Source: [Zimmermannella] faecalis ATCC 13722
Lineage (GTDB): Bacteria > Actinomycetota > Actinomycetes > Actinomycetales > Microbacteriaceae
Direction: 5' to 3'
Length of the DNA stretch: 64,000 nt
Assembly (NCBI RefSeq): GCF_000381765.1
Contig: NZ_KB907075.1
Coordinates: 278,877-342,876, forward strand
Positions 1 through 64,000 of this stretch are shown here, piece by piece. The notes below the pieces were generated by a model that worked only from the letters and a program-made list of their open reading frames with translations, was not told the origin of the DNA and made no database searches. Made by a program: the position numbers and the translations under genes. Numbering within the stretch: position 1 is the stretch's first letter; each line of letters begins with the position of its first letter.

Positions 1-1
1 C

Positions 2-364
2 CTCCTCGTCGGCGACGAGAGCGCCCTGCCTGCCGTCGCCGGCGTGCTGCGCGATCTGCCGCGGGATGCGCGGGGCCACGCGATCATCGAGCTGTTCGAC
101 GAGCGCGACCGCCAGGACGTCGAGGCGCCCGAGGGCGTCGAGGTGCACTGGGTGCTCCGCTCGCCGACTGACGCGCCCGGCACGGCCGCGCTGCCGAAGC
201 TCGCGGCGCTCGAATTCCCCGAGGGCAGCGTCTACGCCTTCGCGGTTGGCGAGTCGGCGGTCGCCACGGGCGCGCGCCGGCACCTCGTGAACGAGCGCGG
301 CGTACCGAAGTCGAACGTCACCTTCAGCGGCTACTGGAAGCGCGGCAAGGCCTCGCCGTCGTAG
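2..364 (+). CDS. siderophore-interacting protein, C-terminal fragment
   Basis: The 5' part of this gene lies outside the window; the reading frame is open from base 2. The visible 120 residues start with LLVGDESALPAV and end with GYWKRGKASPS. This matches the C-terminal NAD(P)H-binding half of the siderophore-interacting (SIP/ViuB-like) flavoreductases: GDE(T/S)ALPA, a middle W.LRS, and a final GYW.RG. Such enzymes reduce cytoplasmic ferric-siderophores to release iron. A GTG at 44 could be mistaken for a start, but the family motif begins before it. Partner genes are not visible. Confidence 0.85.
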   Translation, partial: LLVGDESALPAVAGVLRDLPRDARGHAIIELFDERDRQDVEAPEGVEVHWVLRSPTDAPGTAALPKLAALEFPEGSVYAFAVGESAVATGARRHLVNERGVPKSNVTFSGYWKRGKASPS

Positions 365-377
365 GCCGCGGTCGCGG

Positions 378-797
378 CTAGCCGATCGCGAGTCCGCCGT
401 AGACGAACTGCCCCGGCTGCTGCGGGTGCTGCATCACGAGAATGCGGTCGCCGGGGCGGGGAATCTGCAGTTTCGAGACGAGCGTTTGGAAGTTGATCTG
501 CTCCCCGGTCTCGAGGGTCGCCGAAATGATGACGACCGGGTCGTAGTTGATGAGCTGGCCGGTGTCGGCGAGCTGGTTCACGGTCGCGTTGATGGTGGGG
601 AGCCCCTGCGCTTGGAGCGCGGCGGCCTCCTGTGCCTGCCGCGCGGTGCCGACGGCGGCGCCGAGCTGCGCCGCGTGTTCCGAGCCCATGAACCCCTTCA
701 TGAGCTTCCCGGTGAAGCCCTTGCCCGCGGCAATGTCCTCTGCCTGGCGCATTGCCTTCTCGGTACGGTCTTCTTTCTTGCGACCAAAGAGTGCCAC
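378..797 (-). CDS. conserved hypothetical protein, 139 aa
   Basis: A soluble protein starting MALFGRKKEDRTEKAM. The first 50 residues are basic and helical; the region from about 65 on looks like a small beta-rich domain (DPVVIISATLETGEQ, PGDRILVMQ). It ends 13 bases from the end of the siderophore gene on the opposite strand, so the two converge. No signal peptide or membrane segment is seen. I do not recognise a named function; similar short proteins occur in other actinobacteria. Confidence 0.7.
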   Translation of the reverse strand: MALFGRKKEDRTEKAMRQAEDIAAGKGFTGKLMKGFMGSEHAAQLGAAVGTARQAQEAAALQAQGLPTINATVNQLADTGQLINYDPVVIISATLETGEQINFQTLVSKLQIPRPGDRILVMQHPQQPGQFVYGGLAIG

Positions 798-840
798 GAC
801 GATGTCTCCTGACGGTTACGAGTACGTGCGGTCAGCGTAG

Positions 841-870
841 GAAGCCTGGGTGTCGCGGTTCCCAGGTTTC
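841..870. other. inverted repeat in the gap before crcB
   Basis: Arms at 841-850 and 861-870 (core CCTGGG / CCCAGG, extended by GAA/TTC with one G-T pair) are separated by 10 bases. It lies between two divergent genes, so an operator is as likely as a terminator. No long T run follows. Confidence 0.3.
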
Positions 871-1019
871 GGGTCGCGAGTACACTGCTCGTGTTGGCGC
901 GCGTCACGGCCGCCGACGCGGCGGTGGGGCTCGCCGTATCCAACCTCGGAGCATCCGACAACAGTCCCTACCTCGCAGCGCATCGCGCCCAATTTGCGAC
1001 AGGTAGGAGAATCTTCGAG

Positions 1020-1511
1020 ATGCACGACCACCCCGAACTTCCGCTCGATCCCGATACCGAGAACATCGATCTCGTCGGTGCGACCCGGGCGCGGCCCCTG
1101 CACCTGCGCGCGTCGTCGATCGCGCTCGTGTTCGTCGGCGGCACGCTCGGCGTCGCCGCGCGCGAGGGGCTCTCGCTCGCGTTCCCGACGACGGGCATGC
1201 CGTGGACGATCTTCGCGATCAACGTCGCGGGCGCGTTGGTGCTCGGCGTGCTCCTCGAGGCGCTCGCGCGCAGCGGCCCCGACGAGGGTCGCCGGCGCGG
1301 GCTGCGGCTGCTCGCCGGCACGGGGTTCCTCGGCGGGTTCACGACGTACAGCGCCCTCGCCGTCGATGCCACCGCGCTGCTCGCCGCCGGCGACGCCACG
1401 GCGGGCATCGGGTACGGCCTTCTGACCGTGCTCGTCGGCGGGGTCGCAACCTTCGCGGGCATCCTCGTCGCCTCGCTGCGTCGCCCGGCTCGTTCGGAGG
1501 CCGCCCGATGA
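1020..1511 (+). CDS. crcB: fluoride efflux channel CrcB/FluC, first copy
   Basis: Fluc-family fluoride channel subunit, 163 aa, with four hydrophobic segments. The family signatures are visible: an asparagine-containing helix INVAGALVLGVLL and the pore motif GFLGGFTTYSALA. Fluc proteins form antiparallel dimers that export fluoride passively. I chose the ATG at 1020, preceded by AGGAGA (1002-1007), instead of a GTG at 891 that would add 43 poorly conserved residues. The charged 30-residue N-terminus is longer than usual. It overlaps the next crcB by ATGA, so the pair probably makes a heterodimer. No fluoride riboswitch was found upstream. Confidence 0.9.
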   Translation: MHDHPELPLDPDTENIDLVGATRARPLHLRASSIALVFVGGTLGVAAREGLSLAFPTTGMPWTIFAINVAGALVLGVLLEALARSGPDEGRRRGLRLLAGTGFLGGFTTYSALAVDATALLAAGDATAGIGYGLLTVLVGGVATFAGILVASLRRPARSEAAR

Positions 1512-1894
1512 CCCCGCTGCTGTTCGCCGGCATCGCCCTCGCGGGCGGGCTCGGCTCGGTGTGCCGTCTCGTGCTCGACGGCCTGATTCGTGCCCGCACT
1601 GGCCGCCGGATGCCGTGGGGCACGATCACGCTCAACCTCACGGGCTCGTTCGTGCTCGGCCTCGTGACGGGACTCGTCGGGGCGGCCGTGCTGCCCTCGG
1701 CGGTGCAGCTCGTCGTCGGCACCGGTTTCCTCGGCGGCTACACAACGTTCTCGACCGCGAGCTTCGAGACCGTGCGGCTGCTACAGGAGCGTCGGTTCGG
1801 CGCGGCCGCGGCGAACGGGCTCGGCGTGCTCGTCGCGGCCGGCGCGGCGGCCGCCCTTGGGCTGTGGCTTGGCGGACTCGGACAGCTGGGGTAG
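1508..1894 (+). CDS. crcB: fluoride efflux channel CrcB/FluC, second copy
   Basis: A second Fluc subunit of 128 aa, the compact family length. It contains LNLTGSFVLGLV and GFLGGYTTFSTAS, matching the motifs of the upstream copy. The start ATG overlaps the upstream stop codon (ATGA), so translation is probably coupled. Adjacent paired crcB genes are common in Gram-positive bacteria, where two different chains form one channel. The C-terminus is a last membrane helix (LGVLVAAGAAAALGLWLGG). Confidence 0.92.
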   Translation: MTPLLFAGIALAGGLGSVCRLVLDGLIRARTGRRMPWGTITLNLTGSFVLGLVTGLVGAAVLPSAVQLVVGTGFLGGYTTFSTASFETVRLLQERRFGAAAANGLGVLVAAGAAAALGLWLGGLGQLG

Positions 1895-1960
1895 GCGCGC
1901 CGGAATTGTTCCCAGCCACGCGGAGCACACTCGGGGAAACCCTCGAGAGAAAGCTGCGTC

Positions 1961-2500
1961 ATGGCCGATATCACCGCGATCCTCAACGACCTTCCCGTCG
2001 CCGACCTCGCCAAGCGCGTCGGCGCCTCGCCCGACGACGTGCAGCGCGCGCTCGGAGACCTGCTGCCGTCGCTCGTCGGCGGCATGCAGGCGAACGCCCA
2101 GGCGCCCTCGGGTGCCGCCTCCCTCACCTCGGCTCTCGAGCAGCACATCGACGGCGCCCAGCGCGTCGATGACGTCGACGAGGCCGACGGCGAGAAGATC
2201 GCCGCCCACGTCTTCGGCGGTGAGCAGGATGCCGTGGTGGCGAAGGTCGCCGAGCACTCCGGCAACGACAAGGGCCTGATTCAGAAGCTGCTGCCGATCG
2301 TCGCGCCCCTCGTGATGGCCTGGCTCGCAAGCCGATTCGCGAAGGGCAGCGGCACGAAGGAGGCCTCGGGCGGCACCGCGGGCGGCGGGCTCGGCGACCT
2401 GCTCGGGCAGATGCTCGGCGGTGGCTCGAGCTCGTCGGGAGGCGGCTTCGGCAACATCCTCGACTCGCTCGGCGGGCTGCTCGGCGGCGGGCGGAAGTAG
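1961..2500 (+). CDS. DUF937 family protein, 179 aa
   Basis: Starts MADITAILNDLPVADLAKRV, the typical opening of DUF937 proteins. Helical repeats continue to about residue 120 (LLPIVAPLVMAWLASRFA), followed by a glycine/serine-rich tail with GLGDLLGQMLGGG and ILDSLGGLLGGG, also typical. The biochemical function is unknown; the family resembles YidB. It converges on the symporter gene, ending 14 bases from that stop codon. An ATG with GAGAGAAAG upstream supports the start. Confidence 0.8.
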   Translation: MADITAILNDLPVADLAKRVGASPDDVQRALGDLLPSLVGGMQANAQAPSGAASLTSALEQHIDGAQRVDDVDEADGEKIAAHVFGGEQDAVVAKVAEHSGNDKGLIQKLLPIVAPLVMAWLASRFAKGSGTKEASGGTAGGGLGDLLGQMLGGGSSSSGGGFGNILDSLGGLLGGGRK

Positions 2501-2514
2501 CCGGCGCCGCTGGA

Positions 2515-3909
2515 TTACGCCGTCGCGGTCGCCTCGCGCGGGGTCTCGTCGGCGGTCTCGTCGACCTCGTCAGCCTCGTCGAAGCGCAGACCCTCGCGCG
2601 GCGCGTTGTAGCGCGATTCGTCGAGCAGACCCTCGCGCTTCGCGACGATCGCCGGGATGATCGCCTGGCCCGACACGTTGAGCGCGGTGCGCCCCATGTC
2701 GAGAATCGGGTCGATCGCGAGCAGCAGGCCGACACCCTCGAGCGGCAGGCCGACGGTCGAGAGCGTCAGCGTGAGCATGACGGTCGCGCCCGTCGTGCCA
2801 GCGGTCGCGGCCGAACCCACCACCGAAACGAGCACGATAAGCCCGTACTGAATCAGCGAGAGCTCGATGCCGAAGAACTGGGCCACAAAGATCGCCGCGA
2901 TCGCGGGGTAAATCGCCGCGCAGCCATCCATCTTCGTCGTCGAACCGAGCGGCACCGCAAACGACGCATACGCACGGGGCACGCCGAAGTAGCGCTCCGC
3001 GACCGCCTGCGTGATCGGCAGCGTGCCGAGCGACGAGCGGCTCACGAAACCGAACTGCGCCGCGGGCCACACGCCCGAGAAGTACTGCTTCGCCGAGAGG
3101 CCATTCGCCTTCGCGAGCAGCGGATACACAACAAAGAACACGATGAGCAGGCCCGCGTAGACCGCGCCGACGAACCACGCGAGCGACGTGAGGCGCTCCC
3201 AGCCGTACTGCACGACCGCGTTGCCGATGAGACCGAGCGTGCCGATCGGGGCGATGCGGATGATCCAGTAGACGACGTGCTGAATGACCGCGAGCAGCGA
3301 CTCGGTGAACTTCAGGAACGGCTCGGCCTTCTTGCCGACCTTGAGCGCAGCCAGGCCGAGCACGACCGCCACGACAATGATCTGCAGGATGTTGAACTTC
3401 ACGCCGCCGTCAATTTCGCCCGAGGCATCCACCTCGCCCGTGATGCCGAGGCCGAGGAAGTTCTCGGGCACGAGGCCCGTGAGGAACGCGATCCACGACC
3501 CGTGCGTGCCCGGCTCGCCCGCCTCGAGGCCCGTGCCCGCGCGGTTGCCCGGCTGCAGCACGAGACCGAGCGCGATGCCGATCATGACGGCGATGAACGC
3601 GGTAATCGCGAACCAGAGGATCGTCTGGCCCGCGAGGCGCGCGGCGTTCTGCACGCGGCGCAGGTTCGAGATCGACGCGATGATCGCGGTGATGACGAGC
3701 GGCACGACGGCCGCCTGCAGAATCGTGACGTACGCGCGGCCGATCGTCGCGAGCGTTCCCGATAGCGCGGTCGGCTCCTCGGTGGTCGCGCCAAGCTGGC
3801 GCGCAAGCAGGCCGAGGCCGATACCGAGAATCAGGGCGGCAATAATCTGGAAACCGAAGGAGCGGTAGAAGGGTTTCTTCTGCGCCGCCTTCGTCGATGC
3901 GTTACTCAA
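2515..3909 (-). CDS. dicarboxylate/amino acid:cation symporter (DAACS family)
   Basis: A 464-residue secondary transporter of the GltP/DctA/SstT type, with about eight membrane segments plus re-entrant loops. Family motifs are present: SRSSLGTLP near residue 290 (the serine-rich hairpin), PLGSTTKMDG near 321-329 (usually GSTxNMDG), and GTTGATVM near 372. These bind cation and substrate. Substrate could be glutamate, a C4-dicarboxylate or another amino acid. I place the start at a TTG (3909) because GGAG lies five bases upstream; a longer frame begins at 3996 but its 29 extra residues look non-coding. The C-terminal 40 residues are acidic. Confidence 0.88.
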   Translation of the reverse strand: MSNASTKAAQKKPFYRSFGFQIIAALILGIGLGLLARQLGATTEEPTALSGTLATIGRAYVTILQAAVVPLVITAIIASISNLRRVQNAARLAGQTILWFAITAFIAVMIGIALGLVLQPGNRAGTGLEAGEPGTHGSWIAFLTGLVPENFLGLGITGEVDASGEIDGGVKFNILQIIVVAVVLGLAALKVGKKAEPFLKFTESLLAVIQHVVYWIIRIAPIGTLGLIGNAVVQYGWERLTSLAWFVGAVYAGLLIVFFVVYPLLAKANGLSAKQYFSGVWPAAQFGFVSRSSLGTLPITQAVAERYFGVPRAYASFAVPLGSTTKMDGCAAIYPAIAAIFVAQFFGIELSLIQYGLIVLVSVVGSAATAGTTGATVMLTLTLSTVGLPLEGVGLLLAIDPILDMGRTALNVSGQAIIPAIVAKREGLLDESRYNAPREGLRFDEADEVDETADETPREATATA

Positions 3910-4039
3910 TGGTGCTCCGAAGGTCAGGATGTGCGAGCGAGTCTCGCGTGCCCGCGCGGGTTCTGCGCGGGGCGGACGCGCGAGGCCAACGCACATCCAA
4001 GCACGCAGATTCCCGCCGCGATGGCCGGAGCGGCGAATG

Positions 4040-4588
4040 TTACGTCGAGGCGAAAATTGCGCGCACGGTCGCGGTGAGCACCCGCTCGGCGTCGACCCAC
4101 GCGTATCCGCCGAGCTCGTGCAGAAAGAGTCCCTCGAAGGTCGTCGCGATGAGCTGAACCGCCAAGTCGACGTCGGGCGTCCCGAGGGCGACGAGCGGTG
4201 GGCGGATGCGCGCCTCGATTCGGCGCCGGCCTTCGGCGAGCTGGTCGCGAATCGCCTCGTCGTGAGCTGCTTCGACCATGAGCGCGAGGCGCGCCGCGGT
4301 GATCGCCCGACCGGACCCCGTGAGGTGGCGATAGATGCCCGCGAGCGCCGCCGCGAACTCGTCGGGAGTCGCGACGGCGAATCCGGCGTCGACCTCGGGT
4401 ACCTCGTGCGCGAGCATGTGTTCGGTTACGCCGGCGAGGAGGGCCGCGCGGGTACGGAACGCGTTCGACGTCGAGCCGCGCGGCAGCCCCGCGCGCTCGT
4501 CGATTTGAAGATGGGTAAGGCGGCGGATGCCCCCATCGGCGAGCAGGTCGATTGCCGCGGTGAGGATGCGGTCGCGGTTGGTCGGCAT
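4040..4588 (-). CDS. TetR/AcrR family transcriptional regulator
   Basis: A 182-residue one-component repressor. Residues 1-50 form the TetR helix-turn-helix (RDRILTAAIDLLADGG, then LTHLQIDERAGLPRGSTSNAF). The rest is a helical ligand-binding and dimerisation domain. The gene is divergent from the membrane-protein gene at 4647. The 58-base gap between them contains two palindromic operator half-units described separately, which overlap both promoters, so autoregulation and control of the neighbour are likely. The mRNA is probably leaderless: TAACCT lies six bases before the ATG. The ligand is unknown. Confidence 0.88.
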   Translation of the reverse strand: MPTNRDRILTAAIDLLADGGIRRLTHLQIDERAGLPRGSTSNAFRTRAALLAGVTEHMLAHEVPEVDAGFAVATPDEFAAALAGIYRHLTGSGRAITAARLALMVEAAHDEAIRDQLAEGRRRIEARIRPPLVALGTPDVDLAVQLIATTFEGLFLHELGGYAWVDAERVLTATVRAIFAST

Positions 4589-4594
4589 GTGTCG

Positions 4595-4600
4595 AGGTTA
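4595..4600 (-). promoter_or_regulatory. -10 element of the tetR gene (leaderless)
   Basis: Minus-strand TAACCT, exactly six bases before the tetR ATG. It abuts the left operator unit. It matches the TANNNT-N6-start pattern seen at several genes in this window. Confidence 0.5.
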
Positions 4601-4636
4601 CTATGAACGTAGTGATTTTACACTACGTTCGTAGTA
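4599..4636. promoter_or_regulatory. two-copy TetR operator between divergent genes
   Basis: A near-perfect 16-base inverted repeat occupies 4599-4614 and 4621-4636 with a six-base spacer (ATTTTA). Each arm is itself a palindrome: ACTATGAACGTAGT (4600-4613) and ACTACGTTCGTAGT (4622-4635), consensus ACTACG-N2-CGTAGT. The centres are 22 bases apart, about two helix turns. That suits two TetR dimers binding one DNA face. Both flanking -10 elements touch the operator. Confidence 0.75.
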
Positions 4637-4640
4637 TCGT
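4635..4640 (+). promoter_or_regulatory. -10 element of the divergent membrane-protein gene (leaderless)
   Basis: TATCGT lies exactly six bases before the ATG at 4647. Its first bases are part of the right operator unit, so repressor binding would block it directly. Confidence 0.5.
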
Positions 4641-4646
4641 GGGGTT

Positions 4647-5072
4647 ATGTCGGGGCTCGACCTACTCGCGGCGACCGTACTGGTGCTGCTCTTCGTAACA
4701 GTGCTCCTGGGACTCAGCTCGCTGACCAGGTGGCTGCGGCACCGTACGGCCGAGTTTCCGCGGCGTCGCGTGACTGCGCACGTCGCGCTCCAGCTCGCGA
4801 GCATCGCGCTGTGGGTGCTGTTTCTCGTGAACGACTCGCTGCTCATCGCATGGCTCACCTTTGTGACGATCACGATCGGGCAGACGTTCGGCGACCGGCT
4901 CATGTTCGCGAGCTACCGCGCCCGGCGGCAGGTTTCCGGGCCGCTGAATTATGGCGCCGTTGCCCGCGACGTGCTCGGCTTCTCGCGCCCGGTCGCCGCC
5001 CTGCACGCGATTATCGGCGCTGCCGCCTACTTCACGATGCTCGTGACGTGCATCCTCGCGTCGGTGCAGTAG
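4647..5072 (+). CDS. putative membrane protein under TetR control
   Basis: A 141-residue protein with about four hydrophobic helices (5-28, 46-65, 69-82, 115-138) separated by basic loops such as RWLRHRTAEFPRRR. I do not recognise the family. It is divergent from the TetR gene, whose operator overlaps its predicted leaderless promoter, so it is the likely regulatory target. By analogy with other TetR-linked membrane proteins it could act in stress response or transport, but nothing in the sequence shows a substrate. Confidence 0.7.
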   Translation: MSGLDLLAATVLVLLFVTVLLGLSSLTRWLRHRTAEFPRRRVTAHVALQLASIALWVLFLVNDSLLIAWLTFVTITIGQTFGDRLMFASYRARRQVSGPLNYGAVARDVLGFSRPVAALHAIIGAAAYFTMLVTCILASVQ

Positions 5073-5086
5073 GGCAGAATCGCGGC

Positions 5087-5536
5087 ATGACCTCGAGCCC
5101 GGATGCCGCGAAGGCGCTGCGCGACATCGTTGCGATCCGTCGTGTGCGCGACCGCATCGACCGCGAATTCGCGCGGCCGCTCGACGTCGAGGAGCTCGCC
5201 CGTGGCGCGCACATGTCGGCCGGGCATCTGAGCCGAGAGTTTCGCCGCGTGTTCGGCGAGCCGCCGTACTCGTACCTCATGACTCGCCGGGTCGAGCGGG
5301 CCATGACGCTCCTGCGCCGCGGCGACCTCACCGTCACCGAGGTCTGCTTCGAGGTCGGCTTCTCGTCGCTCGGTACCTTCAGCACTCGCTTCACCGAGCT
5401 CGTCGGCATGCCGCCGAGCAAATACCGTGAGCTGCTGCGCGAATCGATGGCGGGCATCCCGCCCTGCATCGTGAAGCAGGTGACGCGACCGGTCAGGAAT
5501 CAAGAAGCGCGCACCCCGGGAAGCTCCCTAGCGTGA
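5087..5536 (+). CDS. AraC-family transcriptional regulator
   Basis: A 149-residue protein made almost entirely of the AraC double helix-turn-helix. The first recognition unit includes LDVEELARGAHMSAGHLSREF (shown in part) at about residues 28-48; the second has LTVTEVCFEVGFSSLGTFS and FTELVGMPPSKYR. There is no N-terminal sensor domain. The stop overlaps the possible GTG start of the following VOC gene. Short AraC proteins next to VOC-fold genes are a recurrent actinobacterial pairing, which suggests the VOC protein is its target or works with it. Confidence 0.85.
   Translation: MTSSPDAAKALRDIVAIRRVRDRIDREFARPLDVEELARGAHMSAGHLSREFRRVFGEPPYSYLMTRRVERAMTLLRRGDLTVTEVCFEVGFSSLGTFSTRFTELVGMPPSKYRELLRESMAGIPPCIVKQVTRPVRNQEARTPGSSLA
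5529..5534 (+). promoter_or_regulatory. possible internal -10 for the VOC gene
   Basis: TAGCGT followed by seven bases and the ATG at 5542. The same TAGCGTGAG string precedes the GNAT gene at 62287. This favours 5542 as the start and suggests the gene can also be transcribed alone. Confidence 0.3.
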
Positions 5537-5541
5537 GTGCC

Positions 5542-5952
5542 ATGAACGTCATCATTCATTACGCATTCCTGCCCCACACCGACCCCGAAGCCTCGCTCGC
5601 CTTCTACCGAGACACCCTCGGCTTCGAGGTGCGCCAAGACGTCGGCTACGAGAACATGCGCTGGATCACCGTCGGCCCCGCCTGCCAGCCCGACACCTCG
5701 ATCGTGCTGCACCCGCCCGTCGTCGACCCGAGCGTCACCGACGAAGAGCGACAGACCGTGCTCGAGCTCATGGCGAAGGGCGTGCTCACGGCGGTCACCC
5801 TCGCGAGCGACGACCTCGACGGGCTCTTTGCAAAGCTCGAAGCGGCCGGCGCCGATGTCATTCAGGAACCCACCGACCAGGATTACGGCGTGCGCGACTG
5901 CGCGTTCCGCGACCCGTCGGGCAACCTCATCCGCGTGAACCAGCTCGGGTAG
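5542..5952 (+). CDS. VOC (glyoxalase/bleomycin-resistance fold) family protein
   Basis: A 136-residue single VOC domain. It shows the usual pattern: HTDPEASLAFYRDTLGFEV at the start and GVRDCAFRDPSGNLIRV near the end, where D/E and H residues normally form a metal site. The exact reaction is not predictable; relatives include glyoxalases, dioxygenases and antibiotic-binding proteins. I prefer the ATG at 5542. A GTG at 5533 overlapping the upstream stop would add three residues and would imply translational coupling with the AraC gene. Confidence 0.85.
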   Translation: MNVIIHYAFLPHTDPEASLAFYRDTLGFEVRQDVGYENMRWITVGPACQPDTSIVLHPPVVDPSVTDEERQTVLELMAKGVLTAVTLASDDLDGLFAKLEAAGADVIQEPTDQDYGVRDCAFRDPSGNLIRVNQLG

Positions 5953-5968
5953 CGGGGCGGGCACCGGG

Positions 5969-6085
5969 TCACCGCTGCTGAGCAGCCTTTCGCGGCTTCC
6001 GCAGATTCACGTAGATCGACGAGCGGCGGCCCGGATGCGCGGGGTCGTACCGCACGTTGTATCGGTCGCCGACGTTGGGCTTCAC
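5969..6085 (-). pseudogene. 3' remnant of a DUF3592-like gene
   Basis: On the minus strand the last 35 or so codons read VGDRYNVRYDPAHPGRRSS and end with a basic tail. The VGD.V.VRYDPA.P motif is characteristic of the end of DUF3592-type membrane proteins. Upstream of about 6085 the frame stays open but no longer resembles the family (serine-rich, opposite a real coding remnant). The gene has therefore lost its start and membrane segments. It meets the fragment of another gene head to head. Confidence 0.55.
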
Positions 6086-6099
6086 GCCGTCTCGCGTGG

Positions 6100-6356
6100 G
6101 AATCGTCGCCGCCGACCCGTCCATCCAAGAGAACGACCTCGTTTCGCTCGAGGACACCAAGGGGCTCTTCCTCTCCTCGAACGTCGTCTCGCTCGCCAGC
6201 GACAAGATCGATGACAAGGCCGCCGAGATCATTAACGAGGTGAGCGCCGCGATGAGCCCTGAAGACCTCATCTCATTGAACGAGCGCAGCGTCACCGATC
6301 AGCTCCCCGCCGCTGAGATCGTCAAAGACTGGCTCAGCGACGAGGGTCTCCTCTAA
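6100..6356 (+). pseudogene. 3' remnant of an OpuAC-like betaine/choline-binding protein gene
   Basis: The plus-strand frame ending at 6356 contains SIQENDLVSLEDTKGLF, SSNVVSLASDKIDDKAAEI, MSPEDLISLNERSV and VKDWLSDEGLL. This is the C-terminal lobe of glycine betaine/choline ABC-transporter binding proteins (OpuBC/ProX type). A whole protein is about 300 residues; only about 85 remain and there is no signal peptide. An ATG at 6057 opens the frame, but that part lies over the other remnant. A short product could be made but would not fold as a binding protein. Confidence 0.65.
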
Positions 6357-6479
6357 ATCACACTGAACGGACATCCCGTCGATGACTCAGCACACGCCTG
6401 CGGCGAACGCCTCAAAAGGCTGACTCGGCCTAGTCGTCGTGCTTGCGCTGTGGAACATGCATTCCGAGTCTTCAGATTG

Positions 6480-6552
6480 TGGAGCCTAGGAGATTCGAAC
6501 TCCTGACATCCTGCTTGCAAAGCAGGCGCTCTACCAACTGAGCTAAGGCCCC
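6480..6552 (-). tRNA. tRNA-Ala (anticodon TGC)
   Basis: A 73-base cloverleaf on the minus strand. The acceptor GGGGCCT pairs with AGGCTCC (one G-U pair). The anticodon stem-loop CTGCTTTGCAAGCAG carries TGC, and the T arm contains GTTCGAATC. CCA is not encoded. It follows tRNA-Ile in the same orientation, the usual actinobacterial order downstream of gyrA. Confidence 0.95.
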
Positions 6553-6577
6553 GAGTGCACCGCAAGCGGCGACTTGG

Positions 6578-6651
6578 TGGGGCTACAAGGACTTGAACCT
6601 TGGACCTCTTCGTTATCAGCGAAGCGCTCTAACCGCCTGAGCTATAGCCCC
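6578..6651 (-). tRNA. tRNA-Ile (anticodon GAT)
   Basis: A 74-base cloverleaf on the minus strand. The acceptor GGGGCTA pairs with TAGCCCC. The anticodon stem-loop CTTCGCTGATAACGAAG carries GAT, and the T arm contains GTTCAAGTC. CCA is not encoded. It lies 62 bases downstream of the DUF3566 gene and 25 bases before tRNA-Ala, probably in one transcript with gyrA and DUF3566. Confidence 0.95.
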
Positions 6652-6713
6652 ATATGCCTCTCGGGGAACCTCCGAAAACGTTCCCGGCACGAAGAGACAC
6701 ATTACCACAAATG

Positions 6714-7121
6714 TTAGTTGTTGGTGAACCCCATCACGACGCCGCCGGTGAGCCGGCTGCCGAGGTTGAACAGCAGCGCGAACACGGCACCGAGCGCCGT
6801 CAACACGACCACCTGCAGCACCGCGATGATCACCGAGAAGCCGAGCACGCCACCGAAGTTGATGAACGTCTCGATCGTGACCGTCTCGCTGCCGGTGACG
6901 TCGTTGAGCAGGTTGTTAATCGACTCCATCACGCCCGTGTTCGCGAGCACCGTCCACAGCAGCACGGCCGCGACAATCGTGACGATTCCAAGGCACAGCG
7001 ACAGCAGGAACGAGAGCTTCGCGACCGACCAAACGTCGACCTGCAGGAGGCGGAGGCGCACCTGCTTCTTCGAGGTCCGACGCTCGGACTTTTTTGCCAG
7101 CTTGTCTGCGACTGAGGTCAT
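6714..7121 (-). CDS. DUF3566 family membrane protein
   Basis: A 135-residue protein with two membrane helices (about 38-62 and 92-118). It starts with a basic stretch (KLAKKSERRTSKK) and then VRLRLLQVDVWSVAKLSFLLS, the DUF3566 hallmark. The gene directly follows gyrA (11 bases between stop and start) and precedes tRNA-Ile, as in most actinobacteria. The function is unknown; the constant position beside gyrA suggests a link to growth or cell envelope. It is probably translated from the gyrA transcript. Confidence 0.88.
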   Translation of the reverse strand: MTSVADKLAKKSERRTSKKQVRLRLLQVDVWSVAKLSFLLSLCLGIVTIVAAVLLWTVLANTGVMESINNLLNDVTGSETVTIETFINFGGVLGFSVIIAVLQVVVLTALGAVFALLFNLGSRLTGGVVMGFTNN

Positions 7122-7132
7122 GATGTCCGATC

Positions 7133-9763
7133 CTACTGGTCGTCGGAATCGAGCGCCTCATCCGATTCGTCGACACTCGACGCCTCGGGCGACTCGGATG
7201 CGACACTCGGCTCGGGCGCGTCGGTCGGCTCCGACTCGGGCGCCGCCGACTCGTCGCCGGCCTCCGCATCCTCGTCCATGCCGAGGTCTCGCTCGGTGTT
7301 CCGCGCCATACCAATGATGTGGTCGTTCGCGCCGTGACGGGCAAACACAACGCCCATCGTGTCGCGGCCCTTCGCGGGCACCTCCGACACGTTCGAGCGC
7401 ACAACCTTGCCCGAGTTGAGGATCACGAGCACCTCGTCGCCCTCACGCACGAGCATCGCGCCCGCGAGGTTGCCACGCTCATCCGACTGCTTCATCACCT
7501 TGATGCCGAGACCGCCGCGGCCCTGAATCCGGTAGTCACCGACGGCCGTGCGCTTCGCGTATCCACCCTCGGTGATCGTGAACACGTACAGGTCGTCGTC
7601 GGCCGCCACGGCCGCGTTGATGAGGTAGTCGCTCCCACGGAACGACATACCCTTCACGCCCGACGTGTCGCGGCCCATGGGCCGCAGCTGCTCGTCGTCG
7701 GCGATGAAGTGCAGCGACTGCCCCTCGTGCGAGAACAGGAAGATGTGGTCGCCGTGCTTGATCGTCATCGCCGAGACGAGCTCGTCGCCGTCGCGGAGCT
7801 TGATCGCAATGATGCCGGCCTGACGGTTCGTGTCGTAGAGCGAGAGGTCGCTCTTCTTCACGAGCCCGTTGCGGGTCGCGAGCACGAGGTAGTCGTCTTC
7901 CTCGTAGTTCTGCAGGTCAAGAATCTGGGCAACCTGCTCGTCGGGCTGCAGCGGCAGCAGGTTCGCGATGTGCTGCCCCTTCGAGTCGCGGCTCGCCTCC
8001 ATCAGCTCGTAGCACTTCGTGCGGTACACGCGACCGAACGTCGTGAAGAACAGCAGCCAGTGGTGTGTTGTCGTCACGAAGAAGTGCTCGACAACGTCAT
8101 CGGCCTTGAGCTGCGCCCCGCGCACGCCCTTGCCGCCACGGCGCTGCGAGCGGTAATTGTCACTGCGGGTGCGCTTGATGTAGCCATCGCGCGTCACCGT
8201 CACGACCATTTCTTCGACGGGGATGAGGTCTTCGTCAGCGACGTCGCCGTTGAACCCGCGAATGATCTCGGTGCGGCGGTCGTCGCCAAAGCGACGCACG
8301 ATCTCGGTGAGCTCGTCAGAGATGATCTCGCGCTGCTGCTCGGGCGAGGCAAGAATGCCCTTGTACTCGAGAATCATCTTTTCGAGGCGGTCGGCCTCGT
8401 CGGTAATCTTCTGTCGTTCGAGCGCCGCGAGTCGACGCAGCTGGAGGTTGAGGATCGCCGACGCCTGAATCTCGTCGACGTCGAGCAGCTCCATGAGGCC
8501 CGTGCGCGCAACGTCGACCGTCGCCGACGCCCGGATGAGCGCGATGACCTCGTCGAGCGCGTCGAGCGCCTTGAGGTACCCGCGCAGCACGTGTACCTCT
8601 TCTTCGGCCTTGCGCAGCCGGTACTCGGTGCGGCGCACGATGACCTCGATCTGGTGCGCCACCCAGTGATGAATGAACCCGTCGAGCGAGAGCGTGCGAG
8701 GCGCGCCATCGACAATCGCGAGCATGTTTGCGCCGAACGTGTCCTGTAGCTGCGTGTGCTTGTAGAGGTTGTTCAGCACGACCTTCGCGACCGCGTCGCG
8801 CTTCAGCACGATCACGAGGCGCTGACCCGTGTGACCCGAGGTCTCGTCGCGAATGTCGGCGATGCCCTGCAGCTTGCCGTCACGCACCATCTCAGCAATG
8901 CGCGAGGCGAGGTTGTCGGGGTTCACCTGGTACGGCAGCTCGGTGACGACGAGGCAGGTGCGGTTACCGATCTCCTCGACGTTCACGACCGCCCGCATCG
9001 TGATCGAGCCGCGACCCGTGCGGTACGCCTCCTGAATGCCCTTCTGGCCAAGAATCTGCGCGCCGGTCGGGAAGTCGGGGCCCTGGATGCGCTCAATGAG
9101 CGCCTCGAGCAGCTCCTCGCGGGTCGCCTCGGGGTGCTGTAGCGCCCACAAGGCGCCGTCGGCCACCTCGCGGAGGTTGTGCGGCGGGATCTTCGTCGCC
9201 ATACCGACGGCAATACCCTCCGACCCGTTCACGAGTAGGTTCGGGAACCGCGCCGGGAGCACGGTGGGCTCCTGCGTCTGGCCGTCGTAGTTGTCGGTGA
9301 AGTCGACGGTGTCTTCTTCAATGTCGCGCACCATCTCGAGGGCGAGGGGCGCCATCTTCGTCTCGGTGTACCGGGGCGCCGCGGCGCCGTCGTTCCCGGC
9401 CGAACCGAAGTTGCCCTGCCCGAGCGCGAGCGGGTAGCGCAGCGACCACGGCTGCACGAGACGCACGAGGGTGTCGTAGATCGCCGAGTCACCGTGCGGG
9501 TGGTACTGACCCATGACGTCGCCCACGACGCGGGCGCACTTCGAGAACGACTTGTCGGGGCGGTAGCCGCCGTCGTACATGCCGTAAATCACGCGCCGGT
9601 GCACGGGCTTCAAGCCGTCGCGCACCTCGGGCAGCGCGCGCCCCACGATCACGCTCATCGCGTAGTCGAGGTACGAGCGCTGCATCTCGAGCTGCAGGTC
9701 GACCCGCTCGATGCCGCCGCCGGCGATCGGCGTCTCGTTGGTGGTGTTGGTTTCGTCAGCCAT
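7133..9763 (-). CDS. gyrA: DNA gyrase subunit A
   Basis: The 876-residue breakage-reunion subunit of gyrase, which with GyrB introduces negative supercoils ahead of forks. The catalytic tyrosine is Tyr132 in GAAAPRYTE. The quinolone region reads HGDSAIYD (90-97), with Ser and Asp at the key sites, the sensitive-type residues. The C-terminal beta-pinwheel carries the GyrA-box-like [10 protein letters not shown] near 535-545. The last 50 or so residues are highly acidic and Ser/Pro-rich, a tail that in other gyrases tunes supercoiling. It is 67 bases downstream of gyrB and likely co-transcribed. Confidence 0.98.
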
Positions 9764-9830
9764 ACGTTTCTACTTCGCTGCCTCAGTCAAAAAGTCGGTG
9801 CGCCAGGCGCGGGAATGTGCGCGGTTGCGC

Positions 9831-12029
<2,199 letters not shown>

Positions 12030-12032
12030 TCA

Positions 12033-12038
12033 ATTCTA
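12033..12038 (-). promoter_or_regulatory. candidate -10 element upstream of gyrB
   Basis: Minus-strand TAGAAT, a strong actinobacterial -10 hexamer, lies about 85 bases upstream of the gyrB start in the gap after the DUF721 gene. No clear -35 accompanies it. Gyrase promoters often respond to supercoiling; that is not visible here. Confidence 0.35.
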
Positions 12039-12105
12039 CCAAGAAGTTCACGGAAAGGCCGTTATTTGCCGTTCTCGCGGCTTTTCCCCCCAGCCCCGTG
12101 GTTCC

Positions 12106-12609
12106 CTACCCATAGGTGTCCCGAGGCCCGCGGCCCGGCACAGAACGATTTCCGTGTCGCCACGACGGCGCCCCGGGGTTAAGGAACTTGATGTCGTCGA
12201 GCTCGACCTCGGGAACGGCGGCACGGATGCGCCCAAGCAGCTCCCCACGAATCGATCGCAGCTGCGTGGCCCAGGCCGTCGAGTCGCACTGCACGAGCAG
12301 CACGCCCTCCTCGACATAGAGCGGTTTCGTGTGCGCCGCCGTGCGGGCGCCCGCGAACTCCTCCCAGCCGTCTATCACCCGCGCCTGGGCGAGCGGGGTC
12401 TGCCAATCGAACTGCGCGAACAGCTGACCAAGCACGGCGCCCGACGACTGCGGGTCGCGCTTCGGACCGAACGGCAGGTGCTCCTCGCTGTCGGGCTCTT
12501 CGGGGGTGGATGCGCCCCGCCGGCCCAGCAGCCGTCGCGAAATCTTCTGCCCGCCGAACACCTCTTTGCAGCGCATCCACACCAGCGACGACTCGCTGAA
12601 GTCAGCCAT
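12106..12609 (-). CDS. DUF721 (DciA-like) family protein
   Basis: A 167-residue protein. The conserved core is VIDGWEEFAGARTAAHTKPL followed by EEGVLLVQCDSTAWATQLR, the DUF721 pattern. DUF721 includes DciA, a replicative-helicase loading factor; in actinobacteria the gene sits between recF and gyrB as here. The ATG at 12609 overlaps the recF stop codon region by eight bases, so translation is probably coupled. The N-terminal 45 residues are basic and variable. A role in DnaB loading is inferred from the family and position. Confidence 0.85.
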   Translation of the reverse strand: MADFSESSLVWMRCKEVFGGQKISRRLLGRRGASTPEEPDSEEHLPFGPKRDPQSSGAVLGQLFAQFDWQTPLAQARVIDGWEEFAGARTAAHTKPLYVEEGVLLVQCDSTAWATQLRSIRGELLGRIRAAVPEVELDDIKFLNPGAPSWRHGNRSVPGRGPRDTYG

Positions 12610-13771
12610 CGCGCGCCTCGATCTCACCCGCGCGGATGCGAATCGTGTCGGTTCGCAGGTCTTCGGGCAGGTCGGTCACCACGGCGCACGTCACGAGAAC
12701 CTGCTCGAAATCGCGCACCGAATCGGCGAGCCGCGCCCTGCGCGACCCGTCGAGTTCGGCGAAGACGTCGTCGAGGATCAGCACGGGGTCGCCGGTGCGC
12801 GACTCATCCCGAATGAGCTCCGCCGCCGCGAGCTTGAGCGCGAGCGCGAACGACCACGATTCCCCGTGGCTCGCGGTGATGCGGGCCGGCAGGCCGTTCA
12901 GCCAGAACGTCGCGTCGTCGCGGTGCGGGCCGACGAGCGTCACCCCGCGCTCGAGCTCGCGCGGGCGCGCATCCGTGAGCCGCTCGCGGAACCGCTCGGC
13001 GATCTCGTCGACCGTCACGACGCCACCGATCTCCTCGCCCTCGCCGTCGCCATCCATGTGTTTCCCCGCATCGGCGAGCGAGCTCACCCGCATGCTGATG
13101 CTCGCACCGTGGTCGGCATCGACGAGCGCCGTGTAGGCCTTCGCGAGGTGCGGCCGCAGCCGTTCGACGAGCGCGAGGCGCTGCGCGACGACCCGGGTGC
13201 CGAGCTCGATCAGCTGATCGTCCCAAATCTCAAGCGTCGTGAGCTGCTCGACCGCGAGCCGCTGCTGCCGTGCCGACTTCAGCAGCGAGTTGCGTTGCCG
13301 CAGCACGCGCTCGTACTTCGAAATTGTGTCGCCAAACCGGGGCGAGTGGGTGACGAGCAGCTGATCGAGAAACTCGCGGCGCTGGCCCGGGTCGCCCCGC
13401 ACAAGCGAGAGATCCTCGGGGGCGAACACGACGGTTGTGAAGAACCGCGGCAACTCGCGCGCCTTCACTGCGTGGCCCCGCACCCGCGGCTTGTTGCTGC
13501 CCGATTTCGCGATCTCGACGTCGATTGAGAGCGTGCGCTCGCCGTGCGCGAGCTCCGCCCGCACAATCGCGCCCTCCTCGCCAAACCTCACGAGTGCGGT
13601 GTCTGACGACACCCGGTGCGACTTCAGCGTGCCGAGGTACGCGATCGCCTCGACCAGATTCGTCTTCCCCTGGCCGTTCGCGCCCTCGAACACCTGGATG
13701 CCCGGGTGCAGCTCGAGTTCGGCCGTGCGGTAATTGCGAAAATTCCGCAGGCTCAGGTGGGTGACGTGCAC
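12602..13771 (-). CDS. recF: DNA replication/repair protein RecF
   Basis: A 389-residue SMC-like ATPase that promotes RecA loading at gaps. Walker A is GANGQGKTN at residues 30-38; LDDVFAELD near 325-333 is the Walker B and D-loop region. HVTHLSLRNFRNYR at the N-terminus is typical. The start is GTG, seven bases after the dnaN stop, so the genes form one operon. The downstream DUF721 gene overlaps its end by eight bases. Length and motif order are normal. Confidence 0.97.
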   Translation of the reverse strand: MHVTHLSLRNFRNYRTAELELHPGIQVFEGANGQGKTNLVEAIAYLGTLKSHRVSSDTALVRFGEEGAIVRAELAHGERTLSIDVEIAKSGSNKPRVRGHAVKARELPRFFTTVVFAPEDLSLVRGDPGQRREFLDQLLVTHSPRFGDTISKYERVLRQRNSLLKSARQQRLAVEQLTTLEIWDDQLIELGTRVVAQRLALVERLRPHLAKAYTALVDADHGASISMRVSSLADAGKHMDGDGEGEEIGGVVTVDEIAERFRERLTDARPRELERGVTLVGPHRDDATFWLNGLPARITASHGESWSFALALKLAAAELIRDESRTGDPVLILDDVFAELDGSRRARLADSVRDFEQVLVTCAVVTDLPEDLRTDTIRIRAGEIEARDG

Positions 13772-13778
13772 TGTCGCG

Positions 13779-14921
13779 CTAGCGCATGAGCAGGTTCGGC
13801 TGCAGCAGGTAGCGGAAGGTGTCGGTCGCGGCCGACTCGTCGAGCGACGTCTGGCCGGTGAGCAGCACGGGGCCGGGCTTGTTCGGGTTGTCGGTCGCGG
13901 TGAACGCGATCTTCACGAACGCCGAGTGCACCGAACCGACGCCCTCAAGCAGGAACTGCGGCTTGAGCGATACGACAATGTCGTCGCCCTGCAGGTTGAT
14001 GCTCAGTTCCTCGGCGCCGGCGGCCTGCTCGGCGCCCATCGCGTCGAGTTTGAGGCCCTCCTCGGTGAAGCTGAAGCGCAGCGCCTGCTCGCGCTCGAGC
14101 ACGAGCTGCATGCGGCGCACGGCGTCGACAACATCGCTGCCCTGCAGTACCGCGAAGTGCGGAGTCTCGGCCGGGAACAGCCGCGAAACCGCGGGGAAGT
14201 TGCCCTTGATCAGCAGCGACGTCACCGTGCGGCCATCCGCCGTGAACGCAATGAGCTGGCGGTCGCCCTCGCTCACGAGCGTGATGACAACCTCGTCGGC
14301 GTGGGAGAACGACTTACCGACCTCGCCGAGCGTGCGCGACGGCACGAGCGCCTGGTCGCCCTCGGCGAAATTGCTCTGCCACTCGATCTCGCGCACGGCG
14401 ACCCGGTAGCGGTCGGTCGCGACGAGCTGCAGCTGCGTCGGCGAGAACGTGAGGTGCACACCCGTGATGACCGGAGCGACATCTTCGCGCGAGGCCGCGA
14501 CGACGACCTGGCTGATCGCCTCCGAGAAGTCGGCGCCCGAGACGACACCAGAGGTGCCCTCGATCGTGGGGAGTGCCGGGAACTCTTCGAGCGGCATCGT
14601 CGGCAGCGTGAAGTTTGTGCGACCACAGGTGATCGTGATGCCGCGATCGTCGCGCTCGACCTGCACCGGTGCATCCGGCAGTCGGCTCGCGATGTCGGCG
14701 AGAAGTCGACCCTGCACGAGCACCGCACCCGAGTCTTCGACGTTCGCGTCAACCGACGTGCGGCTCGAAACCTCGTAGTCGAAGGTCGAGAGTTGCAACT
14801 TGTCACCCGTGGCTTCGAGCACAACACCGCTGAGGATGGGGAGGGTCGGCCGCTGCGGGAGGAGCTTGACGACAAACGACACGGCGTCGCTGAACATGTC
14901 GCGGTTGACTTCAAACTTCAT
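13779..14921 (-). CDS. dnaN: DNA polymerase III sliding clamp, beta subunit
   Basis: A 380-residue beta clamp that encircles DNA and tethers polymerase. It begins MKFEVNRDMFSDAVSFVVK and contains LPILSGVVLEA, the conserved first-domain motif, and YLLQPNLLMR at the C-terminus, the usual protein-binding pocket end. I chose the ATG at 14921, which has GGAGGAAT upstream. A longer frame begins at 14954 but lacks conservation. It lies between oriC and recF, in the standard order. Confidence 0.98.
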   Translation of the reverse strand: MKFEVNRDMFSDAVSFVVKLLPQRPTLPILSGVVLEATGDKLQLSTFDYEVSSRTSVDANVEDSGAVLVQGRLLADIASRLPDAPVQVERDDRGITITCGRTNFTLPTMPLEEFPALPTIEGTSGVVSGADFSEAISQVVVAASREDVAPVITGVHLTFSPTQLQLVATDRYRVAVREIEWQSNFAEGDQALVPSRTLGEVGKSFSHADEVVITLVSEGDRQLIAFTADGRTVTSLLIKGNFPAVSRLFPAETPHFAVLQGSDVVDAVRRMQLVLEREQALRFSFTEEGLKLDAMGAEQAAGAEELSINLQGDDIVVSLKPQFLLEGVGSVHSAFVKIAFTATDNPNKPGPVLLTGQTSLDESAATDTFRYLLQPNLLMR

Positions 14922-15100
14922 GGGCGATTCCTCCATGGCTCGGTGGGGAATCAATGCTAGCGGGTTGGTGTTGCCAGTGTCTCATCGCGCCATTTGTCGT
15001 GGCTGCGCTCGGCCGTCTCTTCGACGTCAACGGCCGGCAACCTCAATGTCACCGGCGGGCTTCTTTGGGGTAGGAAATCTGTAACCTCACTCTTAACACC

Positions 15101-15118
15101 TGTGGATGGTGTGGATAA
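15101..15118 (-). promoter_or_regulatory. inverted DnaA box pair in oriC
   Basis: TGTGGATAA at 15110-15118 is a perfect DnaA box on the minus strand. TGTGGATGG directly before it (15101-15109) is a one- to two-mismatch copy. Confidence 0.75.
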
Positions 15119-15255
15119 CTCTGTGGTGAACAGTGTTTCCCAGGGAACTACATCGGTGAAAGATGTGATTTTCACGTGGATGGAAAGTGAGCATCGTCCC
15201 CAGTTTTCGAGCAATTTGCTGGGGACTGCACAGGGTGAGTGAGATTCGGCACAGG

Positions 15256-15356
15256 TTGTCCACGTCGCGGCCGTCGCTTTCCACAAGTTATCCACAACTT
15301 GATGATTTTCCAGATTCCACGGGTTGTCCACGCGGTTGTCCACAGAGTTATCCACA
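15256..15356 (+). promoter_or_regulatory. DnaA box cluster in oriC
   Basis: Five plus-strand boxes: TTGTCCACG 15256, TTATCCACA 15288, TTGTCCACG 15324, TTGTCCACA 15336 and TTATCCACA 15348. The last three are spaced exactly 12 bases, and 15288 to 15324 is three times 12. This phased arrangement suits a DnaA filament. Confidence 0.85.
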
Positions 15357-15456
15357 GGCAGTGCAGACAACTACGCGCCCGAGGGCGATTTTGCCGTCGA
15401 GCGCGTGCGGTGTGTGGTTTTGTCGGTGGTGCCTTGTGGTGTGTGGCGTCGGGCGG

Positions 15457-17019
15457 TCAGCGTCCTGCCGGTTGGCGGATGCGCGCCGTGAGCTCGGTGA
15501 CCTGGTTGAAGACCGAGCGGTCTTCGGTCATCAGCTTCGTGATCTTTCGGTGGGCGTACATGACCGTCGTGTGGTCGCGTCCGCCGAACAGCTGGCCGAT
15601 CTTCGGCAGCGAGAGGTTCGTCATCTCGCGGCAGAGGTACATCGCAATCTGACGGCTCGTCGCGATCGCCTGTGAGCGGCTCGACCCGTAGAGGTCGTCG
15701 TTCGTCAGGTGAAAGTACTCGGCGGTCTCGCGAATGATGTCCTGCGGCGCGATGACGTTCGGCTCGTCGTTCGTGATGAGGTCTTTTAGCACCGTCGTCA
15801 CGAGACTGAGGTCGATCGCCTGCTGATTCAGGTTCGCGAACGCCGTCACGCGAATGAGCGTGCCCTCGAGCTCACGAATCGAGCTCGTGACGTGCACGGC
15901 AATGAACTCGAGCACATCGTTCGACAGCTCGAGGCGGTCGGCCTCGGCCTTCTTCCGCAGAATCGCGATGCGCGTTTCGAGGTCGGGCGACTGCACGTCG
16001 GTGATCAGGCCCCACTCGAACCGCGACCGCATGCGATCCTCAAACCCGGTGAGCTGCTTCGGGGGCACATCTGAGGTGATGACCACCTGCTTGTTGTGCT
16101 CGTGCAGCGTGTTGAAGGTGTGGAAGAAGGTCTCCATCGTCGAGTCCTTGCCCTGCAAGAACTGAATGTCATCGATGAGAAGGATGTCGTTGTTGCGGTA
16201 GCGCTGGTGGAACTCCGCCGAGCGGTTCTGCGAGATCGAGTTGATGAAGTCGTTCGTGAACTCTTCGCTCGAGACGTACCGAACCTTGATGCCCGGGTAC
16301 ATGTCCTGCGCGTAGTGGCCGATCGCGTGGAGCAGGTGCGTTTTGCCGAGCCCCGAGTCGCCATAAATAAAGAGGGGGTTGTAGGCGCGCGCCGGCGTCT
16401 CGGCCACCGCGACCGCGGCGGCGTGCGCGAAGCGGTTCGAGCCACCGATGATGAAGTTCTCGAAGATGTACTTCGGGTTGAGCCGCGAGTCACCGTTCGG
16501 GGGTGTCGCGACCGGGTCGTGATACGGCGCAACGTCGAGGCCCTGGGCCGGCTGCTGGACTGCCTGCGGGGGCGCCGCGAGCGGGTGCTCCGCAGCTGGC
16601 CGCGGCGGCGCATCCACCTGTGGATAACTGGTGGATAAGTCGGCAAATTGGTCGTCGTAGGTCGCGCCACGGTGCGCCTGCGCGACCTGATCGAGGGCGC
16701 TTTCCGGTGCGACGGCGTCGTCGTAGACGCGAACATCCGGCTCCGGGGTCGGCTCGGCATTCGGATTCACGACGATCGCGAAGTTCTTCACCTCGCCGGC
16801 AGCGGGCGTCGTCGCGATTGCGTCGAGCAGGTGCACGCGGCCGCGCTGCTCGATCTGCGAGCGGGTGAGATCGTTCGGCACCTCAAGGTAAATAGTGCCG
16901 TCCATCACGCCTTTTGCCTGCACCAGCGCGAAATATCCCCGCATCGAACCGGGCACATCGCGGTTGTTGCGGATCGCCTCAAACAGTTCTAACCAGACCG
17001 CTGACACGGCTTGCGTCAC
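15457..17019 (-). CDS. dnaA: chromosomal replication initiator DnaA
   Basis: A 520-residue AAA+ initiator. Domain I spans residues 1-85; domain II is a long Pro/Ala/Gln-rich linker to about 180. Walker A is GDSGLGKTH near 220-228, followed by the Walker [11 protein letters not shown]. The domain IV DNA-binding signature [15 protein letters not shown] is near the C-terminus. I chose the GTG at 17019 because GAGAGGAA lies just upstream; an ATG at 17070 would add 17 residues. The linker DNA itself contains two DnaA boxes (16619 and 16630). Confidence 0.97.
16619..16638 (-). promoter_or_regulatory. DnaA boxes inside the dnaA coding sequence
   Basis: On the plus strand TGTGGATAA (16619-16627) and GGTGGATAA (16630-16638), 11 bases apart, are a perfect and a one-mismatch DnaA box in minus orientation. 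They encode the STSYPQVD part of the flexible linker. Confidence 0.5.
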
Positions 17020-17142
17020 GTGTGGCTTCCTCTCGGTGGTCTGGCTGGGTGGTTTTTGGGCGCTCGGCACCGCGGTCGTGTGAAGACCCGACCGCGTAAT
17101 CTGCTCGTACCGTGCGGCTCTGCACGTCGATCGTCTCTCAAG

Positions 17143-17169
17143 CTATCCACAATTGCAAAGTTATCCACA
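17143..17169 (+). promoter_or_regulatory. DnaA boxes in the dnaA-rpmH gap
   Basis: CTATCCACA (17143-17151) and TTATCCACA (17161-17169) start 18 bases apart, about 125-150 bases upstream of the dnaA start. This suits autoregulation of dnaA. The rest of the 17020-17457 gap holds the dnaA leader and the rpmH promoter; nothing else was recognised. Confidence 0.65.
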
Positions 17170-17354
17170 GGACCTGTGGAAAAGGTTGCCCATTGTGGCC
17201 GCAAGTGACGCCGTGCGGGGCAGATACGCAACTGTAAACCACATCACGGGCACGGCGCGAACCGAGGCGCTCAGCGTTTGATCATCTCCGGCGAGTCGGG
17301 CCAGGTGAGAGCGAGAATCGTGGTAGCCCGCCAACATTCGAGCTCGCATCAACC

Positions 17355-17384
17355 TTGACCTGACCCTTGAATGTGGCGTACCCT
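17355..17384 (+). promoter_or_regulatory. rpmH promoter
   Basis: TTGACC (17355-17360) and TACCCT (17379-17384) with an 18-base spacer. The predicted start gives a leader of about 65 bases before rpmH. Confidence 0.55.
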
Positions 17385-17457
17385 GATGCAGTTATGCCCG
17401 CATCCGGGCCTTGTTTCGCTGCCCCACAGCCTCGGGCCCCGATCAGGAGATTTTCTT

Positions 17458-17595
17458 ATGTCGAAGCGTACTTTCCAGCCGAACAACCGCCGCCGCGCCA
17501 AGAAGCACGGCTTCCGCGCCCGCATGCGCACCCGCGCCGGCCGCGCCGTCATCGCCGCGCGCCGCTCGAAGGGCCGCAAGGTCCTCTCGGCGTAG
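17458..17595 (+). CDS. rpmH: 50S ribosomal protein L34
   Basis: A 45-residue, extremely basic protein, [18 protein letters not shown]..., the universal L34 pattern with KRTFQPN and [12 protein letters not shown]. It is part of the large ribosomal subunit. AGGAGA (17445-17450) precedes the ATG. The gene is divergent from dnaA and starts the conserved rpmH-rnpA-yidD-yidC-jag run. Only five bases separate it from rnpA. Confidence 0.98.
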
Positions 17596-17600
17596 TTCCC

Positions 17601-18008
17601 GTGCTCGCTCGCGCGAACCGAGTTACGAGCGGGGCCGACTACCGTCGCATCTCCCGTCGTGGCCGTCGCGCGAACGCCGCCGGTCTCGTCGCGATCGGCG
17701 AGGCGAACCGCGACTCCGCAACACCCACCCGCTTTGGTTTCATCATCACCAAGCGGGTGGGTGTTGCCGTTGTGCGGAATCGCACGAGGCGCCGGCTCAA
17801 GGCCATCACGCACGAGCTGCTGCTCCTGCTGCCGACGGGCGCGTCATTCGTGATCCGCGTTTTCCCCGAGGCTGCGTCGTTCTCCTACGAGCAACTGCGG
17901 CGCGAGACACGTCGCGCAGTGCTCGACAGCGCCGGTCGGCTCGGGATGCACACCTCGGGCGTCGAAGCCGACGACGAGTTCTGCTCGTGCTCCGACGCGA
18001 CCGGCTGA
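17601..18008 (+). CDS. rnpA: ribonuclease P protein component
   Basis: A 135-residue basic protein that assists the RNase P RNA in cutting tRNA leaders. The signature is RVGVAVVRNRTRRRLKAI, with the RNR motif, at about residues 53-70. The start is GTG at 17601, five bases after rpmH, so the two are co-transcribed and the ribosome site lies in the end of rpmH. The C-terminal 20 residues are acidic and Cys-containing (EFCSCSD), an unusual end for this family. Confidence 0.95.
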   Translation: MLARANRVTSGADYRRISRRGRRANAAGLVAIGEANRDSATPTRFGFIITKRVGVAVVRNRTRRRLKAITHELLLLLPTGASFVIRVFPEAASFSYEQLRRETRRAVLDSAGRLGMHTSGVEADDEFCSCSDATG

Positions 18009-18021
18009 TCGACGACGACCG

Positions 18022-18348
18022 ATGCTGCGTATCCTGCACACCATCACGCTCGTGCCCCGAAACCTCGGCATCGTGCTCCTCCTGCTGTACCGGCGCATCA
18101 TCTCGCCCATCTACGGCGATGTGTGTCGGTATTACCCCACCTGTTCCGCGTATGGTTTAGAAGCAGTGCAGGTGTATGGCCTGGTGCGCGGGAGCTACCT
18201 GGCGGCTCGACGGATCATGCGATGCCATCCCTGGGCGAAGCCGGACTTTGACTACGTCCCGGAGCCCAAACGTCCCTTCCCGATTCGACGGACCAAGTTG
18301 GGGTTCGTCGTGTCTGACATGCAAATGAAAGGCGAAGACGCTCGATGA
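18022..18348 (+). CDS. yidD: membrane protein insertion efficiency factor YidD
   Basis: A 108-residue member of the YidD family. It has the hallmark YRRIISPIYGDVCRYYPTCS with paired cysteines, then EAVQVYGLVRGSYLAARRI and RCHPWAKPDFDYVP. YidD aids YidC-dependent insertion at the inner membrane. The end overlaps yidC by four bases (ATGA). The C-terminus extends about 25 residues past the core. Confidence 0.95.
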   Translation: MLRILHTITLVPRNLGIVLLLLYRRIISPIYGDVCRYYPTCSAYGLEAVQVYGLVRGSYLAARRIMRCHPWAKPDFDYVPEPKRPFPIRRTKLGFVVSDMQMKGEDAR

Positions 18349-19328
18349 ACTTCTTCGACATAATTCTCTGGCCCCTGCGGTGGGTGATCGAGCTCATCCT
18401 CGTCGGCGCCCACTCGTTCTGGAGCTTCCTCGGGCTTCCCGCCGACAGCGGCTGGACCTGGGTGCTGTCGGTGCTCGTCATCGTGCTCGTCGTGCGCTCG
18501 GCGATGATTCCGCTCATGGTGCGCCAGATCAAGTCGATGCGCGGCATGATGGAGCTCCAGCCCGAACTGAAGAAGATTCAGGACAAGTACAAGGGCAAGC
18601 GCGACCAGTTCTCGCAGCAGGCGATGCAGCAAGAGACGATGGCGCTCTACAAGCGCCACGGCTCGAGCCCGCTGTCGAGCTGCTGGCCGATGCTCATCCA
18701 GATGCCGATCTTCTTCTCGCTCTACCGAGTGCTGAACGCGGCGAACCACCAGGAGGCCGGCGTCGGCCTCATGAGCCAAGACCACGCTGTGCTGCTCGCG
18801 AACTCCGAGATCTTCGGAGCCCCGCTGAGCTCGATCCTCTCGCAGGCCAACGGCAACACCAACGTCATCATCGTCGCGATCGTGCTGATCGTGCTCATGG
18901 TTGCAACGCAGTTCTTCACGCAGCGCCAGATCACCTCGCAGAACATCTCGGAGGCCGCGAAGGCGTCGCCGATGTTCCGTCAGCAGCAGATGCTCATGTA
19001 CCTGCTCCCGCTCGTCATGGCGGTCTCGGGCATCATGTTCCCGATCGGCGTGATGATCTACTGGTTCCTCACGAACGTGTGGACGACCGGTCAGCAGTGG
19101 TGGACCATCCGCAACATGCCGACCCCCGGTTCCGACGCCTACAAGAAGCGCGTTGAGCGGCTCAAGGAGCGCGGCAAGTGGGAGAACCACCCCGACAACC
19201 CGGCGAACCGCATCGTGCGTGACGGCAAGACCGCGCGCGAGCTCGAGCTCGAGGCACAGGAGAAGAAGTCGCAGCAACGTCAGCAGCCGGTGTCGAAGCA
19301 GCGACAGAAGAAGAAAAAGAAGAAGTAG
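18345..19328 (+). CDS. yidC: membrane protein insertase YidC
   Basis: A 327-residue Oxa1/YidC/Alb3 insertase of the short Gram-positive type. It has about five membrane segments: near 10-30, 38-60, 105-125, 165-190 and 215-245. The conserved core MVRQIKSMRGMMELQPELKK is the coiled cytoplasmic hairpin. It ends in a strongly basic tail (SKQRQKKKKKK) that would contact the ribosome. Translation is coupled to yidD. A terminator lies right after it. Confidence 0.96.
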   Translation: MNFFDIILWPLRWVIELILVGAHSFWSFLGLPADSGWTWVLSVLVIVLVVRSAMIPLMVRQIKSMRGMMELQPELKKIQDKYKGKRDQFSQQAMQQETMALYKRHGSSPLSSCWPMLIQMPIFFSLYRVLNAANHQEAGVGLMSQDHAVLLANSEIFGAPLSSILSQANGNTNVIIVAIVLIVLMVATQFFTQRQITSQNISEAAKASPMFRQQQMLMYLLPLVMAVSGIMFPIGVMIYWFLTNVWTTGQQWWTIRNMPTPGSDAYKKRVERLKERGKWENHPDNPANRIVRDGKTARELELEAQEKKSQQRQQPVSKQRQKKKKKK

Positions 19329-19337
19329 CTGCGGGAT

Positions 19338-19373
19338 GCGGGTGTCGGGTCGGATGACTCGGCACCCGCTTTT
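19338..19373 (+). terminator. intrinsic terminator after yidC
   Basis: Arms GCGGGTGTCG (19338-19347) and CGGCACCCGC (19360-19369), with one G-T pair, are followed by TTTT. It separates yidC from jag. Confidence 0.75.
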
Positions 19374-19440
19374 CGGTCGGGGCGAGGATGACCCGGCGCC
19401 CGGTTACCCACTAATCTGGGATGTTGAGAGAAGGAATGCA

Positions 19441-20037
19441 ATGAGCGCCAACGAGACCACTGAGCACGACCTCGTCGACGACGAGCGTGTGGAGACCGAC
19501 GCCGCCGCGACGCTGGCGACCGAGACCGAGCTTGTCGATGAGACCGACCTTGCCGACGAGTCCGACGACGATGCTGCCGACGACGGCGATCGTGACGAGG
19601 GTGACATCGCGGCCGACTACATCGAAGAGCTGCTCGATATCGCCGACATTGATGGCGACCTCGAGATCGACGTGACTGGTGGGCGCACCTACATTTCGGT
19701 GACGGCCGATGGCGAGAGCAACCTCGAGCGCATTTCGTCGCCCGAGGTGGTCGACGCACTCCAGCAGGTGACCCGTCTCGCCGTGCAGGCCGAGACCGGC
19801 GAGTTCTCACGACTCATCCTCGACATCGGTGGATCGCGGGACGCGCGCCAGCGCGAACTCGAGCAGCTCGTGGATCGGGCCGTCACTCGCATCGAAGAGG
19901 GCGCGGCCACGGCGGCGCTCCCGCCGATGTCGTCGTACGAGCGCAAGCTCGTGCACGACATTGCTGCGGCGCGTGGATACGACTCCGAGAGTGAAGGCGA
20001 GGGTCGCAAGCGCCACACGGTGCTGCGGGCGAAGTAG
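19441..20037 (+). CDS. jag: Jag/KhpB RNA-binding protein
   Basis: A 198-residue protein with an acidic low-complexity N-terminus (1-55, rich in D, E, A), a KH domain (about 60-130: ADYIEELLDIADIDGDLEID onward) and an R3H domain (about 135-195, with SSYERKLVHDIAAARGYDSE and RKRHTVLRAK). KhpB binds RNA together with KhpA and affects cell elongation in Gram-positive bacteria. The N-terminal Jag-N domain of Bacillus is replaced here by the acidic stretch. GAGAAGGA precedes the ATG. Confidence 0.93.
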   Translation: MSANETTEHDLVDDERVETDAAATLATETELVDETDLADESDDDAADDGDRDEGDIAADYIEELLDIADIDGDLEIDVTGGRTYISVTADGESNLERISSPEVVDALQQVTRLAVQAETGEFSRLILDIGGSRDARQRELEQLVDRAVTRIEEGAATAALPPMSSYERKLVHDIAAARGYDSESEGEGRKRHTVLRAK

Positions 20038-20054
20038 TCGTCGAAGTTTTTCGG

Positions 20055-20093
20055 TTCGGGCCGGACACCTTGTGGGTGTTCGGTCCGAATTTG
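20055..20093 (+). terminator. intrinsic terminator after jag
   Basis: Arms at 20055-20069 and 20074-20089 form a stem of about 15 pairs, with two G-T wobbles, around a TTGT loop, followed by TTTGTT. It insulates the parS array from jag transcription. Confidence 0.8.
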
Positions 20094-20406
20094 TTCCCGT
20101 TGGTCGCGAGATCGATTAATGTCGATGTAGGTTGCTAGCGTCGCTGATCTGGATTGTGACGATGCGATCAATGTGGTTGGTGTCGTAATGGTGAGCCCGA
20201 CTTCGGCTTGCTGATGCGGATCTCAGCCGGTTGGGTGCGACGTGCAGCGAGTTGACGTATACCGACACTCATGTAATTACGTTGGTGGAGTTTCAGCCAA
20301 CTCGGTTTTATGCGTCAAATTGGCCAATATGTCGCCACGTGGTCGTTGGCGAGGTCACGGTGATGTGTCACGTGGATCTGAGGCGTTGCCACGGAAGTGT
20401 GCGCGC

Positions 20407-20420
20407 GTTTCACGTGAAAC
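20407..20420. promoter_or_regulatory. parS: parS site 1 (perfect)
   Basis: GTTTCACGTGAAAC, flanked by C and G, giving a 16-base palindrome. First site of the array, 152 bases before site 2. Confidence 0.95.
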
Positions 20421-20558
20421 GAAGGCTACGGAAGTAGGTGGATGGGCGGTCGACTTGCTCCACTCATTGCTGCTTTGCCACGTATTCAACAATGTGAACC
20501 GACGGAGAGTTCGACGTTGGTTGTCGAGCTTGATGCCGTTGTCAATGCAGCTGAACCC

Positions 20559-20572
20559 GTTCCACGTGAAAC
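20559..20572. promoter_or_regulatory. parS: parS site 2 (one mismatch)
   Basis: GTTCCACGTGAAAC. This is the exact mirror of the GTTTCACGTGGAAC variant seen at sites 3, 6 and 11. Confidence 0.85.
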
Positions 20573-20690
20573 ATTGGGTGCTGAGTTTGGCCGGGTTGCT
20601 GTTGCTACGACTCACTCGCTATGAATGAAGGTCGAGACTCTTGCTTCGTGCATGGCGAGAATGGTGCGTTTCTCGGCTGCATCGGGGACT

Positions 20691-20704
20691 GTTTCACGTG
20701 GAAC
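20691..20704. promoter_or_regulatory. parS: parS site 3 (one mismatch)
   Basis: GTTTCACGTGGAAC, A to G at position 11. The following spacer shares GTGAGTCGCGGAGTC with the spacer after site 7. Confidence 0.85.
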
Positions 20705-20823
20705 GACTCGAGGAACGCCAGTGGCGACGCGTCGTTCTCACCAACCATTCGCCGTGATTGTGAGTCGCGGAGTCGACTTTGTGGAATGCGCTAGTGGAGG
20801 GTTCTCCACGCTTCATTGGGCCG

Positions 20824-20837
20824 GTTTCGCGTGAAAC
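20824..20837. promoter_or_regulatory. parS: parS site 4 (one mismatch)
   Basis: GTTTCGCGTGAAAC. Followed by GAGTCGAG and GCAGAGACGT, like the units of sites 6 and 8. Confidence 0.85.
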
Positions 20838-20974
20838 GAGTCGAGAGGAGCTTTGCAGAGACGTGTCGCTGTCATTAATCGGTTCGCACGAACTGGTGAG
20901 CTCCACTGCTATCGGGAACCGCTGTTCGTGTGTTTAGGACGGTAGCTCCGTGGAGAGGGTTTTGCGTACACCGG

Positions 20975-20988
20975 GTTTCACGTGAAAC
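20975..20988. promoter_or_regulatory. parS: parS site 5 (perfect)
   Basis: GTTTCACGTGAAAC followed by GCGGC, the second unit type of the dimeric repeat. Confidence 0.95.
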
Positions 20989-21099
20989 GCGGCACACGGA
21001 ATTCGGCAGAGATGGTGTTCTCTCCATCTACTCGTAATGGATGTCAGTCACGGGGCGAGCATCGTCGGAGTGGTGCGTTCTTCTCTTTGATCCGGATTG

Positions 21100-21113
21100 G
21101 TTTCACGTGGAAC
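21100..21113. promoter_or_regulatory. parS: parS site 6 (one mismatch)
   Basis: GTTTCACGTGGAAC followed by GAGACGAG, first unit type of the dimeric repeat. Confidence 0.85.
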
Positions 21114-21248
21114 GAGACGAGCGGTGGCCAGTAGAGACGTCTCCTCCTCACCGACTCATCGCAATGATCGTGTGAGTCTCTTTGATGTTGGGTATTGCTG
21201 TTCGGCGGTGTGCCGGCAACTCCATGGCGGACTTGTTGCGTGCTTTTC

Positions 21249-21262
21249 GTTTCACGTGAAAC
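21249..21262. promoter_or_regulatory. parS: parS site 7 (perfect)
   Basis: GTTTCACGTGAAAC followed by GCGGCCAACGGGATTC, close to the context of site 5. Confidence 0.95.
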
Positions 21263-21380
21263 GCGGCCAACGGGATTCCGTAGGAGCGTAGTGCTCGACT
21301 TCTAGTCGCGATGGTTGTGAGTCGCGGAGTCTGCTGCCTGGATTGTGAGAGCCGGGTGTTCTCCAGCCTCAAGCGGGTTG

Positions 21381-21394
21381 GTTACACGTGGAAC
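21381..21394. promoter_or_regulatory. parS: parS site 8 (two mismatches)
   Basis: GTTACACGTGGAAC, the most diverged site counted. Its context (GAGTCGAGACGAG, then GCAGAGACTTCTCGC) matches sites 4 and 6. Confidence 0.65.
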
Positions 21395-21532
21395 GAGTCG
21401 AGACGAGGTCTGCAGAGACTTCTCGCTCTCACCAGCCTGTGATTATGAACGTCCTGGCGTGATTGCGGCAGGGAATTACTCTCATAGGCAGGATGCCTCC
21501 AGGTCCCTGCGAAACACGGTTGGGGATCTCGT

Positions 21533-21546
21533 GTTTCACGTGAAAC
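21533..21546. promoter_or_regulatory. parS: parS site 9 (perfect)
   Basis: GTTTCACGTGAAAC followed by GCAGCCGCCGG, second unit type. Confidence 0.95.
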
Positions 21547-21682
21547 GCAGCCGCCGGCGACCGGTAGAAGTGTCGTTCTCGTCACCTAGACGCAATTTGA
21601 CTGTGGGCCCCACTGCTGCCGGCCATTGAGCTTCAGGAGATGCCTTTATACAAGCTCGTGAGGCACTCGTTGTGGCCGTCCC

Positions 21683-21696
21683 GTTTCACGTGAAAC
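21683..21696. promoter_or_regulatory. parS: parS site 10 (perfect)
   Basis: GTTTCACGTGAAAC, 150 bases after site 9, with a spacer unlike its neighbours. Confidence 0.95.
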
Positions 21697-21841
21697 GAAG
21701 CCACTGAAGCTACGCAAACGCATGGTTCTTGGCTCATTGGCTCCAGTCGGATGAGCCCCTCACCCTTGGGAGGTGGGTCGGGTGGGTCGGTGCGCGAACC
21801 TGATTCCGAGAGTCTCGACCTCGCTCGCGATCCGCGGCGGT

Positions 21842-21855
21842 GTTTCACGTGGAAC
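21842..21855. promoter_or_regulatory. parS: parS site 11 (one mismatch)
   Basis: GTTTCACGTGGAAC, same variant as sites 3 and 6. Confidence 0.85.
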
Positions 21856-21993
21856 CGGGCCACAAGTAGTTCACCTACCGTCAGACATGCTCTACGTCAG
21901 TGAGCAGCCTTCCGTTGTCCCCACGATCGTTCGCTGCTCGTGTGAGGAGAATGCCCTTCACAGCCACATCCTCAAGTTTGGCGAGATGGATGT

Positions 21994-22007
21994 GTTCCAC
22001 GTGAAAC
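21994..22007. promoter_or_regulatory. parS: parS site 12 (one mismatch)
   Basis: GTTCCACGTGAAAC. First site of the roughly 151-base tandem block; GGTTCAGTTGGGTG precedes the next site. Confidence 0.85.
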
Positions 22008-22144
22008 CGAGCGAATCACGTTCGGCCGACTATCTATTGCGCGGTGCCCCATCGAGAGGTGCGCGAGGGTCAGGTGAGCGTGGGCAGCTTGTCTGCGCAT
22101 GCCGGGACCTACGTGCGTCTGGTTCAGTTGGGTGACTTGGATGT

Positions 22145-22158
22145 GTTTCACGTGAAAC
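22145..22158. promoter_or_regulatory. parS: parS site 13 (perfect)
   Basis: GTTTCACGTGAAAC followed by TGAGGCAAGCAGTGGC, shared with sites 15 and 16. Confidence 0.95.
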
Positions 22159-22296
22159 TGAGGCAAGCAGTGGCGACAGACATCTTGCGGCACTGTGTCC
22201 ACACGAGAGCAGGGAGAGGAGCACGCCAGCGTGACGTGACGGTCTGTGTACGCTGCACCTCCGTGCGCCCCTGGTTCGGTTGAACGTGGTGGATGT

Positions 22297-22310
22297 GTTT
22301 CACGTGAAAT
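22297..22310. promoter_or_regulatory. parS: parS site 14 (one mismatch)
   Basis: GTTTCACGTGAAAT; the change is in the last base. Confidence 0.85.
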
Positions 22311-22447
22311 CGAGTCAACCAGGGATGTCGGACAACTTGCGGCACTGCGCCCAAGCGAGAGTTGGGCGAGGAGCACACCAGTGTGACGTGACGGCTTCCG
22401 TTCGATGGCATCCGTGCGCCCCTGGTTCGGTTGGGCGAGGTGGATGT

Positions 22448-22461
22448 GTTTCACGTGAAAC
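22448..22461. promoter_or_regulatory. parS: parS site 15 (perfect)
   Basis: GTTTCACGTGAAAC followed by CGAGGCAAGCAGTGGC. Confidence 0.95.
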
Positions 22462-22598
22462 CGAGGCAAGCAGTGGCCATAGAGATTCTGCGGCACTGCG
22501 TCCAAGCGAGAGTTGGGCGCGTACCACGTCAACGTGACCTGACGGTTTGCGGTGGTTGACATCCGCGCGCCCCTGGTTCGGTTCGGCGAGGTGGTCAC

Positions 22599-22612
22599 GT
22601 TTCACGTGAAAC
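22599..22612. promoter_or_regulatory. parS: parS site 16 (perfect)
   Basis: GTTTCACGTGAAAC followed by AGGGGCAAGCAGTGGC, exactly 151 bases after site 15. Confidence 0.95.
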
Positions 22613-22748
22613 AGGGGCAAGCAGTGGCGCTAGACAACTTGCGGCACTCTCCCAAGCGAGAGTTGAGCGAGTGGCGCGTCGGCGTGACGCGACGGCTTGC
22701 GTTCGTTGGCGTCCGTGCGCCCCTGGTTCAGTTGAGCGAGGCGGTCAC

Positions 22749-22762
22749 GATTCACGTGAAAC
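22749..22762. promoter_or_regulatory. parS: parS site 17 (one mismatch)
   Basis: GATTCACGTGAAAC followed by CGAGGCAACCAGG, as after site 14. Confidence 0.85.
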
Positions 22763-22896
22763 CGAGGCAACCAGGATCTGCAGACATCTCGCAGCTGTGC
22801 GATCCAGGGGCGGTTCAATGAGTGCCAGGTCAGAGTGAGGCGGGGCTGCGCGTGTCGGGAGTCGCCCTCCCCGGGCAATCTGATTGACACGGTGGC

Positions 22897-22910
22897 GTTT
22901 CACGTGAAAC
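22897..22910. promoter_or_regulatory. parS: parS site 18 (perfect)
   Basis: GTTTCACGTGAAAC; spacer no longer resembles the tandem block, yet the 148-base distance is kept. Confidence 0.95.
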
Positions 22911-23049
22911 GGGCCTTTGTCATCTGCGGGCGTGACGTCTTGCCACGTGAGTCGGTCACGCTTTCTGAGTCCCTCATGAGCGAGAGAGGTGACCGTCCTC
23001 GTCAGCCCGGCGCCGCGAGTACCGTGCAGTGGGGAATGACGCTGCACGT

Positions 23050-23063
23050 GTTTCATGTGAAAC
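23050..23063. promoter_or_regulatory. parS: parS site 19 (one mismatch)
   Basis: GTTTCATGTGAAAC; the change falls in the central CACGTG. Confidence 0.8.
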
Positions 23064-23199
23064 GCGGCTTAACGGGTAGGGAGGCGCAGTACGTCACTGC
23101 GTCAGCTACTGCGGTGGCCATGACCTTCACTGTTGGCAAGTGATGTTGTTTCTCGGGATGGCATTTCGGGCTCCCCGCTCTCTGGTTGGCAGTCACAGC

Positions 23200-23213
23200 G
23201 TTTCACGTGAAAC
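23200..23213. promoter_or_regulatory. parS: parS site 20 (perfect, extended palindrome)
   Basis: GTTTCACGTGAAAC within a perfect 22-base palindrome, 23196-23217, flanks CAGC and GCTG. It is the most symmetric site of the array. Confidence 0.95.
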
Positions 23214-23434
23214 GCTGCCTGGTTAGGAGTCATGCAAGCGCCGCAGGTAGGCACTGCAAGCATGTGCACGCGCGGTGGAGTACGCGAGTGCTTATCCGTA
23301 TGCAATGACCGGCATTGCATTGGTCGTTGATTTCGCGCCGCACTCCGATCCGTCCGGACTGGCGAACCCCACTTCCCACGTTCCCCACGGAAGTTCGACG
23401 GGGCGCCAAGTACTGGTCTCCGAGCGCCGGGGCC

Positions 23435-23448
23435 GTTTCAGGTGAAAC
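23435..23448. promoter_or_regulatory. parS: parS site 21 (one mismatch)
   Basis: GTTTCAGGTGAAAC; the centre is CAGGTG. Spacing changes here from about 150 to about 230 bases. Confidence 0.7.
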
Positions 23449-23657
23449 GACGTCAGATGCCGCTATGCGCGGCCGACCGGAACCGACTACTTCGACGGTG
23501 GCTCCTCCCTGCTCAGCTCCATGGAGCGTGAAGTCGACGGCAGCGATCCACCTGCGGGCAGATTGATCGTTGGCGATGGGGCGGGTCGAGCAAGCGGTCA
23601 TCCTCCGGAGCGCAATGGCGACGCGGAGGCGAGATTGTGGCATCCCATACGAGCACC

Positions 23658-23671
23658 GTTTCACGTGAAAC
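23658..23671. promoter_or_regulatory. parS: parS site 22 (perfect)
   Basis: GTTTCACGTGAAAC flanked by C and G. Confidence 0.95.
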
Positions 23672-23893
23672 GGCGTGAATGTGCCGATCGGCGACGGCAA
23701 CCAACCCTGGTTAGTGCATCAGATGAATTGACGAGCGCACGCACTCGCGACGCTAGCTTGAGTGAACGCAACCGCGTACGAAAAACGATGTTGACCAGGA
23801 CTTTAATCATATGAAAGCCGAAAGCAGCGGTCCGCAGCTCCCTCCGCTCCTCGACACGACCTCACCGCGCTCTCAACGGCACCCCGACCCCAC

Positions 23894-23907
23894 GTTTCAC
23901 GTGAAAC
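23894..23907. promoter_or_regulatory. parS: parS site 23 (perfect, in the rsmG leader)
   Basis: GTTTCACGTGAAAC, ending 28 bases before the rsmG ATG. ParB bound here could affect rsmG-parAB expression. Confidence 0.95.
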
Positions 23908-23935
23908 AATTGCAAAGAAGGAAAGGACTTCGAGG

Positions 23936-24616
23936 ATGAGTGGACCCACGGCAATGCCGGATCCAGTGACGAGCGTCGATCTTGGCGAGGAAACCGTCGA
24001 GGTGGAACCGCGCCCAGCGGTCGCCGAACAGATCTTTGGTGACCGGCTACCGCTCGCGCAGGCGTACGCAAACGCCCTCGCGACCGACGGCGAGACCCTC
24101 GGCCTGCTCGGCCCCCTCGAGTATCCCCGCCTCTGGACGCGCCATGTCGTGAACTCGGCGCTCATCGCCCCGCTGCTGAACGGCAACGTAGGCGACGTCG
24201 GCTCTGGTGCCGGCCTTCCGGGCATCCCGCTCGCAATCGCCCGCCCCGACGTGCAGTTCACACTCATCGAGCCGATGGAGCGACGACACACCTGGCTCAC
24301 CGAACAGGTCGCCGCCCTCGGGCTCGAGAACGTCACGCCTCTGCGCGCCCGCGCCGAAGACCTCGCCGATACGCACACGTTCGACCAGGTCACCGCTCGC
24401 GCCGTCGCCGCGCTGAGCAAGCTCATCCCGATCACTGCCCCCCTCGTTCGCTACGAGGGCGAGCTCGTGCTGCTCAAGGGACGCTCGGCTGAGGCGGAGA
24501 TCCAGAAGGCGGCAAAGGTGATCCGCAAGTTCCAACTCACCGACATCCGCGTCGAAGAGGTCGGCCTCGACCTCGACACCGAATCGACCCGCGTCGTGCG
24601 GGCAACCGTCGCGTAG
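23936..24616 (+). CDS. rsmG: 16S rRNA (guanine-N7)-methyltransferase RsmG
   Basis: A 226-residue SAM-dependent methyltransferase (GidB) that modifies 16S rRNA in the 530 loop. The SAM motif DVGSGAGLPGIPLAIA is at 87-102. Other family motifs are WTRHVVNSALIAPL, ARAEDL and VTARAVAALSKL. The N-terminal 25 residues are an acidic, lineage-specific extension. AAAGGA lies nine bases before the ATG. The leader includes the last parS site. It heads the rsmG-parA-parB run found in most bacteria. Confidence 0.96.
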   Translation: MSGPTAMPDPVTSVDLGEETVEVEPRPAVAEQIFGDRLPLAQAYANALATDGETLGLLGPLEYPRLWTRHVVNSALIAPLLNGNVGDVGSGAGLPGIPLAIARPDVQFTLIEPMERRHTWLTEQVAALGLENVTPLRARAEDLADTHTFDQVTARAVAALSKLIPITAPLVRYEGELVLLKGRSAEAEIQKAAKVIRKFQLTDIRVEEVGLDLDTESTRVVRATVA

Positions 24617-24621
24617 GCGAG

Positions 24622-24630
24622 TTATCCACA
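24622..24630 (+). promoter_or_regulatory. single DnaA box before parA
   Basis: TTATCCACA, a perfect DnaA box four bases after the rsmG stop and 102 bases before the parA start. It could link parAB expression to DnaA, but a single box is weak evidence. Confidence 0.45.
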
Positions 24631-24731
24631 ACTCCGACGGGCCTCCCTGCTCATGTCGGGACCGTGGGCGACAATAGATCGTCCGAGACCGCTCCGTTCG
24701 GTTGAAGCAATGGCGAAGGGACCACACCTCT

Positions 24732-25622
24732 ATGAGCGATGCGTTCGACTCACCGATCGCGCGGCAGATTGCCGCACTGAACGCGAAGAAGCGCGCACTC
24801 AAGACGGTCTCCACGCCAAAGCCCGAATCGACCCGAGTCTTCACGGTCTCGAACCAGAAGGGTGGCGTTGGGAAGACGACGACTACGGTGAACATCGCGG
24901 CGGCCCTCGCGCAGGCCGGCCTGCGCGTGCTCGTGATCGACATCGATCCGCAGGGCAACGCATCGACAGCGCTAAATATTGATCGATATGGTGACGCAAC
25001 GGGCACGTACGAGGTGCTCATCGACGGCGTCCCCCTCGCCGACGTCGTGCAGGACTCGCCCGACATTAAGGGCCTGTCATGCTGCCCCGCGACGCTCAAC
25101 CTCGCCGGCGCTGAGATCGAGCTCGTCGACGTACCGAACCGCGAGACGCGACTGCGCGCATCCCTCACCGAATACCTCGAGGAGCGCGAACGAGCCGGCG
25201 ACCGCTACGACTACGTCTTCATCGACTGCCCACCCTCGCTCGGCCTGCTCACCATGAACGCCTTCGCTGCGGCGAAAGAGGTGCTCATCCCGATTCAGGG
25301 TGAGTATTACGCCCTCGAGGGCCTCAGCCAGCTGCTTAACTCGATTAACCGCCTGCGCGAGTACCTCAACCCGCACCTCACGGTCAGCGCGATCCTCATG
25401 ACGATGTTCGACCGTCGCACCAACCTCTCGCGCGAGGTCGCCGACGAGGTTCGCGAGCACTTCCCACAGCAGACCCTCACGACCGTCATCCCACGGTCGG
25501 TGCGCATCTCTGAGGCCCCGAGCTACAGCCAAACCATCATCACCTACGACCCCGAGGGCAGCGGCGCGGTGGCCTACCGCGAGGCGGCCAACGAGCTCGC
25601 AAATCAAGGAGCGAAACGCTAA
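24732..25622 (+). CDS. parA: chromosome partitioning ATPase ParA
   Basis: A 296-residue MinD/ParA ATPase. The deviant Walker A KGGVGKTTT is at 43-51, followed by VIDIDPQGNAST (Walker A') and FIDCPPSLGLLT (Walker B). ATP-bound ParA dimers coat the nucleoid and pull ParB-parS complexes. The 35-residue N-terminal extension before the fold is basic. I chose the ATG at 24732 with GAAGGGA upstream; a TTG at 24702 would add ten residues. The stop overlaps the parB start by one base. Confidence 0.96.
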   Translation: MSDAFDSPIARQIAALNAKKRALKTVSTPKPESTRVFTVSNQKGGVGKTTTTVNIAAALAQAGLRVLVIDIDPQGNASTALNIDRYGDATGTYEVLIDGVPLADVVQDSPDIKGLSCCPATLNLAGAEIELVDVPNRETRLRASLTEYLEERERAGDRYDYVFIDCPPSLGLLTMNAFAAAKEVLIPIQGEYYALEGLSQLLNSINRLREYLNPHLTVSAILMTMFDRRTNLSREVADEVREHFPQQTLTTVIPRSVRISEAPSYSQTIITYDPEGSGAVAYREAANELANQGAKR

Positions 25623-26890
25623 TGGCACAGAAGAAGCGCAGTGGCCTGGGCCGCGGCCTCAGCGCACTGATCCCCTCGGGCACGACCACCGAAGATCGAG
25701 ACATCGACGTCTTCTTCAACGGCTCGGCGCCCTCCGGTCGGCAGGCAGCCGGCGTCGCGACTGCAGAGGCACCGGCTGAAGTCGAGGCAGTCGAGGTTGA
25801 GACTATCGAAACCCAGACTCCCGAGACCCAAGCCGACGAGCCCGCAGCCCCCGCAAAGAAGCAGACGAAGCCAACTGCGGCGAAGAGCACTCGCACGACC
25901 TCGAAGTCGCGCAGCACATCGAAGTCGAACGATGTGGAACCTGCTGCATCGACTGCGGACGATGCAGTGAGCGATGCATCGACCAACATCGATGTGGCGA
26001 CCGAGGAAGCCACCGAGGACACCGCCGAACCCGAGCTGCTGCCCGTGCCGGGCGCGACGCTCCGCACGCTCGACCCCTCGCGTATCGTGCCGAACGCTCG
26101 GCAGCCGCGGCACGAATTCGACCAGGACGCGCTCGACGAGCTCATCATCTCGGTGCGCGAATTCGGCGTGCTCCAGCCGATCGTGGTGCGTCCGCTGCCC
26201 GCCGGCGACCCGCGCGCGGTGGACGGCGACTTCGAGCTCATCATGGGCGAGCGCCGCCTGCGCGCGACGAAGGCGGCCCGGCGCGACGAGATCCCCGCGA
26301 TCGTGCGCGAGACCGAAGACGAAGACATGCTGCGCGACGCGCTGCTCGAGAACCTTCACCGCGCCGAGCTCAACCCGCTCGAGGAGGCCTCGGCCTACCG
26401 CCAGCTGCTCGACGACTTCGGCTGCACGCAAGACGAGCTCGCCGAGCGCATCGGCCGCTCGCGCCCGCGCATCTCAAACACGCTGCGCCTGCTCAACCTG
26501 CCGGTCGACGTGCAGCGCCGCGTCGCGGCAGGAGTGCTGAGCGCCGGCCACGCCCGCGCGGTGCTCTCGGTGGGGGAGCCCGCCGCCATGACGCAGCTCG
26601 CCGACAAGATCGTGAACGAGGGCCTCTCGGTGCGCGAGTCGGAGACCGCGGCCGCGACCCTCGCGACCCGTGCCGGCCGCGCCGAGCGCCCGACCCGCAA
26701 GGATGCGCCGGCCGGCTCCGACTCGCTCGCGGCGCACCTCGAAGAGGTCGGGGAACGCCTCGGCGACCGCCTCAACACGCGCGTCAAGGTGGTGCTGCGC
26801 AAGACGAAGGGCACGATCACAATCGACTTCGCGTCGATGGCCGACCTGACGCGCATCCTCGAGGACCTCGGCGAGGACGAGGCCGAGTAG
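25622..26890 (+). CDS. parB: chromosome partitioning protein ParB (parS-binding CTPase)
   Basis: A 422-residue CTP-dependent DNA clamp. Residues 1-18 hold the ParA-interacting motif GLGRGLSALIP. Residues 20-145 are a long disordered linker rich in A, E, T and K. The CTPase domain follows (LDPSRIVPNARQPR near 150, GERRLRA at 209-215, ENLHRAELNP at 243-252), then a helix-turn-helix (about 265-295) and the C-terminal dimer domain. The linker is much longer than the usual 20-50 residues. The massive parS array lies just upstream, so this protein is its reader. Confidence 0.96.
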   Translation: MAQKKRSGLGRGLSALIPSGTTTEDRDIDVFFNGSAPSGRQAAGVATAEAPAEVEAVEVETIETQTPETQADEPAAPAKKQTKPTAAKSTRTTSKSRSTSKSNDVEPAASTADDAVSDASTNIDVATEEATEDTAEPELLPVPGATLRTLDPSRIVPNARQPRHEFDQDALDELIISVREFGVLQPIVVRPLPAGDPRAVDGDFELIMGERRLRATKAARRDEIPAIVRETEDEDMLRDALLENLHRAELNPLEEASAYRQLLDDFGCTQDELAERIGRSRPRISNTLRLLNLPVDVQRRVAAGVLSAGHARAVLSVGEPAAMTQLADKIVNEGLSVRESETAAATLATRAGRAERPTRKDAPAGSDSLAAHLEEVGERLGDRLNTRVKVVLRKTKGTITIDFASMADLTRILEDLGEDEAE

Positions 26891-26918
26891 CGCCGGCGGA
26901 GTAAAAGCGCGAGTAGGC

Positions 26919-27911
26919 CTACGCCTCGGCGACCGTCTCGACGCTCGTGCGCGCCCCGCGGTTCGCGGCGTGCGTCGCGAGCTTCGCGTATACCTCGGGC
27001 ACCTCGAGCCCGGCGGCCTCGAGCGCCAACGGCACGAGCGAGGTCTCGGTCATGCCGGGAATCGGGTCGGCCTCGAGGAACCAGGGCGTGCCGTCCTCGT
27101 CAACGATGAAGTCGATGCGCGCGAGGTCGGCGAGGCCGATCGCCTCGTACGCGAGCAGCGCCTGCTCGGCGACCCGCTCGGCGACGTCTTCGGCGAGGCG
27201 GGCGGGCGCGTAGAACGTCGTCTCGCCCGCGTTGTAGCGCGCCGCGTAGTCATAGACGCCACCGCGAGGCTCCACCTCGACGGCGGGCACCGTGAAGGGG
27301 CCGTCGCCGTGGTCGAGCACGCCGACGGTCACCTCGGTGCCGATGACGCGCTTCTCGATGAGCACCGAGTCGCCGTAGGTGAATGCGGTGACGAGCGCGC
27401 GCCCGAACTCCGAGATGTCGTTCACGAACGACACGCCCTGGGCCGAGCCGCCCTCGGTGGGCTTCACGACGGCCGGGAAGTCCACCCCAAGCGCGATCGC
27501 CTGAATGACGCTCGTCGCCCCGAGCTCACGGAACGTCTCGTTCGGCAGCACGATCGACTGCGGCGTCGTGAGCCCGGCGCGCTTCGCGATAGCCTTCGCG
27601 GTCGCCTTGTTCCAGGCGAGCTTCGCGGCGGTCGGGCGGGCGCCGACGTAGGGCAGCCCCACGGCGCGCAGCAGCGAGTAGAGCGCGCCGTTCTCACCCG
27701 AGGCGCCGTGCAGCAGGGGCCAGACGACGTCTATGTCTTCGCGGTGCTCGAGCAGCCACGGCAGCAGCTGCTGGTCGGGCTCGCGCACCGTGACGTTCGC
27801 GCCGGCGCGGGTGAGCGCATCCGCCACCCGTCGGCCCGAGCGCAGCGAAACGTCGCGTTCGTGCGAGATTCCGCCCGAGAGAATCACGACGTGTTGTCCC
27901 TGAATGGTCAT
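26919..27911 (-). CDS. ddl: D-alanine--D-alanine ligase
   Basis: A 330-residue ATP-grasp enzyme that joins two D-alanines for peptidoglycan. Visible motifs are HVVILSGGISHERDVSLRSG at the N-terminus, WPLLHGASGENGALYSLLR, VVKPTEGGSAQGVSFV (glycine-rich ATP loop) and ARIDFIVDEDGTPWFLEADP with the metal ligands. I chose the ATG at 27911 because AAGGAG lies upstream; a frame from 28007 would add 32 unconserved residues overlapping the upstream gene. It converges with parB, 28 bases apart. It is 31 bases downstream of the aminotransferase, probably one transcript. Confidence 0.9.
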   Translation of the reverse strand: MTIQGQHVVILSGGISHERDVSLRSGRRVADALTRAGANVTVREPDQQLLPWLLEHREDIDVVWPLLHGASGENGALYSLLRAVGLPYVGARPTAAKLAWNKATAKAIAKRAGLTTPQSIVLPNETFRELGATSVIQAIALGVDFPAVVKPTEGGSAQGVSFVNDISEFGRALVTAFTYGDSVLIEKRVIGTEVTVGVLDHGDGPFTVPAVEVEPRGGVYDYAARYNAGETTFYAPARLAEDVAERVAEQALLAYEAIGLADLARIDFIVDEDGTPWFLEADPIPGMTETSLVPLALEAAGLEVPEVYAKLATHAANRGARTSVETVAEA

Positions 27912-27942
27912 CCGGATGCTCCTTGCCGGTTCGAGCGAATGG

Positions 27943-29265
27943 CTACTGCAGGTCGGGCGGGGCCGACGAGAAACGGTGGTCGATTTCGCGGGTGCCGGTG
28001 ACGTCACCGAACGTCTCGAGCAGCTCGAGTTCGTTGTTGATGACGTTCGCGAGTCGGCGCACGCCGAGGCGGATGCGTTCGGGCTCGGGCAGCGAGAACG
28101 AGAGGCGGATCTTGTCGCGGCCGCGGCCGTCGGCGTAGAAGCCGGTGCCGGGCGTGTACGCGACGAGTTCGGTCGTGGCGCGCGGCAGCATCTGCTTCGA
28201 GTCGAGGCCCGGTGGCAGCTGCACCCAGGTGAAGAAGCCGCCCTGCGGGGTGGTCCAGCTCAGCTGCGGCAGGTATTCCTCGAGGGCGCGCAGCATCGCG
28301 TCGCGGCGGTCGCGGTAGATGCCGCGGAACGTGTCGATCTGTGCCCGCCAGTCGGTCGTCTCGAGGTACTCGGTGACGAGCCACTGGTTGAAGGTCGAGG
28401 GCGAGAGAATCGACGACTCGACGGCGAGGATGAGCTTCTCGCGAATGCCGTGGGGCGCGATGACGTAGCCGACGCGCACGCCGGGCGAGAGGATCTTCGA
28501 GAACGAGCCGAGGTAGAGCACGTTGTCGGCATCGAGCGAACGGATGGCGTCGGGCGCCGGCTCGTCGAAGTAGAGCAGCCCGTACGGGTTGTCTTCGACG
28601 ATGAGCACTCCCTCGCGCACGCAGAGGTCGAGCACCTCGCGGCGGCGCGACATCGGCATGGTGACGCCGGTGGGGTTGTTGTAGTTCGGCACGGTGTAGA
28701 GGAACTTCACCTTGCGTCCCTCGGCGCGGGCGGCGTGAATCGCGGCCTCGAGGGCGGCGATGTCGAGGCCGTCGTCGTCCATCTCGACGTGGCGGACGTC
28801 GGCCTCGTACGACTTGAAGGTGCCGAGCGCCCCGACATAGGTGGGCGACTCGACGAGAATGACATCGCCCGGGTCGATGAAGAGCTTCGTGATGAGGTCG
28901 ATCGCGTGCTGCGAGCCGGTGGTGGTGACGACGTCATCGGCGCTGACGCCGGTGATGCCCTCGATGGCGATGAGGTCGAGGATGCGCTCGCGCAGCTGCA
29001 CGATGCCCTGGCCGCCGCCGTACTGGAGCGCGTCGGCGCCGTGTTCTGCGAGCATCCGCTCAAAGGCTGCGCGAATGAGGTCTTCGGGCAGGGCGGAGAC
29101 GAACGGCGAGCCGCCGGCGAGCGAGACAACCTCGGGGCGGGAGGCGACGGCGAAGAGTGCGCGCACCTCGCTCACGGTGAGGCCGGCGGTGCGCCGGGCG
29201 TAGTTCGCGTACCAGGGGTCGAGATTTCGGCCGCCGGTTGCCGGGGGGTGATTCTTCGCTGCCAC
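27943..29265 (-). CDS. PLP-dependent aminotransferase, fold type I
   Basis: A 440-residue class I/II aminotransferase related to the enzymatic half of MocR and to LysN/2-aminoadipate transaminases. The PLP lysine lies in GSFSKILSPGVRVGY. Other motifs are YGGGQGIVQLRERI, TTTGSQHAIDLITKL and YTVPNYNNPTGV with the conserved Asn. The substrate is not clear from sequence. No DNA-binding domain is attached. It is in line with ddl and could feed it or simply share a transcript. Confidence 0.85.
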   Translation of the reverse strand: MAAKNHPPATGGRNLDPWYANYARRTAGLTVSEVRALFAVASRPEVVSLAGGSPFVSALPEDLIRAAFERMLAEHGADALQYGGGQGIVQLRERILDLIAIEGITGVSADDVVTTTGSQHAIDLITKLFIDPGDVILVESPTYVGALGTFKSYEADVRHVEMDDDGLDIAALEAAIHAARAEGRKVKFLYTVPNYNNPTGVTMPMSRRREVLDLCVREGVLIVEDNPYGLLYFDEPAPDAIRSLDADNVLYLGSFSKILSPGVRVGYVIAPHGIREKLILAVESSILSPSTFNQWLVTEYLETTDWRAQIDTFRGIYRDRRDAMLRALEEYLPQLSWTTPQGGFFTWVQLPPGLDSKQMLPRATTELVAYTPGTGFYADGRGRDKIRLSFSLPEPERIRLGVRRLANVINNELELLETFGDVTGTREIDHRFSSAPPDLQ

Positions 29266-29301
29266 GTCGATCCTTCTGCGCTAGGTCGAAAGGCCAGTGT
29301 A

Positions 29302-29328
29302 CGCCCGGGCCTCACGTTGGCCCGGGCG
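29302..29328 (-). terminator. hairpin downstream of trxA
   Basis: A perfect ten-base stem, CGCCCGGGCC (29302-29311) and GGCCCGGGCG (29319-29328), with a seven-base loop, 20 bases past the trxA stop. There is no T tract, so termination may be inefficient. Confidence 0.45.
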
Positions 29329-29347
29329 CGGCACACCCGCAAACTGG

Positions 29348-29665
29348 CTAGTCGAGCAGGCCCGCGAAGTCCTTCTCGAGCACGCCCTTGGGGCGTGCGC
29401 CGACGACCTCGGCCTTGACCTCGCCGCCCTTGAAGACCTTGATCGCGGGGATCGAGGCGACGCGGTACTGCATCGCGAGGTCTTGTTCGGTGTCGACGTC
29501 GACCTTCACGAGCTTGACGTTCGGGTGTTCCTCGACGAGCTGGTCGAGCACGGGCGCGACCTGGCGGCAGGGGCCGCACCACGCGGCCCAGAAGTCGACG
29601 ATGACGGTCTGCTCGGAGTCGAGCACCTCGGTCTGGAAGTTGGCGCTGGTGCCGTTGGTGGCCAT
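29348..29665 (-). CDS. trxA: thioredoxin
   Basis: A 105-residue cytoplasmic disulfide reductase. The active site is WAAWCGPC with Cys30 and Cys33. Typical surrounding motifs are VIVDFWA, APVLDQLVEEHP, VKVDVDTEQDLA and IPAIKVFKGGE. The gene is 35 bases downstream of trxB, so the thioredoxin and its reductase are co-expressed. GAAGGAGA precedes the ATG. Confidence 0.97.
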   Translation of the reverse strand: MATNGTSANFQTEVLDSEQTVIVDFWAAWCGPCRQVAPVLDQLVEEHPNVKLVKVDVDTEQDLAMQYRVASIPAIKVFKGGEVKAEVVGARPKGVLEKDFAGLLD

Positions 29666-29700
29666 GGGTTCTCCTTCAGCGATTCGGGTGGATGCGCGGC

Positions 29701-30681
29701 CTAGTTGGCCGCGTCGGCGGGCTCGGCGGCGTCGACGCGGGCGAGGAGCTCGGCGGGCAGGCCCGCGATGTAGGCCTCGGCGTCGAGCGCGGCGGTGCAG
29801 CCGCTGCCGGCGGCGGTGATTGCCTGCCGGTAGTGGTCGTCGATGACGTCGCCGGCGGCGAACACGCCGGCGACCGAGGTGCGCGAGCTGCGGCCGTCGA
29901 CGGCGATGACGCCCTTGTCGGTGAGCTCGAGCTTGCCGCGCACGAGGTCGGTGCGGGGGTCGTTGCCGATTGCGACGAACACGCCGGTGACGTCGAGCTG
30001 CGACTCCTCACCGGTCTGGGTGTCGCGCAGACGCAGGCCCGAGACGGTCTGCTCGCCGATGAACTCCTCGACGGCCTTGAACGGCAGCCAGTCGATCTTC
30101 TCGTTCGCGCGGGCGCGCTCGAGCATGATGTTGGATGCGCGGAAGTTGTCGGAGCGGTGGATGATCGTGACGCGGTCGGCGAAGCGCGTGAGGAACGTCG
30201 CCTCTTCCATCGCCGAGTCGCCGCCGCCGACGACGGCGATGTGCTGTTCCTTGAAGAACGCGCCGTCGCAGGTGGCACACCACGAGATGCCGCGGCCGGC
30301 GAGGCGGTCTTCGCTTTCGAGGCCGAGGCGGCGGTAGGCGGAGCCGGTCGAGATGATCACGGCGAGGGCGTCGAACTCGCCCGAGTAGGCGGTGGTGATG
30401 TGCTTCACGTCGCCGTCGAGGTCGAGCTCGGTGACGTCGTCGTAGACGAGTTCGGTGCCGAAGCGTTCGGCCTGCTGCTGGAGCTTCGTCATGAGGTCGG
30501 GGCCGAGCACGCCGTCGGGGAAGCCGGGGAAGTTCTCGACGTCGGTGGTGTTCATGAGTTCGCCACCGACCTCGACGGCCGAGGTGAACATGACGGGCTT
30601 GAGGCCGGCTCGGGCGACGTAGATCGCGGCCGTGTAGCCGGCGGGTCCGCTGCCGATAATCGCGACGTTTCGCGTGCTCAT
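29701..30681 (-). CDS. trxB: thioredoxin-disulfide reductase
   Basis: A 326-residue flavoenzyme that passes electrons from NADPH to thioredoxin. The FAD motif is IGSGPAGYTAA (9-19), the redox pair is CATC (135-138) and the NADPH motif is VVGGGDSAMEE (150-160). A final FAD-binding GVFAAGDVIDDHYRQ is present. AAGGAGCC precedes the ATG. It lies upstream of trxA in the same operon. Confidence 0.97.
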   Translation of the reverse strand: MSTRNVAIIGSGPAGYTAAIYVARAGLKPVMFTSAVEVGGELMNTTDVENFPGFPDGVLGPDLMTKLQQQAERFGTELVYDDVTELDLDGDVKHITTAYSGEFDALAVIISTGSAYRRLGLESEDRLAGRGISWCATCDGAFFKEQHIAVVGGGDSAMEEATFLTRFADRVTIIHRSDNFRASNIMLERARANEKIDWLPFKAVEEFIGEQTVSGLRLRDTQTGEESQLDVTGVFVAIGNDPRTDLVRGKLELTDKGVIAVDGRSSRTSVAGVFAAGDVIDDHYRQAITAAGSGCTAALDAEAYIAGLPAELLARVDAAEPADAAN

Positions 30682-30806
30682 GTGGCTCCTTGGTGGTGGA
30701 AGGGCTCGGAAAATTCTCTGGCTGGGCGCCTATTCAGCTGAACGCGTTGGGCACGCAGATATTCCATTGTGCGCGCTGTGGCTGCGCGTGGGCGAGTGGC
30801 TGGCCG

Positions 30807-32708
30807 CTAGATGAGCGGCTCGTCGTCGCGCTCGACCCGGCGCTCGTACTCTTCGCGGCGCATCCGTGCCTCGTATTCGCGCAGTTCGCGGCGCGAGGGG
30901 AGCGAGCGGGTGGTGTTGCGCAGGGCCGACTGCACGAGTTCGGCCTCGGGCGATGCCTGCGAAGTTGAGGCGACGGCGGCGCTCGGGTCGGCCTGCACCT
31001 CTTCGAGCAGCGTGCCGTGCTCTTCGGCGAACTTCTCGGCGCCGGCGGCGCGGCGGGCGTGGCGGTGGAGTTCGGCGGAGTGGCGGCCGCGGGTGCCGTC
31101 GATGCGGCGGATGAGCGGGCCGGCGAACGTCTCGAGCTCGGGGAGGCGCCAGAGCAGCGCGCCGCCGAAGTAGACGGCGGCCATCGAGAATCCGGCGACG
31201 GCGCAGGTGACGAGCGCGTGGAAGATGCCGCCGCGGGCGTAGCCACCCGTCGTGTATCCGCCCATGGCCCACATGAGGGCGATGCCGACGATGGCTGCGG
31301 GCACCATGAGCACGAAGAACTTCGCGGTCGAGATGGCGATCGAACGCCCCTCGATCGAGCCGAGGCGGCGGCGCAGCACGAACGACTGCAGCACGAACCG
31401 GCAGCACGTGATGAACGACTGCACGAGCACGAGCGAGACGACGATGTGTTCGATCGGCACGAGCCAGGCGACGAGGCCGATGAGCGCGAGCTGCACGGGC
31501 GACGTGTACGCGTAGAGGAGGAACACGCTCTTCGTGTCTTCGAACGCGTAGAACACGCGTTGCACGTAGTAGAGCAGCGAGTACGCGAGCAGGCCGATGA
31601 GCGCGGCCGACAGCACGAGGGCGAGCGCCTCGAGGCCCGCCTCGTTCGCGTCGAAGATGCGCGCGAAGGCGGGGGAAATGATGATGAGCGAGGCCGCACA
31701 GAACACCATGAACAGCGAGATCGAGCGGGCGCCGCGAGAGAAGTCTTCGACGACCGAGTCGGTGTCGTGCGCGGCGGCCTTCTTGCTCAGCGACGTGAAC
31801 ATTGTCGTCGTGAGCGAGACCGTGATGATCGAGTGCGGCAGCATGAAGATCATCCACGCGTTTTGCAGCGCGGCGAGCGACGCCGCGGTTCCGAACGCGA
31901 CGTTCGCGCCGAGGGTCTCGATCCAGCCCGTGAGCTGCACGATGATGAGCACACCGAACGACCAGCCGGCGAGCTTGCCGATGCGGCCGAGGCCGGTGCC
32001 GCGGAAGTGGAAGTCGGGGCGGTACGCGAAGCCGGCGCGCTTGAGGAAGAAGAACAGCACGACGGCCTGCACGACGACGCCGAGGGTCGTGCCGCCGCCG
32101 AGCAGGGCGATCATGCCGGGCGTCCAGTCTTCGATCACTCGCGAGCCGGTCGCGTCGGCGCCGAACACGACGCCGAACAGCGCGAGCACGCCGATCGCGA
32201 TGATGTTGTTCAGCGCGGGCGCCCAGGCGAAGGGCGCGAAGATCGAGCGGGCGTTGAGGATCTCGGAGAGCACGGCGTAGAGGCCGTAGAAGAAGACCTG
32301 CGGTATGCACCAGTACGCGAACGCGATGACGAGCCCGAGCTGCTCGGGCGTGAGCGTGATGCCGTAGATCCAGGCGAGCACGGGCGCGCCAATGGTGAGG
32401 ATGATCGTGAGGCCGGCGAGCGCCGAGATCGCGAGGGTGAGCAGCCGGTTGACGTAGACGCGCCCGCCGTCTTCGCGTTTCGTCGCGCGAATGATCTGCG
32501 GCACGAGCACGGCGTTGAGCAGGCCGCCCGAGATGAGCGCGTAGACGTTCGAGGGCAGCGAGTTCGCGTTCGCGAACGCGTCGGCCGAGGCTGACCCGAC
32601 GAGGCCGATCGTGCCCGCGAGCACGATCGCCTTGACGAACCCGAGCACGCGCGAAACGAGCGTGCCCGAGGCGAGAATCAGGCTGGTGCGGCCGAGCGAT
32701 GCTGCCAT
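30807..32708 (-). CDS. murJ: lipid II flippase MurJ (MviN)
   Basis: A 633-residue MATE-like membrane protein with about 14 helices, which moves lipid II across the membrane for cell-wall synthesis. It begins MAASLGRTSLILASGTLVSRVLGFVK (start shown in part), the family's first helix. The last 120 residues are cytoplasmic, charged and rich in E and R, a common actinobacterial extension. It lies 16 bases downstream of the DUF6049 gene, the usual neighbour, and upstream of trxB. Confidence 0.93.
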   Translation of the reverse strand: MAASLGRTSLILASGTLVSRVLGFVKAIVLAGTIGLVGSASADAFANANSLPSNVYALISGGLLNAVLVPQIIRATKREDGGRVYVNRLLTLAISALAGLTIILTIGAPVLAWIYGITLTPEQLGLVIAFAYWCIPQVFFYGLYAVLSEILNARSIFAPFAWAPALNNIIAIGVLALFGVVFGADATGSRVIEDWTPGMIALLGGGTTLGVVVQAVVLFFFLKRAGFAYRPDFHFRGTGLGRIGKLAGWSFGVLIIVQLTGWIETLGANVAFGTAASLAALQNAWMIFMLPHSIITVSLTTTMFTSLSKKAAAHDTDSVVEDFSRGARSISLFMVFCAASLIIISPAFARIFDANEAGLEALALVLSAALIGLLAYSLLYYVQRVFYAFEDTKSVFLLYAYTSPVQLALIGLVAWLVPIEHIVVSLVLVQSFITCCRFVLQSFVLRRRLGSIEGRSIAISTAKFFVLMVPAAIVGIALMWAMGGYTTGGYARGGIFHALVTCAVAGFSMAAVYFGGALLWRLPELETFAGPLIRRIDGTRGRHSAELHRHARRAAGAEKFAEEHGTLLEEVQADPSAAVASTSQASPEAELVQSALRNTTRSLPSRRELREYEARMRREEYERRVERDDEPLI

Positions 32709-32724
32709 GCTGTCGTGGTACCGC

Positions 32725-34935
32725 CTACGTTGTCGGGGAGTCTGGGGTTACGGGTTTTGGCGCCGCGGAGTCTGGGGTTGCGGGCTCTGGAACGGTACCC
32801 GATTCCCGGTGGCGGCGGCGGCGGAGCATGCGCCACGTGCCGAAGCCGATGAGGGCGGCCACGAGCACGAAGCCGAGCACGATGGCGATGTTTTCCATGT
32901 CGGCGTGCACGTTCACGACGAAGCTGCCGGTGCTCGGGAGCTGCACCGCGTCGCCCGCCCACAGGGTGATGCTGAGCCCGCTCGTGCCGTTCGCGATCGC
33001 CTCGACGGGGATCTGGGCGCGCGCGGCAGAGTTCGGCTCGACGGTGACCGTGGTCGACGAGTTCACGCGCAGGTGCCCGGTCGTCGCGCGGGCCTCGACC
33101 CGCACCGTGACGGTGCGGTTGGTCGTGTTCTCGATGAACACGGGCACCGACGACTCGTGGCCGATGAGCTGCACCTCGCTGCCGGGCTCGACCGTGATGC
33201 CGTTCAGGGCGCCGGTCGCGAACGAGCTGTAGGCCGAGACCGATTCCTGGAAGGTTCCGGCCTCGATCACCTGGTTGCTGATCGCCTTGAAGAGGTTGAC
33301 GCGCAGCTGCTCGCGCACGTCGTCGGGGTTGTCGTAGAGGTCGACGAGGGTGAGGCCCGATTCCTCCTGCTGCAGCAGCTGGTCGAACCGCTGCAGCGTC
33401 GAGTCTGAGAAGCCGCCGGTCGCGGCGGCGACCTCGCCGAGGTCGGCGGGGTTGGTGGCCTCGGCCGGCGGGGCGGTCACCTCGGCGACGCCCGCCCCCT
33501 CGAGGGTTGCGACGAGGTCGGCGTATGCCGAGGCGTCGGGCGCCGAGCGCGGCAGGGTGATCGTCACGGTCGCGGCCTCGTCGCCCATGAGCAGCGCGAG
33601 TTCGGCGGTGAGCTTGCCGATCGCGGCGTTGCGTTCGGCGTCGCTCGTGGCCTCGAGGGCGTCGGCGGCGAGCGTGCTCAGCCGGTTCGAGACGACGAGC
33701 GCCTCGCCGTCGCCGAGGCGCTGCTGCGTGCCGCTTGCGGCGCTCCAGTCGGTCGCGTCGTCGACCTGCGCCGAGTCGAGCACCACGGTCGCGTTGCTCG
33801 CGAGCCCGGCGACGTCGGCCTCGGTCGTCGCGAGCGGCCAGACGAGGTCGCCGCGGGTGTAGTCGAAGGCGGTGAGCGCCTCTACGCTCGTCGGGTCGAC
33901 GGGCTCGTCGCTCGCGGGGTCGGTGGCCTCGGGTGTCGCGGTGCCGGATGCGGAGGGCGTCGGCGACTCGTCGGGCTCGGGCTCCGGGGGTTCCGGGAAG
34001 TCGTGCTTGCGTGTCTCGAAGTCGAAGCTGTCGATCGTGAGGGGCGCATCCTCGCCCCCGAGCTCGAGCAGTGCGGCGTTCGCGTCGGCGAACTCGAGGG
34101 GGAAGCTCGGGTTCTCGAGCGACTCGAGGCGCTCGAGCCAGTCGGTCGCGTTCTGCGGGGCGTCGACGCCGAGCGCCCGAATCGAGACGAGTACGCGGGG
34201 GTCGATCGCGAGCGTCGCATCCGTGCCCTCGACCGCGTCGAGCAGCTGCGTGAGTTCGCCGTCGTCGGCCGTGAGCGCGTCGAGTTCGGTGGCGGTGAGC
34301 AGCGGGTTGTCGCCGAGGGGCGCCGTGACGGGCACGATCGTCGTGAGCGCGACGGGCGCGGATGCCGTCTCGCCCGGTAGCAGCACGGTCGCGCGGCCCT
34401 CGGCCACCTCGTCGTCGACCCGGTACTGCGCCGCGATGCCGTGCAGCTGTGACTGCAGGGCCTCGGTCGTGTCGACCTCGAGCTCGGTCGCGAAGCGCAC
34501 CTCGGCGGATTCGCCAGCGGCGATCTCGCCCGTCGAGACCTCGGCGACGACGACGTCGTCACCCGGCGCGTCGGGGGCGTAGGTCGCGGCGAGCCAGGCG
34601 TCGTGGGCGCTCGCCGTCGTGAGGATCTCGTCGTCAACCGCGACCTGCACGTCGCCGGCCCCGAGCGCGTCGTCGGTGCCGTTCGTGATGACGACGGTGC
34701 CCGACACTTCGAGCGTGCCGTCGGCTGCGATGTCGGTCGCGGCGGCGTCGACGCTGAGCGGATCGGTCGTGATCTCGGCCGTCACCGCGCCGTCGACCGG
34801 CTCGGCAAACGTCGAGGCGTCGGCGCTCGCGGCGGGGATAAGCGTGGGCCCGGCGGCGAGCGCGATCGTCGCCAGCACACCCGAGCCGAGCCGCGCGAAC
34901 GACCGGTTCGAGACGTTCCGGGCGGCTACGAACAT
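32725..34935 (-). CDS. DUF6049 family secreted, membrane-anchored protein
   Basis: A 736-residue protein. Residues 1-38 form a signal peptide (SGVLATIALAAGPTLIPAASA). A large extracytoplasmic part with beta-rich repeats follows (residues 40-690), and one membrane helix near 695-715 (IAIVLGFVLVAALIGFGTW) precedes a basic RRRRHR patch and a P/T/D tail. This architecture and its place before murJ match DUF6049, a conserved actinobacterial family of unknown function. A role in envelope assembly with MurJ is inferred from gene position alone. A Ser/Pro/Thr/Glu-rich insertion lies near 300-340. Confidence 0.82.
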   Translation of the reverse strand: MFVAARNVSNRSFARLGSGVLATIALAAGPTLIPAASADASTFAEPVDGAVTAEITTDPLSVDAAATDIAADGTLEVSGTVVITNGTDDALGAGDVQVAVDDEILTTASAHDAWLAATYAPDAPGDDVVVAEVSTGEIAAGESAEVRFATELEVDTTEALQSQLHGIAAQYRVDDEVAEGRATVLLPGETASAPVALTTIVPVTAPLGDNPLLTATELDALTADDGELTQLLDAVEGTDATLAIDPRVLVSIRALGVDAPQNATDWLERLESLENPSFPLEFADANAALLELGGEDAPLTIDSFDFETRKHDFPEPPEPEPDESPTPSASGTATPEATDPASDEPVDPTSVEALTAFDYTRGDLVWPLATTEADVAGLASNATVVLDSAQVDDATDWSAASGTQQRLGDGEALVVSNRLSTLAADALEATSDAERNAAIGKLTAELALLMGDEAATVTITLPRSAPDASAYADLVATLEGAGVAEVTAPPAEATNPADLGEVAAATGGFSDSTLQRFDQLLQQEESGLTLVDLYDNPDDVREQLRVNLFKAISNQVIEAGTFQESVSAYSSFATGALNGITVEPGSEVQLIGHESSVPVFIENTTNRTVTVRVEARATTGHLRVNSSTTVTVEPNSAARAQIPVEAIANGTSGLSITLWAGDAVQLPSTGSFVVNVHADMENIAIVLGFVLVAALIGFGTWRMLRRRRHRESGTVPEPATPDSAAPKPVTPDSPTT

Positions 34936-34941
34936 GGCGAT

Positions 34942-34947
34942 AGTTTA
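34942..34947 (-). promoter_or_regulatory. -10 element of the DUF6049 gene (leaderless)
   Basis: Minus-strand TAAACT, six bases before the ATG. With three flanking bases it is the inverted copy of the pcnA -10 box (AGTTTACGA 34942-34950 versus TCGTAAACT 34989-34997). Confidence 0.6.
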
Positions 34948-34991
34948 CGAGCGCACCCGCGAATCGGGGGCCGAGGCGTGCCGCCGCCTCG

Positions 34992-34997
34992 TAAACT
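34992..34997 (+). promoter_or_regulatory. -10 element of pcnA (leaderless)
   Basis: TAAACT six bases before the GTG start at 35004, mirror image of the divergent DUF6049 promoter 45 bases away. Confidence 0.6.
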
Positions 34998-35003
34998 GGG
35001 CCG

Positions 35004-36458
35004 GTGCAGCACGTCCAGACCGCCCTTGCCCGGCTCTCCGAACTCGCCGAATCGTGCCCCGTCGCGCGCCTCGCGGCGGCCTTCGCCGACGCCGGCTGCG
35101 AGCTCGCGCTCGTCGGCGGCCCCGTGCGCGACGCCTTCCTCGGCGTGCCCGTGCACGACCTCGATTTCGCGACGAACGCGCGGCCCGAGCGCATCCTCGA
35201 GATCGTGCGACCCATCAGCGAGGCGTACTGGGACATCGGCCGCGAGTTCGGCACGATCGGCGCGCGCATCGACGGCGAGCAGGTCGAGATCACGACCTAC
35301 CGCGCCGACACGTACGACGGCACGTCTCGCAAGCCCGTCGTCGCCTTCGGCGACTCGCTCGAGGGCGACCTCCTGCGCCGCGACTTCACGGTCAACGCCC
35401 TCGCACTCGCGCTTCCCGAGCTGCGCCTCGTCGACCCGACGGGCGGCCTCGACGACCTCATTGAGGGCGTCCTGCGCACCCCGATTGAGCCCGAGGTGTC
35501 GTTCGGCGACGACCCCCTGCGCATGCTTCGTGCGGTGCGCTTCACGTCGCAGCTCGGGTTCTACCTCGACCTCCCGGCCCTCGAGGCCGTGCGCGAAATG
35601 CGCGAGCGCATCCGCGACATCTCGGCCGAGCGCGTGCGCGACGAGCTCGTGAAGCTGCTCGCGACCGACTCGCCCCGTGCCGGCATCGAGCTGCTCGTCG
35701 AGACCGGGCTCGCCGAGCTCGTGCTGCCCGAGCTGCCCGCGCTGCAGCTCGAGCGCGACGACGCCCACCAGCACAAGGACGTCTTCGACCACTCGATCAA
35801 GGTGCTCGAGAACGCGATCGCGCTCGAACGCGCGGCGCACGCCGACGACCCGCAGCGCCCCTCGCCCGACCTCGTGCTGCGCTTCGGCGCCCTGCTGCAC
35901 GACATCGGCAAGCCGCGCACCCGCGAGTTCGGCGCGAACGGCAAGGTGACGTTCCACGGGCACGACTGGGTCGGCGCGAAGCTCGCGAAGAAGCGCCTCA
36001 CGGCGCTGCGGTTCGACAACGACACCGTGAAGCAGGTCGCGCGCCTCGTCGAGCTCCACATGCGCCTCTACAACTACGGCGACGCGGGCTGGACCGACTC
36101 CGCCGTGCGCCGCTTCGCGCGCGACGCCGGGCCGCTGCTCGAACAACTGCTGCTGCTCATTCGCGCCGACATCACGACGCGCAACAAGCGCAAGTCGGAA
36201 CGCCTGCAGTTCGGCATCGACAACATGCAGCAGCGCCTCGACGAGCTGCGCGAGCAGGAGGCGCTCGACGCGATTCGCCCCGACCTCGACGGCGACGACA
36301 TCATGCGCATTCTCGATTTGAAGCCGTCGCGCGCCGTCGGCGAGGCCCGCAACTTCCTGCTCGAGCTGCGCCTCGACGAGGGCGCCCTCGGCGCCGAGGA
36401 GGCCGAGCGACGGCTGCGCGCCTGGTGGGCGCAGCGGGATACGCCGGGCGGCGCCTGA
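35004..36458 (+). CDS. pcnA: CCA tRNA nucleotidyltransferase
   Basis: A 484-residue class II nucleotidyltransferase that adds or repairs the tRNA 3' CCA end. This matters here because the two tRNAs in this window do not encode CCA. The active-site motifs are GGPVRDAFLG (38-47) and DLDFAT (52-57), followed by RRDFTVNALA and DPLRMLRAVRF. A C-terminal HD domain has LLHDIGKP. The start is GTG with a leaderless promoter. It is divergent from DUF6049, as in other actinobacteria, and its stop overlaps the next start (ATGA-like TGATG). Confidence 0.93.
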   Translation: MQHVQTALARLSELAESCPVARLAAAFADAGCELALVGGPVRDAFLGVPVHDLDFATNARPERILEIVRPISEAYWDIGREFGTIGARIDGEQVEITTYRADTYDGTSRKPVVAFGDSLEGDLLRRDFTVNALALALPELRLVDPTGGLDDLIEGVLRTPIEPEVSFGDDPLRMLRAVRFTSQLGFYLDLPALEAVREMRERIRDISAERVRDELVKLLATDSPRAGIELLVETGLAELVLPELPALQLERDDAHQHKDVFDHSIKVLENAIALERAAHADDPQRPSPDLVLRFGALLHDIGKPRTREFGANGKVTFHGHDWVGAKLAKKRLTALRFDNDTVKQVARLVELHMRLYNYGDAGWTDSAVRRFARDAGPLLEQLLLLIRADITTRNKRKSERLQFGIDNMQQRLDELREQEALDAIRPDLDGDDIMRILDLKPSRAVGEARNFLLELRLDEGALGAEEAERRLRAWWAQRDTPGGA

Positions 36459-37345
36459 TGTCGACGGCCGGGCGGACCCGCGGGGTCGCGGTGCGCGAGG
36501 CGCTCACGGCGTACGGGCTGCTCGCGCCCGCACTGCTCGGCGTGCTCGCGTTCCTCGTCGTGCCGATCATCATGCTCGTCGTGCTCTCGTTCGCGCAGTG
36601 GGATGTGCTCTCGCCCGTCGAGTTCGTGGGCCTGCGCAACTGGGAGTGGGCGCTGCAAAGCGGCACGATGTGGCACAGCTTCGGCGTTACGGCGCTCTTC
36701 GTCGCGCTCGTCGTGCCCGTGCAAATCGCCGCGGGGCTGCTGCTCGCCGTGCTGCTCGTGCGCAACCTCCCGGGTTCGGCCGTGCTGCGCACCGTGCTCG
36801 TGCTGCCCTGGGTGAGCGCGCCGGTCGTGCTCGGCATCGTCTGGCGCTGGCTGCTCGAGTACGGCGGCGTCGCCGACACGCTCGCTGGCACCCACCTCGG
36901 CCTCCTCAGCGACGAGCGACTCGCGCTGCCGACCGTCGCGTTCGTGCAGGCTTGGACCCAGATCGGGTACGTCTCGCTGTTCTTCATGTCGGGCCTCACG
37001 AACATCCCGAACGAGATCGTCGAGGCGGCGCGCATCGACGGCGCGACCGAGGGCCGCATCTTCTGGCGCATCAAGCTGCCGCTGCTCACGCCGACCACGT
37101 TCTTCGTGCTCGTGACGGGCGTCATCGCGGCGTTCCAGACCTTCGACCTCGTCTACACGCTGTCACCGGCGGGCGGCCCGAGCGGCTCGACCGACCTCAT
37201 CGCGGCGCGCATCTACCAGCAGGCGGTGCCCCTCTCGAACATCGGCCAGGCGTCGGTGCTCGCGCTCATCCTCTTCGCCCTGCTCGTCGTCGTGACGCTC
37301 GTGCAGAACGCGTACTTCTCGCGAAGGGCGAACTATGACCGCTGA
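36458..37345 (+). CDS. sugar ABC transporter permease (MalF/UgpA type)
   Basis: A 295-residue inner-membrane permease with six helices. The EAA loop EAARIDGATEGRIFWRIKLPLL near 205-226 (shown in part by its core EAARIDGA) contacts the ATPase. It belongs to the CUT1 carbohydrate importers. It overlaps pcnA by one base, which makes an odd partnership and suggests recent joining or read-through. It is followed by a second permease with an 11-base overlap. Confidence 0.9.
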   Translation: MSTAGRTRGVAVREALTAYGLLAPALLGVLAFLVVPIIMLVVLSFAQWDVLSPVEFVGLRNWEWALQSGTMWHSFGVTALFVALVVPVQIAAGLLLAVLLVRNLPGSAVLRTVLVLPWVSAPVVLGIVWRWLLEYGGVADTLAGTHLGLLSDERLALPTVAFVQAWTQIGYVSLFFMSGLTNIPNEIVEAARIDGATEGRIFWRIKLPLLTPTTFFVLVTGVIAAFQTFDLVYTLSPAGGPSGSTDLIAARIYQQAVPLSNIGQASVLALILFALLVVVTLVQNAYFSRRANYDR

Positions 37346-38204
37346 CGCGCCGAAGATTGAGCCGCGCCTCGTCGGCGGCAACCGCGGGATGCGGTGGCTC
37401 GGGAGCGCCGCAACGTACGTCGTGCTCATCGGCGCCGCTCTCCTCACGCTCGCGCCGTTCGTGCTCGCCGTGCTCACCGCATTTCAGGAGCCGCGGCAGT
37501 TCTCGTCGCAGGGCGTGAGCCTGCCCCTGCCGCCCACGATCGAGAACTTCGTCGCCCTCGGCGAGCGCCGCGTGAGCTTCGGCGAGGCGGCGGCCGTGAC
37601 CGTCGGCGTCGTCGCGCTCGTGACGGTGGGGCAGCTGCTGTTCTCGATCATGGCCGCGTTCGCGTTCGCACGGCTGCGATTCCCGGGCCGCAACCTGCTG
37701 TTCTGGGTGTTCCTGTCGACGCTCATGGTGCCGCAGGTGGTCACCGTGATTCCGCTCTACTTCATGATGAGCGAGGCGGGCTTCGGCGGGGAGTTCTGGG
37801 GGCTCGTGCTGCCCTTCCTGTTCGGCTCGCCGTACGCGGTGTTCCTGCTGCGCGAGCAGTTCCGGCAGATCCCGCAGGAGCTCGTCGACGCGATGCGCAT
37901 CGACGGCTCGGGCACGTGGGGCATCCTCTTCGGGCTCGTCGTGCCGCTGTCGCGCTCGACGATCGTGACGCTGCTGCTCATCACCGTGGTGTCGCACTGG
38001 AACAACTTCATGTGGCCGCTCATGATCGGCCAGAACCGCATCCACGTACTCACGACCGCGACGGCCTCGCTACAGGAGCAGTACTCGAACAACACGACGC
38101 TCGTCATGGCGGCGTCGGTGCTCGCGATGCTCCCGCTCATCGTGCTGTTCGTCATCTTCCAGAAGCAGATCGTGCGCTCGATTCGGATTTCGGGGTTCCG
38201 CTAG
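37335..38204 (+). CDS. sugar ABC transporter permease (MalG/UgpE type)
   Basis: A 289-residue second CUT1 permease with six helices. The EAA-loop core is ELVDAMRIDGSGTWGI near 178-193. It would pair with the upstream permease and the binding protein 148 bases downstream. No ATP-binding subunit gene is present in the window, so a shared MsmK/MalK-like ATPase elsewhere is likely. Confidence 0.9.
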   Translation: MTADAPKIEPRLVGGNRGMRWLGSAATYVVLIGAALLTLAPFVLAVLTAFQEPRQFSSQGVSLPLPPTIENFVALGERRVSFGEAAAVTVGVVALVTVGQLLFSIMAAFAFARLRFPGRNLLFWVFLSTLMVPQVVTVIPLYFMMSEAGFGGEFWGLVLPFLFGSPYAVFLLREQFRQIPQELVDAMRIDGSGTWGILFGLVVPLSRSTIVTLLLITVVSHWNNFMWPLMIGQNRIHVLTTATASLQEQYSNNTTLVMAASVLAMLPLIVLFVIFQKQIVRSIRISGFR

Positions 38205-38244
38205 GCGCACCCCGGGGCGACTCGCGTCACACGCGGTCACGGGG

Positions 38245-38334
38245 TACGTGAGAACGCACGTATCGCGGGGCAAAACGCTCGCACCTGCAACAATCGACAG
38301 AAACATGCGCCGTAATGCATCGGCGTTCGTCGAT
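38245..38334. promoter_or_regulatory. candidate operators before the sugar-binding protein gene
   Basis: TACGTG (38245-38250) and CACGTA (38257-38262) form an inverted repeat around six bases. A second imperfect palindrome, ATCGGCGTTCGTCGAT, lies at 38319-38334, just before the start. LacI-type regulators of sugar importers use such sites, but no regulator is encoded nearby. Confidence 0.3.
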
Positions 38335-38352
38335 TCTGGGAGAACGAAGATC

Positions 38353-39672
38353 ATGACCATTCGTCGGATACTCGCGGGCACTGCGGCAGTGCTCACCGCG
38401 GCGGCCCTCGCGGGCTGCAGCTCGGCCGGAGATGAGGGCGGCGACGTCACGCTGTCGCTGCGCCTGTGGGACGAAAACGTCGCGACCGCCTACGAGCCCT
38501 CGATCGAGGCGTTCGAGGCCGCGAACCCGGGCATCAAGGTCGAGCTCAACGTCGTGCCGTGGGACAACTACTTCACGACGCTGCGCAACGAGGTCGGGAG
38601 CGGCGCCGGCGATGACCTGTTCTGGATCAATGGCGCCAGCGTCGGCGACTACATCACTAACGGCAACCTCGTGAACATCACCGAGACGCTCGGCGAGGAT
38701 GCGCTCGCGGCGTGGGACGAGTCGGTCGTCGAGCAGTACAGCACCGATGAAGGCCTGTGGGGCGTCCCGCAGCTCACCGACGGCGGCTCGGCGTTCTACG
38801 TCAACGAGGAGCTGCTCGACGAGGCGGGCGTGACCGCCGAGGAGCTCTCGGCGGCGACCTGGAGCCCGAACGAGGCCGACGACACGCTGCTGCCGCTCCT
38901 GCAGAAGCTCACGGTCGACAACAACGGCAACAACGCCGCCTCGGCCGACTTCGACCCCGACAACGTCGCGACGTACGGCTTCAACGCGGCGCTCGAGCTG
39001 CAGAACATTCAGCTCAACTTCATCTACTCGAACGGCGGCACGTACCAGGACGCCGACGGCAACCTCACCTTCACGAACGAGAAGACCGTCGAGGCCTACG
39101 AATACCTCGTCGCGCTCATCAACGAGTACCACGTGGCCCCGCCCGCCGAGGCGACGAACGGCAACGGCGACTACACCCGCGACCAGTTTTTGCAGGGCAA
39201 GCTCGCCGTGTTCGAGTCGGGCACCTACAACCTCGCGAACGTGCAGTCGGGCGCGACCTTCGAGTGGTCGGCGACCGAGATCGCGGCGGGCCCCGAGGGT
39301 AAGGTGACCACCGCGCCCGGCGTCATCGTCGCGGGCAACGCGAACTCCGAGCACCCCGAACAGCAGCAGGCGCTGCTCGAGTGGCTCGGCTCGACCGAGG
39401 GCGCGAGCTACATCGGCGCCGAGGGCGCGGCGATCCCGGCCGTGACCGACGCGCGCGCCGCGTACGACGAGTACTGGCAGGGCCAGGGCGTCGACACCGC
39501 GCCGTTCTTCTCGGTGCTCGAAGGTGCCGAGCCCGGCGCGCCCGTGACCGGCGCGAACTTCAACGCGCAGGCCGAGGCCTTCACGCCCATCCTCAACGAG
39601 GTGTTTACGGGCGCGACGCCGGTCGCCGAGGGCCTCGCCGCGGCACAGGAGGCCGCCGACTCGGTCTCGTAG
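38353..39672 (+). CDS. sugar ABC transporter substrate-binding lipoprotein
   Basis: A 439-residue extracellular solute-binding protein (family 1). The signal peptide ends in the lipobox LAGC, with the lipidated cysteine at residue 22. The N-lobe reads VTLSLRLWDENVATAYEPSI, then FEAANPGIKVELNVVPWDNY, typical of CUT1 binding proteins. The ligand is unknown. I chose the ATG at 38353 since the signal peptide begins there. Placing the binding protein after both permeases is the reverse of the common order. Confidence 0.9.
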   Translation: MTIRRILAGTAAVLTAAALAGCSSAGDEGGDVTLSLRLWDENVATAYEPSIEAFEAANPGIKVELNVVPWDNYFTTLRNEVGSGAGDDLFWINGASVGDYITNGNLVNITETLGEDALAAWDESVVEQYSTDEGLWGVPQLTDGGSAFYVNEELLDEAGVTAEELSAATWSPNEADDTLLPLLQKLTVDNNGNNAASADFDPDNVATYGFNAALELQNIQLNFIYSNGGTYQDADGNLTFTNEKTVEAYEYLVALINEYHVAPPAEATNGNGDYTRDQFLQGKLAVFESGTYNLANVQSGATFEWSATEIAAGPEGKVTTAPGVIVAGNANSEHPEQQQALLEWLGSTEGASYIGAEGAAIPAVTDARAAYDEYWQGQGVDTAPFFSVLEGAEPGAPVTGANFNAQAEAFTPILNEVFTGATPVAEGLAAAQEAADSVS

Positions 39673-39681
39673 CTCGCTCGC

Positions 39682-40053
39682 CTAGCCGATGTCGTTCATC
39701 TGGCTGATCTGGCCAAAGATGAACCAGGCGCTCGTGAAGATCGGCAGCACGATCGCCGTGAAGAACGCGACGCCGCCGGCGATGATCCCGGCGATCGCGA
39801 GCCCGCGACGGCCCCGGTATCGCTCGACAATGCACCCGGCGATACCGAGGCCGATCGCGACCATCGCGGGCACGATGCCGAGCCAGCCGATGAGCGGAAT
39901 CCAGCTCAGGCCGAACGCGATCACGGCGCAGATGACGGCGATGAGCCCCATCACGTTGAACTCGCCGCCGGCCGGCTGCGGGGCGCCGAACGGTTGGGCA
40001 TAGGGCTGCTGGCCGTAGGGCTGCTGATACGGCGGTTGCTGCGGGGTGGTCAT
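39682..40053 (-). CDS. DUF4190-like small membrane protein
   Basis: A 123-residue protein: a Pro/Gln/Tyr-rich cytoplasmic head ([20 protein letters not shown]) followed by three to four hydrophobic helices from residue 35 ([57 protein letters not shown]). This layout is common in actinobacterial DUF4190 proteins. The function is unknown. It ends ten bases from the convergent binding-protein gene. I chose the ATG at 40053 over a longer frame. Confidence 0.75.
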
Positions 40054-40139
40054 TGAGCGGCCTCTCTCGTCGGAACTCGCACTGGCGCTGGGGAGCAGTC
40101 TGCCAGTACGATATGAAGGTTGCGTGGCCGAATCCACTG

Positions 40140-40205
40140 GTCACGTGACACTGCGCCGGGAAACCGGCGCGATGCAGAACCCTCCTGCTGCAGACCGTCT
40201 GCAGC
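40140..40205 (+). promoter_or_regulatory. structured leader of the rpsF operon
   Basis: Three hairpin elements lie in the leader: the palindrome GTCACGTGAC (40140-40149), a perfect seven-pair stem GCGCCGG/CCGGCGC with a GAAA tetraloop (40153-40170), and GCTGCAGAC/GTCTGCAGC (40187-40205). A TACGAT -10 candidate lies at 40107-40112. Ribosomal S6:S18 leaders regulate this operon in many bacteria, so autoregulation is plausible; I could not match the known motif with certainty. Confidence 0.45.
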
Positions 40206-40234
40206 CGTTCGAGACCAAAGGAGGTGGGTTAATC

Positions 40235-40579
40235 GTGCATCAGTATGAACTCATGGTGATTATCACGCCCGAGATTGACGAGCGCACCGTCGCCCCCAGC
40301 CTCGACAAGTTCCTCGCCGTTATTACCAAGGACGGCGGAACCATCGAGAACACCGACATCTGGGGCAAGCGCAAGCTCGCATACGAGATCGAGAAGAAGT
40401 CGGAAGGCATCTACGCCGTCGTGAACTTCACCGCGACCTCGGCCACGGCTCAGGAACTCGACCGCCAGCTGCGCCTCTCGGAGGCCGTGCTGCGCACCAA
40501 GATCCTGCGCGCCGACGAGGCATCGTTCCGGCTCAGCTCGGCGAAGTCGGAAGACGACGCCACCGCTGACGCCAAGTAA
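40235..40579 (+). CDS. rpsF: 30S ribosomal protein S6
   Basis: A 114-residue S6. [19 protein letters not shown] is the family's first strand, and [20 protein letters not shown] the central motif. The last 15 residues are acidic. The start is GTG with the full ribosome site AAAGGAGGTG upstream. It begins the rpsF-ssb-rpsR-rplI operon. Confidence 0.97.
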
Positions 40580-40634
40580 GTCACACACGTCGAAACCCAA
40601 CACCGCACACACGTAGCGAAACGCAGGGAGCGAA

Positions 40635-41192
40635 ATGGCAGGCGACACGATCATCACCGTGGTGGGCAACCTCACCGCCGACCCCGAACTCCGGTACACC
40701 CCGCAGGGTGTGGCCGTAGCGAACTTCACCATTGCCTCGACGCCGCGCACGTTCGACCGTCAGTCGAACGAGTGGCGTGACGGCGAGGCGCTGTTCCTGC
40801 GCGCATCCGTGTGGCGCGACTACGCCGAGCACGTCGCGTCGAGCCTCACGAAGGGCCAGCGCGTCATCGCGCAGGGCAAGCTCAAGCAGCGCTCGTACGA
40901 GACCCGCGAGGGCGAGAAGCGCACCACCGTCGAGCTCGAGATTGACGAGATCGGCCCGTCGCTGCGCTACGCAACGGCACAGGTCACCCGCACGTCGGGC
41001 GGCTCGGGCCAGGGCGGCAACTTCGGTGGCGGCCAGCAGCAGCGCCCCGTGCAGCAGGCATCGCGGCCGCAAGCCGAGGAGCCCTGGGGCAACAGCGCAC
41101 CCCGCCAGCAGCCGCAGTCGAACGACTACAGCTCGGGCGGATGGGCGACCCCCGGCGCCGGTGGTGGGTACGACGAAGAGCCGCCGTTCTAG
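40635..41192 (+). CDS. ssb: single-stranded DNA-binding protein
   Basis: A 185-residue SSB. The OB fold occupies residues 1-110 ([26 protein letters not shown], core [14 protein letters not shown]). A Gly/Gln-rich linker follows, and the acidic tip DEEPPF at the end recruits replication and repair proteins. It lies 55 bases after rpsF and before rpsR, the standard order. Confidence 0.97.
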
Positions 41193-41249
41193 GCCGGCAG
41201 CTCTCACCGCACAACACGTTTTCTTCGATTTCAGAAAGAACATCTCAAC

Positions 41250-41507
41250 ATGGCTGGAAAGTCGAGCGGCAACCGCCGCAACGCTCACCGGGGTAAGGGC
41301 AAGCCCGTCGCCCCGGCGAAGAGCATCAAGGTCGGCGTCATTGACTACAAGGACGTCAACACGCTTCGCAAGTTCATCTCCGAGCGCGGCAAGATTCGCG
41401 CCCGTCGTATCACCGGTGTGTCGGTGCAGGAGCAGCGCCTCATCGCTCGCGCGGTGAAGAACGCCCGCGAGATGGCGCTCCTGCCCTACGCAGGCTCGGG
41501 CCGCTAG
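41250..41507 (+). CDS. rpsR: 30S ribosomal protein S18
   Basis: An 85-residue basic protein with [19 protein letters not shown] and [19 protein letters not shown], the S18 hallmarks. It binds S6 in the small-subunit platform. It starts 57 bases after ssb and is 12 bases from rplI. No zinc-type cysteine set is present. Confidence 0.97.
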
Positions 41508-41519
41508 GAGGACGCGAAC

Positions 41520-41972
41520 ATGGCAAAGGTAATTCTCACGCAGGAAGTCACCGGCCTCGGTTCGGCTGGCGACGTCGTCGAGGTGAAGAACGGGTACGCC
41601 CGTAACTTCCTCGTTCCCAAGGGCTACGCCGTGAACTGGACTCGCGGTGGCGAGTCGCAGGTCGCGCAGATCCAGCAGGCCCGCGAGGCCCGCGCGATCA
41701 AGTCGGTCGAAGAGGCACAGGCGCTCAAGCAGAGCCTCGAGAACGCGCTCGTGCGCGTGCACGTGAAGTCGGGCGCCGAAGGCCGCCTGTTCGGCTCGGT
41801 GCGCACGGCCGACGTCGCCGACGCGGTTGAGGCCCAGGGCCTCGGCAAGATCGACAAGCGCAAGGTCGTCTTCCCGTCGCAGATCAAGACTGTCGGCAAC
41901 CACGAGGCGGTCGTTCGTCTGCACGACGACGTCACCGCGACGCTCACCGTGCAGGTGATCGCGGCCCGCTAG
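41520..41972 (+). CDS. rplI: 50S ribosomal protein L9
   Basis: A 150-residue L9. The N-terminal RNA-binding motif is [24 protein letters not shown] (core [11 protein letters not shown], 29-39), followed by a helix and the C-terminal domain [24 protein letters not shown] lies before the ATG. It ends the ribosomal operon and is followed by a strong terminator. Confidence 0.97.
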
Positions 41973-41986
41973 GGCCCTCGCTCGAA

Positions 41987-42029
41987 CGCCGCCCGCTGCG
42001 GAGCACACGCTCCCCGCGGGCGGCGTTTT
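41987..42029 (+). terminator. intrinsic terminator after rplI
   Basis: A perfect ten-base stem, CGCCGCCCGC (41987-41996) and GCGGGCGGCG (42016-42025), followed by TTTT. Confidence 0.85.
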
Positions 42030-42085
42030 CGCGCCGTTTTCCGGGCGCTGCGGCGCTCCTGATCGGCGTGCAAACGAAGCACACC

Positions 42086-42279
42086 TGTGGATACTTTCGC
42101 AAGTCGGCAACCTTCAAGTACGGGTTTATACACCTTCTTATCCACCGCTTGTTGACGCAATAAAGACCAGGTCAAGGCAGTTTTCGCGCAGAATCGCTGC
42201 CGAAGATTCCACAGTTATCCACACCGTCGTCCACATTCGCACGGCGCGTCGTCCACCGGGCATCCACAAGTTATCCACA
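42086..42279. promoter_or_regulatory. DnaA box cluster upstream of dnaB
   Basis: The gap between the rplI terminator and dnaB (42030-42432) holds TTATCCACA at 42215-42223 and 42271-42279, TTATCCACC at 42138-42146, an inverted TGTGGATAC at 42086-42094, and weaker TCGTCCACA (42227), TCGTCCACC (42249) and GCATCCACA (42260). It could control dnaB or titrate DnaA. The sequence 42280-42432 holds the dnaB leader; no protein gene was seen. Confidence 0.7.
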
Positions 42280-42432
42280 GGAAGGTCGAGGTGGTGCGGA
42301 TGACCCCCTCGAGACGGCACTAGGGTGAGGTTTCGTCTCGCGACAGCGAGGCATGTCGCAGGGTCGAGGTACGACTGGTTGCGACCGCGCGACGCACGTT
42401 CGTCGCGAAAACGCAGGATAGAAAAGGACGCC

Positions 42433-43830
42433 ATGACGATCACGCACCTCGGCTCAGACAGTCGGGAGTCGAGCCGGCAGGCGGCGCACGATGGCAACCG
42501 CACGCCGCCGCACGATCTGCTCGCCGAGCAGTCGACCCTCGGCGGCATGATGCTGTCGAAGGACGCGGTCGCCGACGTCGTCGAGACGGTGCGCGGCGCC
42601 GACTTCTACATTCCGAAGCACGAGATCATCTTCGGTGCGCTCTACGACCTCTACTCGGCCGGTGAGCCCACCGACGTCATCGCCGTCACCGACCAGCTCA
42701 CGAAGACCGGCGACCTGCAGCGGGCCGGCGGTGCCGACTACCTCCACACCCTCGTAGGCCTCGTGCCGACCGCCGCGAACGCCGGCTACTACGCCGAGAT
42801 CGTCGCCGAACGCGCCGTGCTGCGGCGCCTCGTCGAGGCGGGCACCCGCATCGTGCAGATGGGGTACGGGGCCGAGGGCGAGGTCGTCGAGCTCGTCAAC
42901 CAGGCCCAGGCTGAGATCTACGGCGTCACCGGCGGCGTCGAGACCGAAGACTACGTGCCGCTGCAAGAGGCGATGCTCGCCGCGCAGGCCGACATGGATG
43001 CGGCCGCGAACCGCGACGGGGAGCTCACGGGCGTGCCCACGGGCTTCCGCGACCTCGACGCGCTCACGAACGGACTGCATCCGGGCCAGATGATCATCGT
43101 CGCGGCCCGACCCGGTATGGGAAAGTCGACGCTCGCGCTCGACCTGTGCCGCTGGGCCTCGATTCACGCCGACATGCCGTCGATCTTCTTCTCGCTAGAA
43201 ATGAGCCGTTCCGAGATCGCGATGCGCCTGCTCTCGGCCGAGGCGAGCGTGAAGCTACAGCACATGCGCACCGGCAAGGTGTCTGACGACGACTGGCAGA
43301 AGATCTCGCGCACGCAGGGCGACATCGCGAACGCGCCGCTCTACATCGACGATTCGCCGAACATGACGCTCGTCGAGATTCGCGCGAAGTGCCGCCGCCT
43401 CAAGCAGAAGCACGGCCTGAAGCTCATCGTCATCGACTACCTCCAGCTCATGACCTCGGGCAAGCGCGTCGAGTCGCGTCAGCAGGAGGTCTCGGAGTTC
43501 TCGCGTGCCCTCAAGCTGCTCGCGAAGGAGCTCGAGGTGCCCGTGATCGCGCTGTCGCAGCTCAACCGAAACTCCGAGCAGCGCGCCGACAAGAAGCCCG
43601 CGATCAGCGACCTGCGCGAGTCGGGCTCGCTCGAGCAGGACGCCGACATGGTGATCCTGCTGCACCGTGAGGGTGCGTACGAGAAGGATCACCCGCGCGC
43701 CTCCGAGGCCGACTTCATCCTCGCAAAGCACCGTAACGGCCCGACCGACACCATTACGGTGCTCTTCCAGGGCCACCTCAGCCGCTTCGTCGACTACGCG
43801 CCCGGCATGGCCCCGGCGCCGATGGGGTAG
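42433..43830 (+). CDS. dnaB: replicative DNA helicase DnaB
   Basis: A 465-residue hexameric 5'-3' helicase. The N-terminal helical domain spans 28-135; the RecA-like domain has Walker [10 protein letters not shown] (225-233), [29 protein letters not shown] (Walker B) and [12 protein letters not shown]. No intein is inserted, unlike in several actinobacteria. I chose the ATG at 42433 with AAAAGGACG upstream. A cluster of DnaA boxes precedes the gene. Confidence 0.97.
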
Positions 43831-43839
43831 CGCCGGCGG

Positions 43840-44532
<693 letters not shown>

Positions 44533-44558
44533 CGTGGTCTCCTGTGGTTCGTTGGTGA

Positions 44559-45935
44559 TTAGCCGACCGCACGCAGCGACTCGGCGGGGCTGAGGCGGGA
44601 TACGCGCCAGCCGCCGACCGCGCCGGCGATGGCCCCGGCCGCAACCGCGAGCCCGAACGCGAGCGCGACGAACCCGGCGCTGATGGGTGCGTTGAGTGTG
44701 AGCGCAGAAGCGAATGCCTCGGGCATGCCACCCTGGGGCCCACCGCCACCGGGGCCACCCGCAGCCGACGTCGTGATCGTCGGCGAGATGAGGTTGATTA
44801 CCGCGATCGCGCCGAGCCCGACGACGAGGCCAGCGGCGCCGCCGATGAGCGCCTGCACCATCGACTCGCCCGCCACCTGACGCACGATCCGGCCGTTCGA
44901 CCAGCCGATCGCCTTGAGCGTGCCGAGCTCGCGGGTGCGTCGCGCGATGCCCGAACTCGTGAACAGCACGGCGAGCCCGACCGCGACGAGGAGCACCACG
45001 ACCGACAGCCACGTGCCGAGGTTTGAGATGAGGTTCGAGGCCGTGCTCAGCGAGCCCGAGACGGTCGACGCGAGCTCCGACTGCGAGCTCACGGTCGCGT
45101 CGGGGAGCGCCTCGGCGAGCCCGGCCTGCACGGTCGAAATGTCGTTTGATGACGCGGCCTGCACGTAGATGGTTGAGATGACGTCGCCCGCGCCCGAGAG
45201 CTCCTGCGCGACGTCGAGGGGAATGTAGACGTTCGCGGCCGTGTCAGCCGAGTCGCTCGTCGACGCGACGAGTCCGACGATCTCGAAGTCTTCGCCGCCA
45301 ACCTCGAGCGTGTCGCCAACGGCGAGGTCGGCGCTCGCGGCGTACGTCTCGTCGAGCACGGCAACGTTCGTGCCGGCGTCATCGCTCGCGAGCAGGCGGC
45401 CGTCGGTCGTCGTGACCGAGCTCATCGGGCCGATCACCGACGATGGTTCGATGCCGAGCACCGAGAACGAGTCGAAGCCAAACTCGCCGCCGCCGAATCC
45501 GCCAGGTGCGGCCTGGCCCATCTCGCCCTCGCCCATTTCACCCTCGTCCGACGGCATGTCGGCTGCGTCGGGCAGCTCGTCCGAGAACGTCGAGTTGGTG
45601 AGGCTGAGCGTGCCGGTCGCCTGCGAGACGCCGTCGATGCCGAGCACGGTCGTGAGCGTCGAGGCGTCGAGCGTGCCGCGCATCCGGTCGGTCTGCAGCT
45701 GGGAGCCCTCGCGGATCGTTCCGCCCGAGACGGGCTCGGCCTGCGCGCCCGTCACGGTGAGGTCGGTGCCGACGCCGTAGACGGCCTCGAGGGAGGCGGC
45801 CTGCGCCTGGCGAACGCCGAGCGAGAGCGAGTTCACAACGATGACGAGAGCGACGGCGATCGCGAGCCCGAGGCTCACGATGATGGTCTGCTTCTTGCGA
45901 CCGCGCAGTTCGCCCGCAAGGTAGGTGCGGAACAT
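44559..45935 (-). CDS. ABC transporter permease (MacB/FtsX type)
   Basis: A 458-residue permease. One N-terminal helix (about 20-40) is followed by a large extracytoplasmic domain (45-320) containing a Gly/Met/Glu-rich loop (DEGEMGEGEMGQAAPGG, near 125-145) and three C-terminal helices (about 310-335, 365-390, 410-435). This is the mechanotransmission-type architecture of MacB/FtsX. The transported substance is unknown. The start overlaps an inverted repeat that could fold over the ribosome site. Confidence 0.9.
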   Translation of the reverse strand: MFRTYLAGELRGRKKQTIIVSLGLAIAVALVIVVNSLSLGVRQAQAASLEAVYGVGTDLTVTGAQAEPVSGGTIREGSQLQTDRMRGTLDASTLTTVLGIDGVSQATGTLSLTNSTFSDELPDAADMPSDEGEMGEGEMGQAAPGGFGGGEFGFDSFSVLGIEPSSVIGPMSSVTTTDGRLLASDDAGTNVAVLDETYAASADLAVGDTLEVGGEDFEIVGLVASTSDSADTAANVYIPLDVAQELSGAGDVISTIYVQAASSNDISTVQAGLAEALPDATVSSQSELASTVSGSLSTASNLISNLGTWLSVVVLLVAVGLAVLFTSSGIARRTRELGTLKAIGWSNGRIVRQVAGESMVQALIGGAAGLVVGLGAIAVINLISPTITTSAAGGPGGGGPQGGMPEAFASALTLNAPISAGFVALAFGLAVAAGAIAGAVGGWRVSRLSPAESLRAVG

Positions 45936-46002
45936 GGGACTCCTGGGGAGGGAGGGGAAGGAACGCCGCGACGCTATTCCCGACTCCTACGGGAGTCCCA
46001 TG
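45933..46002 (-). promoter_or_regulatory. inverted repeat that can hide the permease ribosome site
   Basis: Perfect 11-base arms CATGGGACTCC (45933-45943) and GGAGTCCCATG (45992-46002), 48 bases apart. On the minus-strand mRNA the 3' arm reads GGAGTCCCATG, which contains both the Shine-Dalgarno GGAG and the start ATG of the permease. Pairing would block translation. Confidence 0.55.
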
Positions 46003-46019
46003 CCGTACCGATGAGTTGC

Positions 46020-47063
46020 CTATGTGGCGGGCGCAACCTCAACGGTTCGCCGTTGCTGCGCGCTCTCGCGCACGGCGTCGAGCACCCGGAGCACCTCGAC
46101 GCCGTCGCCCGCGGGCACGGGGCCCTCGCCGCCCGAAGCGACCGCGGCGGCGAACGCCTCGTAGTACCGCGTGTAGTCGCCCTGCGCCGACGGCACGCGT
46201 CGCTCGCCCTCGGCGGTGCGGAGGATGCCCCAGCGCGCCTCGCGCTCGATGCCCCACGAGGCGCGAGCGGCGGCGGGCCGCGAGCCCGCGAAGATCGCGG
46301 CCGTCTGCACATCGCTGAAGTCGGAGACGTACGAGCCGGCGGTACCGTGCAGGCGGAGCTCGCGCGAGACGAGGCGCGAGAGCTTCGAGGCCGACACGTA
46401 CGACCTCGCGCCGCTCGTGTGCTCGAGGGCGATTGCGAACGCGCTGTCGGTCGGCCCCTGCTCGGTTTCGACCTCGAAGAGGTCGGCGTGCACCGCGGCT
46501 GCGGGGCCGAGCAGCTGCAGCGCCTGGTCGACGACGTGGGTGCCGAGGTCGCGCAGCAGCCCGCCCGTCGGGCCGCCCTCGAGGGTGTCCGGCTCGTCGA
46601 GGTCGAACCGCAGGTCGAGGCGCGTGATTTGCCCGAGTTCGCCCGAGTCGAGCACGCGCTTCGCAGTGACGATGTCGGTGTCTTCGCGGCGGTTGTGGAA
46701 GACGTTGAGCAGCACCCCGGCCGAGCGGGCAGCCCGCTCGAGCTCGCCCGCGGCTTCGGCGCTCGGGGCGAATGGCTTGTCGGCAATGACGTGGAGCCCC
46801 TGCGCGACCGCCTCGAGCACGAGGGCGCGGCGCGTCTGCGGCGGGGTCGAGATCGCGACGGCATCGACACCGGCGTCGATGAGGTCGTCGAGGGTGGGGT
46901 ACACCGCCACACCGGGCAGGTCGGCGCGCACGAGCGCGGCGCGCTTCGGCGAGCGCGTGACGACGCCGACGAGGTCGATGCCCTCGGCGGCCTCGAGGTA
47001 CGGGGCATGGAACCAGCGCCCGCCGGTGCCGTAGCCAATGAGTCCTACGCGAAGGTTCGTCAT
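46020..47063 (-). CDS. Gfo/Idh/MocA family oxidoreductase
   Basis: A 347-residue NAD(P)-dependent dehydrogenase. The Rossmann motif is VGLIGYGTGGRWFHAPYL at 5-22; then VAISTPPQTRRALVLEA and VIADKPFAPSAEAA with the catalytic lysine of the EKP-type motif (here DKP). A C-terminal alpha/beta domain follows. The substrate is probably a sugar or polyol but is not determined. The mRNA is likely leaderless. It is divergent from the AI-2E permease. Confidence 0.9.
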   Translation of the reverse strand: MTNLRVGLIGYGTGGRWFHAPYLEAAEGIDLVGVVTRSPKRAALVRADLPGVAVYPTLDDLIDAGVDAVAISTPPQTRRALVLEAVAQGLHVIADKPFAPSAEAAGELERAARSAGVLLNVFHNRREDTDIVTAKRVLDSGELGQITRLDLRFDLDEPDTLEGGPTGGLLRDLGTHVVDQALQLLGPAAAVHADLFEVETEQGPTDSAFAIALEHTSGARSYVSASKLSRLVSRELRLHGTAGSYVSDFSDVQTAAIFAGSRPAAARASWGIEREARWGILRTAEGERRVPSAQGDYTRYYEAFAAAVASGGEGPVPAGDGVEVLRVLDAVRESAQQRRTVEVAPAT

Positions 47064-47069
47064 GGCAGA

Positions 47070-47075
47070 ATGATA
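47070..47075 (-). promoter_or_regulatory. -10 element of the oxidoreductase gene (leaderless)
   Basis: Minus-strand TATCAT, six bases before the ATG. Confidence 0.5.
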
Positions 47076-47128
47076 GGACAAAGCATCCACGTGGTCGAGC
47101 ATTCTGTTTCGCGGTCATTTGCGCGGCG

Positions 47129-47134
47129 TAAACT
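47129..47134 (+). promoter_or_regulatory. -10 element of the AI-2E-family gene
   Basis: TAAACT about 31 bases before the ATG at 47166; the resulting leader keeps the GGAAGGG ribosome site. Confidence 0.4.
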
Positions 47135-47165
47135 CCCTGGGAACTTGTTGCAGGGAAGGGCATGG

Positions 47166-48302
47166 ATGCACGAGCAGGCGGGGGAGCGCGCCGACGGCGT
47201 GCGCGGCGGGTCGCGCGCACTCACGGCGATTGCGATCGTCGTGCTCTCGATGATCGGCCTCGTGCTGCTGCAGCAGATTCAGGGCTTCGTGACGCCGATC
47301 TTCCTCGGCGTCAATCTCGTGCTCGCGGTGTCGCCGCTCATGCACTGGCTGATTCGTCACCACGTGCCCCGGCTCGTGTCGGTGCTCATCGCTGGCGTCG
47401 TCGTCTACGGCCTGTTGCTCGCGTTCGTCGCGCTGCTCGCGTGGTCGATCGCGCTGCTCATCCAAGAGCTGCCGAAGTACGGCGGCCGGTTCCAAGACCT
47501 CTACGTCACGCTGCTCAACTGGGTCGAGAGCTTCGGCATCTCGCAAGACCAGGTGATGCAGCAGCTCCAGGGTGTGTTCTCACCCTCGGCGATCGTCTCG
47601 GTGCTACAGGGCCTCGCGAGCAACGTCGGCGGCGTGCTCTCGCTGCTCGCGACGCTCGCGGTGATCATCTTCTTCCTCCTCTTTGATGCGATGAGCTTCG
47701 AGCGACGCGTGCGCACGATCCGCGACGTTCGCCCGAGCCTCGGCGTCGCGCTCGACTCGTTCTCGCAGGGCGTCGCCCGATACTGGATCGTCACGACCGT
47801 GTTCGGTCTCATCGTCGCGGCGTTCGACGTCGTCGCGCTCGAGATGCTCGGGGTACCGCTCGCGCTCGTGTGGGGCGTGTTCTCGTTCCTCACCAACTAC
47901 ATCCCGAACATCGGGTTCGTGATCGGCATGGTGCCGCCCGTGCTCATGGCCTTGCTCGCAAACGGCTGGGTGAACGCGCTCATCGTGCTGGCGGTGTGGA
48001 GCATCATCAACTTCGTGATTCAGTCGCTCATTCAGCCGAAGTTTGCGGGCGAGGCGGTGGGTGTTACGCCGACGGTCTCGTTCGTCTCGCTGCTCGTGTG
48101 GGCGTTCGCGCTCGGCCCCGTCGGCGCGCTGCTCGCACTGCCCGCGACGCTGCTCGTGAAGGCGCTGCTCGTCGACTCCGACCCGCACAACCGCTGGATC
48201 AACCTCCTCGTCGACGCGCGCCCCGACCTCGACGCTCGGCGGCCGATGTTCAAGCCCGACCCCGAGCAGCCGTCGCCGCCTCGCGTCGGAGACGACGCAT
48301 GA
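47166..48302 (+). CDS. AI-2E family transporter (PerM/TqsA type)
   Basis: A 378-residue membrane protein with about seven helices. The conserved C-terminal part includes SFLTNYIPNIGFVIGMVPPV and IQPKFAGEAVGVTPTVSFVS, typical of the AI-2E exporter family. Members may be antiporters or signal exporters; the substrate is open. The ATG at 47166 is supported by GGAAGGG. It overlaps the next gene by ATGA. Confidence 0.9.
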   Translation: MHEQAGERADGVRGGSRALTAIAIVVLSMIGLVLLQQIQGFVTPIFLGVNLVLAVSPLMHWLIRHHVPRLVSVLIAGVVVYGLLLAFVALLAWSIALLIQELPKYGGRFQDLYVTLLNWVESFGISQDQVMQQLQGVFSPSAIVSVLQGLASNVGGVLSLLATLAVIIFFLLFDAMSFERRVRTIRDVRPSLGVALDSFSQGVARYWIVTTVFGLIVAAFDVVALEMLGVPLALVWGVFSFLTNYIPNIGFVIGMVPPVLMALLANGWVNALIVLAVWSIINFVIQSLIQPKFAGEAVGVTPTVSFVSLLVWAFALGPVGALLALPATLLVKALLVDSDPHNRWINLLVDARPDLDARRPMFKPDPEQPSPPRVGDDA

Positions 48303-48943
48303 GCGCAACACGCGCCGAGCCCGGCATCGACCCACCTACCTCGGTGCGCAAGCGCATCGGTGTCGGCGCCCTCATCGGGGTCGGCACCGTCATCTTTGCG
48401 CTCGTCGTGTGGCTCGCGTTCTCGCTCGGGTTTCAGCGGCTGCGCGCCGACCTCGACATCGAGATGAAGACCGCCGTCAATGATGTGCCCGAGGTGGAGT
48501 TCCAAGCGGGGAACCAGGGCTGGGAAGAGGTCGACGACCGCGACGCGGCATTCGAGCACCAGTACGTCAACATCACGAAAGACGGCGACAGCCTCTGCAT
48601 GTTCGCGTGGGAGACCGGGCGATACGACGATGACATCGTGCAGGTGCCGAACGAGCTCAACGATCTCGGCGCGACCGAGTTCATTCTCGAGCGGCTCGGC
48701 TACGAGCAGGGTGGCAAGAGCTCGGTGCAGGTCGAGACGTCGAGCAAGCTCACGCTCGAGCTCATCTACGACCAGCACGTGCAAGACAACGAGCTCGCCG
48801 TCGCGACCGCGGTGCGGGCGTTCACGGGCTCGGGGCACTACGTCGTGTTCATTCTCACGTGTGACAACGAGGCCGTGCTGAATGAGTCCCTCATGATGAG
48901 CGCGCTCGGCGACGTTGAGATCGAGCTCGTTCCCGCGAGCTAG
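48299..48943 (+). CDS. membrane-anchored protein with a two-cysteine outer domain, copy 1
   Basis: A 214-residue protein: short cytoplasmic head, one helix (about 20-44, GVGALIGVGTVIFALVVWLA) and an outer domain of about 160 residues. The domain has one cysteine near its start (SLCMFAW) and one near its end (FILTCDNE), possibly a disulfide. The same arrangement appears in the next two genes. Function unknown. Translationally coupled to the AI-2E gene. Confidence 0.75.
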   Translation: MSATRAEPGIDPPTSVRKRIGVGALIGVGTVIFALVVWLAFSLGFQRLRADLDIEMKTAVNDVPEVEFQAGNQGWEEVDDRDAAFEHQYVNITKDGDSLCMFAWETGRYDDDIVQVPNELNDLGATEFILERLGYEQGGKSSVQVETSSKLTLELIYDQHVQDNELAVATAVRAFTGSGHYVVFILTCDNEAVLNESLMMSALGDVEIELVPAS

Positions 48944-49051
48944 CCGAATGTCGCACCTAGGGCGGATGGGGTGCGGCGAGGCCGCTTGATATAAACGTTG
49001 ACGTACACCTCGATTTTTCGAGCGCCAGTCCCAATGTTTGTGAGGAATCGC

Positions 49052-50074
49052 ATGTCGAACCAGTTCCCTCCCACCGGCAACGGCCAGGGTGACGCCCAGA
49101 ACCCCGGGCAGTTCCAGAACCCGAACCAGTCGGGCGGCTACGGCGCTCCCGAGCAGTCGAACAGTGGCTACGGCGCTTCGACCGGTGGTTACCAGGGCTA
49201 CCAGCCCCAGTCGGGCTACCAGGGTTACGGCAGCCCCGACCAGAACCAGCAGGGCCAGCAGAGCGGCTACGGGTCGTACGACCAGGGCCAGCAGTCGAGC
49301 GGCGGCTACGGTGGCTACGGTCAGCAGTCGGGCGGCGGATACGGCGGGTACGGCCAGCAAGACCAGCAGGGCCAGGGCGGCCAGCAGGTCTACGGCGCCG
49401 CGAACACCGGCTACGGTCAGCCCGGCCAGGGCCAGCAGCCCGGTCAGCCGTACGGCGGCGCCTACGGCGGTGGCTACGGTGAGCAGCCCCCGCAGGGCGG
49501 CAAGAAGAAGGGTTTCCCGGTCTGGGCCTGGATTGTCACCGGCGTCGTCGTGCTCGCGCTCATCGGCGGGGGCATCTGGGGCGGCATCGCCATCTTCGGT
49601 GGCGGCAACGACTACAACATTGAGTCCGACAAGACCGTCTCTGACGTCGACGTCGACTACAAGGGCGACTGGGAAGACTACGGCCAGGGCTCGTACATGA
49701 ACGACGACATGACGTGCGTCTACTACGCGGGCTTCGAGAGCGGCGTGACGGGCATCGACCCCGATGACGTCGAGGGCAGCATGCAGGATGCGGTCGAAGA
49801 GGCGGCTGGCTCGAGCAGCGGCACGAGCGTGACCGCCGAGAAGCTCCAGAACATCGACAAGGCTGACACCGAGGGCGTCAACGTCGAGTTCGTGCTCTAC
49901 GAGATCGCTCCCGAGTCGGGCGAAGGCGTCGGCTACATGGCGCTGCACCCGTTCTCGGACTCGGGCGAGATGCTCATGATGGCGGGCATCTGCCAGGGCA
50001 GCGGCGACATCGATGAGGACACCTTCAAGGACATGATGGCGGACACCGACTTCACGCTCCACCCCGAAGACTAA
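49052..50074 (+). CDS. membrane-anchored protein with Gly/Gln/Tyr-rich tail and two-cysteine outer domain, copy 2
   Basis: A 340-residue protein. Residues 1-148 are low complexity, dominated by YG, GQ and QQ (for example QQSGGGYGGYGQQDQQGQ), with no hydrophobic core. KKKGFPVWAW then leads into one helix (about 155-180). The outer domain has cysteines in MTCVYYAG and AGICQGS. The head would be cytoplasmic and resembles aggregation-prone or phase-separating sequence. GAGGAATC precedes the ATG. Function unknown. Confidence 0.8.
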   Translation: MSNQFPPTGNGQGDAQNPGQFQNPNQSGGYGAPEQSNSGYGASTGGYQGYQPQSGYQGYGSPDQNQQGQQSGYGSYDQGQQSSGGYGGYGQQSGGGYGGYGQQDQQGQGGQQVYGAANTGYGQPGQGQQPGQPYGGAYGGGYGEQPPQGGKKKGFPVWAWIVTGVVVLALIGGGIWGGIAIFGGGNDYNIESDKTVSDVDVDYKGDWEDYGQGSYMNDDMTCVYYAGFESGVTGIDPDDVEGSMQDAVEEAAGSSSGTSVTAEKLQNIDKADTEGVNVEFVLYEIAPESGEGVGYMALHPFSDSGEMLMMAGICQGSGDIDEDTFKDMMADTDFTLHPED

Positions 50075-50103
50075 GCACCGAAGCGCCAACGAAGGAGACG
50101 CCA

Positions 50104-51138
50104 GTGTCGAACCAATTCCCGCCTTCGGGCTACGGAGCATCGTCGAACGACGGTGGCGAAGAGAACGGCCGCCAGGTCTTCGGATCGCAGAACGAGTACA
50201 ACCAGTACGGCAGCAATGACTACGGCTCGTACTCGGGCGACCAGTACGCCTCGCAAGGCGACAACTACGCGTCTCAGGGCGACGCCGGCCAGTACGGCCA
50301 GCAGCAGAACTACGGTCAGCAGCCGCAGTATGGGCAGCAGCCGCAGTATGGGCAGCAGGGTTACGGCCAGCAGGACTACGCCCAGCAGCCGCAGCAGTAC
50401 GGCGGGCAGCCGCAGGCAGCGCCCGCCTACGGCAACTACGGTGACGGCGCCCCCGGCCAGCAGAACCCCACCCCGCCGAAGAAGAAGGGCCCCGCGCCCT
50501 GGGTGTTTGTGCTGGTCGGCGTCGCCGCGGTCGCCCTCGTCGGTGGCGGTATCTGGGGCGGCATCGCGCTGTTTGGCGGTGGCGGCAATGACGACCGGAA
50601 CACGGCCGACGATGGCAACGGTGGCGAAAACGGGAACGGTGGCGAGGAGAACGGCGGCGGCGAGAACGGTGGCGGCGACACCGTCGACTACCCTCTCTCG
50701 AACACCGACCCGGTCACCAGCGTCAGCGTGACCTACAACGGCTCGTGGGAGAGCCAGGACGTGCAGGGGCAGGAGCTGTTCTACAACGACGACAGCACCT
50801 GCACCTACCTCACCTCGTATGTGCCCTCGGTCGCCGCCGGTACCGACTTCGACCCCGACGATGTCGCGTCGTCGCTCAACGTGTACCTCAACACCGACAC
50901 CACCGGGTACGAGCTCGACAACGCGGGCACGACCACGGCGACCGACACGAATGGCGTCACGATCGAGCTCGGTACGGTCTCGTTCACCGAAGACACCTAC
51001 AACTCGGCCGGCCTGCTCACGGTGCACGCGTTCGAGGATGACCTGCTCATGTACCAGATCACCTGCAGCGACCGCATGCCCGACGCGAGCGAGCTTGACG
51101 AGCTCATTGCCGAGACCGACACGACCCTCACCGAGTAG
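50104..51138 (+). CDS. membrane-anchored protein with Gly/Gln/Tyr-rich tail and two-cysteine outer domain, copy 3
   Basis: A 344-residue paralogue of the preceding gene. Both open with MSNQFPP. Residues 1-125 are low complexity (NYGQQPQYGQQPQYGQQ), partly encoded by an exact 18-base tandem duplication (50317-50334 and 50335-50352). One helix at about 132-157 is followed by an Asn/Gly/Glu-rich spacer and an outer domain with cysteines in STCTYLTS and QITCSDR. The start is GTG with AAGGAGAC upstream. Function unknown. Confidence 0.8.
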   Translation: MSNQFPPSGYGASSNDGGEENGRQVFGSQNEYNQYGSNDYGSYSGDQYASQGDNYASQGDAGQYGQQQNYGQQPQYGQQPQYGQQGYGQQDYAQQPQQYGGQPQAAPAYGNYGDGAPGQQNPTPPKKKGPAPWVFVLVGVAAVALVGGGIWGGIALFGGGGNDDRNTADDGNGGENGNGGEENGGGENGGGDTVDYPLSNTDPVTSVSVTYNGSWESQDVQGQELFYNDDSTCTYLTSYVPSVAAGTDFDPDDVASSLNVYLNTDTTGYELDNAGTTTATDTNGVTIELGTVSFTEDTYNSAGLLTVHAFEDDLLMYQITCSDRMPDASELDELIAETDTTLTE

Positions 51139-51223
51139 CGGCCGACGTCCGGCGGCGCCCCTCACTCGGCGTAGCTGGGTAGACTGATCCCCAACGAGGT
51201 TTTTACAGTTCGGGGAGGATCGC

Positions 51224-51895
51224 ATGTCGAGTACGGCGGCCGCAGCGAAGGGCGACGACACGCTTCGGAATCTTCCCGAGAGCCTCTGGATCTCGATCCT
51301 GCTCCGGGCGTTGCCGGCGATTATCGGCGCGCTCGTGATCACGTTTACCCAAGACCACAACGCTCGGTTCGGCTTCGCCGTGTTCGGCGCGGTCGTGCTC
51401 TGGAGCGCGATCATCATCGGCTTCGAAGTCGTCGGCATCAAGGGTCACCCCACGCGCGTGTTCGTGGCGGTGCGGAGCCTGCTCGGCGCCCTCGCCGGCG
51501 GCTTTTCGCTGTTCATGGCGACGGGTGGCCACGACTGGGCGACCGCGGGGAGCTTCATTCTCACGGTCGCGATCTGGGGCATCGTCACCGGGCTCATCGA
51601 GCTCGTCGCTGCCTACGTCAGCCGTAAGCACGCGCTCTACGCGAGCGAAATCCTCATCGCGGGCGCGCTCACGATGCTGCTCGGCATCGCCGTCGCCCTG
51701 GTGCCGCCGGAGCTGAACGACGCGTACGGCGGGCACGAGAACGTTGAGGGCTCGCTGACCGCCGACGTGCAGTCGATCGGGTTCGTCGGCGCCTACTTCG
51801 CGCTGCTCGGAGTGTTGTTGGTCGTTGAAGCAATCAGCCTGCGGGCGGCGCTGCGGCGCCGGCAGCTCGGGGCGAAGGAAGGAGCTGTCGCGTGA
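51224..51895 (+). CDS. HdeD/DUF308-like membrane protein
   Basis: A 223-residue protein with six predicted helices arranged as repeated helix pairs. Features such as RALPAIIGALVITF, AVFGAVVLWSAIIIGFE and GALTMLLGIAVALV resemble DUF308/HdeD proteins. Function unknown; acid-stress roles are known for E. coli HdeD only. A TAGACT -10 candidate is at 51180, and GGGGAGGA precedes the ATG. It overlaps the next gene by four bases. Confidence 0.6.
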   Translation: MSSTAAAAKGDDTLRNLPESLWISILLRALPAIIGALVITFTQDHNARFGFAVFGAVVLWSAIIIGFEVVGIKGHPTRVFVAVRSLLGALAGGFSLFMATGGHDWATAGSFILTVAIWGIVTGLIELVAAYVSRKHALYASEILIAGALTMLLGIAVALVPPELNDAYGGHENVEGSLTADVQSIGFVGAYFALLGVLLVVEAISLRAALRRRQLGAKEGAVA

Positions 51896-52284
51896 GCGAT
51901 GCGAACGCGAACGACCACGACGAGCAGCAGAAGAAACGGCAGCGCAAGGCGCTCATGAAACCGTTCGAGGTCGTCGTCATTGCGGCGGCCTCGGGTCTGT
52001 TCACGCTGCTCGTGGTGCTGCTCACGGTGAAGGATTTCGGCCTCGGTCTCATCTTCGCCGGTATCGCGATGGTCGCCGTCTTCGTCGTCATGGGGCTGCT
52101 GCTGCTCAACTACAAGCCGAACCCCGACGTGCCGGTCTACCTCGACCGGCACCTCTACGACTCCGACGAGCCCGGGGCGAAGGGTGCCGCCTGGCGCCCC
52201 TACGACGGCATTGTCGAGGCTGAGGAGGCTGCCGCCGACGCCGAGGCCGGCGACGCCCCCAAGCCCGAGAAGCCCGAGAGCTAG
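51892..52284 (+). CDS. small membrane protein, 130 aa
   Basis: Two helices (about 28-48 and 50-72) flanked by a basic head (EQQKKRQRKALMKPFE) and an acidic, Ala/Glu-rich tail (AEEAAADAEAGDAPKPEKPES). The GTG start overlaps the stop of the preceding gene. Its end overlaps the 3' end of purB on the other strand by four bases. I do not recognise the family. Confidence 0.65.
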   Translation: MSDANANDHDEQQKKRQRKALMKPFEVVVIAAASGLFTLLVVLLTVKDFGLGLIFAGIAMVAVFVVMGLLLLNYKPNPDVPVYLDRHLYDSDEPGAKGAAWRPYDGIVEAEEAAADAEAGDAPKPEKPES

Positions 52285-53660
52285 AGCCGCTCGACGAGCT
52301 GCTCCGACCGCCCCGTGTATCCACCCGGGGTGAGGTCGCGCAGGCGCGCCTTCGCGTCGTCGCCGATGTCGAGCCCGTCGACGAACTCGATGAGCTCGTC
52401 GCGGCCAACCGCGTGGCCGCGGGTGAGCTCCTTGAGCACGGCGTACGGGTCTTCGATCTGCGAGCGGCCCGCGACGATCTCGGCGCGAATGACGGTCTGG
52501 ATCGCCTCGGCGAGCACCTCCCAGTTGCCGTCGAGCTCGCGGTCGAGCACCTCGGGGTTCACGGCGAGCTCGCCGAGCCCGCGGCGCACGTTGTCGATCG
52601 CGAGCAGCGAGTGGCCGAAGCCGACGCCGATGTTGCGCTGCGACGACGAGTCGGTGAGGTCGCGCTGCATGCGCGAGGTGACGAGCGTCGCCGCGAGCGA
52701 GTCGAGCACGGCGCACGAGAGCTCGAGGTTCGACTCGGCGTTCTCGAAGCGAATCGGGTTGATCTTGTGCGGCATCGTCGACGACCCGGTCGCGCCCGGT
52801 TGCGGGATCTGCTTGAAGATGCCGCGCTGAATGTACTGCCACACGTCGGTGCAGAAGTTGTGCAGCACGCGGTTGAAGTGCGCGATGTCGCTGTAGAGCT
52901 CGGCCTGCCAGTCGTGCGACTCGATCTGGGTCGTGAGGGGGTTCCAGATGAGCCCGAGGGATGCGGTGAAGTCGTCGGCGGCCTGCTCCCAGTCGAACTC
53001 GGGGTTTGCGACGAGGTGCGCGGCGAAGTTGCCGGTCGCGCCCGCCCACTTGCCGAGGTACTCCTGCGACTCGACGCGGCGCAGCACGCGGCCGAGGCGG
53101 TGAGCCACGACGGCGAGCTCCTTGCCGAGCGTCGTCGGGGTCGCCGGCTGACCGTGCGTGAGCGAGAGCATCGGCTGCGCCCGCTGCGCGCTGGCGAGGT
53201 CGGCGATCTGGGCGACGAGGTCGCGCGCGGCCGGCAGCCACACCTGCTCGACGGCGTCACGGATCGTGAGCGCGTACGAGGTGTTGTTGATGTCTTCCGA
53301 CGTGCAGCCGAAGTGCGTGAGCTCCTCGACGCCCTCGAGCCCGAGCGCGCGCAGCTGGTCGCGCACGTAGTACTCGACCGCCTTCACGTCGTGGCGGGTG
53401 CGCGCCTCGATCTCGGCGAGCGCGTCGATCGCGCGCTGGTCGAACTCGTCGACGACGGCGCGCAGTCGCGCCTTCTGGTAGTCATCGAGCGCCGCAGCGC
53501 CGAACATGCCCGCGTCGGTGAGGTAGATGAGCCACTCGATCTCGACGCGCACGCGGGCGCGGTTGAGCGCGGCCTCGCTGAGGTGCTCGCCGATGGGCGC
53601 CACCGCCTTGTAGTACCGATTGTCGAGAGGGCTGATCAGCTGCGGGGGCAGGGGGCTCAT
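52281..53660 (-). CDS. purB: adenylosuccinate lyase
   Basis: A 459-residue fumarase-superfamily enzyme that acts twice in purine synthesis (SAICAR to AICAR and adenylosuccinate to AMP). The signature GSSTMPHKINPIRFENAES (core SSTMPHKINP) carries the flexible catalytic loop. THFGCTSEDINNTSYA and LTHGQPATPTT hold other active-site residues. The N-terminus (LPPQLISPLDNRYY) is of the longer E. coli-like type. The phosphatase gene lies 12 bases downstream. Confidence 0.96.
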   Translation of the reverse strand: MSPLPPQLISPLDNRYYKAVAPIGEHLSEAALNRARVRVEIEWLIYLTDAGMFGAAALDDYQKARLRAVVDEFDQRAIDALAEIEARTRHDVKAVEYYVRDQLRALGLEGVEELTHFGCTSEDINNTSYALTIRDAVEQVWLPAARDLVAQIADLASAQRAQPMLSLTHGQPATPTTLGKELAVVAHRLGRVLRRVESQEYLGKWAGATGNFAAHLVANPEFDWEQAADDFTASLGLIWNPLTTQIESHDWQAELYSDIAHFNRVLHNFCTDVWQYIQRGIFKQIPQPGATGSSTMPHKINPIRFENAESNLELSCAVLDSLAATLVTSRMQRDLTDSSSQRNIGVGFGHSLLAIDNVRRGLGELAVNPEVLDRELDGNWEVLAEAIQTVIRAEIVAGRSQIEDPYAVLKELTRGHAVGRDELIEFVDGLDIGDDAKARLRDLTPGGYTGRSEQLVERL

Positions 53661-53672
53661 CGGGGCTCCGTT

Positions 53673-54203
53673 CTAGGGAATCGCGGTCTCGCGCGCCGCC
53701 CGGGCAACCGGTTCGACCTGCGCGAGGAGTTGTTCACAGGCGTGCTCGATGAGGTCGCGCACTTCGTTGAACAGGTCGTCGCTTCCATAGTAGGGATCCG
53801 GAACGTCGCCGTACTCATCCGACAGGTCAGAGAACGAGAGCAGGGAGCGAATGATCGCCCGCTGCTCGGGGGTGTCGGCCCAGGTCTTCAGGATTCGTTC
53901 CTGGCTCGGGTCGAACGTCACGATGAGGTCGAAGCGCTCGAACCAGTCGGGGTCGAACTGCTTCGCGCGGTGGCCCTCGGCCGTGTATCCCGCCCGCTCG
54001 AGCGAGGCGAGCGTGCGCGGGTCGGCCTTCTCGCCGACGTGCCAGTCGCCGGTGCCGGCCGAATCGAAGGCGAGGTGGTCGCCGTAACCGTCGCGCGCGG
54101 CCATGTCGCGGCTGATGGCCTCGGCCATGGGAGAGCGGCAGATGTTGCCCGTGCAGACGAAGCAAATGCGAAATGCGGGTTCGGCGCGCTCCACTGCAGA
54201 CAT
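53673..54203 (-). CDS. low-molecular-weight protein tyrosine phosphatase
   Basis: A 176-residue phosphatase. The P-loop C-x5-R-S is CTGNICRS with Cys17 and Arg23, and the general acid lies in VPDPYYGSDDLF. It may act on tyrosine-phosphorylated proteins or, as in some actinobacteria, arsenate. I chose the ATG at 54203, which has an AACAAT box six bases upstream. An ATG at 54221 would add six residues. It follows purB with a 12-base gap. Confidence 0.92.
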   Translation of the reverse strand: MSAVERAEPAFRICFVCTGNICRSPMAEAISRDMAARDGYGDHLAFDSAGTGDWHVGEKADPRTLASLERAGYTAEGHRAKQFDPDWFERFDLIVTFDPSQERILKTWADTPEQRAIIRSLLSFSDLSDEYGDVPDPYYGSDDLFNEVRDLIEHACEQLLAQVEPVARAARETAIP

Positions 54204-54422
54204 GCGCACATTGTTCCGCATGCGGGTGACGTCAACAACAGCGTTGGGCCGGGAGTTGTTGCGGCGCGCCCTTGACGCGGTTCGCGCCGCTCCACGCGGG
54301 GCGGCTGTGGATGCGCGGTTCTCCACAGGCGGCGGGCCGGCCAGAGCGCGCGTCGCGGCCGCTGCGACACACTCGCGGCACCGCATCCGAGCCCCGGATG
54401 CGCCGAGCGCGCAGGAGGAATC

Positions 54423-54791
54423 GTGCAGAGCATCCCCGAAATCGTCTCTCCAGACGCCGCGCCGCCGTGCGTCGACGCGTACGGCGGAGAGTCGTCGATT
54501 GGCGCCCAGGTGCGGGCCGATCTCGCCTCGCTCGCCGAGTTGCTGCGCGACGCCGCGGGTGAGCTCTCGGAGGTGCACCGACCCGCGGTCGAGGATGCGG
54601 CGATCGGCGACTGGGTGTCGTTCGCGCGGCTCACGTACGACCTCGCGCGAGCGGGCATCGACGGGATGCTCGACGCCGCGGCGCTCGCCTGCGGGACCGT
54701 CGCGTCGCAGTACGACCTCGTGCAGCCGTTCGTCGTGTCGCTCGAAGACATCGCGAACGCGCTGACCGAGCCGAAGGCGGTGCCACAGTGA
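54423..54791 (+). CDS. small helical protein, candidate type VII-like partner
   Basis: A 122-residue acidic, alpha-helical protein with no signal peptide (VRADLASLAELLRDAAGELSEV..., shown in part). The GTG start has GGAGGAA upstream. Its stop overlaps the start of the hydrolase gene, so the two are translated together. Size, helicity and pairing recall the EspC/WXG100 partners of secreted actinobacterial effectors, but no WXG motif is seen. The assignment is tentative. Confidence 0.55.
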   Translation: MQSIPEIVSPDAAPPCVDAYGGESSIGAQVRADLASLAELLRDAAGELSEVHRPAVEDAAIGDWVSFARLTYDLARAGIDGMLDAAALACGTVASQYDLVQPFVVSLEDIANALTEPKAVPQ

Positions 54792-56272
54792 GCGAGGTGA
54801 CGGTCGAGACGAGCCAGCTCGGCACGGCGGCGGCCCGTCTGCAGGAGATCGCCGATGGCACTCTCTCGATGAGCACGCGCCTCGCGAGCGCGAACTGGAT
54901 TCCCGCGAACGCGTGGGCGACGACCGCAGGCCCGCAGATCGCGATCATCGGCGCCGAGGCCGCGCTCATTTCCTCGGCGGTCGCGGGCATCTCGGAGTTT
55001 ACGGGCGGCGTCGCGGCGCACCTCACGCAGGCGCAGGCCTGGTACGAGGCGGCCGATGCGGCCGCCGTCGCCGCGATTACCGAGGTGAGTGACGCGATCG
55101 TCGCCGCGCTCGTCTACACGGCAACGACGCTCGTCGCGCAGACCGCGCTTGCCGCGATTCCGTTCCTGCTGAGCCCCGCCGGCATGGCAATCACGGTCGG
55201 GGCGCTCGCGGCCGGCGCGGGCCTGCAGCACGCGGGTGTCGTGCCCGACGGTGAGGATGTCGCGGCGTGGTGGAACGACAACCAGCACAAGCTCGCGAAC
55301 CCGCTCACGGTGCTGCTCGTGCGCACGGGCGTTTCGGCCGGCGACGAGGTCGTGAACAGCTTCGTCGGCGGCTTCCACGCCTTCAGCTCGCCCGAGGAGG
55401 TTGCGGGGGCGCTCGCGGCGGTGCTCGCGGTGACGACCCCCTCGAACATGCAGGTGACGGCAGCGAAGCGCGACGAGCCGGCGGGGCAGGTGTCGTCGAT
55501 GGCCGACCTCGCGGCCACGATTCCCGCGACCGACGCGAACGGCCCGCACGCCTCGATCACCGAGTACGTGCGCGACGACGGCAGCACCGTGCACGTCGTG
55601 AGCGTCGCGGGCACGAGCTCGCCCGAGCTCGGCGACGGCACGAACGGCATGGACAACCTCTCGAACCTCGCCGCCTACGCGGGCAGCGACACCGAGTCGC
55701 TCGCCGCGGTCAAGACGGCGATGGGGGAGGCTGGAATCAACGAGGGCGACGAGGTCGTCTTCGTCGGCTACTCACAGGGCGCGCTCATCGTGTCGCAGCT
55801 CGCGAAGTCGGGCACCTGGAACACCTCGTCGGTGCTGCTCGCCGGCTCGCCGATGCACGGCAACGAGATCGGCGGCGACGTGCCGGTGACCCAGCTCGAG
55901 CACGACGGCGACCTCATCACCGGGTTGCAGGGCTTCACGCCGCAGGCGCAGGGCGACGTGTCGGTCGTGCGCCGCGATCCGTTCCCTGACGGGGTACCGC
56001 AGGGCGAGACGATCCTCGGCCCGCACTCGCTCACCGAGTATCAGCAGACGGCGGCCGGATACGACGGGGTCGACGACCCGCAGGTCGCGGCCCAGCGTGC
56101 CGAGGCGCTCGCGCCGCTGCAGGGCGCGACCGCCGTCGAGACGACGGACTTCTCGTTCGAGCGGTTACCCGAATTCGGGGACGGCGGCGGCGGCACGCGG
56201 CCGACTCGACAGGAGCTGGTCGAGGGGCTGCGGCTCTACGACCGCCATCGGTGGCCGACCCAATTCCGGTGA
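54788..56272 (+). CDS. putative secreted serine hydrolase with helical N-terminal domain
   Basis: A 494-residue protein. Residues 1-100 are helical and WXG/PE-PPE-like in spirit (VTVETSQLGTAAARLQEIA), 103-150 hydrophobic (a possible membrane hairpin), and 255-430 an alpha/beta-hydrolase. The nucleophile is Ser329 in GYSQGA; a candidate His is in GPHSLTEY (about 413) and Asp near 373-375. There is no standard signal peptide. Coupled to the small helical protein upstream, it resembles type VII-exported lipases of mycobacteria; no secretion machinery lies in the window. Confidence 0.65.
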   Translation: MSEVTVETSQLGTAAARLQEIADGTLSMSTRLASANWIPANAWATTAGPQIAIIGAEAALISSAVAGISEFTGGVAAHLTQAQAWYEAADAAAVAAITEVSDAIVAALVYTATTLVAQTALAAIPFLLSPAGMAITVGALAAGAGLQHAGVVPDGEDVAAWWNDNQHKLANPLTVLLVRTGVSAGDEVVNSFVGGFHAFSSPEEVAGALAAVLAVTTPSNMQVTAAKRDEPAGQVSSMADLAATIPATDANGPHASITEYVRDDGSTVHVVSVAGTSSPELGDGTNGMDNLSNLAAYAGSDTESLAAVKTAMGEAGINEGDEVVFVGYSQGALIVSQLAKSGTWNTSSVLLAGSPMHGNEIGGDVPVTQLEHDGDLITGLQGFTPQAQGDVSVVRRDPFPDGVPQGETILGPHSLTEYQQTAAGYDGVDDPQVAAQRAEALAPLQGATAVETTDFSFERLPEFGDGGGGTRPTRQELVEGLRLYDRHRWPTQFR

Positions 56273-56273
56273 C

Positions 56274-56696
56274 CTACCGCTCGCCCTCGCTGCGTGAGCG
56301 GCGCTCGTCGCGATGCTTGCCCGTGCGGAACAGGCCGTTGAGGATCGCCGAGAAGATACCCATGAGCACGGCGCCACCGATCGACCACCAGAAGTTGTCG
56401 ATCGTGAGGCCGAAGTCGAGGATGCCGCTCACCCAGCCGACGAGCCAGAACAGGAACCCGTTCACGACGAGCGCGAATAGCCCGAGCGTGAGGCAGTACA
56501 GCGGCAGCGAGACGGTGCGCACGACCTTGCCGATGACGGCGTTCACGACCCCCCAGATCACCGCGAGCAGCAGGTAGGTGAGCACGAGCGACGCCTGGCT
56601 GTCGTCGTAGGCGGTGACGCTGAGGCCGCCCTGAAGCAGCCACACGGTTGCCCAGAGGGCGATGGCGTTGAGCACAATCGAGGCGAGGAAACGCAT
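56274..56696 (-). CDS. phage-holin-superfamily IV (YvlD-like) membrane protein
   Basis: A 140-residue protein with four helices: MRFLASIVLNAIALWATVWL (start), LVLTYLLLAVIWGVVNAVIG, LYCLTLGLFALVVNGFLFWL and FWWSIGGAVLMGIFSAILNG. This pattern is that of YvlD/phage holin IV proteins, common in actinobacteria and mostly not phage-derived. It ends with a basic tail. CACAAT lies six bases before the ATG, a near match to the leaderless pattern. Function unknown. Confidence 0.85.
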   Translation of the reverse strand: MRFLASIVLNAIALWATVWLLQGGLSVTAYDDSQASLVLTYLLLAVIWGVVNAVIGKVVRTVSLPLYCLTLGLFALVVNGFLFWLVGWVSGILDFGLTIDNFWWSIGGAVLMGIFSAILNGLFRTGKHRDERRSRSEGER

Positions 56697-56737
56697 GCCC
56701 CCATTGTGGCGGCTGCGGCTGGGAACGCCGCGGCGGG

Positions 56738-56743
56738 TAAGCT
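56738..56743 (+). promoter_or_regulatory. -10 element of hisC (leaderless)
   Basis: TAAGCT six bases before the ATG at 56750. Confidence 0.55.
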
Positions 56744-56749
56744 TCGAGC

Positions 56750-57850
56750 ATGTCAGACGCACCAGTGATGCTTCGTCCGGAGATCGTCGCGCAGCGCGCG
56801 TACCAGCAGGGAAAACCTGCCCCCGCAACCGCGTTCAAGCTCTCGTCAAATGAGCTCCCCTTCGCTCCGCTTCCCGCCGTGCTCGCCGCCGTGAACGGCG
56901 TGAGCGGCTTCAACCGCTACCCGGACGCGAAGGCGACCGCCGTGCGCGAGGCGCTCGGCGCCCACTACGGCCTGCCGGCCGACCAGGTCATCGTTGGCGC
57001 CGGCTCGGTCTCGCTGCTCTACCAGGCCGTGCAGGCCGCGGCGGGCGCGGGCGACGAGGTCGTGTATCCGTGGCGCAGCTTCGAGGCCTACCCCGGCCTC
57101 GTGACGGTCGCCGGCGCGACGAGCGTGCAGGTGCCCCTCGGCGAGGGGGCCCGCGTCGACCTCGACGCGATCGCCGACGCGATCACCGACCGCACGCGCG
57201 TCGTCATCGTCTGCACCCCGAACAACCCGACCGGCCCCGCGGTGGGCCAGCACGAGTTCGAGCGGTTCCTCGAGCGCGTACCGAGCAACCTACTCGTGAT
57301 CGCCGACGAGGCGTACATCGAGTTCGTGACCGACCCGCAGGCGGTCAACGCGACGCGACTGCTCGCCGCGCATCCGAACCTCGTCGTTGCCCGCACGTTC
57401 TCGAAGGCGTACGGGCTCGCTGGCCTGCGCGTCGGCTACATGCTCGGCAACGCGGCCGTGCTGCAGGCGTTTGCGACGACGGCGATTCCGTTCACGATCT
57501 CTGACCAGGCGCAGGCCGCGACCCTCGCGGTGATGCAGGAGGCCGACGCGGTGCGCGAGCGCGTCAACGAGATCTCGGCGCGCCGCGACGAGGTGCGTCG
57601 CGCGCTCATCGACCAGGGCTGGCCGATTCCCGAGAGCCAGGCGAACTTCGTGTGGCTGCCGGCGGGCGACCAGGTCGAGGGCGTCAACGAGATTCTGCGC
57701 GAGGGCGGCATCATTGCCCGCGCGTTCCCGGGCGACGGCCTGCGCATCACGATCGGCGAGGAGGAGTCGGTGACGCCGCTGCTCGCCGCGTGCTGGCAGG
57801 CGATCGAGCGCTACCCGTACCTGCGGGGCGAGTCGGGCTCACCCGCATGA
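56750..57850 (+). CDS. hisC: histidinol-phosphate (or aromatic) aminotransferase
   Basis: A 366-residue fold type I aminotransferase. FKLSSNELPFAPLPAVLAAV starts the family pattern, VCTPNNPTGPAV carries the PLP asparagine, and the lysine is in RTFSKAYGLAGLRVGY. It could be HisC or the related aromatic aminotransferase Pat. The neighbouring 2-oxo-acid dehydrogenase genes do not decide between them, and no other his gene is in the window. Confidence 0.85.
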   Translation: MSDAPVMLRPEIVAQRAYQQGKPAPATAFKLSSNELPFAPLPAVLAAVNGVSGFNRYPDAKATAVREALGAHYGLPADQVIVGAGSVSLLYQAVQAAAGAGDEVVYPWRSFEAYPGLVTVAGATSVQVPLGEGARVDLDAIADAITDRTRVVIVCTPNNPTGPAVGQHEFERFLERVPSNLLVIADEAYIEFVTDPQAVNATRLLAAHPNLVVARTFSKAYGLAGLRVGYMLGNAAVLQAFATTAIPFTISDQAQAATLAVMQEADAVRERVNEISARRDEVRRALIDQGWPIPESQANFVWLPAGDQVEGVNEILREGGIIARAFPGDGLRITIGEEESVTPLLAACWQAIERYPYLRGESGSPA

Positions 57851-57903
57851 CCGGGCCGCAATAGACTGGCGAGGTTGATCCACTTCGAGGAGGCGCGTAG
57901 AGC

Positions 57904-59028
57904 GTGAGTTCCACCGTTCAGCCCACCGACCCGGTGCAGCTGCTGACGCCAACGGGCGAGCTCGCCCGTACGGCCGCGTCGGAGCCGTACCTGGAGCGCA
58001 TCGAGCGCGCCGACCCCGAGCTGTGGCGCACCGCACTGCGCTCGATGCGGCTCGTGCGGGCGTTCGACAAGGAGTCCACGAACCTGCAGCGGCAGGGGCA
58101 GCTCGCGCTGTACGTTCCGGCCGAGGGCCAGGAGGGTGCGCAGATCGGCTCGGCGCTCGCGATGCGGCCGCAGGACCACGCGTTCCCCTCGTACCGCGAG
58201 CACGGCGTCGGGTTCGTTCGCGGCCTCGACCTCGTGCGCGTGCTCGGCCTGCTGCGCGGCACGACGAACGCCGGGTGGGACGTCGCCGAGACAGCGAATT
58301 TCCACAACTACGTGCTCGTCATCGCGTCGCAGACGCTTCACGCGACGGGATACGCGATGGGCCAGCGGCTTGACGGCGTCGTCGGCACGGGCGACCCCGA
58401 GGTCGACGAGGCGACGATCGTCTACTTCGGCGACGGCTCGACGAGCCAGGGCGACCTCAACGAGTCGCTCGTGTTTGCGCGCAGCTACGAGGCGCCCGCC
58501 GTGTACTTCCTGCAGAACAACCACTGGGCGATCTCGGTGCCGGTTTCGGTGCAGTCGCCCACCCCGCTCTACCGCCGCGCCGACGGCTTCGGCATGCCGG
58601 GCGTGCAGATCGACGGCAACGACGTCATGGCGAGCTACGCCGTGACGGCGGAGCACCTCGACCGGGCCCGCGCGGGTTCGGGGCCGGCGTTCATCGAGGC
58701 CCTTACGTACCGCATGGGCGCGCACACGACGAGCGACGACCCGACGAAGTACCGCACCCGCGAAGAGGAGCAGTTCTGGCGCGATCGCGATCCGATCGTG
58801 CGCCTTGAGGCGTACCTGCGGGCGCAGGGTGAGGGCGACGACTTCTTCGCCGTGCTCGAGGATGAGGCGCGCGACTACGCGGCCGACATCCGCCGCCGCA
58901 CACTTGAGCTGCCCGACCCCGACCCCATCGAGATGTTCCAGGGCGTGTATGCCGAGGCGCATCCGCTCATCGAGGAAGAGATCGCGAGCTACCTCAACTT
59001 TGAGGCGTCGCTGGAGGAGGGCGAATGA
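57904..59028 (+). CDS. 2-oxo-acid dehydrogenase E1 component, alpha subunit
   Basis: A 374-residue thiamine-diphosphate enzyme. The ThDP/metal motif is YFGDGSTSQGDLNESLVFA (core GDGSTSQGDLNE), and FPSYREHGVGFVRG and YRMGAHTTSDDPTKYR are E1-alpha hallmarks with the regulatory-loop region. Substrate may be pyruvate (PdhA) or branched-chain 2-oxo acids (BkdA); the latter is common for heterodimeric E1 in actinobacteria. The start is GTG with GAGGAGG upstream. It overlaps the beta gene by four bases. Confidence 0.92.
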   Translation: MSSTVQPTDPVQLLTPTGELARTAASEPYLERIERADPELWRTALRSMRLVRAFDKESTNLQRQGQLALYVPAEGQEGAQIGSALAMRPQDHAFPSYREHGVGFVRGLDLVRVLGLLRGTTNAGWDVAETANFHNYVLVIASQTLHATGYAMGQRLDGVVGTGDPEVDEATIVYFGDGSTSQGDLNESLVFARSYEAPAVYFLQNNHWAISVPVSVQSPTPLYRRADGFGMPGVQIDGNDVMASYAVTAEHLDRARAGSGPAFIEALTYRMGAHTTSDDPTKYRTREEEQFWRDRDPIVRLEAYLRAQGEGDDFFAVLEDEARDYAADIRRRTLELPDPDPIEMFQGVYAEAHPLIEEEIASYLNFEASLEEGE

Positions 59029-60032
59029 CCGACGACCTGCAGCCTACGGAACCCCAGCGCCTGAACCTGCCGCTCGCGCGCGCGATGAACGCGGGCATGC
59101 GCGCCGCGCTCGAGGCCGACGAGAAGGTGCTCATCATGGGTGAGGACATCGGCACCCTCGGCGGCGTTTTCCGCGTCACTGAGCACCTGCAGAGCGACTT
59201 CGGGAAGCACCGCGTGTTCGACACCCCGCTCGCCGAGTCGGGCATCGTCGGCACCGCGATCGGCCTCGCGATGCGCGGCTATCGACCCGTCTGCGAGATT
59301 CAGTTCGACGGGTTTGTGTGGCCCGCGTTCGACCAGATCACGTCGCAGCTCGCGAAGTACGGTGCGCGCACCGATGGTGCGGTGAAGCTCCCGATCGTGA
59401 TCCGCATCCCGTACGGCGGGCACGTCGGCGCGGTCGAGCACCACCAGGAGAGTCCCGAAACGTACTTCGCGCACACGCCGGGCCTGCGCGTCGTATCGCC
59501 CTCGACGCCGAACGACGCCTACTGGATGATTCAGCAGGCGATTCGCAGCGATGACCCCGTGATTTTCCTCGAGCCGAAGTCGCGGTACTGGCCGAAGGGT
59601 GAGGTCGACACCGAGTCGGATGCGATCGGGCTGCACGTCAGCCGCGTCGCCCGCGAGGGCCGCGACGTGACGCTCGTCGGGTTCGGCGCGCAGACGGCGA
59701 TGAACCTGCAGGCCGCCGATCTCGCCGAGAAGGAGGGCGTGTCGATCGAAGTCATCGACTTGCGCACGCTCGCGCCCGTCGACTACGGCCCCATCATCGA
59801 GTCGGCACGCAAGACCGGCCGTGTTGTCGTCGCGCAGGAGGCGTCGAGCCACGTCTCGCTCGGGAGCGAGATCGCGGCGACGATTTCGGAGAAGTGCTTC
59901 TACAGCCTCGAGGCGCCGGTGTTGCGCGTGTCGGGCTACAACGTCCCCTTCCCGCCCACGCGCCTGCAGGATGTCTTTCTGCCCGACGTGGATCGCGTGC
60001 TCGACGCCGTCGACCGCGTGCTCGAATATTAG
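59025..60032 (+). CDS. 2-oxo-acid dehydrogenase E1 component, beta subunit
   Basis: A 335-residue transketolase-like subunit. Motifs include [40 protein letters not shown] and [28 protein letters not shown] (core DPVIFLEPK). It forms the alpha2-beta2 E1 with the preceding subunit. It ends eight bases before the E2 gene. ATGA overlap with alpha indicates coupled translation. Confidence 0.93.
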
Positions 60033-60040
60033 GAGCTGCC

Positions 60041-61399
60041 ATGAGCATCGAGTTCGAACTTCCCGACGTTGGCGAGGGGCTCACCGAGGCGACGATCGTC
60101 ACGTGGAACGTGCACGAGGGCGACACCGTCGCGGTCAACGACGTGCTCGTCGAGATCGAGACCGAGAAGTCGCTCGTCGAGCTGCCGAGCCCGTTTGACG
60201 GTGTCATCGACAAGCTCTTCGTCAAGGAGGGTGACCTCGTCGAGGTCGGGACCGCGATTCTCGCGATGCACGACCCCGCCGACCCCGACGGTGACGGGCA
60301 CCCCGGCACGACGACCCCCGAGGTCGCCGAAGCCGAGCGCGATGCCGCGTCGACCGTGAGCGACGACTCGAGCGACGACGGTGACGGCGGCGCGAACCTC
60401 GTCGGCTACGGCTCGGCACCCACCGCGAGCTCGCGCCGCGGCCCGCGCCACCGCACCAACTCGCAGCGCGCCGCGAAGCAGGCCGCCGCGCGCCGCAAGC
60501 CGCGCACCGCGCCCGCATCCGTGCCCGCTGCCGCCGCGTTCCCGATCATCGCGAAGCCGCCGATTCGCAAGCTCGCGAAGGATCTCGAGGTCGACCTCAC
60601 GCAGGTGCAGGCGACCGGGCTCGCCGGCGAGGTGACCCGCGACGACGTGATTCGGCATGCCGAGCAGGCGAAGCTCTTCACGAACCTCGAGACGCCCGAC
60701 TGGCAGGAGGAGCGCGAGGAGCGCCACCCCGTCAAGGGCGTGCGGAAGATCATCGCGCAGAACATGGTGCAGTCGATGTTTACGGCGCCGCACGTTTCGC
60801 TGTTTGTCGACGTCGACGCGACCCGCACGATGGAGTACGTGAAGCGGCTGAAGGAGTCGCCCCACTTCGCCGGCGTCAAGGTGTCGCCGCTGCTGCTCGT
60901 CGCGAAGGCCGTCATGTGGGCGATTCAGCGCAACCCCACGACGAACGCGACGTGGAACGACGACGAGTACATCATCAAGCACTACGTGAATCTCGGCATC
61001 GCGGCCGCGACGCCGCGCGGCCTGCTCGTGCCGAACATCAAGGATGCGCACGAGATGTCGATGCGCGAGCTCGCCGAGGCGCTACAGGAGCTCACGATCA
61101 CCGCCCGCGACGGCAAGACCCCACCCGCCGACCAGCAGGGCGGCACCTTCACCATCACGAACATCGGTGTCTTCGGCATGGACTCGGGCACGCCCGTGCT
61201 CAACCCCGGTGAGGTCGGCATTCTCGCCTTCGGTACCGTGCGCCCGAAGCCGTGGGTCGTCGACGACGAGGTGCGCGTGCGCCAGGTCACGACGCTCGCG
61301 GCCTCGTTCGACCACCGCCTCGTCGACGGCGATGTCGCCTCGCGGTTCCTCGCTGACGTCGCGCGCATCGTCGAGGAGCCTGCGCTGCTGCTCGACTAG
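60041..61399 (+). CDS. dihydrolipoamide acyltransferase (E2)
   Basis: A 452-residue E2. The lipoyl domain (1-77) has the lipoylated lysine in [15 protein letters not shown] Ser/Arg-rich linker follows, then the subunit-binding domain [18 protein letters not shown] (near 168) and the catalytic domain with [10 protein letters not shown] near the end. One lipoyl domain only. No dihydrolipoamide dehydrogenase gene follows, so E3 must come from elsewhere. AGGAGC precedes the ATG. Confidence 0.93.
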
Positions 61400-61401
61400 C
61401 G

Positions 61402-62220
61402 CTAGTCGATGCCCTGCACGAGCAGCGCATCGACCTGCGCGACGGCCGCGTCGTCGCCCGTGAGTTCGACCTCGGCGGGGCGTCCCCACAGCCACAGGTA
61501 GAGCGAGGCGACGTCGGCCGACGCGGTCGCTTGTGGCATCTCGCCTCGCTCGATTTCGGGCTGCAGCGGTCGCGCGACGGCGTGGCTGAACTCTTCGCCG
61601 TCGCGGGGCCGCGTGCCGTGCCACACCGCGAGCTCGAGGTCGAGCGGCTCACCGTCGGTCGGCCGCAGCGTGAGGGTCGCCACCTGCTCGAGGGTCGCCC
61701 ACTCGGGGATCCAGTCGTAGCTCGACGCGAGCATCACGCCCGTCACGTGGCCGAGCCCGTCGGCCGCGACCTCTCGCTCGATCGGCGTGATCTCGCGCCC
61801 GGCCGTGAGCTCGGCGTCGACCCGGTGCATCGTCGCCTCGTGCACCTGCATACGGCGCGTGAAGCCGACCGTCTGATCCGCCGCCGACCATGTCCACGCC
61901 GGTTGGGCGTCGTCGCGGGAATCGAGCTCCCGGATGAGCGACGCGGTCGCGCGCTCGCGGCGGGCGAGCAACTCCTCGCGGGCATCCTCGCCCTCGGGGC
62001 GTGGCGCCTTCGCCGTGTCGTTGCGCTCCGCATCCGCGTCGGTGAGCGCGTTCGTCGCGAGGTTGCTCGCCCAGAACTCGTGCACCTCGGTGATGTGCCA
62101 GAGGAGGTCGTCGGCGGTCCAACCTGGGCAGGTTGGTACGTCGCGATTCGGGTCGGTTGCGGCAAGGGTGGCGGATGCGCGATCGGCTTCGGCGGCGATG
62201 CGCTCAGTTGCTGAGGCCAT
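61402..62220 (-). CDS. maleylpyruvate isomerase-like (DinB/TIGR03083) protein
   Basis: A 272-residue protein. The N-terminal half has VPTCPGWTADDLLWHITEVH, the mycothiol-dependent maleylpyruvate isomerase N-domain with metal-site His, and a second His in RRMQVHEATMHRVDAE. Family members use mycothiol, the actinobacterial thiol, or bind metal; the substrate here is unknown. Promoter TACGCT is six bases before the ATG. It ends two bases from the E2 gene, on the opposite strand. Confidence 0.82.
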   Translation of the reverse strand: MASATERIAAEADRASATLAATDPNRDVPTCPGWTADDLLWHITEVHEFWASNLATNALTDADAERNDTAKAPRPEGEDAREELLARRERATASLIRELDSRDDAQPAWTWSAADQTVGFTRRMQVHEATMHRVDAELTAGREITPIEREVAADGLGHVTGVMLASSYDWIPEWATLEQVATLTLRPTDGEPLDLELAVWHGTRPRDGEEFSHAVARPLQPEIERGEMPQATASADVASLYLWLWGRPAEVELTGDDAAVAQVDALLVQGID

Positions 62221-62226
62221 GCCGCG

Positions 62227-62232
62227 AGCGTA
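62227..62232 (-). promoter_or_regulatory. -10 element of the TIGR03083 gene (leaderless)
   Basis: Minus-strand TACGCT, six bases before the ATG at 62220. Confidence 0.5.
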
Positions 62233-62274
62233 GACCCCCTGGCTGAGCTGGGCTGGGCTGAGGTCGGCAGCGAC

Positions 62275-62280
62275 TAGCGT
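62275..62280 (+). promoter_or_regulatory. -10 element of the GNAT gene (leaderless)
   Basis: TAGCGT, six bases before the ATG at 62287, divergent from the TIGR03083 promoter 43 bases away. Confidence 0.5.
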
Positions 62281-62286
62281 GAGCTC

Positions 62287-62838
62287 ATGGCTTTCTTCAT
62301 TCACGACCTCGGCGATGGCGCGACGCTCGAGCCTATCGAGGTCGCCCACGCCGAGGAGCTGCTCGCCACCGTCGAAGCGAATCGCGAACGCCTCGCCAAG
62401 TGGGAGCCCTGGGCGCGCCTCGACCAGACCCTTGAAGGTCAGCGCGAGTTCCTACGGGGCCAGCAGGCGAAGGTGTCCGCGGACACCGCCATCCCGTGTC
62501 TCATTCGCGTCGACGGCACCTGCGCCGGCACCATCGAGCTGCGGTACGAGCGCGGCAACGGCGTCGGTGAGATCGGGTACTGGATCGCCGCCGAGTTCGA
62601 GGGCCGGGGCATCGTGCGTCGCGCCACCGAGGCCCTCATCGACCATGCCTTCGGCACCATGGGGTTCGCTCGCGTCGAGCTCTACATCGTCGACACCAAC
62701 GAGCGCAGCCGCGGCCTCGCCGCGCGCCTCGGATTCAGCCACGAGGGCACTCGTCGCCGCGCTCACCAGCTCGGCGACGAGCGCCACGACCTCTGCGTCT
62801 ACGGGTTGCTTGCCGAGGAGCGCGCCGCCGCGAAGTAA
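62287..62838 (+). CDS. GNAT family N-acetyltransferase (RimJ/RimL type)
   Basis: A 183-residue acetyltransferase. EIGYWIAAEFEGRGIVRRAT is the acetyl-CoA-binding motif of the RimL subgroup, and VELYIVDTNERSRGLAARLGF the second half. The N-terminus IHDLGDGATLEPIEVAHAEEL also fits RimL/YdaF. It may acetylate ribosomal proteins or small amines. It is divergent from the TIGR03083 gene. Confidence 0.9.
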   Translation: MAFFIHDLGDGATLEPIEVAHAEELLATVEANRERLAKWEPWARLDQTLEGQREFLRGQQAKVSADTAIPCLIRVDGTCAGTIELRYERGNGVGEIGYWIAAEFEGRGIVRRATEALIDHAFGTMGFARVELYIVDTNERSRGLAARLGFSHEGTRRRAHQLGDERHDLCVYGLLAEERAAAK

Positions 62839-62971
62839 CCGGCAGCACCCCAGCGGACCCCGAGTACCGCTTCGGCGGGTGTGCCGGTGCGGTGCCGCCC
62901 ACGTGTGCGGGCGTGATTTCGGGATGCGCTGGGGTGTTGGGGCACGTCCGTCAGGTTGGCGGGTGGTGCCC

Positions 62972-64000
62972 TTAGAAGGGTGGTGGGTTGTGGACCTCGA
63001 CAAACCTCGGCCCCGGTGGCTCCGGTACCGTCAGTACAACCCTGCCGAGGGGTGTGATCCACTCGAGCACCCCGCCTCCGAGGTGGCGGACCTGCCAGGG
63101 CTGTTCGTGCTTTTGCGTGTGGTGCGCGACGCACAGGTGTCCGCAGTTCTCGGGATGCGTCTTCCCGCCGTGCTGCCATGCCGTCGTGTGATCCAGATCG
63201 CAGCGGTACGCGGGCCTGCGGCAGCCAGGGAACCGGCACGTCACGTCCCGCGCCCGCAGATAGCGGCGCAGCGACGCGGGTGGCACGTAGGTGTCGGCGG
63301 TGATGACGTGCCCGCTGATCGGGTGCGTGAGGATCCGTTCGAGTTCGCCGTCGGCGGCCCACTCGCGTGCTTCGGCGGCGCTCATCGGCTGGAGCCCGTT
63401 GAGCATGGCGGCGCCTTCGCAGGTGTCGGATCCGCCGGCTCGCCGGAACGCGTCACTGAACTGTTGGTCGCGGAGTGCCATGACGGGTGTGACGATGCTG
63501 ATGACCGCCTTCACCCGCGCGGCGCCGGCGGCGGGGCTCTCGAGGATGGTCTGCGCCGTCGCCGTAAGCAGCGTGTCGGCGAGGATGTCCGCCCGGTGTT
63601 GGTCGAGGGTGCGGGCGTCGGCTTCGAACCCGTCCTCGCCGCGGCGCGCAGTGGCTTCGGCTTTCGCGACTTCGGCCATGGCTTGGGCGTCGCGCGATAG
63701 TCGTTCGTGGATCGCTGCTGCGGTCGCGGCGGGGAGGTACGCGGTGAGGTAGGTCATGCCGTAGTCGTCTTGGTCGACGAGGACGCGTCGTTGTGCGAAC
63801 GCGGCTTTGTGGGCGCGTTCGAAGTCTTCGCGCGCGAGCTTCGCGGCGAGTTGTTTCGCGAACGACTCGGTTTGCGGCACGGTGTGGGTCTTCGCGTACC
63901 GGAGGACTTCCTTGCCGTATCGCTCGTAGTGCCGCTCCGCTACGGGCGTGTGCTGTCGGAGCATCGCGTTGACGTGCCCGACCTGCACCGCAGCGTCGGA
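62972..64000 (-). CDS. 13E12-type HNH endonuclease signature protein (DUF222 + HNH), 5' end missing
   Basis: The frame is open to the right edge. The visible 342 residues comprise part of the DUF222 domain and a C-terminal HNH nuclease motif: CRFPGCRRPAYRCDLDHTTAWQHGG, with core CDLDHTTAW, and NCGHLCVAHHTQKH. The cysteines and histidines would bind zinc and the catalytic metal. These multi-copy genes are scattered through actinobacterial genomes and some carry inteins or repeats; their role is unclear. A GTG at 63988 is not the true start, since coding pattern continues upstream. Confidence 0.88.
   Translation of the reverse strand, partial: SDAAVQVGHVNAMLRQHTPVAERHYERYGKEVLRYAKTHTVPQTESFAKQLAAKLAREDFERAHKAAFAQRRVLVDQDDYGMTYLTAYLPAATAAAIHERLSRDAQAMAEVAKAEATARRGEDGFEADARTLDQHRADILADTLLTATAQTILESPAAGAARVKAVISIVTPVMALRDQQFSDAFRRAGGSDTCEGAAMLNGLQPMSAAEAREWAADGELERILTHPISGHVITADTYVPPASLRRYLRARDVTCRFPGCRRPAYRCDLDHTTAWQHGGKTHPENCGHLCVAHHTQKHEQPWQVRHLGGGVLEWITPLGRVVLTVPEPPGPRFVEVHNPPPF

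What the first reader, a model, noticed from the sequence alone, without database searches (positions are those of the whole stretch)
20407..23907. Giant, compact parS centromere: at least 23 ParB sites in 3.5 kb next to parAB
Seen directly: 23 copies of the ParB target, 12 perfect, in a stretch with no believable gene, 29 bases before rsmG-parA-parB. From general knowledge, most chromosomes have 1-10 dispersed parS sites, and Streptomyces has about 20 spread over hundreds of kilobases. Myxococcus xanthus, as I recall, has a comparable clustered array, so dense arrays are not without precedent. In an actinobacterium of this type a single block resembling a plasmid centromere is unusual. It should load very many ParB clamps in one place and act as a strong origin anchor and SMC loading site.
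Basis: partly seen in the sequence, partly recalled or inferred. Interest (0 to 1): 0.95.

Follow-up and report, generated by a model that had tools for sequence, protein, structure and literature searches.

The report
Tandem-array chromosome centromere with fast-changing spacers
A bacterium carries 23 copies of the known landing motif of the chromosome-sorting protein ParB in 3.5 kilobases beside the rsmG, ParA and ParB genes; the block likely acts as one compact centromere, and between the two closest relatives compared the motif is kept while nearly all the DNA between copies no longer aligns.

Summary
Window 20407-23907 holds 23 parS sites (12 perfect, 10 with one mismatch, 1 with two), 28 bases before rsmG-parA-parB. 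The genome has no other site at up to one mismatch and 3 at two. Nineteen of 22 gaps are 125-159 bases; four neighbouring spacers are 75-79% alike.

Many sites in one block is not new: Myxococcus xanthus has 22 parS in 3 kb near parA (PMC3899335). It is also a trait of this genus: all 11 genomes have 9-22 sites, with a cluster beside rsmG, on either side of it.

New here is its satellite-like evolution. Between the two closest relatives 168 of 4079 spacer bases align; six other intergenic stretches are 88-95% identical, the adjacent leader 74%. The 14-base sites stay: 31 of 57 mismatches fall on one base, where M. xanthus has C. An Oscillospiraceae genome has a separate array of 56 sites.

Likely function: one compact ParB loading platform and SMC entry point. 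ParB binding was not tested.

The parts
20407..23907 (.). parS array: 23 sites, 3.5 kb, mean gap 158, median 151
20407..20420 (.). parS site 1, perfect
20559..20572 (.). parS site 2, one mismatch (T4C)
20691..20704 (.). parS site 3, one mismatch (T4C on the other strand)
20824..20837 (.). parS site 4, one mismatch (A6G)
20975..20988 (.). parS site 5, perfect
21100..21113 (.). parS site 6, one mismatch (T4C on the other strand)
21249..21262 (.). parS site 7, perfect
21381..21394 (.). parS site 8, two mismatches, both at half-site position 4
21533..21546 (.). parS site 9, perfect
21683..21696 (.). parS site 10, perfect
21842..21855 (.). parS site 11, one mismatch (T4C on the other strand)
21994..22007 (.). 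parS site 12, one mismatch (T4C)
22145..22158 (.). parS site 13, perfect
22297..22310 (.). parS site 14, one mismatch
22448..22461 (.). parS site 15, perfect
22599..22612 (.). parS site 16, perfect
22749..22762 (.). parS site 17, one mismatch
22897..22910 (.). parS site 18, perfect
23050..23063 (.). parS site 19, one mismatch
23200..23213 (.). parS site 20, perfect
23435..23448 (.). parS site 21, one mismatch
23658..23671 (.). parS site 22, perfect
23894..23907 (.). parS site 23, perfect; the rsmG-proximal anchor site. A site followed by AAT at this place is also in G007, G006, G001, G010, G008 and G004
22145..22748 (.). four tandem units of about 151 bp, spacers 75-79% identical: recent tandem duplication
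20691..20974 (.). two-spacer block partly homologous to 21249-21532 (offset 558 bp, four units): older duplication
21249..21532 (.). second copy of that older duplication
23936..24616 (+). rsmG, 16S rRNA methyltransferase
   Evidence: TIGR00138 over its cut-off
24702..25622 (+). parA, deviant Walker ATPase (KGGVGKT); an ATG at 24732 is the likelier start
25622..26890 (+). parB, with the parS-type reading residues
19441..20037 (+). jag-like gene with R3H domain, the other flank of the array (gene name recalled)
14955..15456 (.). dnaN-dnaA gap with three DnaA-box matches, likely oriC

Best explanation
The block is the only parS cluster found in this genome, 23 copies of the ParB target motif about every 150 bases beside rsmG-parA-parB, and it likely works as one compact chromosomal centromere on which ParB would load. 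Predicted steps, from other bacteria: ParB bound to CTP closes as a clamp at many neighbouring parS copies, slides into the DNA around them, bridges and condenses it; ParA pulls this body to the new cell half; SMC enters at this one place 5 kb from the origin. What the sequence shows: four neighbouring units are tandem duplicates and an older duplication is visible; between relatives the 14-base sites are present while most spacers no longer align. Inferred: the rest of the array also arose by tandem duplication, and selection acts on the number and quality of sites in the block and not on the spacers, so the array behaves like a small satellite DNA with a protein box in each unit.
For: Sole cluster. 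Next to rsmG-parA-parB, about 5 kb from the dnaN-dnaA gap. ParB reads parS and not the Noc site: in the alignment to Caulobacter ParB (6t1f) the residues at 173, 179, 184 and 201 are R, T, N, G; R173 and G201 are stated to be conserved in all extant ParB orthologues and Noc has Q, K, K, R (PMC7383237, passages). Of the six other parS-contacting residues named there, five are kept and K171 is R. SMC gene at 838 bits. Selection on the sites: in the four recent units the parS window has 3 pairwise mismatches against a mean of 19.7 over 139 windows (it and its one-base neighbour are lowest); across 152 genus sites 31 of 57 mismatches fall at half-site position 4 (P = 1.6e-12 if independent), where the M. 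xanthus consensus has C. Turnover: 11 of 231 spacer pairs homologous inside the array; 3 between-species hits in the 11 genomes (120 of 140 spacers, those of 40-420 bp, counts of spacers); with sites masked 168 of 4079 bases align between G007 and G006, against 2264 of 2310 for the adjacent gene block. Why many sites could matter: in vitro, under an applied force, condensation appeared only from 5-7 parS and its force grew with copy number (PMC8299390, passages); clustered sites are argued to lessen SMC collisions (PMC8357415, passages).
Against: No binding data: every functional step is borrowed. One parS suffices in C. glutamicum, so most copies could be dispensable. Relatives run from 9 to 22 sites at up to one mismatch, so no fixed number is needed. 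11 of 23 copies are imperfect. The regular period is not shared across the genus: in 4 of 10 genomes tested (G001, G010, G003, G004) gaps are not significantly more even than random. No half-decayed sites were found at the double-length gaps of G007, so loss of sites is not shown. Sites related by duplication are not independent, so the P value is too small. The neutral rate for spacers is uncertain: the non-coding leader beside the array is only 68-74% identical between G006 and G007, and without masking some array stretches match at 58-68%, short ones up to 75%; the excess divergence of spacers is clear but its size is not.
Confidence: 0.82

Rival explanations
1. Redundant by-product: one or a few sites do all the work, and the rest are passively made by tandem duplication and not yet lost.
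For: A single parS is enough in C. glutamicum (PMC7083940, passages). Tandem units are visible. Copy number differs freely between relatives.
Against: Sites stay near-perfect where spacers mostly no longer align, and over half of the mismatches fall on one base that varies between known parS. Passive copies would decay with the spacers.
Confidence: 0.12
2. Spacing is the function: parS about every 150 bases sets a regular ParB-DNA fold, such as a fixed loop or helix.
For: Gap variation in G000, G006 and G007 is below all 5000 random placements. The M. xanthus cluster averages about 145 bases per site (arithmetic). The Oscillospiraceae array has about 119.
Against: The period differs: 151 in G000, 170 in G007, 120 and 143 in parts of G003, 55 in a Bacilli MAG; 4 of 10 genus genomes tested show no significant evenness. 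Tandem duplication explains a period without selection on it.
Confidence: 0.1
3. The array mainly controls the rsmG-parA-parB operon, with ParB bound upstream repressing it.
For: The last site is 28 bases before rsmG, and that site with its AAT flank is kept in seven of the eight genomes whose array lies upstream of rsmG (G003 lacks it).
Against: One site would be enough for that; a simple consensus scan found no sigma-70-like promoter there; in G002, G005 and G009 the array lies behind rsmG.
Confidence: 0.05
4. The block came from a plasmid or phage centromere.
For: The architecture resembles plasmid centromeres with tandem sites (F plasmid sopC, recalled).
Against: No match in 72,556 plasmid or 50,697 phage records. 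The motif is the chromosomal parS. Other genera of the family have parS clusters in the same slot beside rsmG.
Confidence: 0.01

Closest known systems
Myxococcus xanthus parS cluster (PMC3899335, section 5 read; PMC3778016, passages)
   Same: 22 parS in a 3-kb cluster (24 in the other paper) upstream of parAB near the origin; a gel-shift assay with ParB and the 3.12-kb cluster is described (passage cut off). Nearly the same count and density.
   Different: Different phylum; cluster about 4 kb from parA; consensus GTTCCACGTGGAAC. Whether its spacing is regular or its spacers turn over was not in what I read, and I did not recognise the genome in my scan.
Corynebacterium glutamicum parS (PMC7083940, passages)
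   Same: Actinobacterium, ParABS with SMC, several redundant origin-near sites.
   Different: 10 sites over 35 kb, 73 kb from oriC, nine intergenic and one in a gene; one is enough.
Oscillospiraceae MAG array (locus L212)
   Same: parS in tandem units (about 119 bp) upstream of parA-parB, sites almost invariant, spacers diverged.
   Different: 56 sites, other phylum; 40 relatives drawn from its genus have only 0-4 exact sites. Found here; I made no literature search aimed at it.
F plasmid sopC (recalled, not looked up)
   Same: Tandem array with one ParB-type site per unit.
   Different: Plasmid, other site and other ParB; shorter units.
Alpha-satellite DNA with CENP-B boxes (recalled)
   Same: Repeat units turn over quickly while a short protein-binding box is kept.
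   Different: Eukaryotic centromere, vastly larger, no ParABS.

Membership tests
chromosomal ParABS centromere (parS) | 16-bp parS palindrome, core GTTTCACGTGAAAC | tested here: met
   12 perfect, 10 with one and 1 with two mismatches; 0 of 100 shuffles as rich
chromosomal ParABS centromere (parS) | clustered near oriC | tested here: met
   5 kb from the dnaN-dnaA gap with three DnaA-box matches; sole cluster
chromosomal ParABS centromere (parS) | cognate parA and parB | tested here: met
   rsmG-parA-parB directly downstream
chromosomal ParABS centromere (parS) | ParB with parS-type specificity residues (R173, G201) | tested here: met
   R, T, N, G aligned to Caulobacter 173/179/184/201 (residues)
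chromosomal ParABS centromere (parS) | ParB binds and spreads there in vivo | not testable with these tools
   needs ChIP-seq
Noc/NBS nucleoid occlusion | Q173, K179, K184, R201; score over the Noc cut-off | tested here: not met
   none of the four residues; 201 bits against a cut-off of 315
dense parS cluster of the Myxococcus kind | about 20 or more parS in about 3 kb, close to parAB | tested here: met
   23 in 3.5 kb against 22 in 3 kb
tandem-repeat (satellite-like) centromere | head-to-tail units, one box each | tested here: met
   TRF period 151, 4.3 copies; 11 of 231 spacer pairs homologous. Shown for part of the array; the other spacers have no detectable homology to each other
tandem-repeat (satellite-like) centromere | units more alike inside a genome than between genomes | tested here: met
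   18 within-genome homologous pairs (in 4 of 11 genomes) against 3 between-genome hits
tandem-repeat (satellite-like) centromere | copy-number change within a species | not testable with these tools
   one genome per species is held
plasmid centromere | lies on a plasmid or resembles one | tested here: not met
   chromosomal context; no plasmid or phage match

The most novel reading that the evidence does not exclude
This is a bacterial satellite centromere: a tandem array made and remade by duplication, in which only the ParB box is kept by selection and everything between is replaced faster than any neighbouring DNA. It is the bacterial counterpart of the centromere paradox, has switched between the two sides of rsmG at least twice, and has arisen independently elsewhere (56 units in an Oscillospiraceae genome, ten 55-bp units in a Bacilli genome).
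Probability: 0.45. Interest if true: 0.8.

Novelty: new variant of a known kind. Interest (0 to 1): 0.6.

Why it matters
It offers a natural copy-number series of centromere arrays (9 to 22 sites at up to one mismatch in one genus, 56 in another lineage) with a known class of binding protein. That makes two open questions directly testable: why a cell keeps tens of parS when one can suffice, and whether bacterial centromere DNA evolves like eukaryotic satellites, fast in sequence but constant in the protein box.

Tried and rejected
Period as a conserved feature: rejected, since unit length differs by species and 4 of 10 genus genomes tested show no significant evenness (G008, with 5 fetched sites, was left out). 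Decayed sites in the middle of the two 340-bp gaps of G007: none (best 6 and 7 mismatches, inside the null). Orthology of seven consecutive sites between G006 and G007, suggested by a global alignment: rejected, their spacers score no better than non-orthologous ones except the rsmG-proximal one. A second motif in the spacers: none that clearly beats shuffles (a few 7-mers score slightly above five null runs, no 8-mer clearly does). Half-parS sites: GTTTCAC not enriched (4 against 3.6), GTTCCAC 8 against 4.2, equal to the largest shuffle; DnaA boxes 4 against 0.8 (largest shuffle 3), none of them in this window's array. RNA families: none in 14000-28000. Plasmid or phage origin: no match. Measuring the M. 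xanthus cluster directly: 188 genomes of the phylum of a Polyangiaceae record were scanned for exact GTTCCACGTGGAAC only, largest count 12, spread over about 90 kb; the species was not recognised. Naming the organism: not possible; Microbacterium records match genus g85 of the same family at 76-84% DNA identity, so Microbacteriaceae is likely.
Full report
WHAT IS THERE. The window holds 23 parS sites at 20407-23907: 12 perfect, 10 with one mismatch and 1 with two. The gaps are 152, 132, 133, 151, 125, 149, 132, 152, 150, 159, 152, 151, 152, 151, 151, 150, 148, 153, 150, 235, 223 and 236. The genome (2.85 Mb, 17 contigs) has 22 sites at up to one mismatch, all in this block, and 3 two-mismatch sites elsewhere. 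Gene order is dnaN-dnaA (minus), rnpA, yidC, jag (R3H domain), array, rsmG, parA, parB. Longest open frame in the block: 209 codons, reached by 36 of 60 shuffles. No Rfam family and no plasmid or phage match.

HOW IT AROSE. Tandem Repeats Finder sees a 151-bp period at 22119-22774, 4.3 copies. Of 231 spacer pairs in the array 11 are homologous: six among the four units at 22145-22748 (75-79% identical), two from an older four-unit duplication (20691-20974 with 21249-21532, offset 558), and three weaker links to the unit before the four. The other spacers share no detectable homology, yet most keep about the same length. Gap variation (CV 0.19) is below all 5000 random placements; the same holds for G006 and G007. 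Of the seven other genus genomes tested, G009, G005 and G002 are more even than most placements (11, 37 and 151 of 5000), while G004, G001, G003 and G010 are not significantly so (468 to 1406 of 5000).

WHO ELSE HAS IT. All 11 genomes of the genus have 9 to 22 sites at up to one mismatch. In the fetched stretches the numbers found of the genome totals were: G000 22/22, G007 17/17, G006 16/16, G001 12/12, G010 9/9, G002 13/13, G004 10/10, G003 12/13 (one on another contig), G005 17/18, G009 10/14 and G008 5/11; for the last three the places of the rest were not listed, and the stretch or contig ends near the array. In 7 of 11 the array lies between jag and rsmG; in G008 it lies upstream of rsmG where the contig ends; in G002, G005 and G009 it lies behind rsmG, before parA in the two where parA was in the stretch. 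In genus g73 G313 has the first layout and G144 and G279 the second (parA of G279 was outside the stretch). On a tree of eight genes (28 of 32 stretches, four incomplete or duplicate ones dropped; one branch inside the genus weakly supported, 0.27) this needs at least two switches. Of 12 relatives outside the genus looked at, 9 carry one parS in the short gap between jag and rsmG, a possible seed. In 398 genomes of the family most have 2-6 exact sites; 18 have 9 or more, 8 of them in this genus (my reading of the list). I took 31 genomes for closer study, the genus plus mostly the richest others.

SITES KEPT, SPACERS NOT. Spacers of 40-420 bp (120 of 140) were compared all against all in the 11 genomes: 18 homologous pairs within genomes (G000 11, G007 4, G003 2, G006 1), 3 hits between genomes. 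For the closest pair of the genus, G007 and G006, coding DNA is 91.5% and fourfold sites are 74.8% identical. Six intergenic stretches are 88-95% identical; some contain small genes or oriC. The non-coding leader between jag and the first site is 74% (68% by local alignment). With parS masked, 168 of 4079 array bases align, against 2264 of 2310 for the parA-parB block; for four other pairs no array base aligns. Without masking, longer matches at 58-68% appear between G007 and G006, several in more than one register, which is what a shared repeat family would give. In the four recent units the parS window is the most conserved of 139 windows, tied with its neighbour (3 against a mean of 19.7 pairwise mismatches). 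Of 57 mismatches in 152 genus sites, 31 fall at half-site position 4, 29 of them T to C: the form of the M. xanthus consensus.

THE PROTEIN. The local ParB aligns with Caulobacter ParB and carries R, T, N, G at the four reading positions, against Q, K, K, R in Noc (PMC7383237, passages). It is below the Noc family cut-off. An SMC gene is present.

HOW IT LIKELY WORKS (inferred). ParB-CTP clamps would load at many neighbouring sites and slide out. Passages of PMC8299390 report that condensation in vitro, under the force applied, needed 5-7 parS and that its force rose with copy number; arrays of 9-23 are above that threshold. Passages of PMC8357415 argue that scattered parS are counterproductive for avoiding SMC collisions. 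PMC7083940 (passages) suggests that many sites add robustness, and also shows that one can suffice. Against the single-cluster idea, passages of PMC10387095 suggest that separated parS could favour SMC loading.

WHAT IS KNOWN. M. xanthus: 22 parS in 3 kb, 4 kb upstream of parA (PMC3899335, section 5 read whole); 24 parS upstream of parAB (PMC3778016, passages). So a dense chromosomal cluster is a known kind. No held paper has both 'parS sites' and Microbacteriaceae, and I saw none on spacer turnover in parS arrays in the listings; Livny 2007 was not read.

CONVERGENT ARRAYS. Among the 118 stretches, an Oscillospiraceae MAG contig (fetched whole as L212) has 60 sites, 56 of them about 119 bp apart up to the contig end, upstream of parA-parB, with rsmG 4 kb further. 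Its 56 array sites differ at 3 of 784 bases while spacer columns are mostly 40-80% conserved. A Bacilli MAG (L214) has ten sites exactly 55 bp apart about 3 kb from gyrB-recF-dnaN-dnaA. Binning errors in MAGs cannot be excluded.

VERDICT. A multi-site chromosomal centromere by the sequence tests made here, of a kind known from M. xanthus, in a new variant: tandem, genus-wide, switching sides of rsmG, with kept boxes and fast-changing spacers.

Noticed in passing
L212 (G399:C43, CANRFA010000043.1), 8352-17261: Oscillospiraceae MAG with 60 parS sites, 56 of them in a tandem array of about 119 bp that runs to the contig end upstream of parA-parB; 77 exact sites in the genome against 0-4 in 40 relatives drawn from its genus.
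   Followed up: partly
L213 (G399:C47), 5202-6029: A second cluster of seven parS in the same MAG, four of six gaps 104-109 bp.
   Followed up: no
L214 (Bacilli MAG CANRCZ010000003.1), 9386-9894: Ten parS sites exactly 55 bp apart, about 3 kb from gyrB-recF-dnaN-dnaA.
   Followed up: partly
G974, G775, G901 (family f26 of the phylum): 135, 114 and 110 exact parS sites per genome; in the listed part of G775 they are scattered over the chromosome, some as pairs 34-48 bp apart. The opposite extreme to this array.
   Followed up: partly
genus g6 (G015, G097, G159, G209, G253): Small genomes (1.3-1.9 Mb) with 9-20 exact parS, only 3 exact ones in each fetched stretch around rsmG; the rest were not located.
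   Followed up: no
window 24622-24630: A DnaA-box match in the rsmG-parA gap; TTATCCACA stretches lie in the same gap of G001.
   Followed up: no
L174 (G004), jag-rsmG gap: A 440-codon open frame longer than in any of 60 shuffles, possibly a real gene beside the array.
   Followed up: no
gap between jag and rsmG in G114, G134, G098, G386, G221, G015, G097, G159, G263: One parS sits in the short jag-rsmG gap in these 9 of 12 relatives looked at outside the genus, a possible seed of the jag-rsmG arrays.
   Followed up: partly
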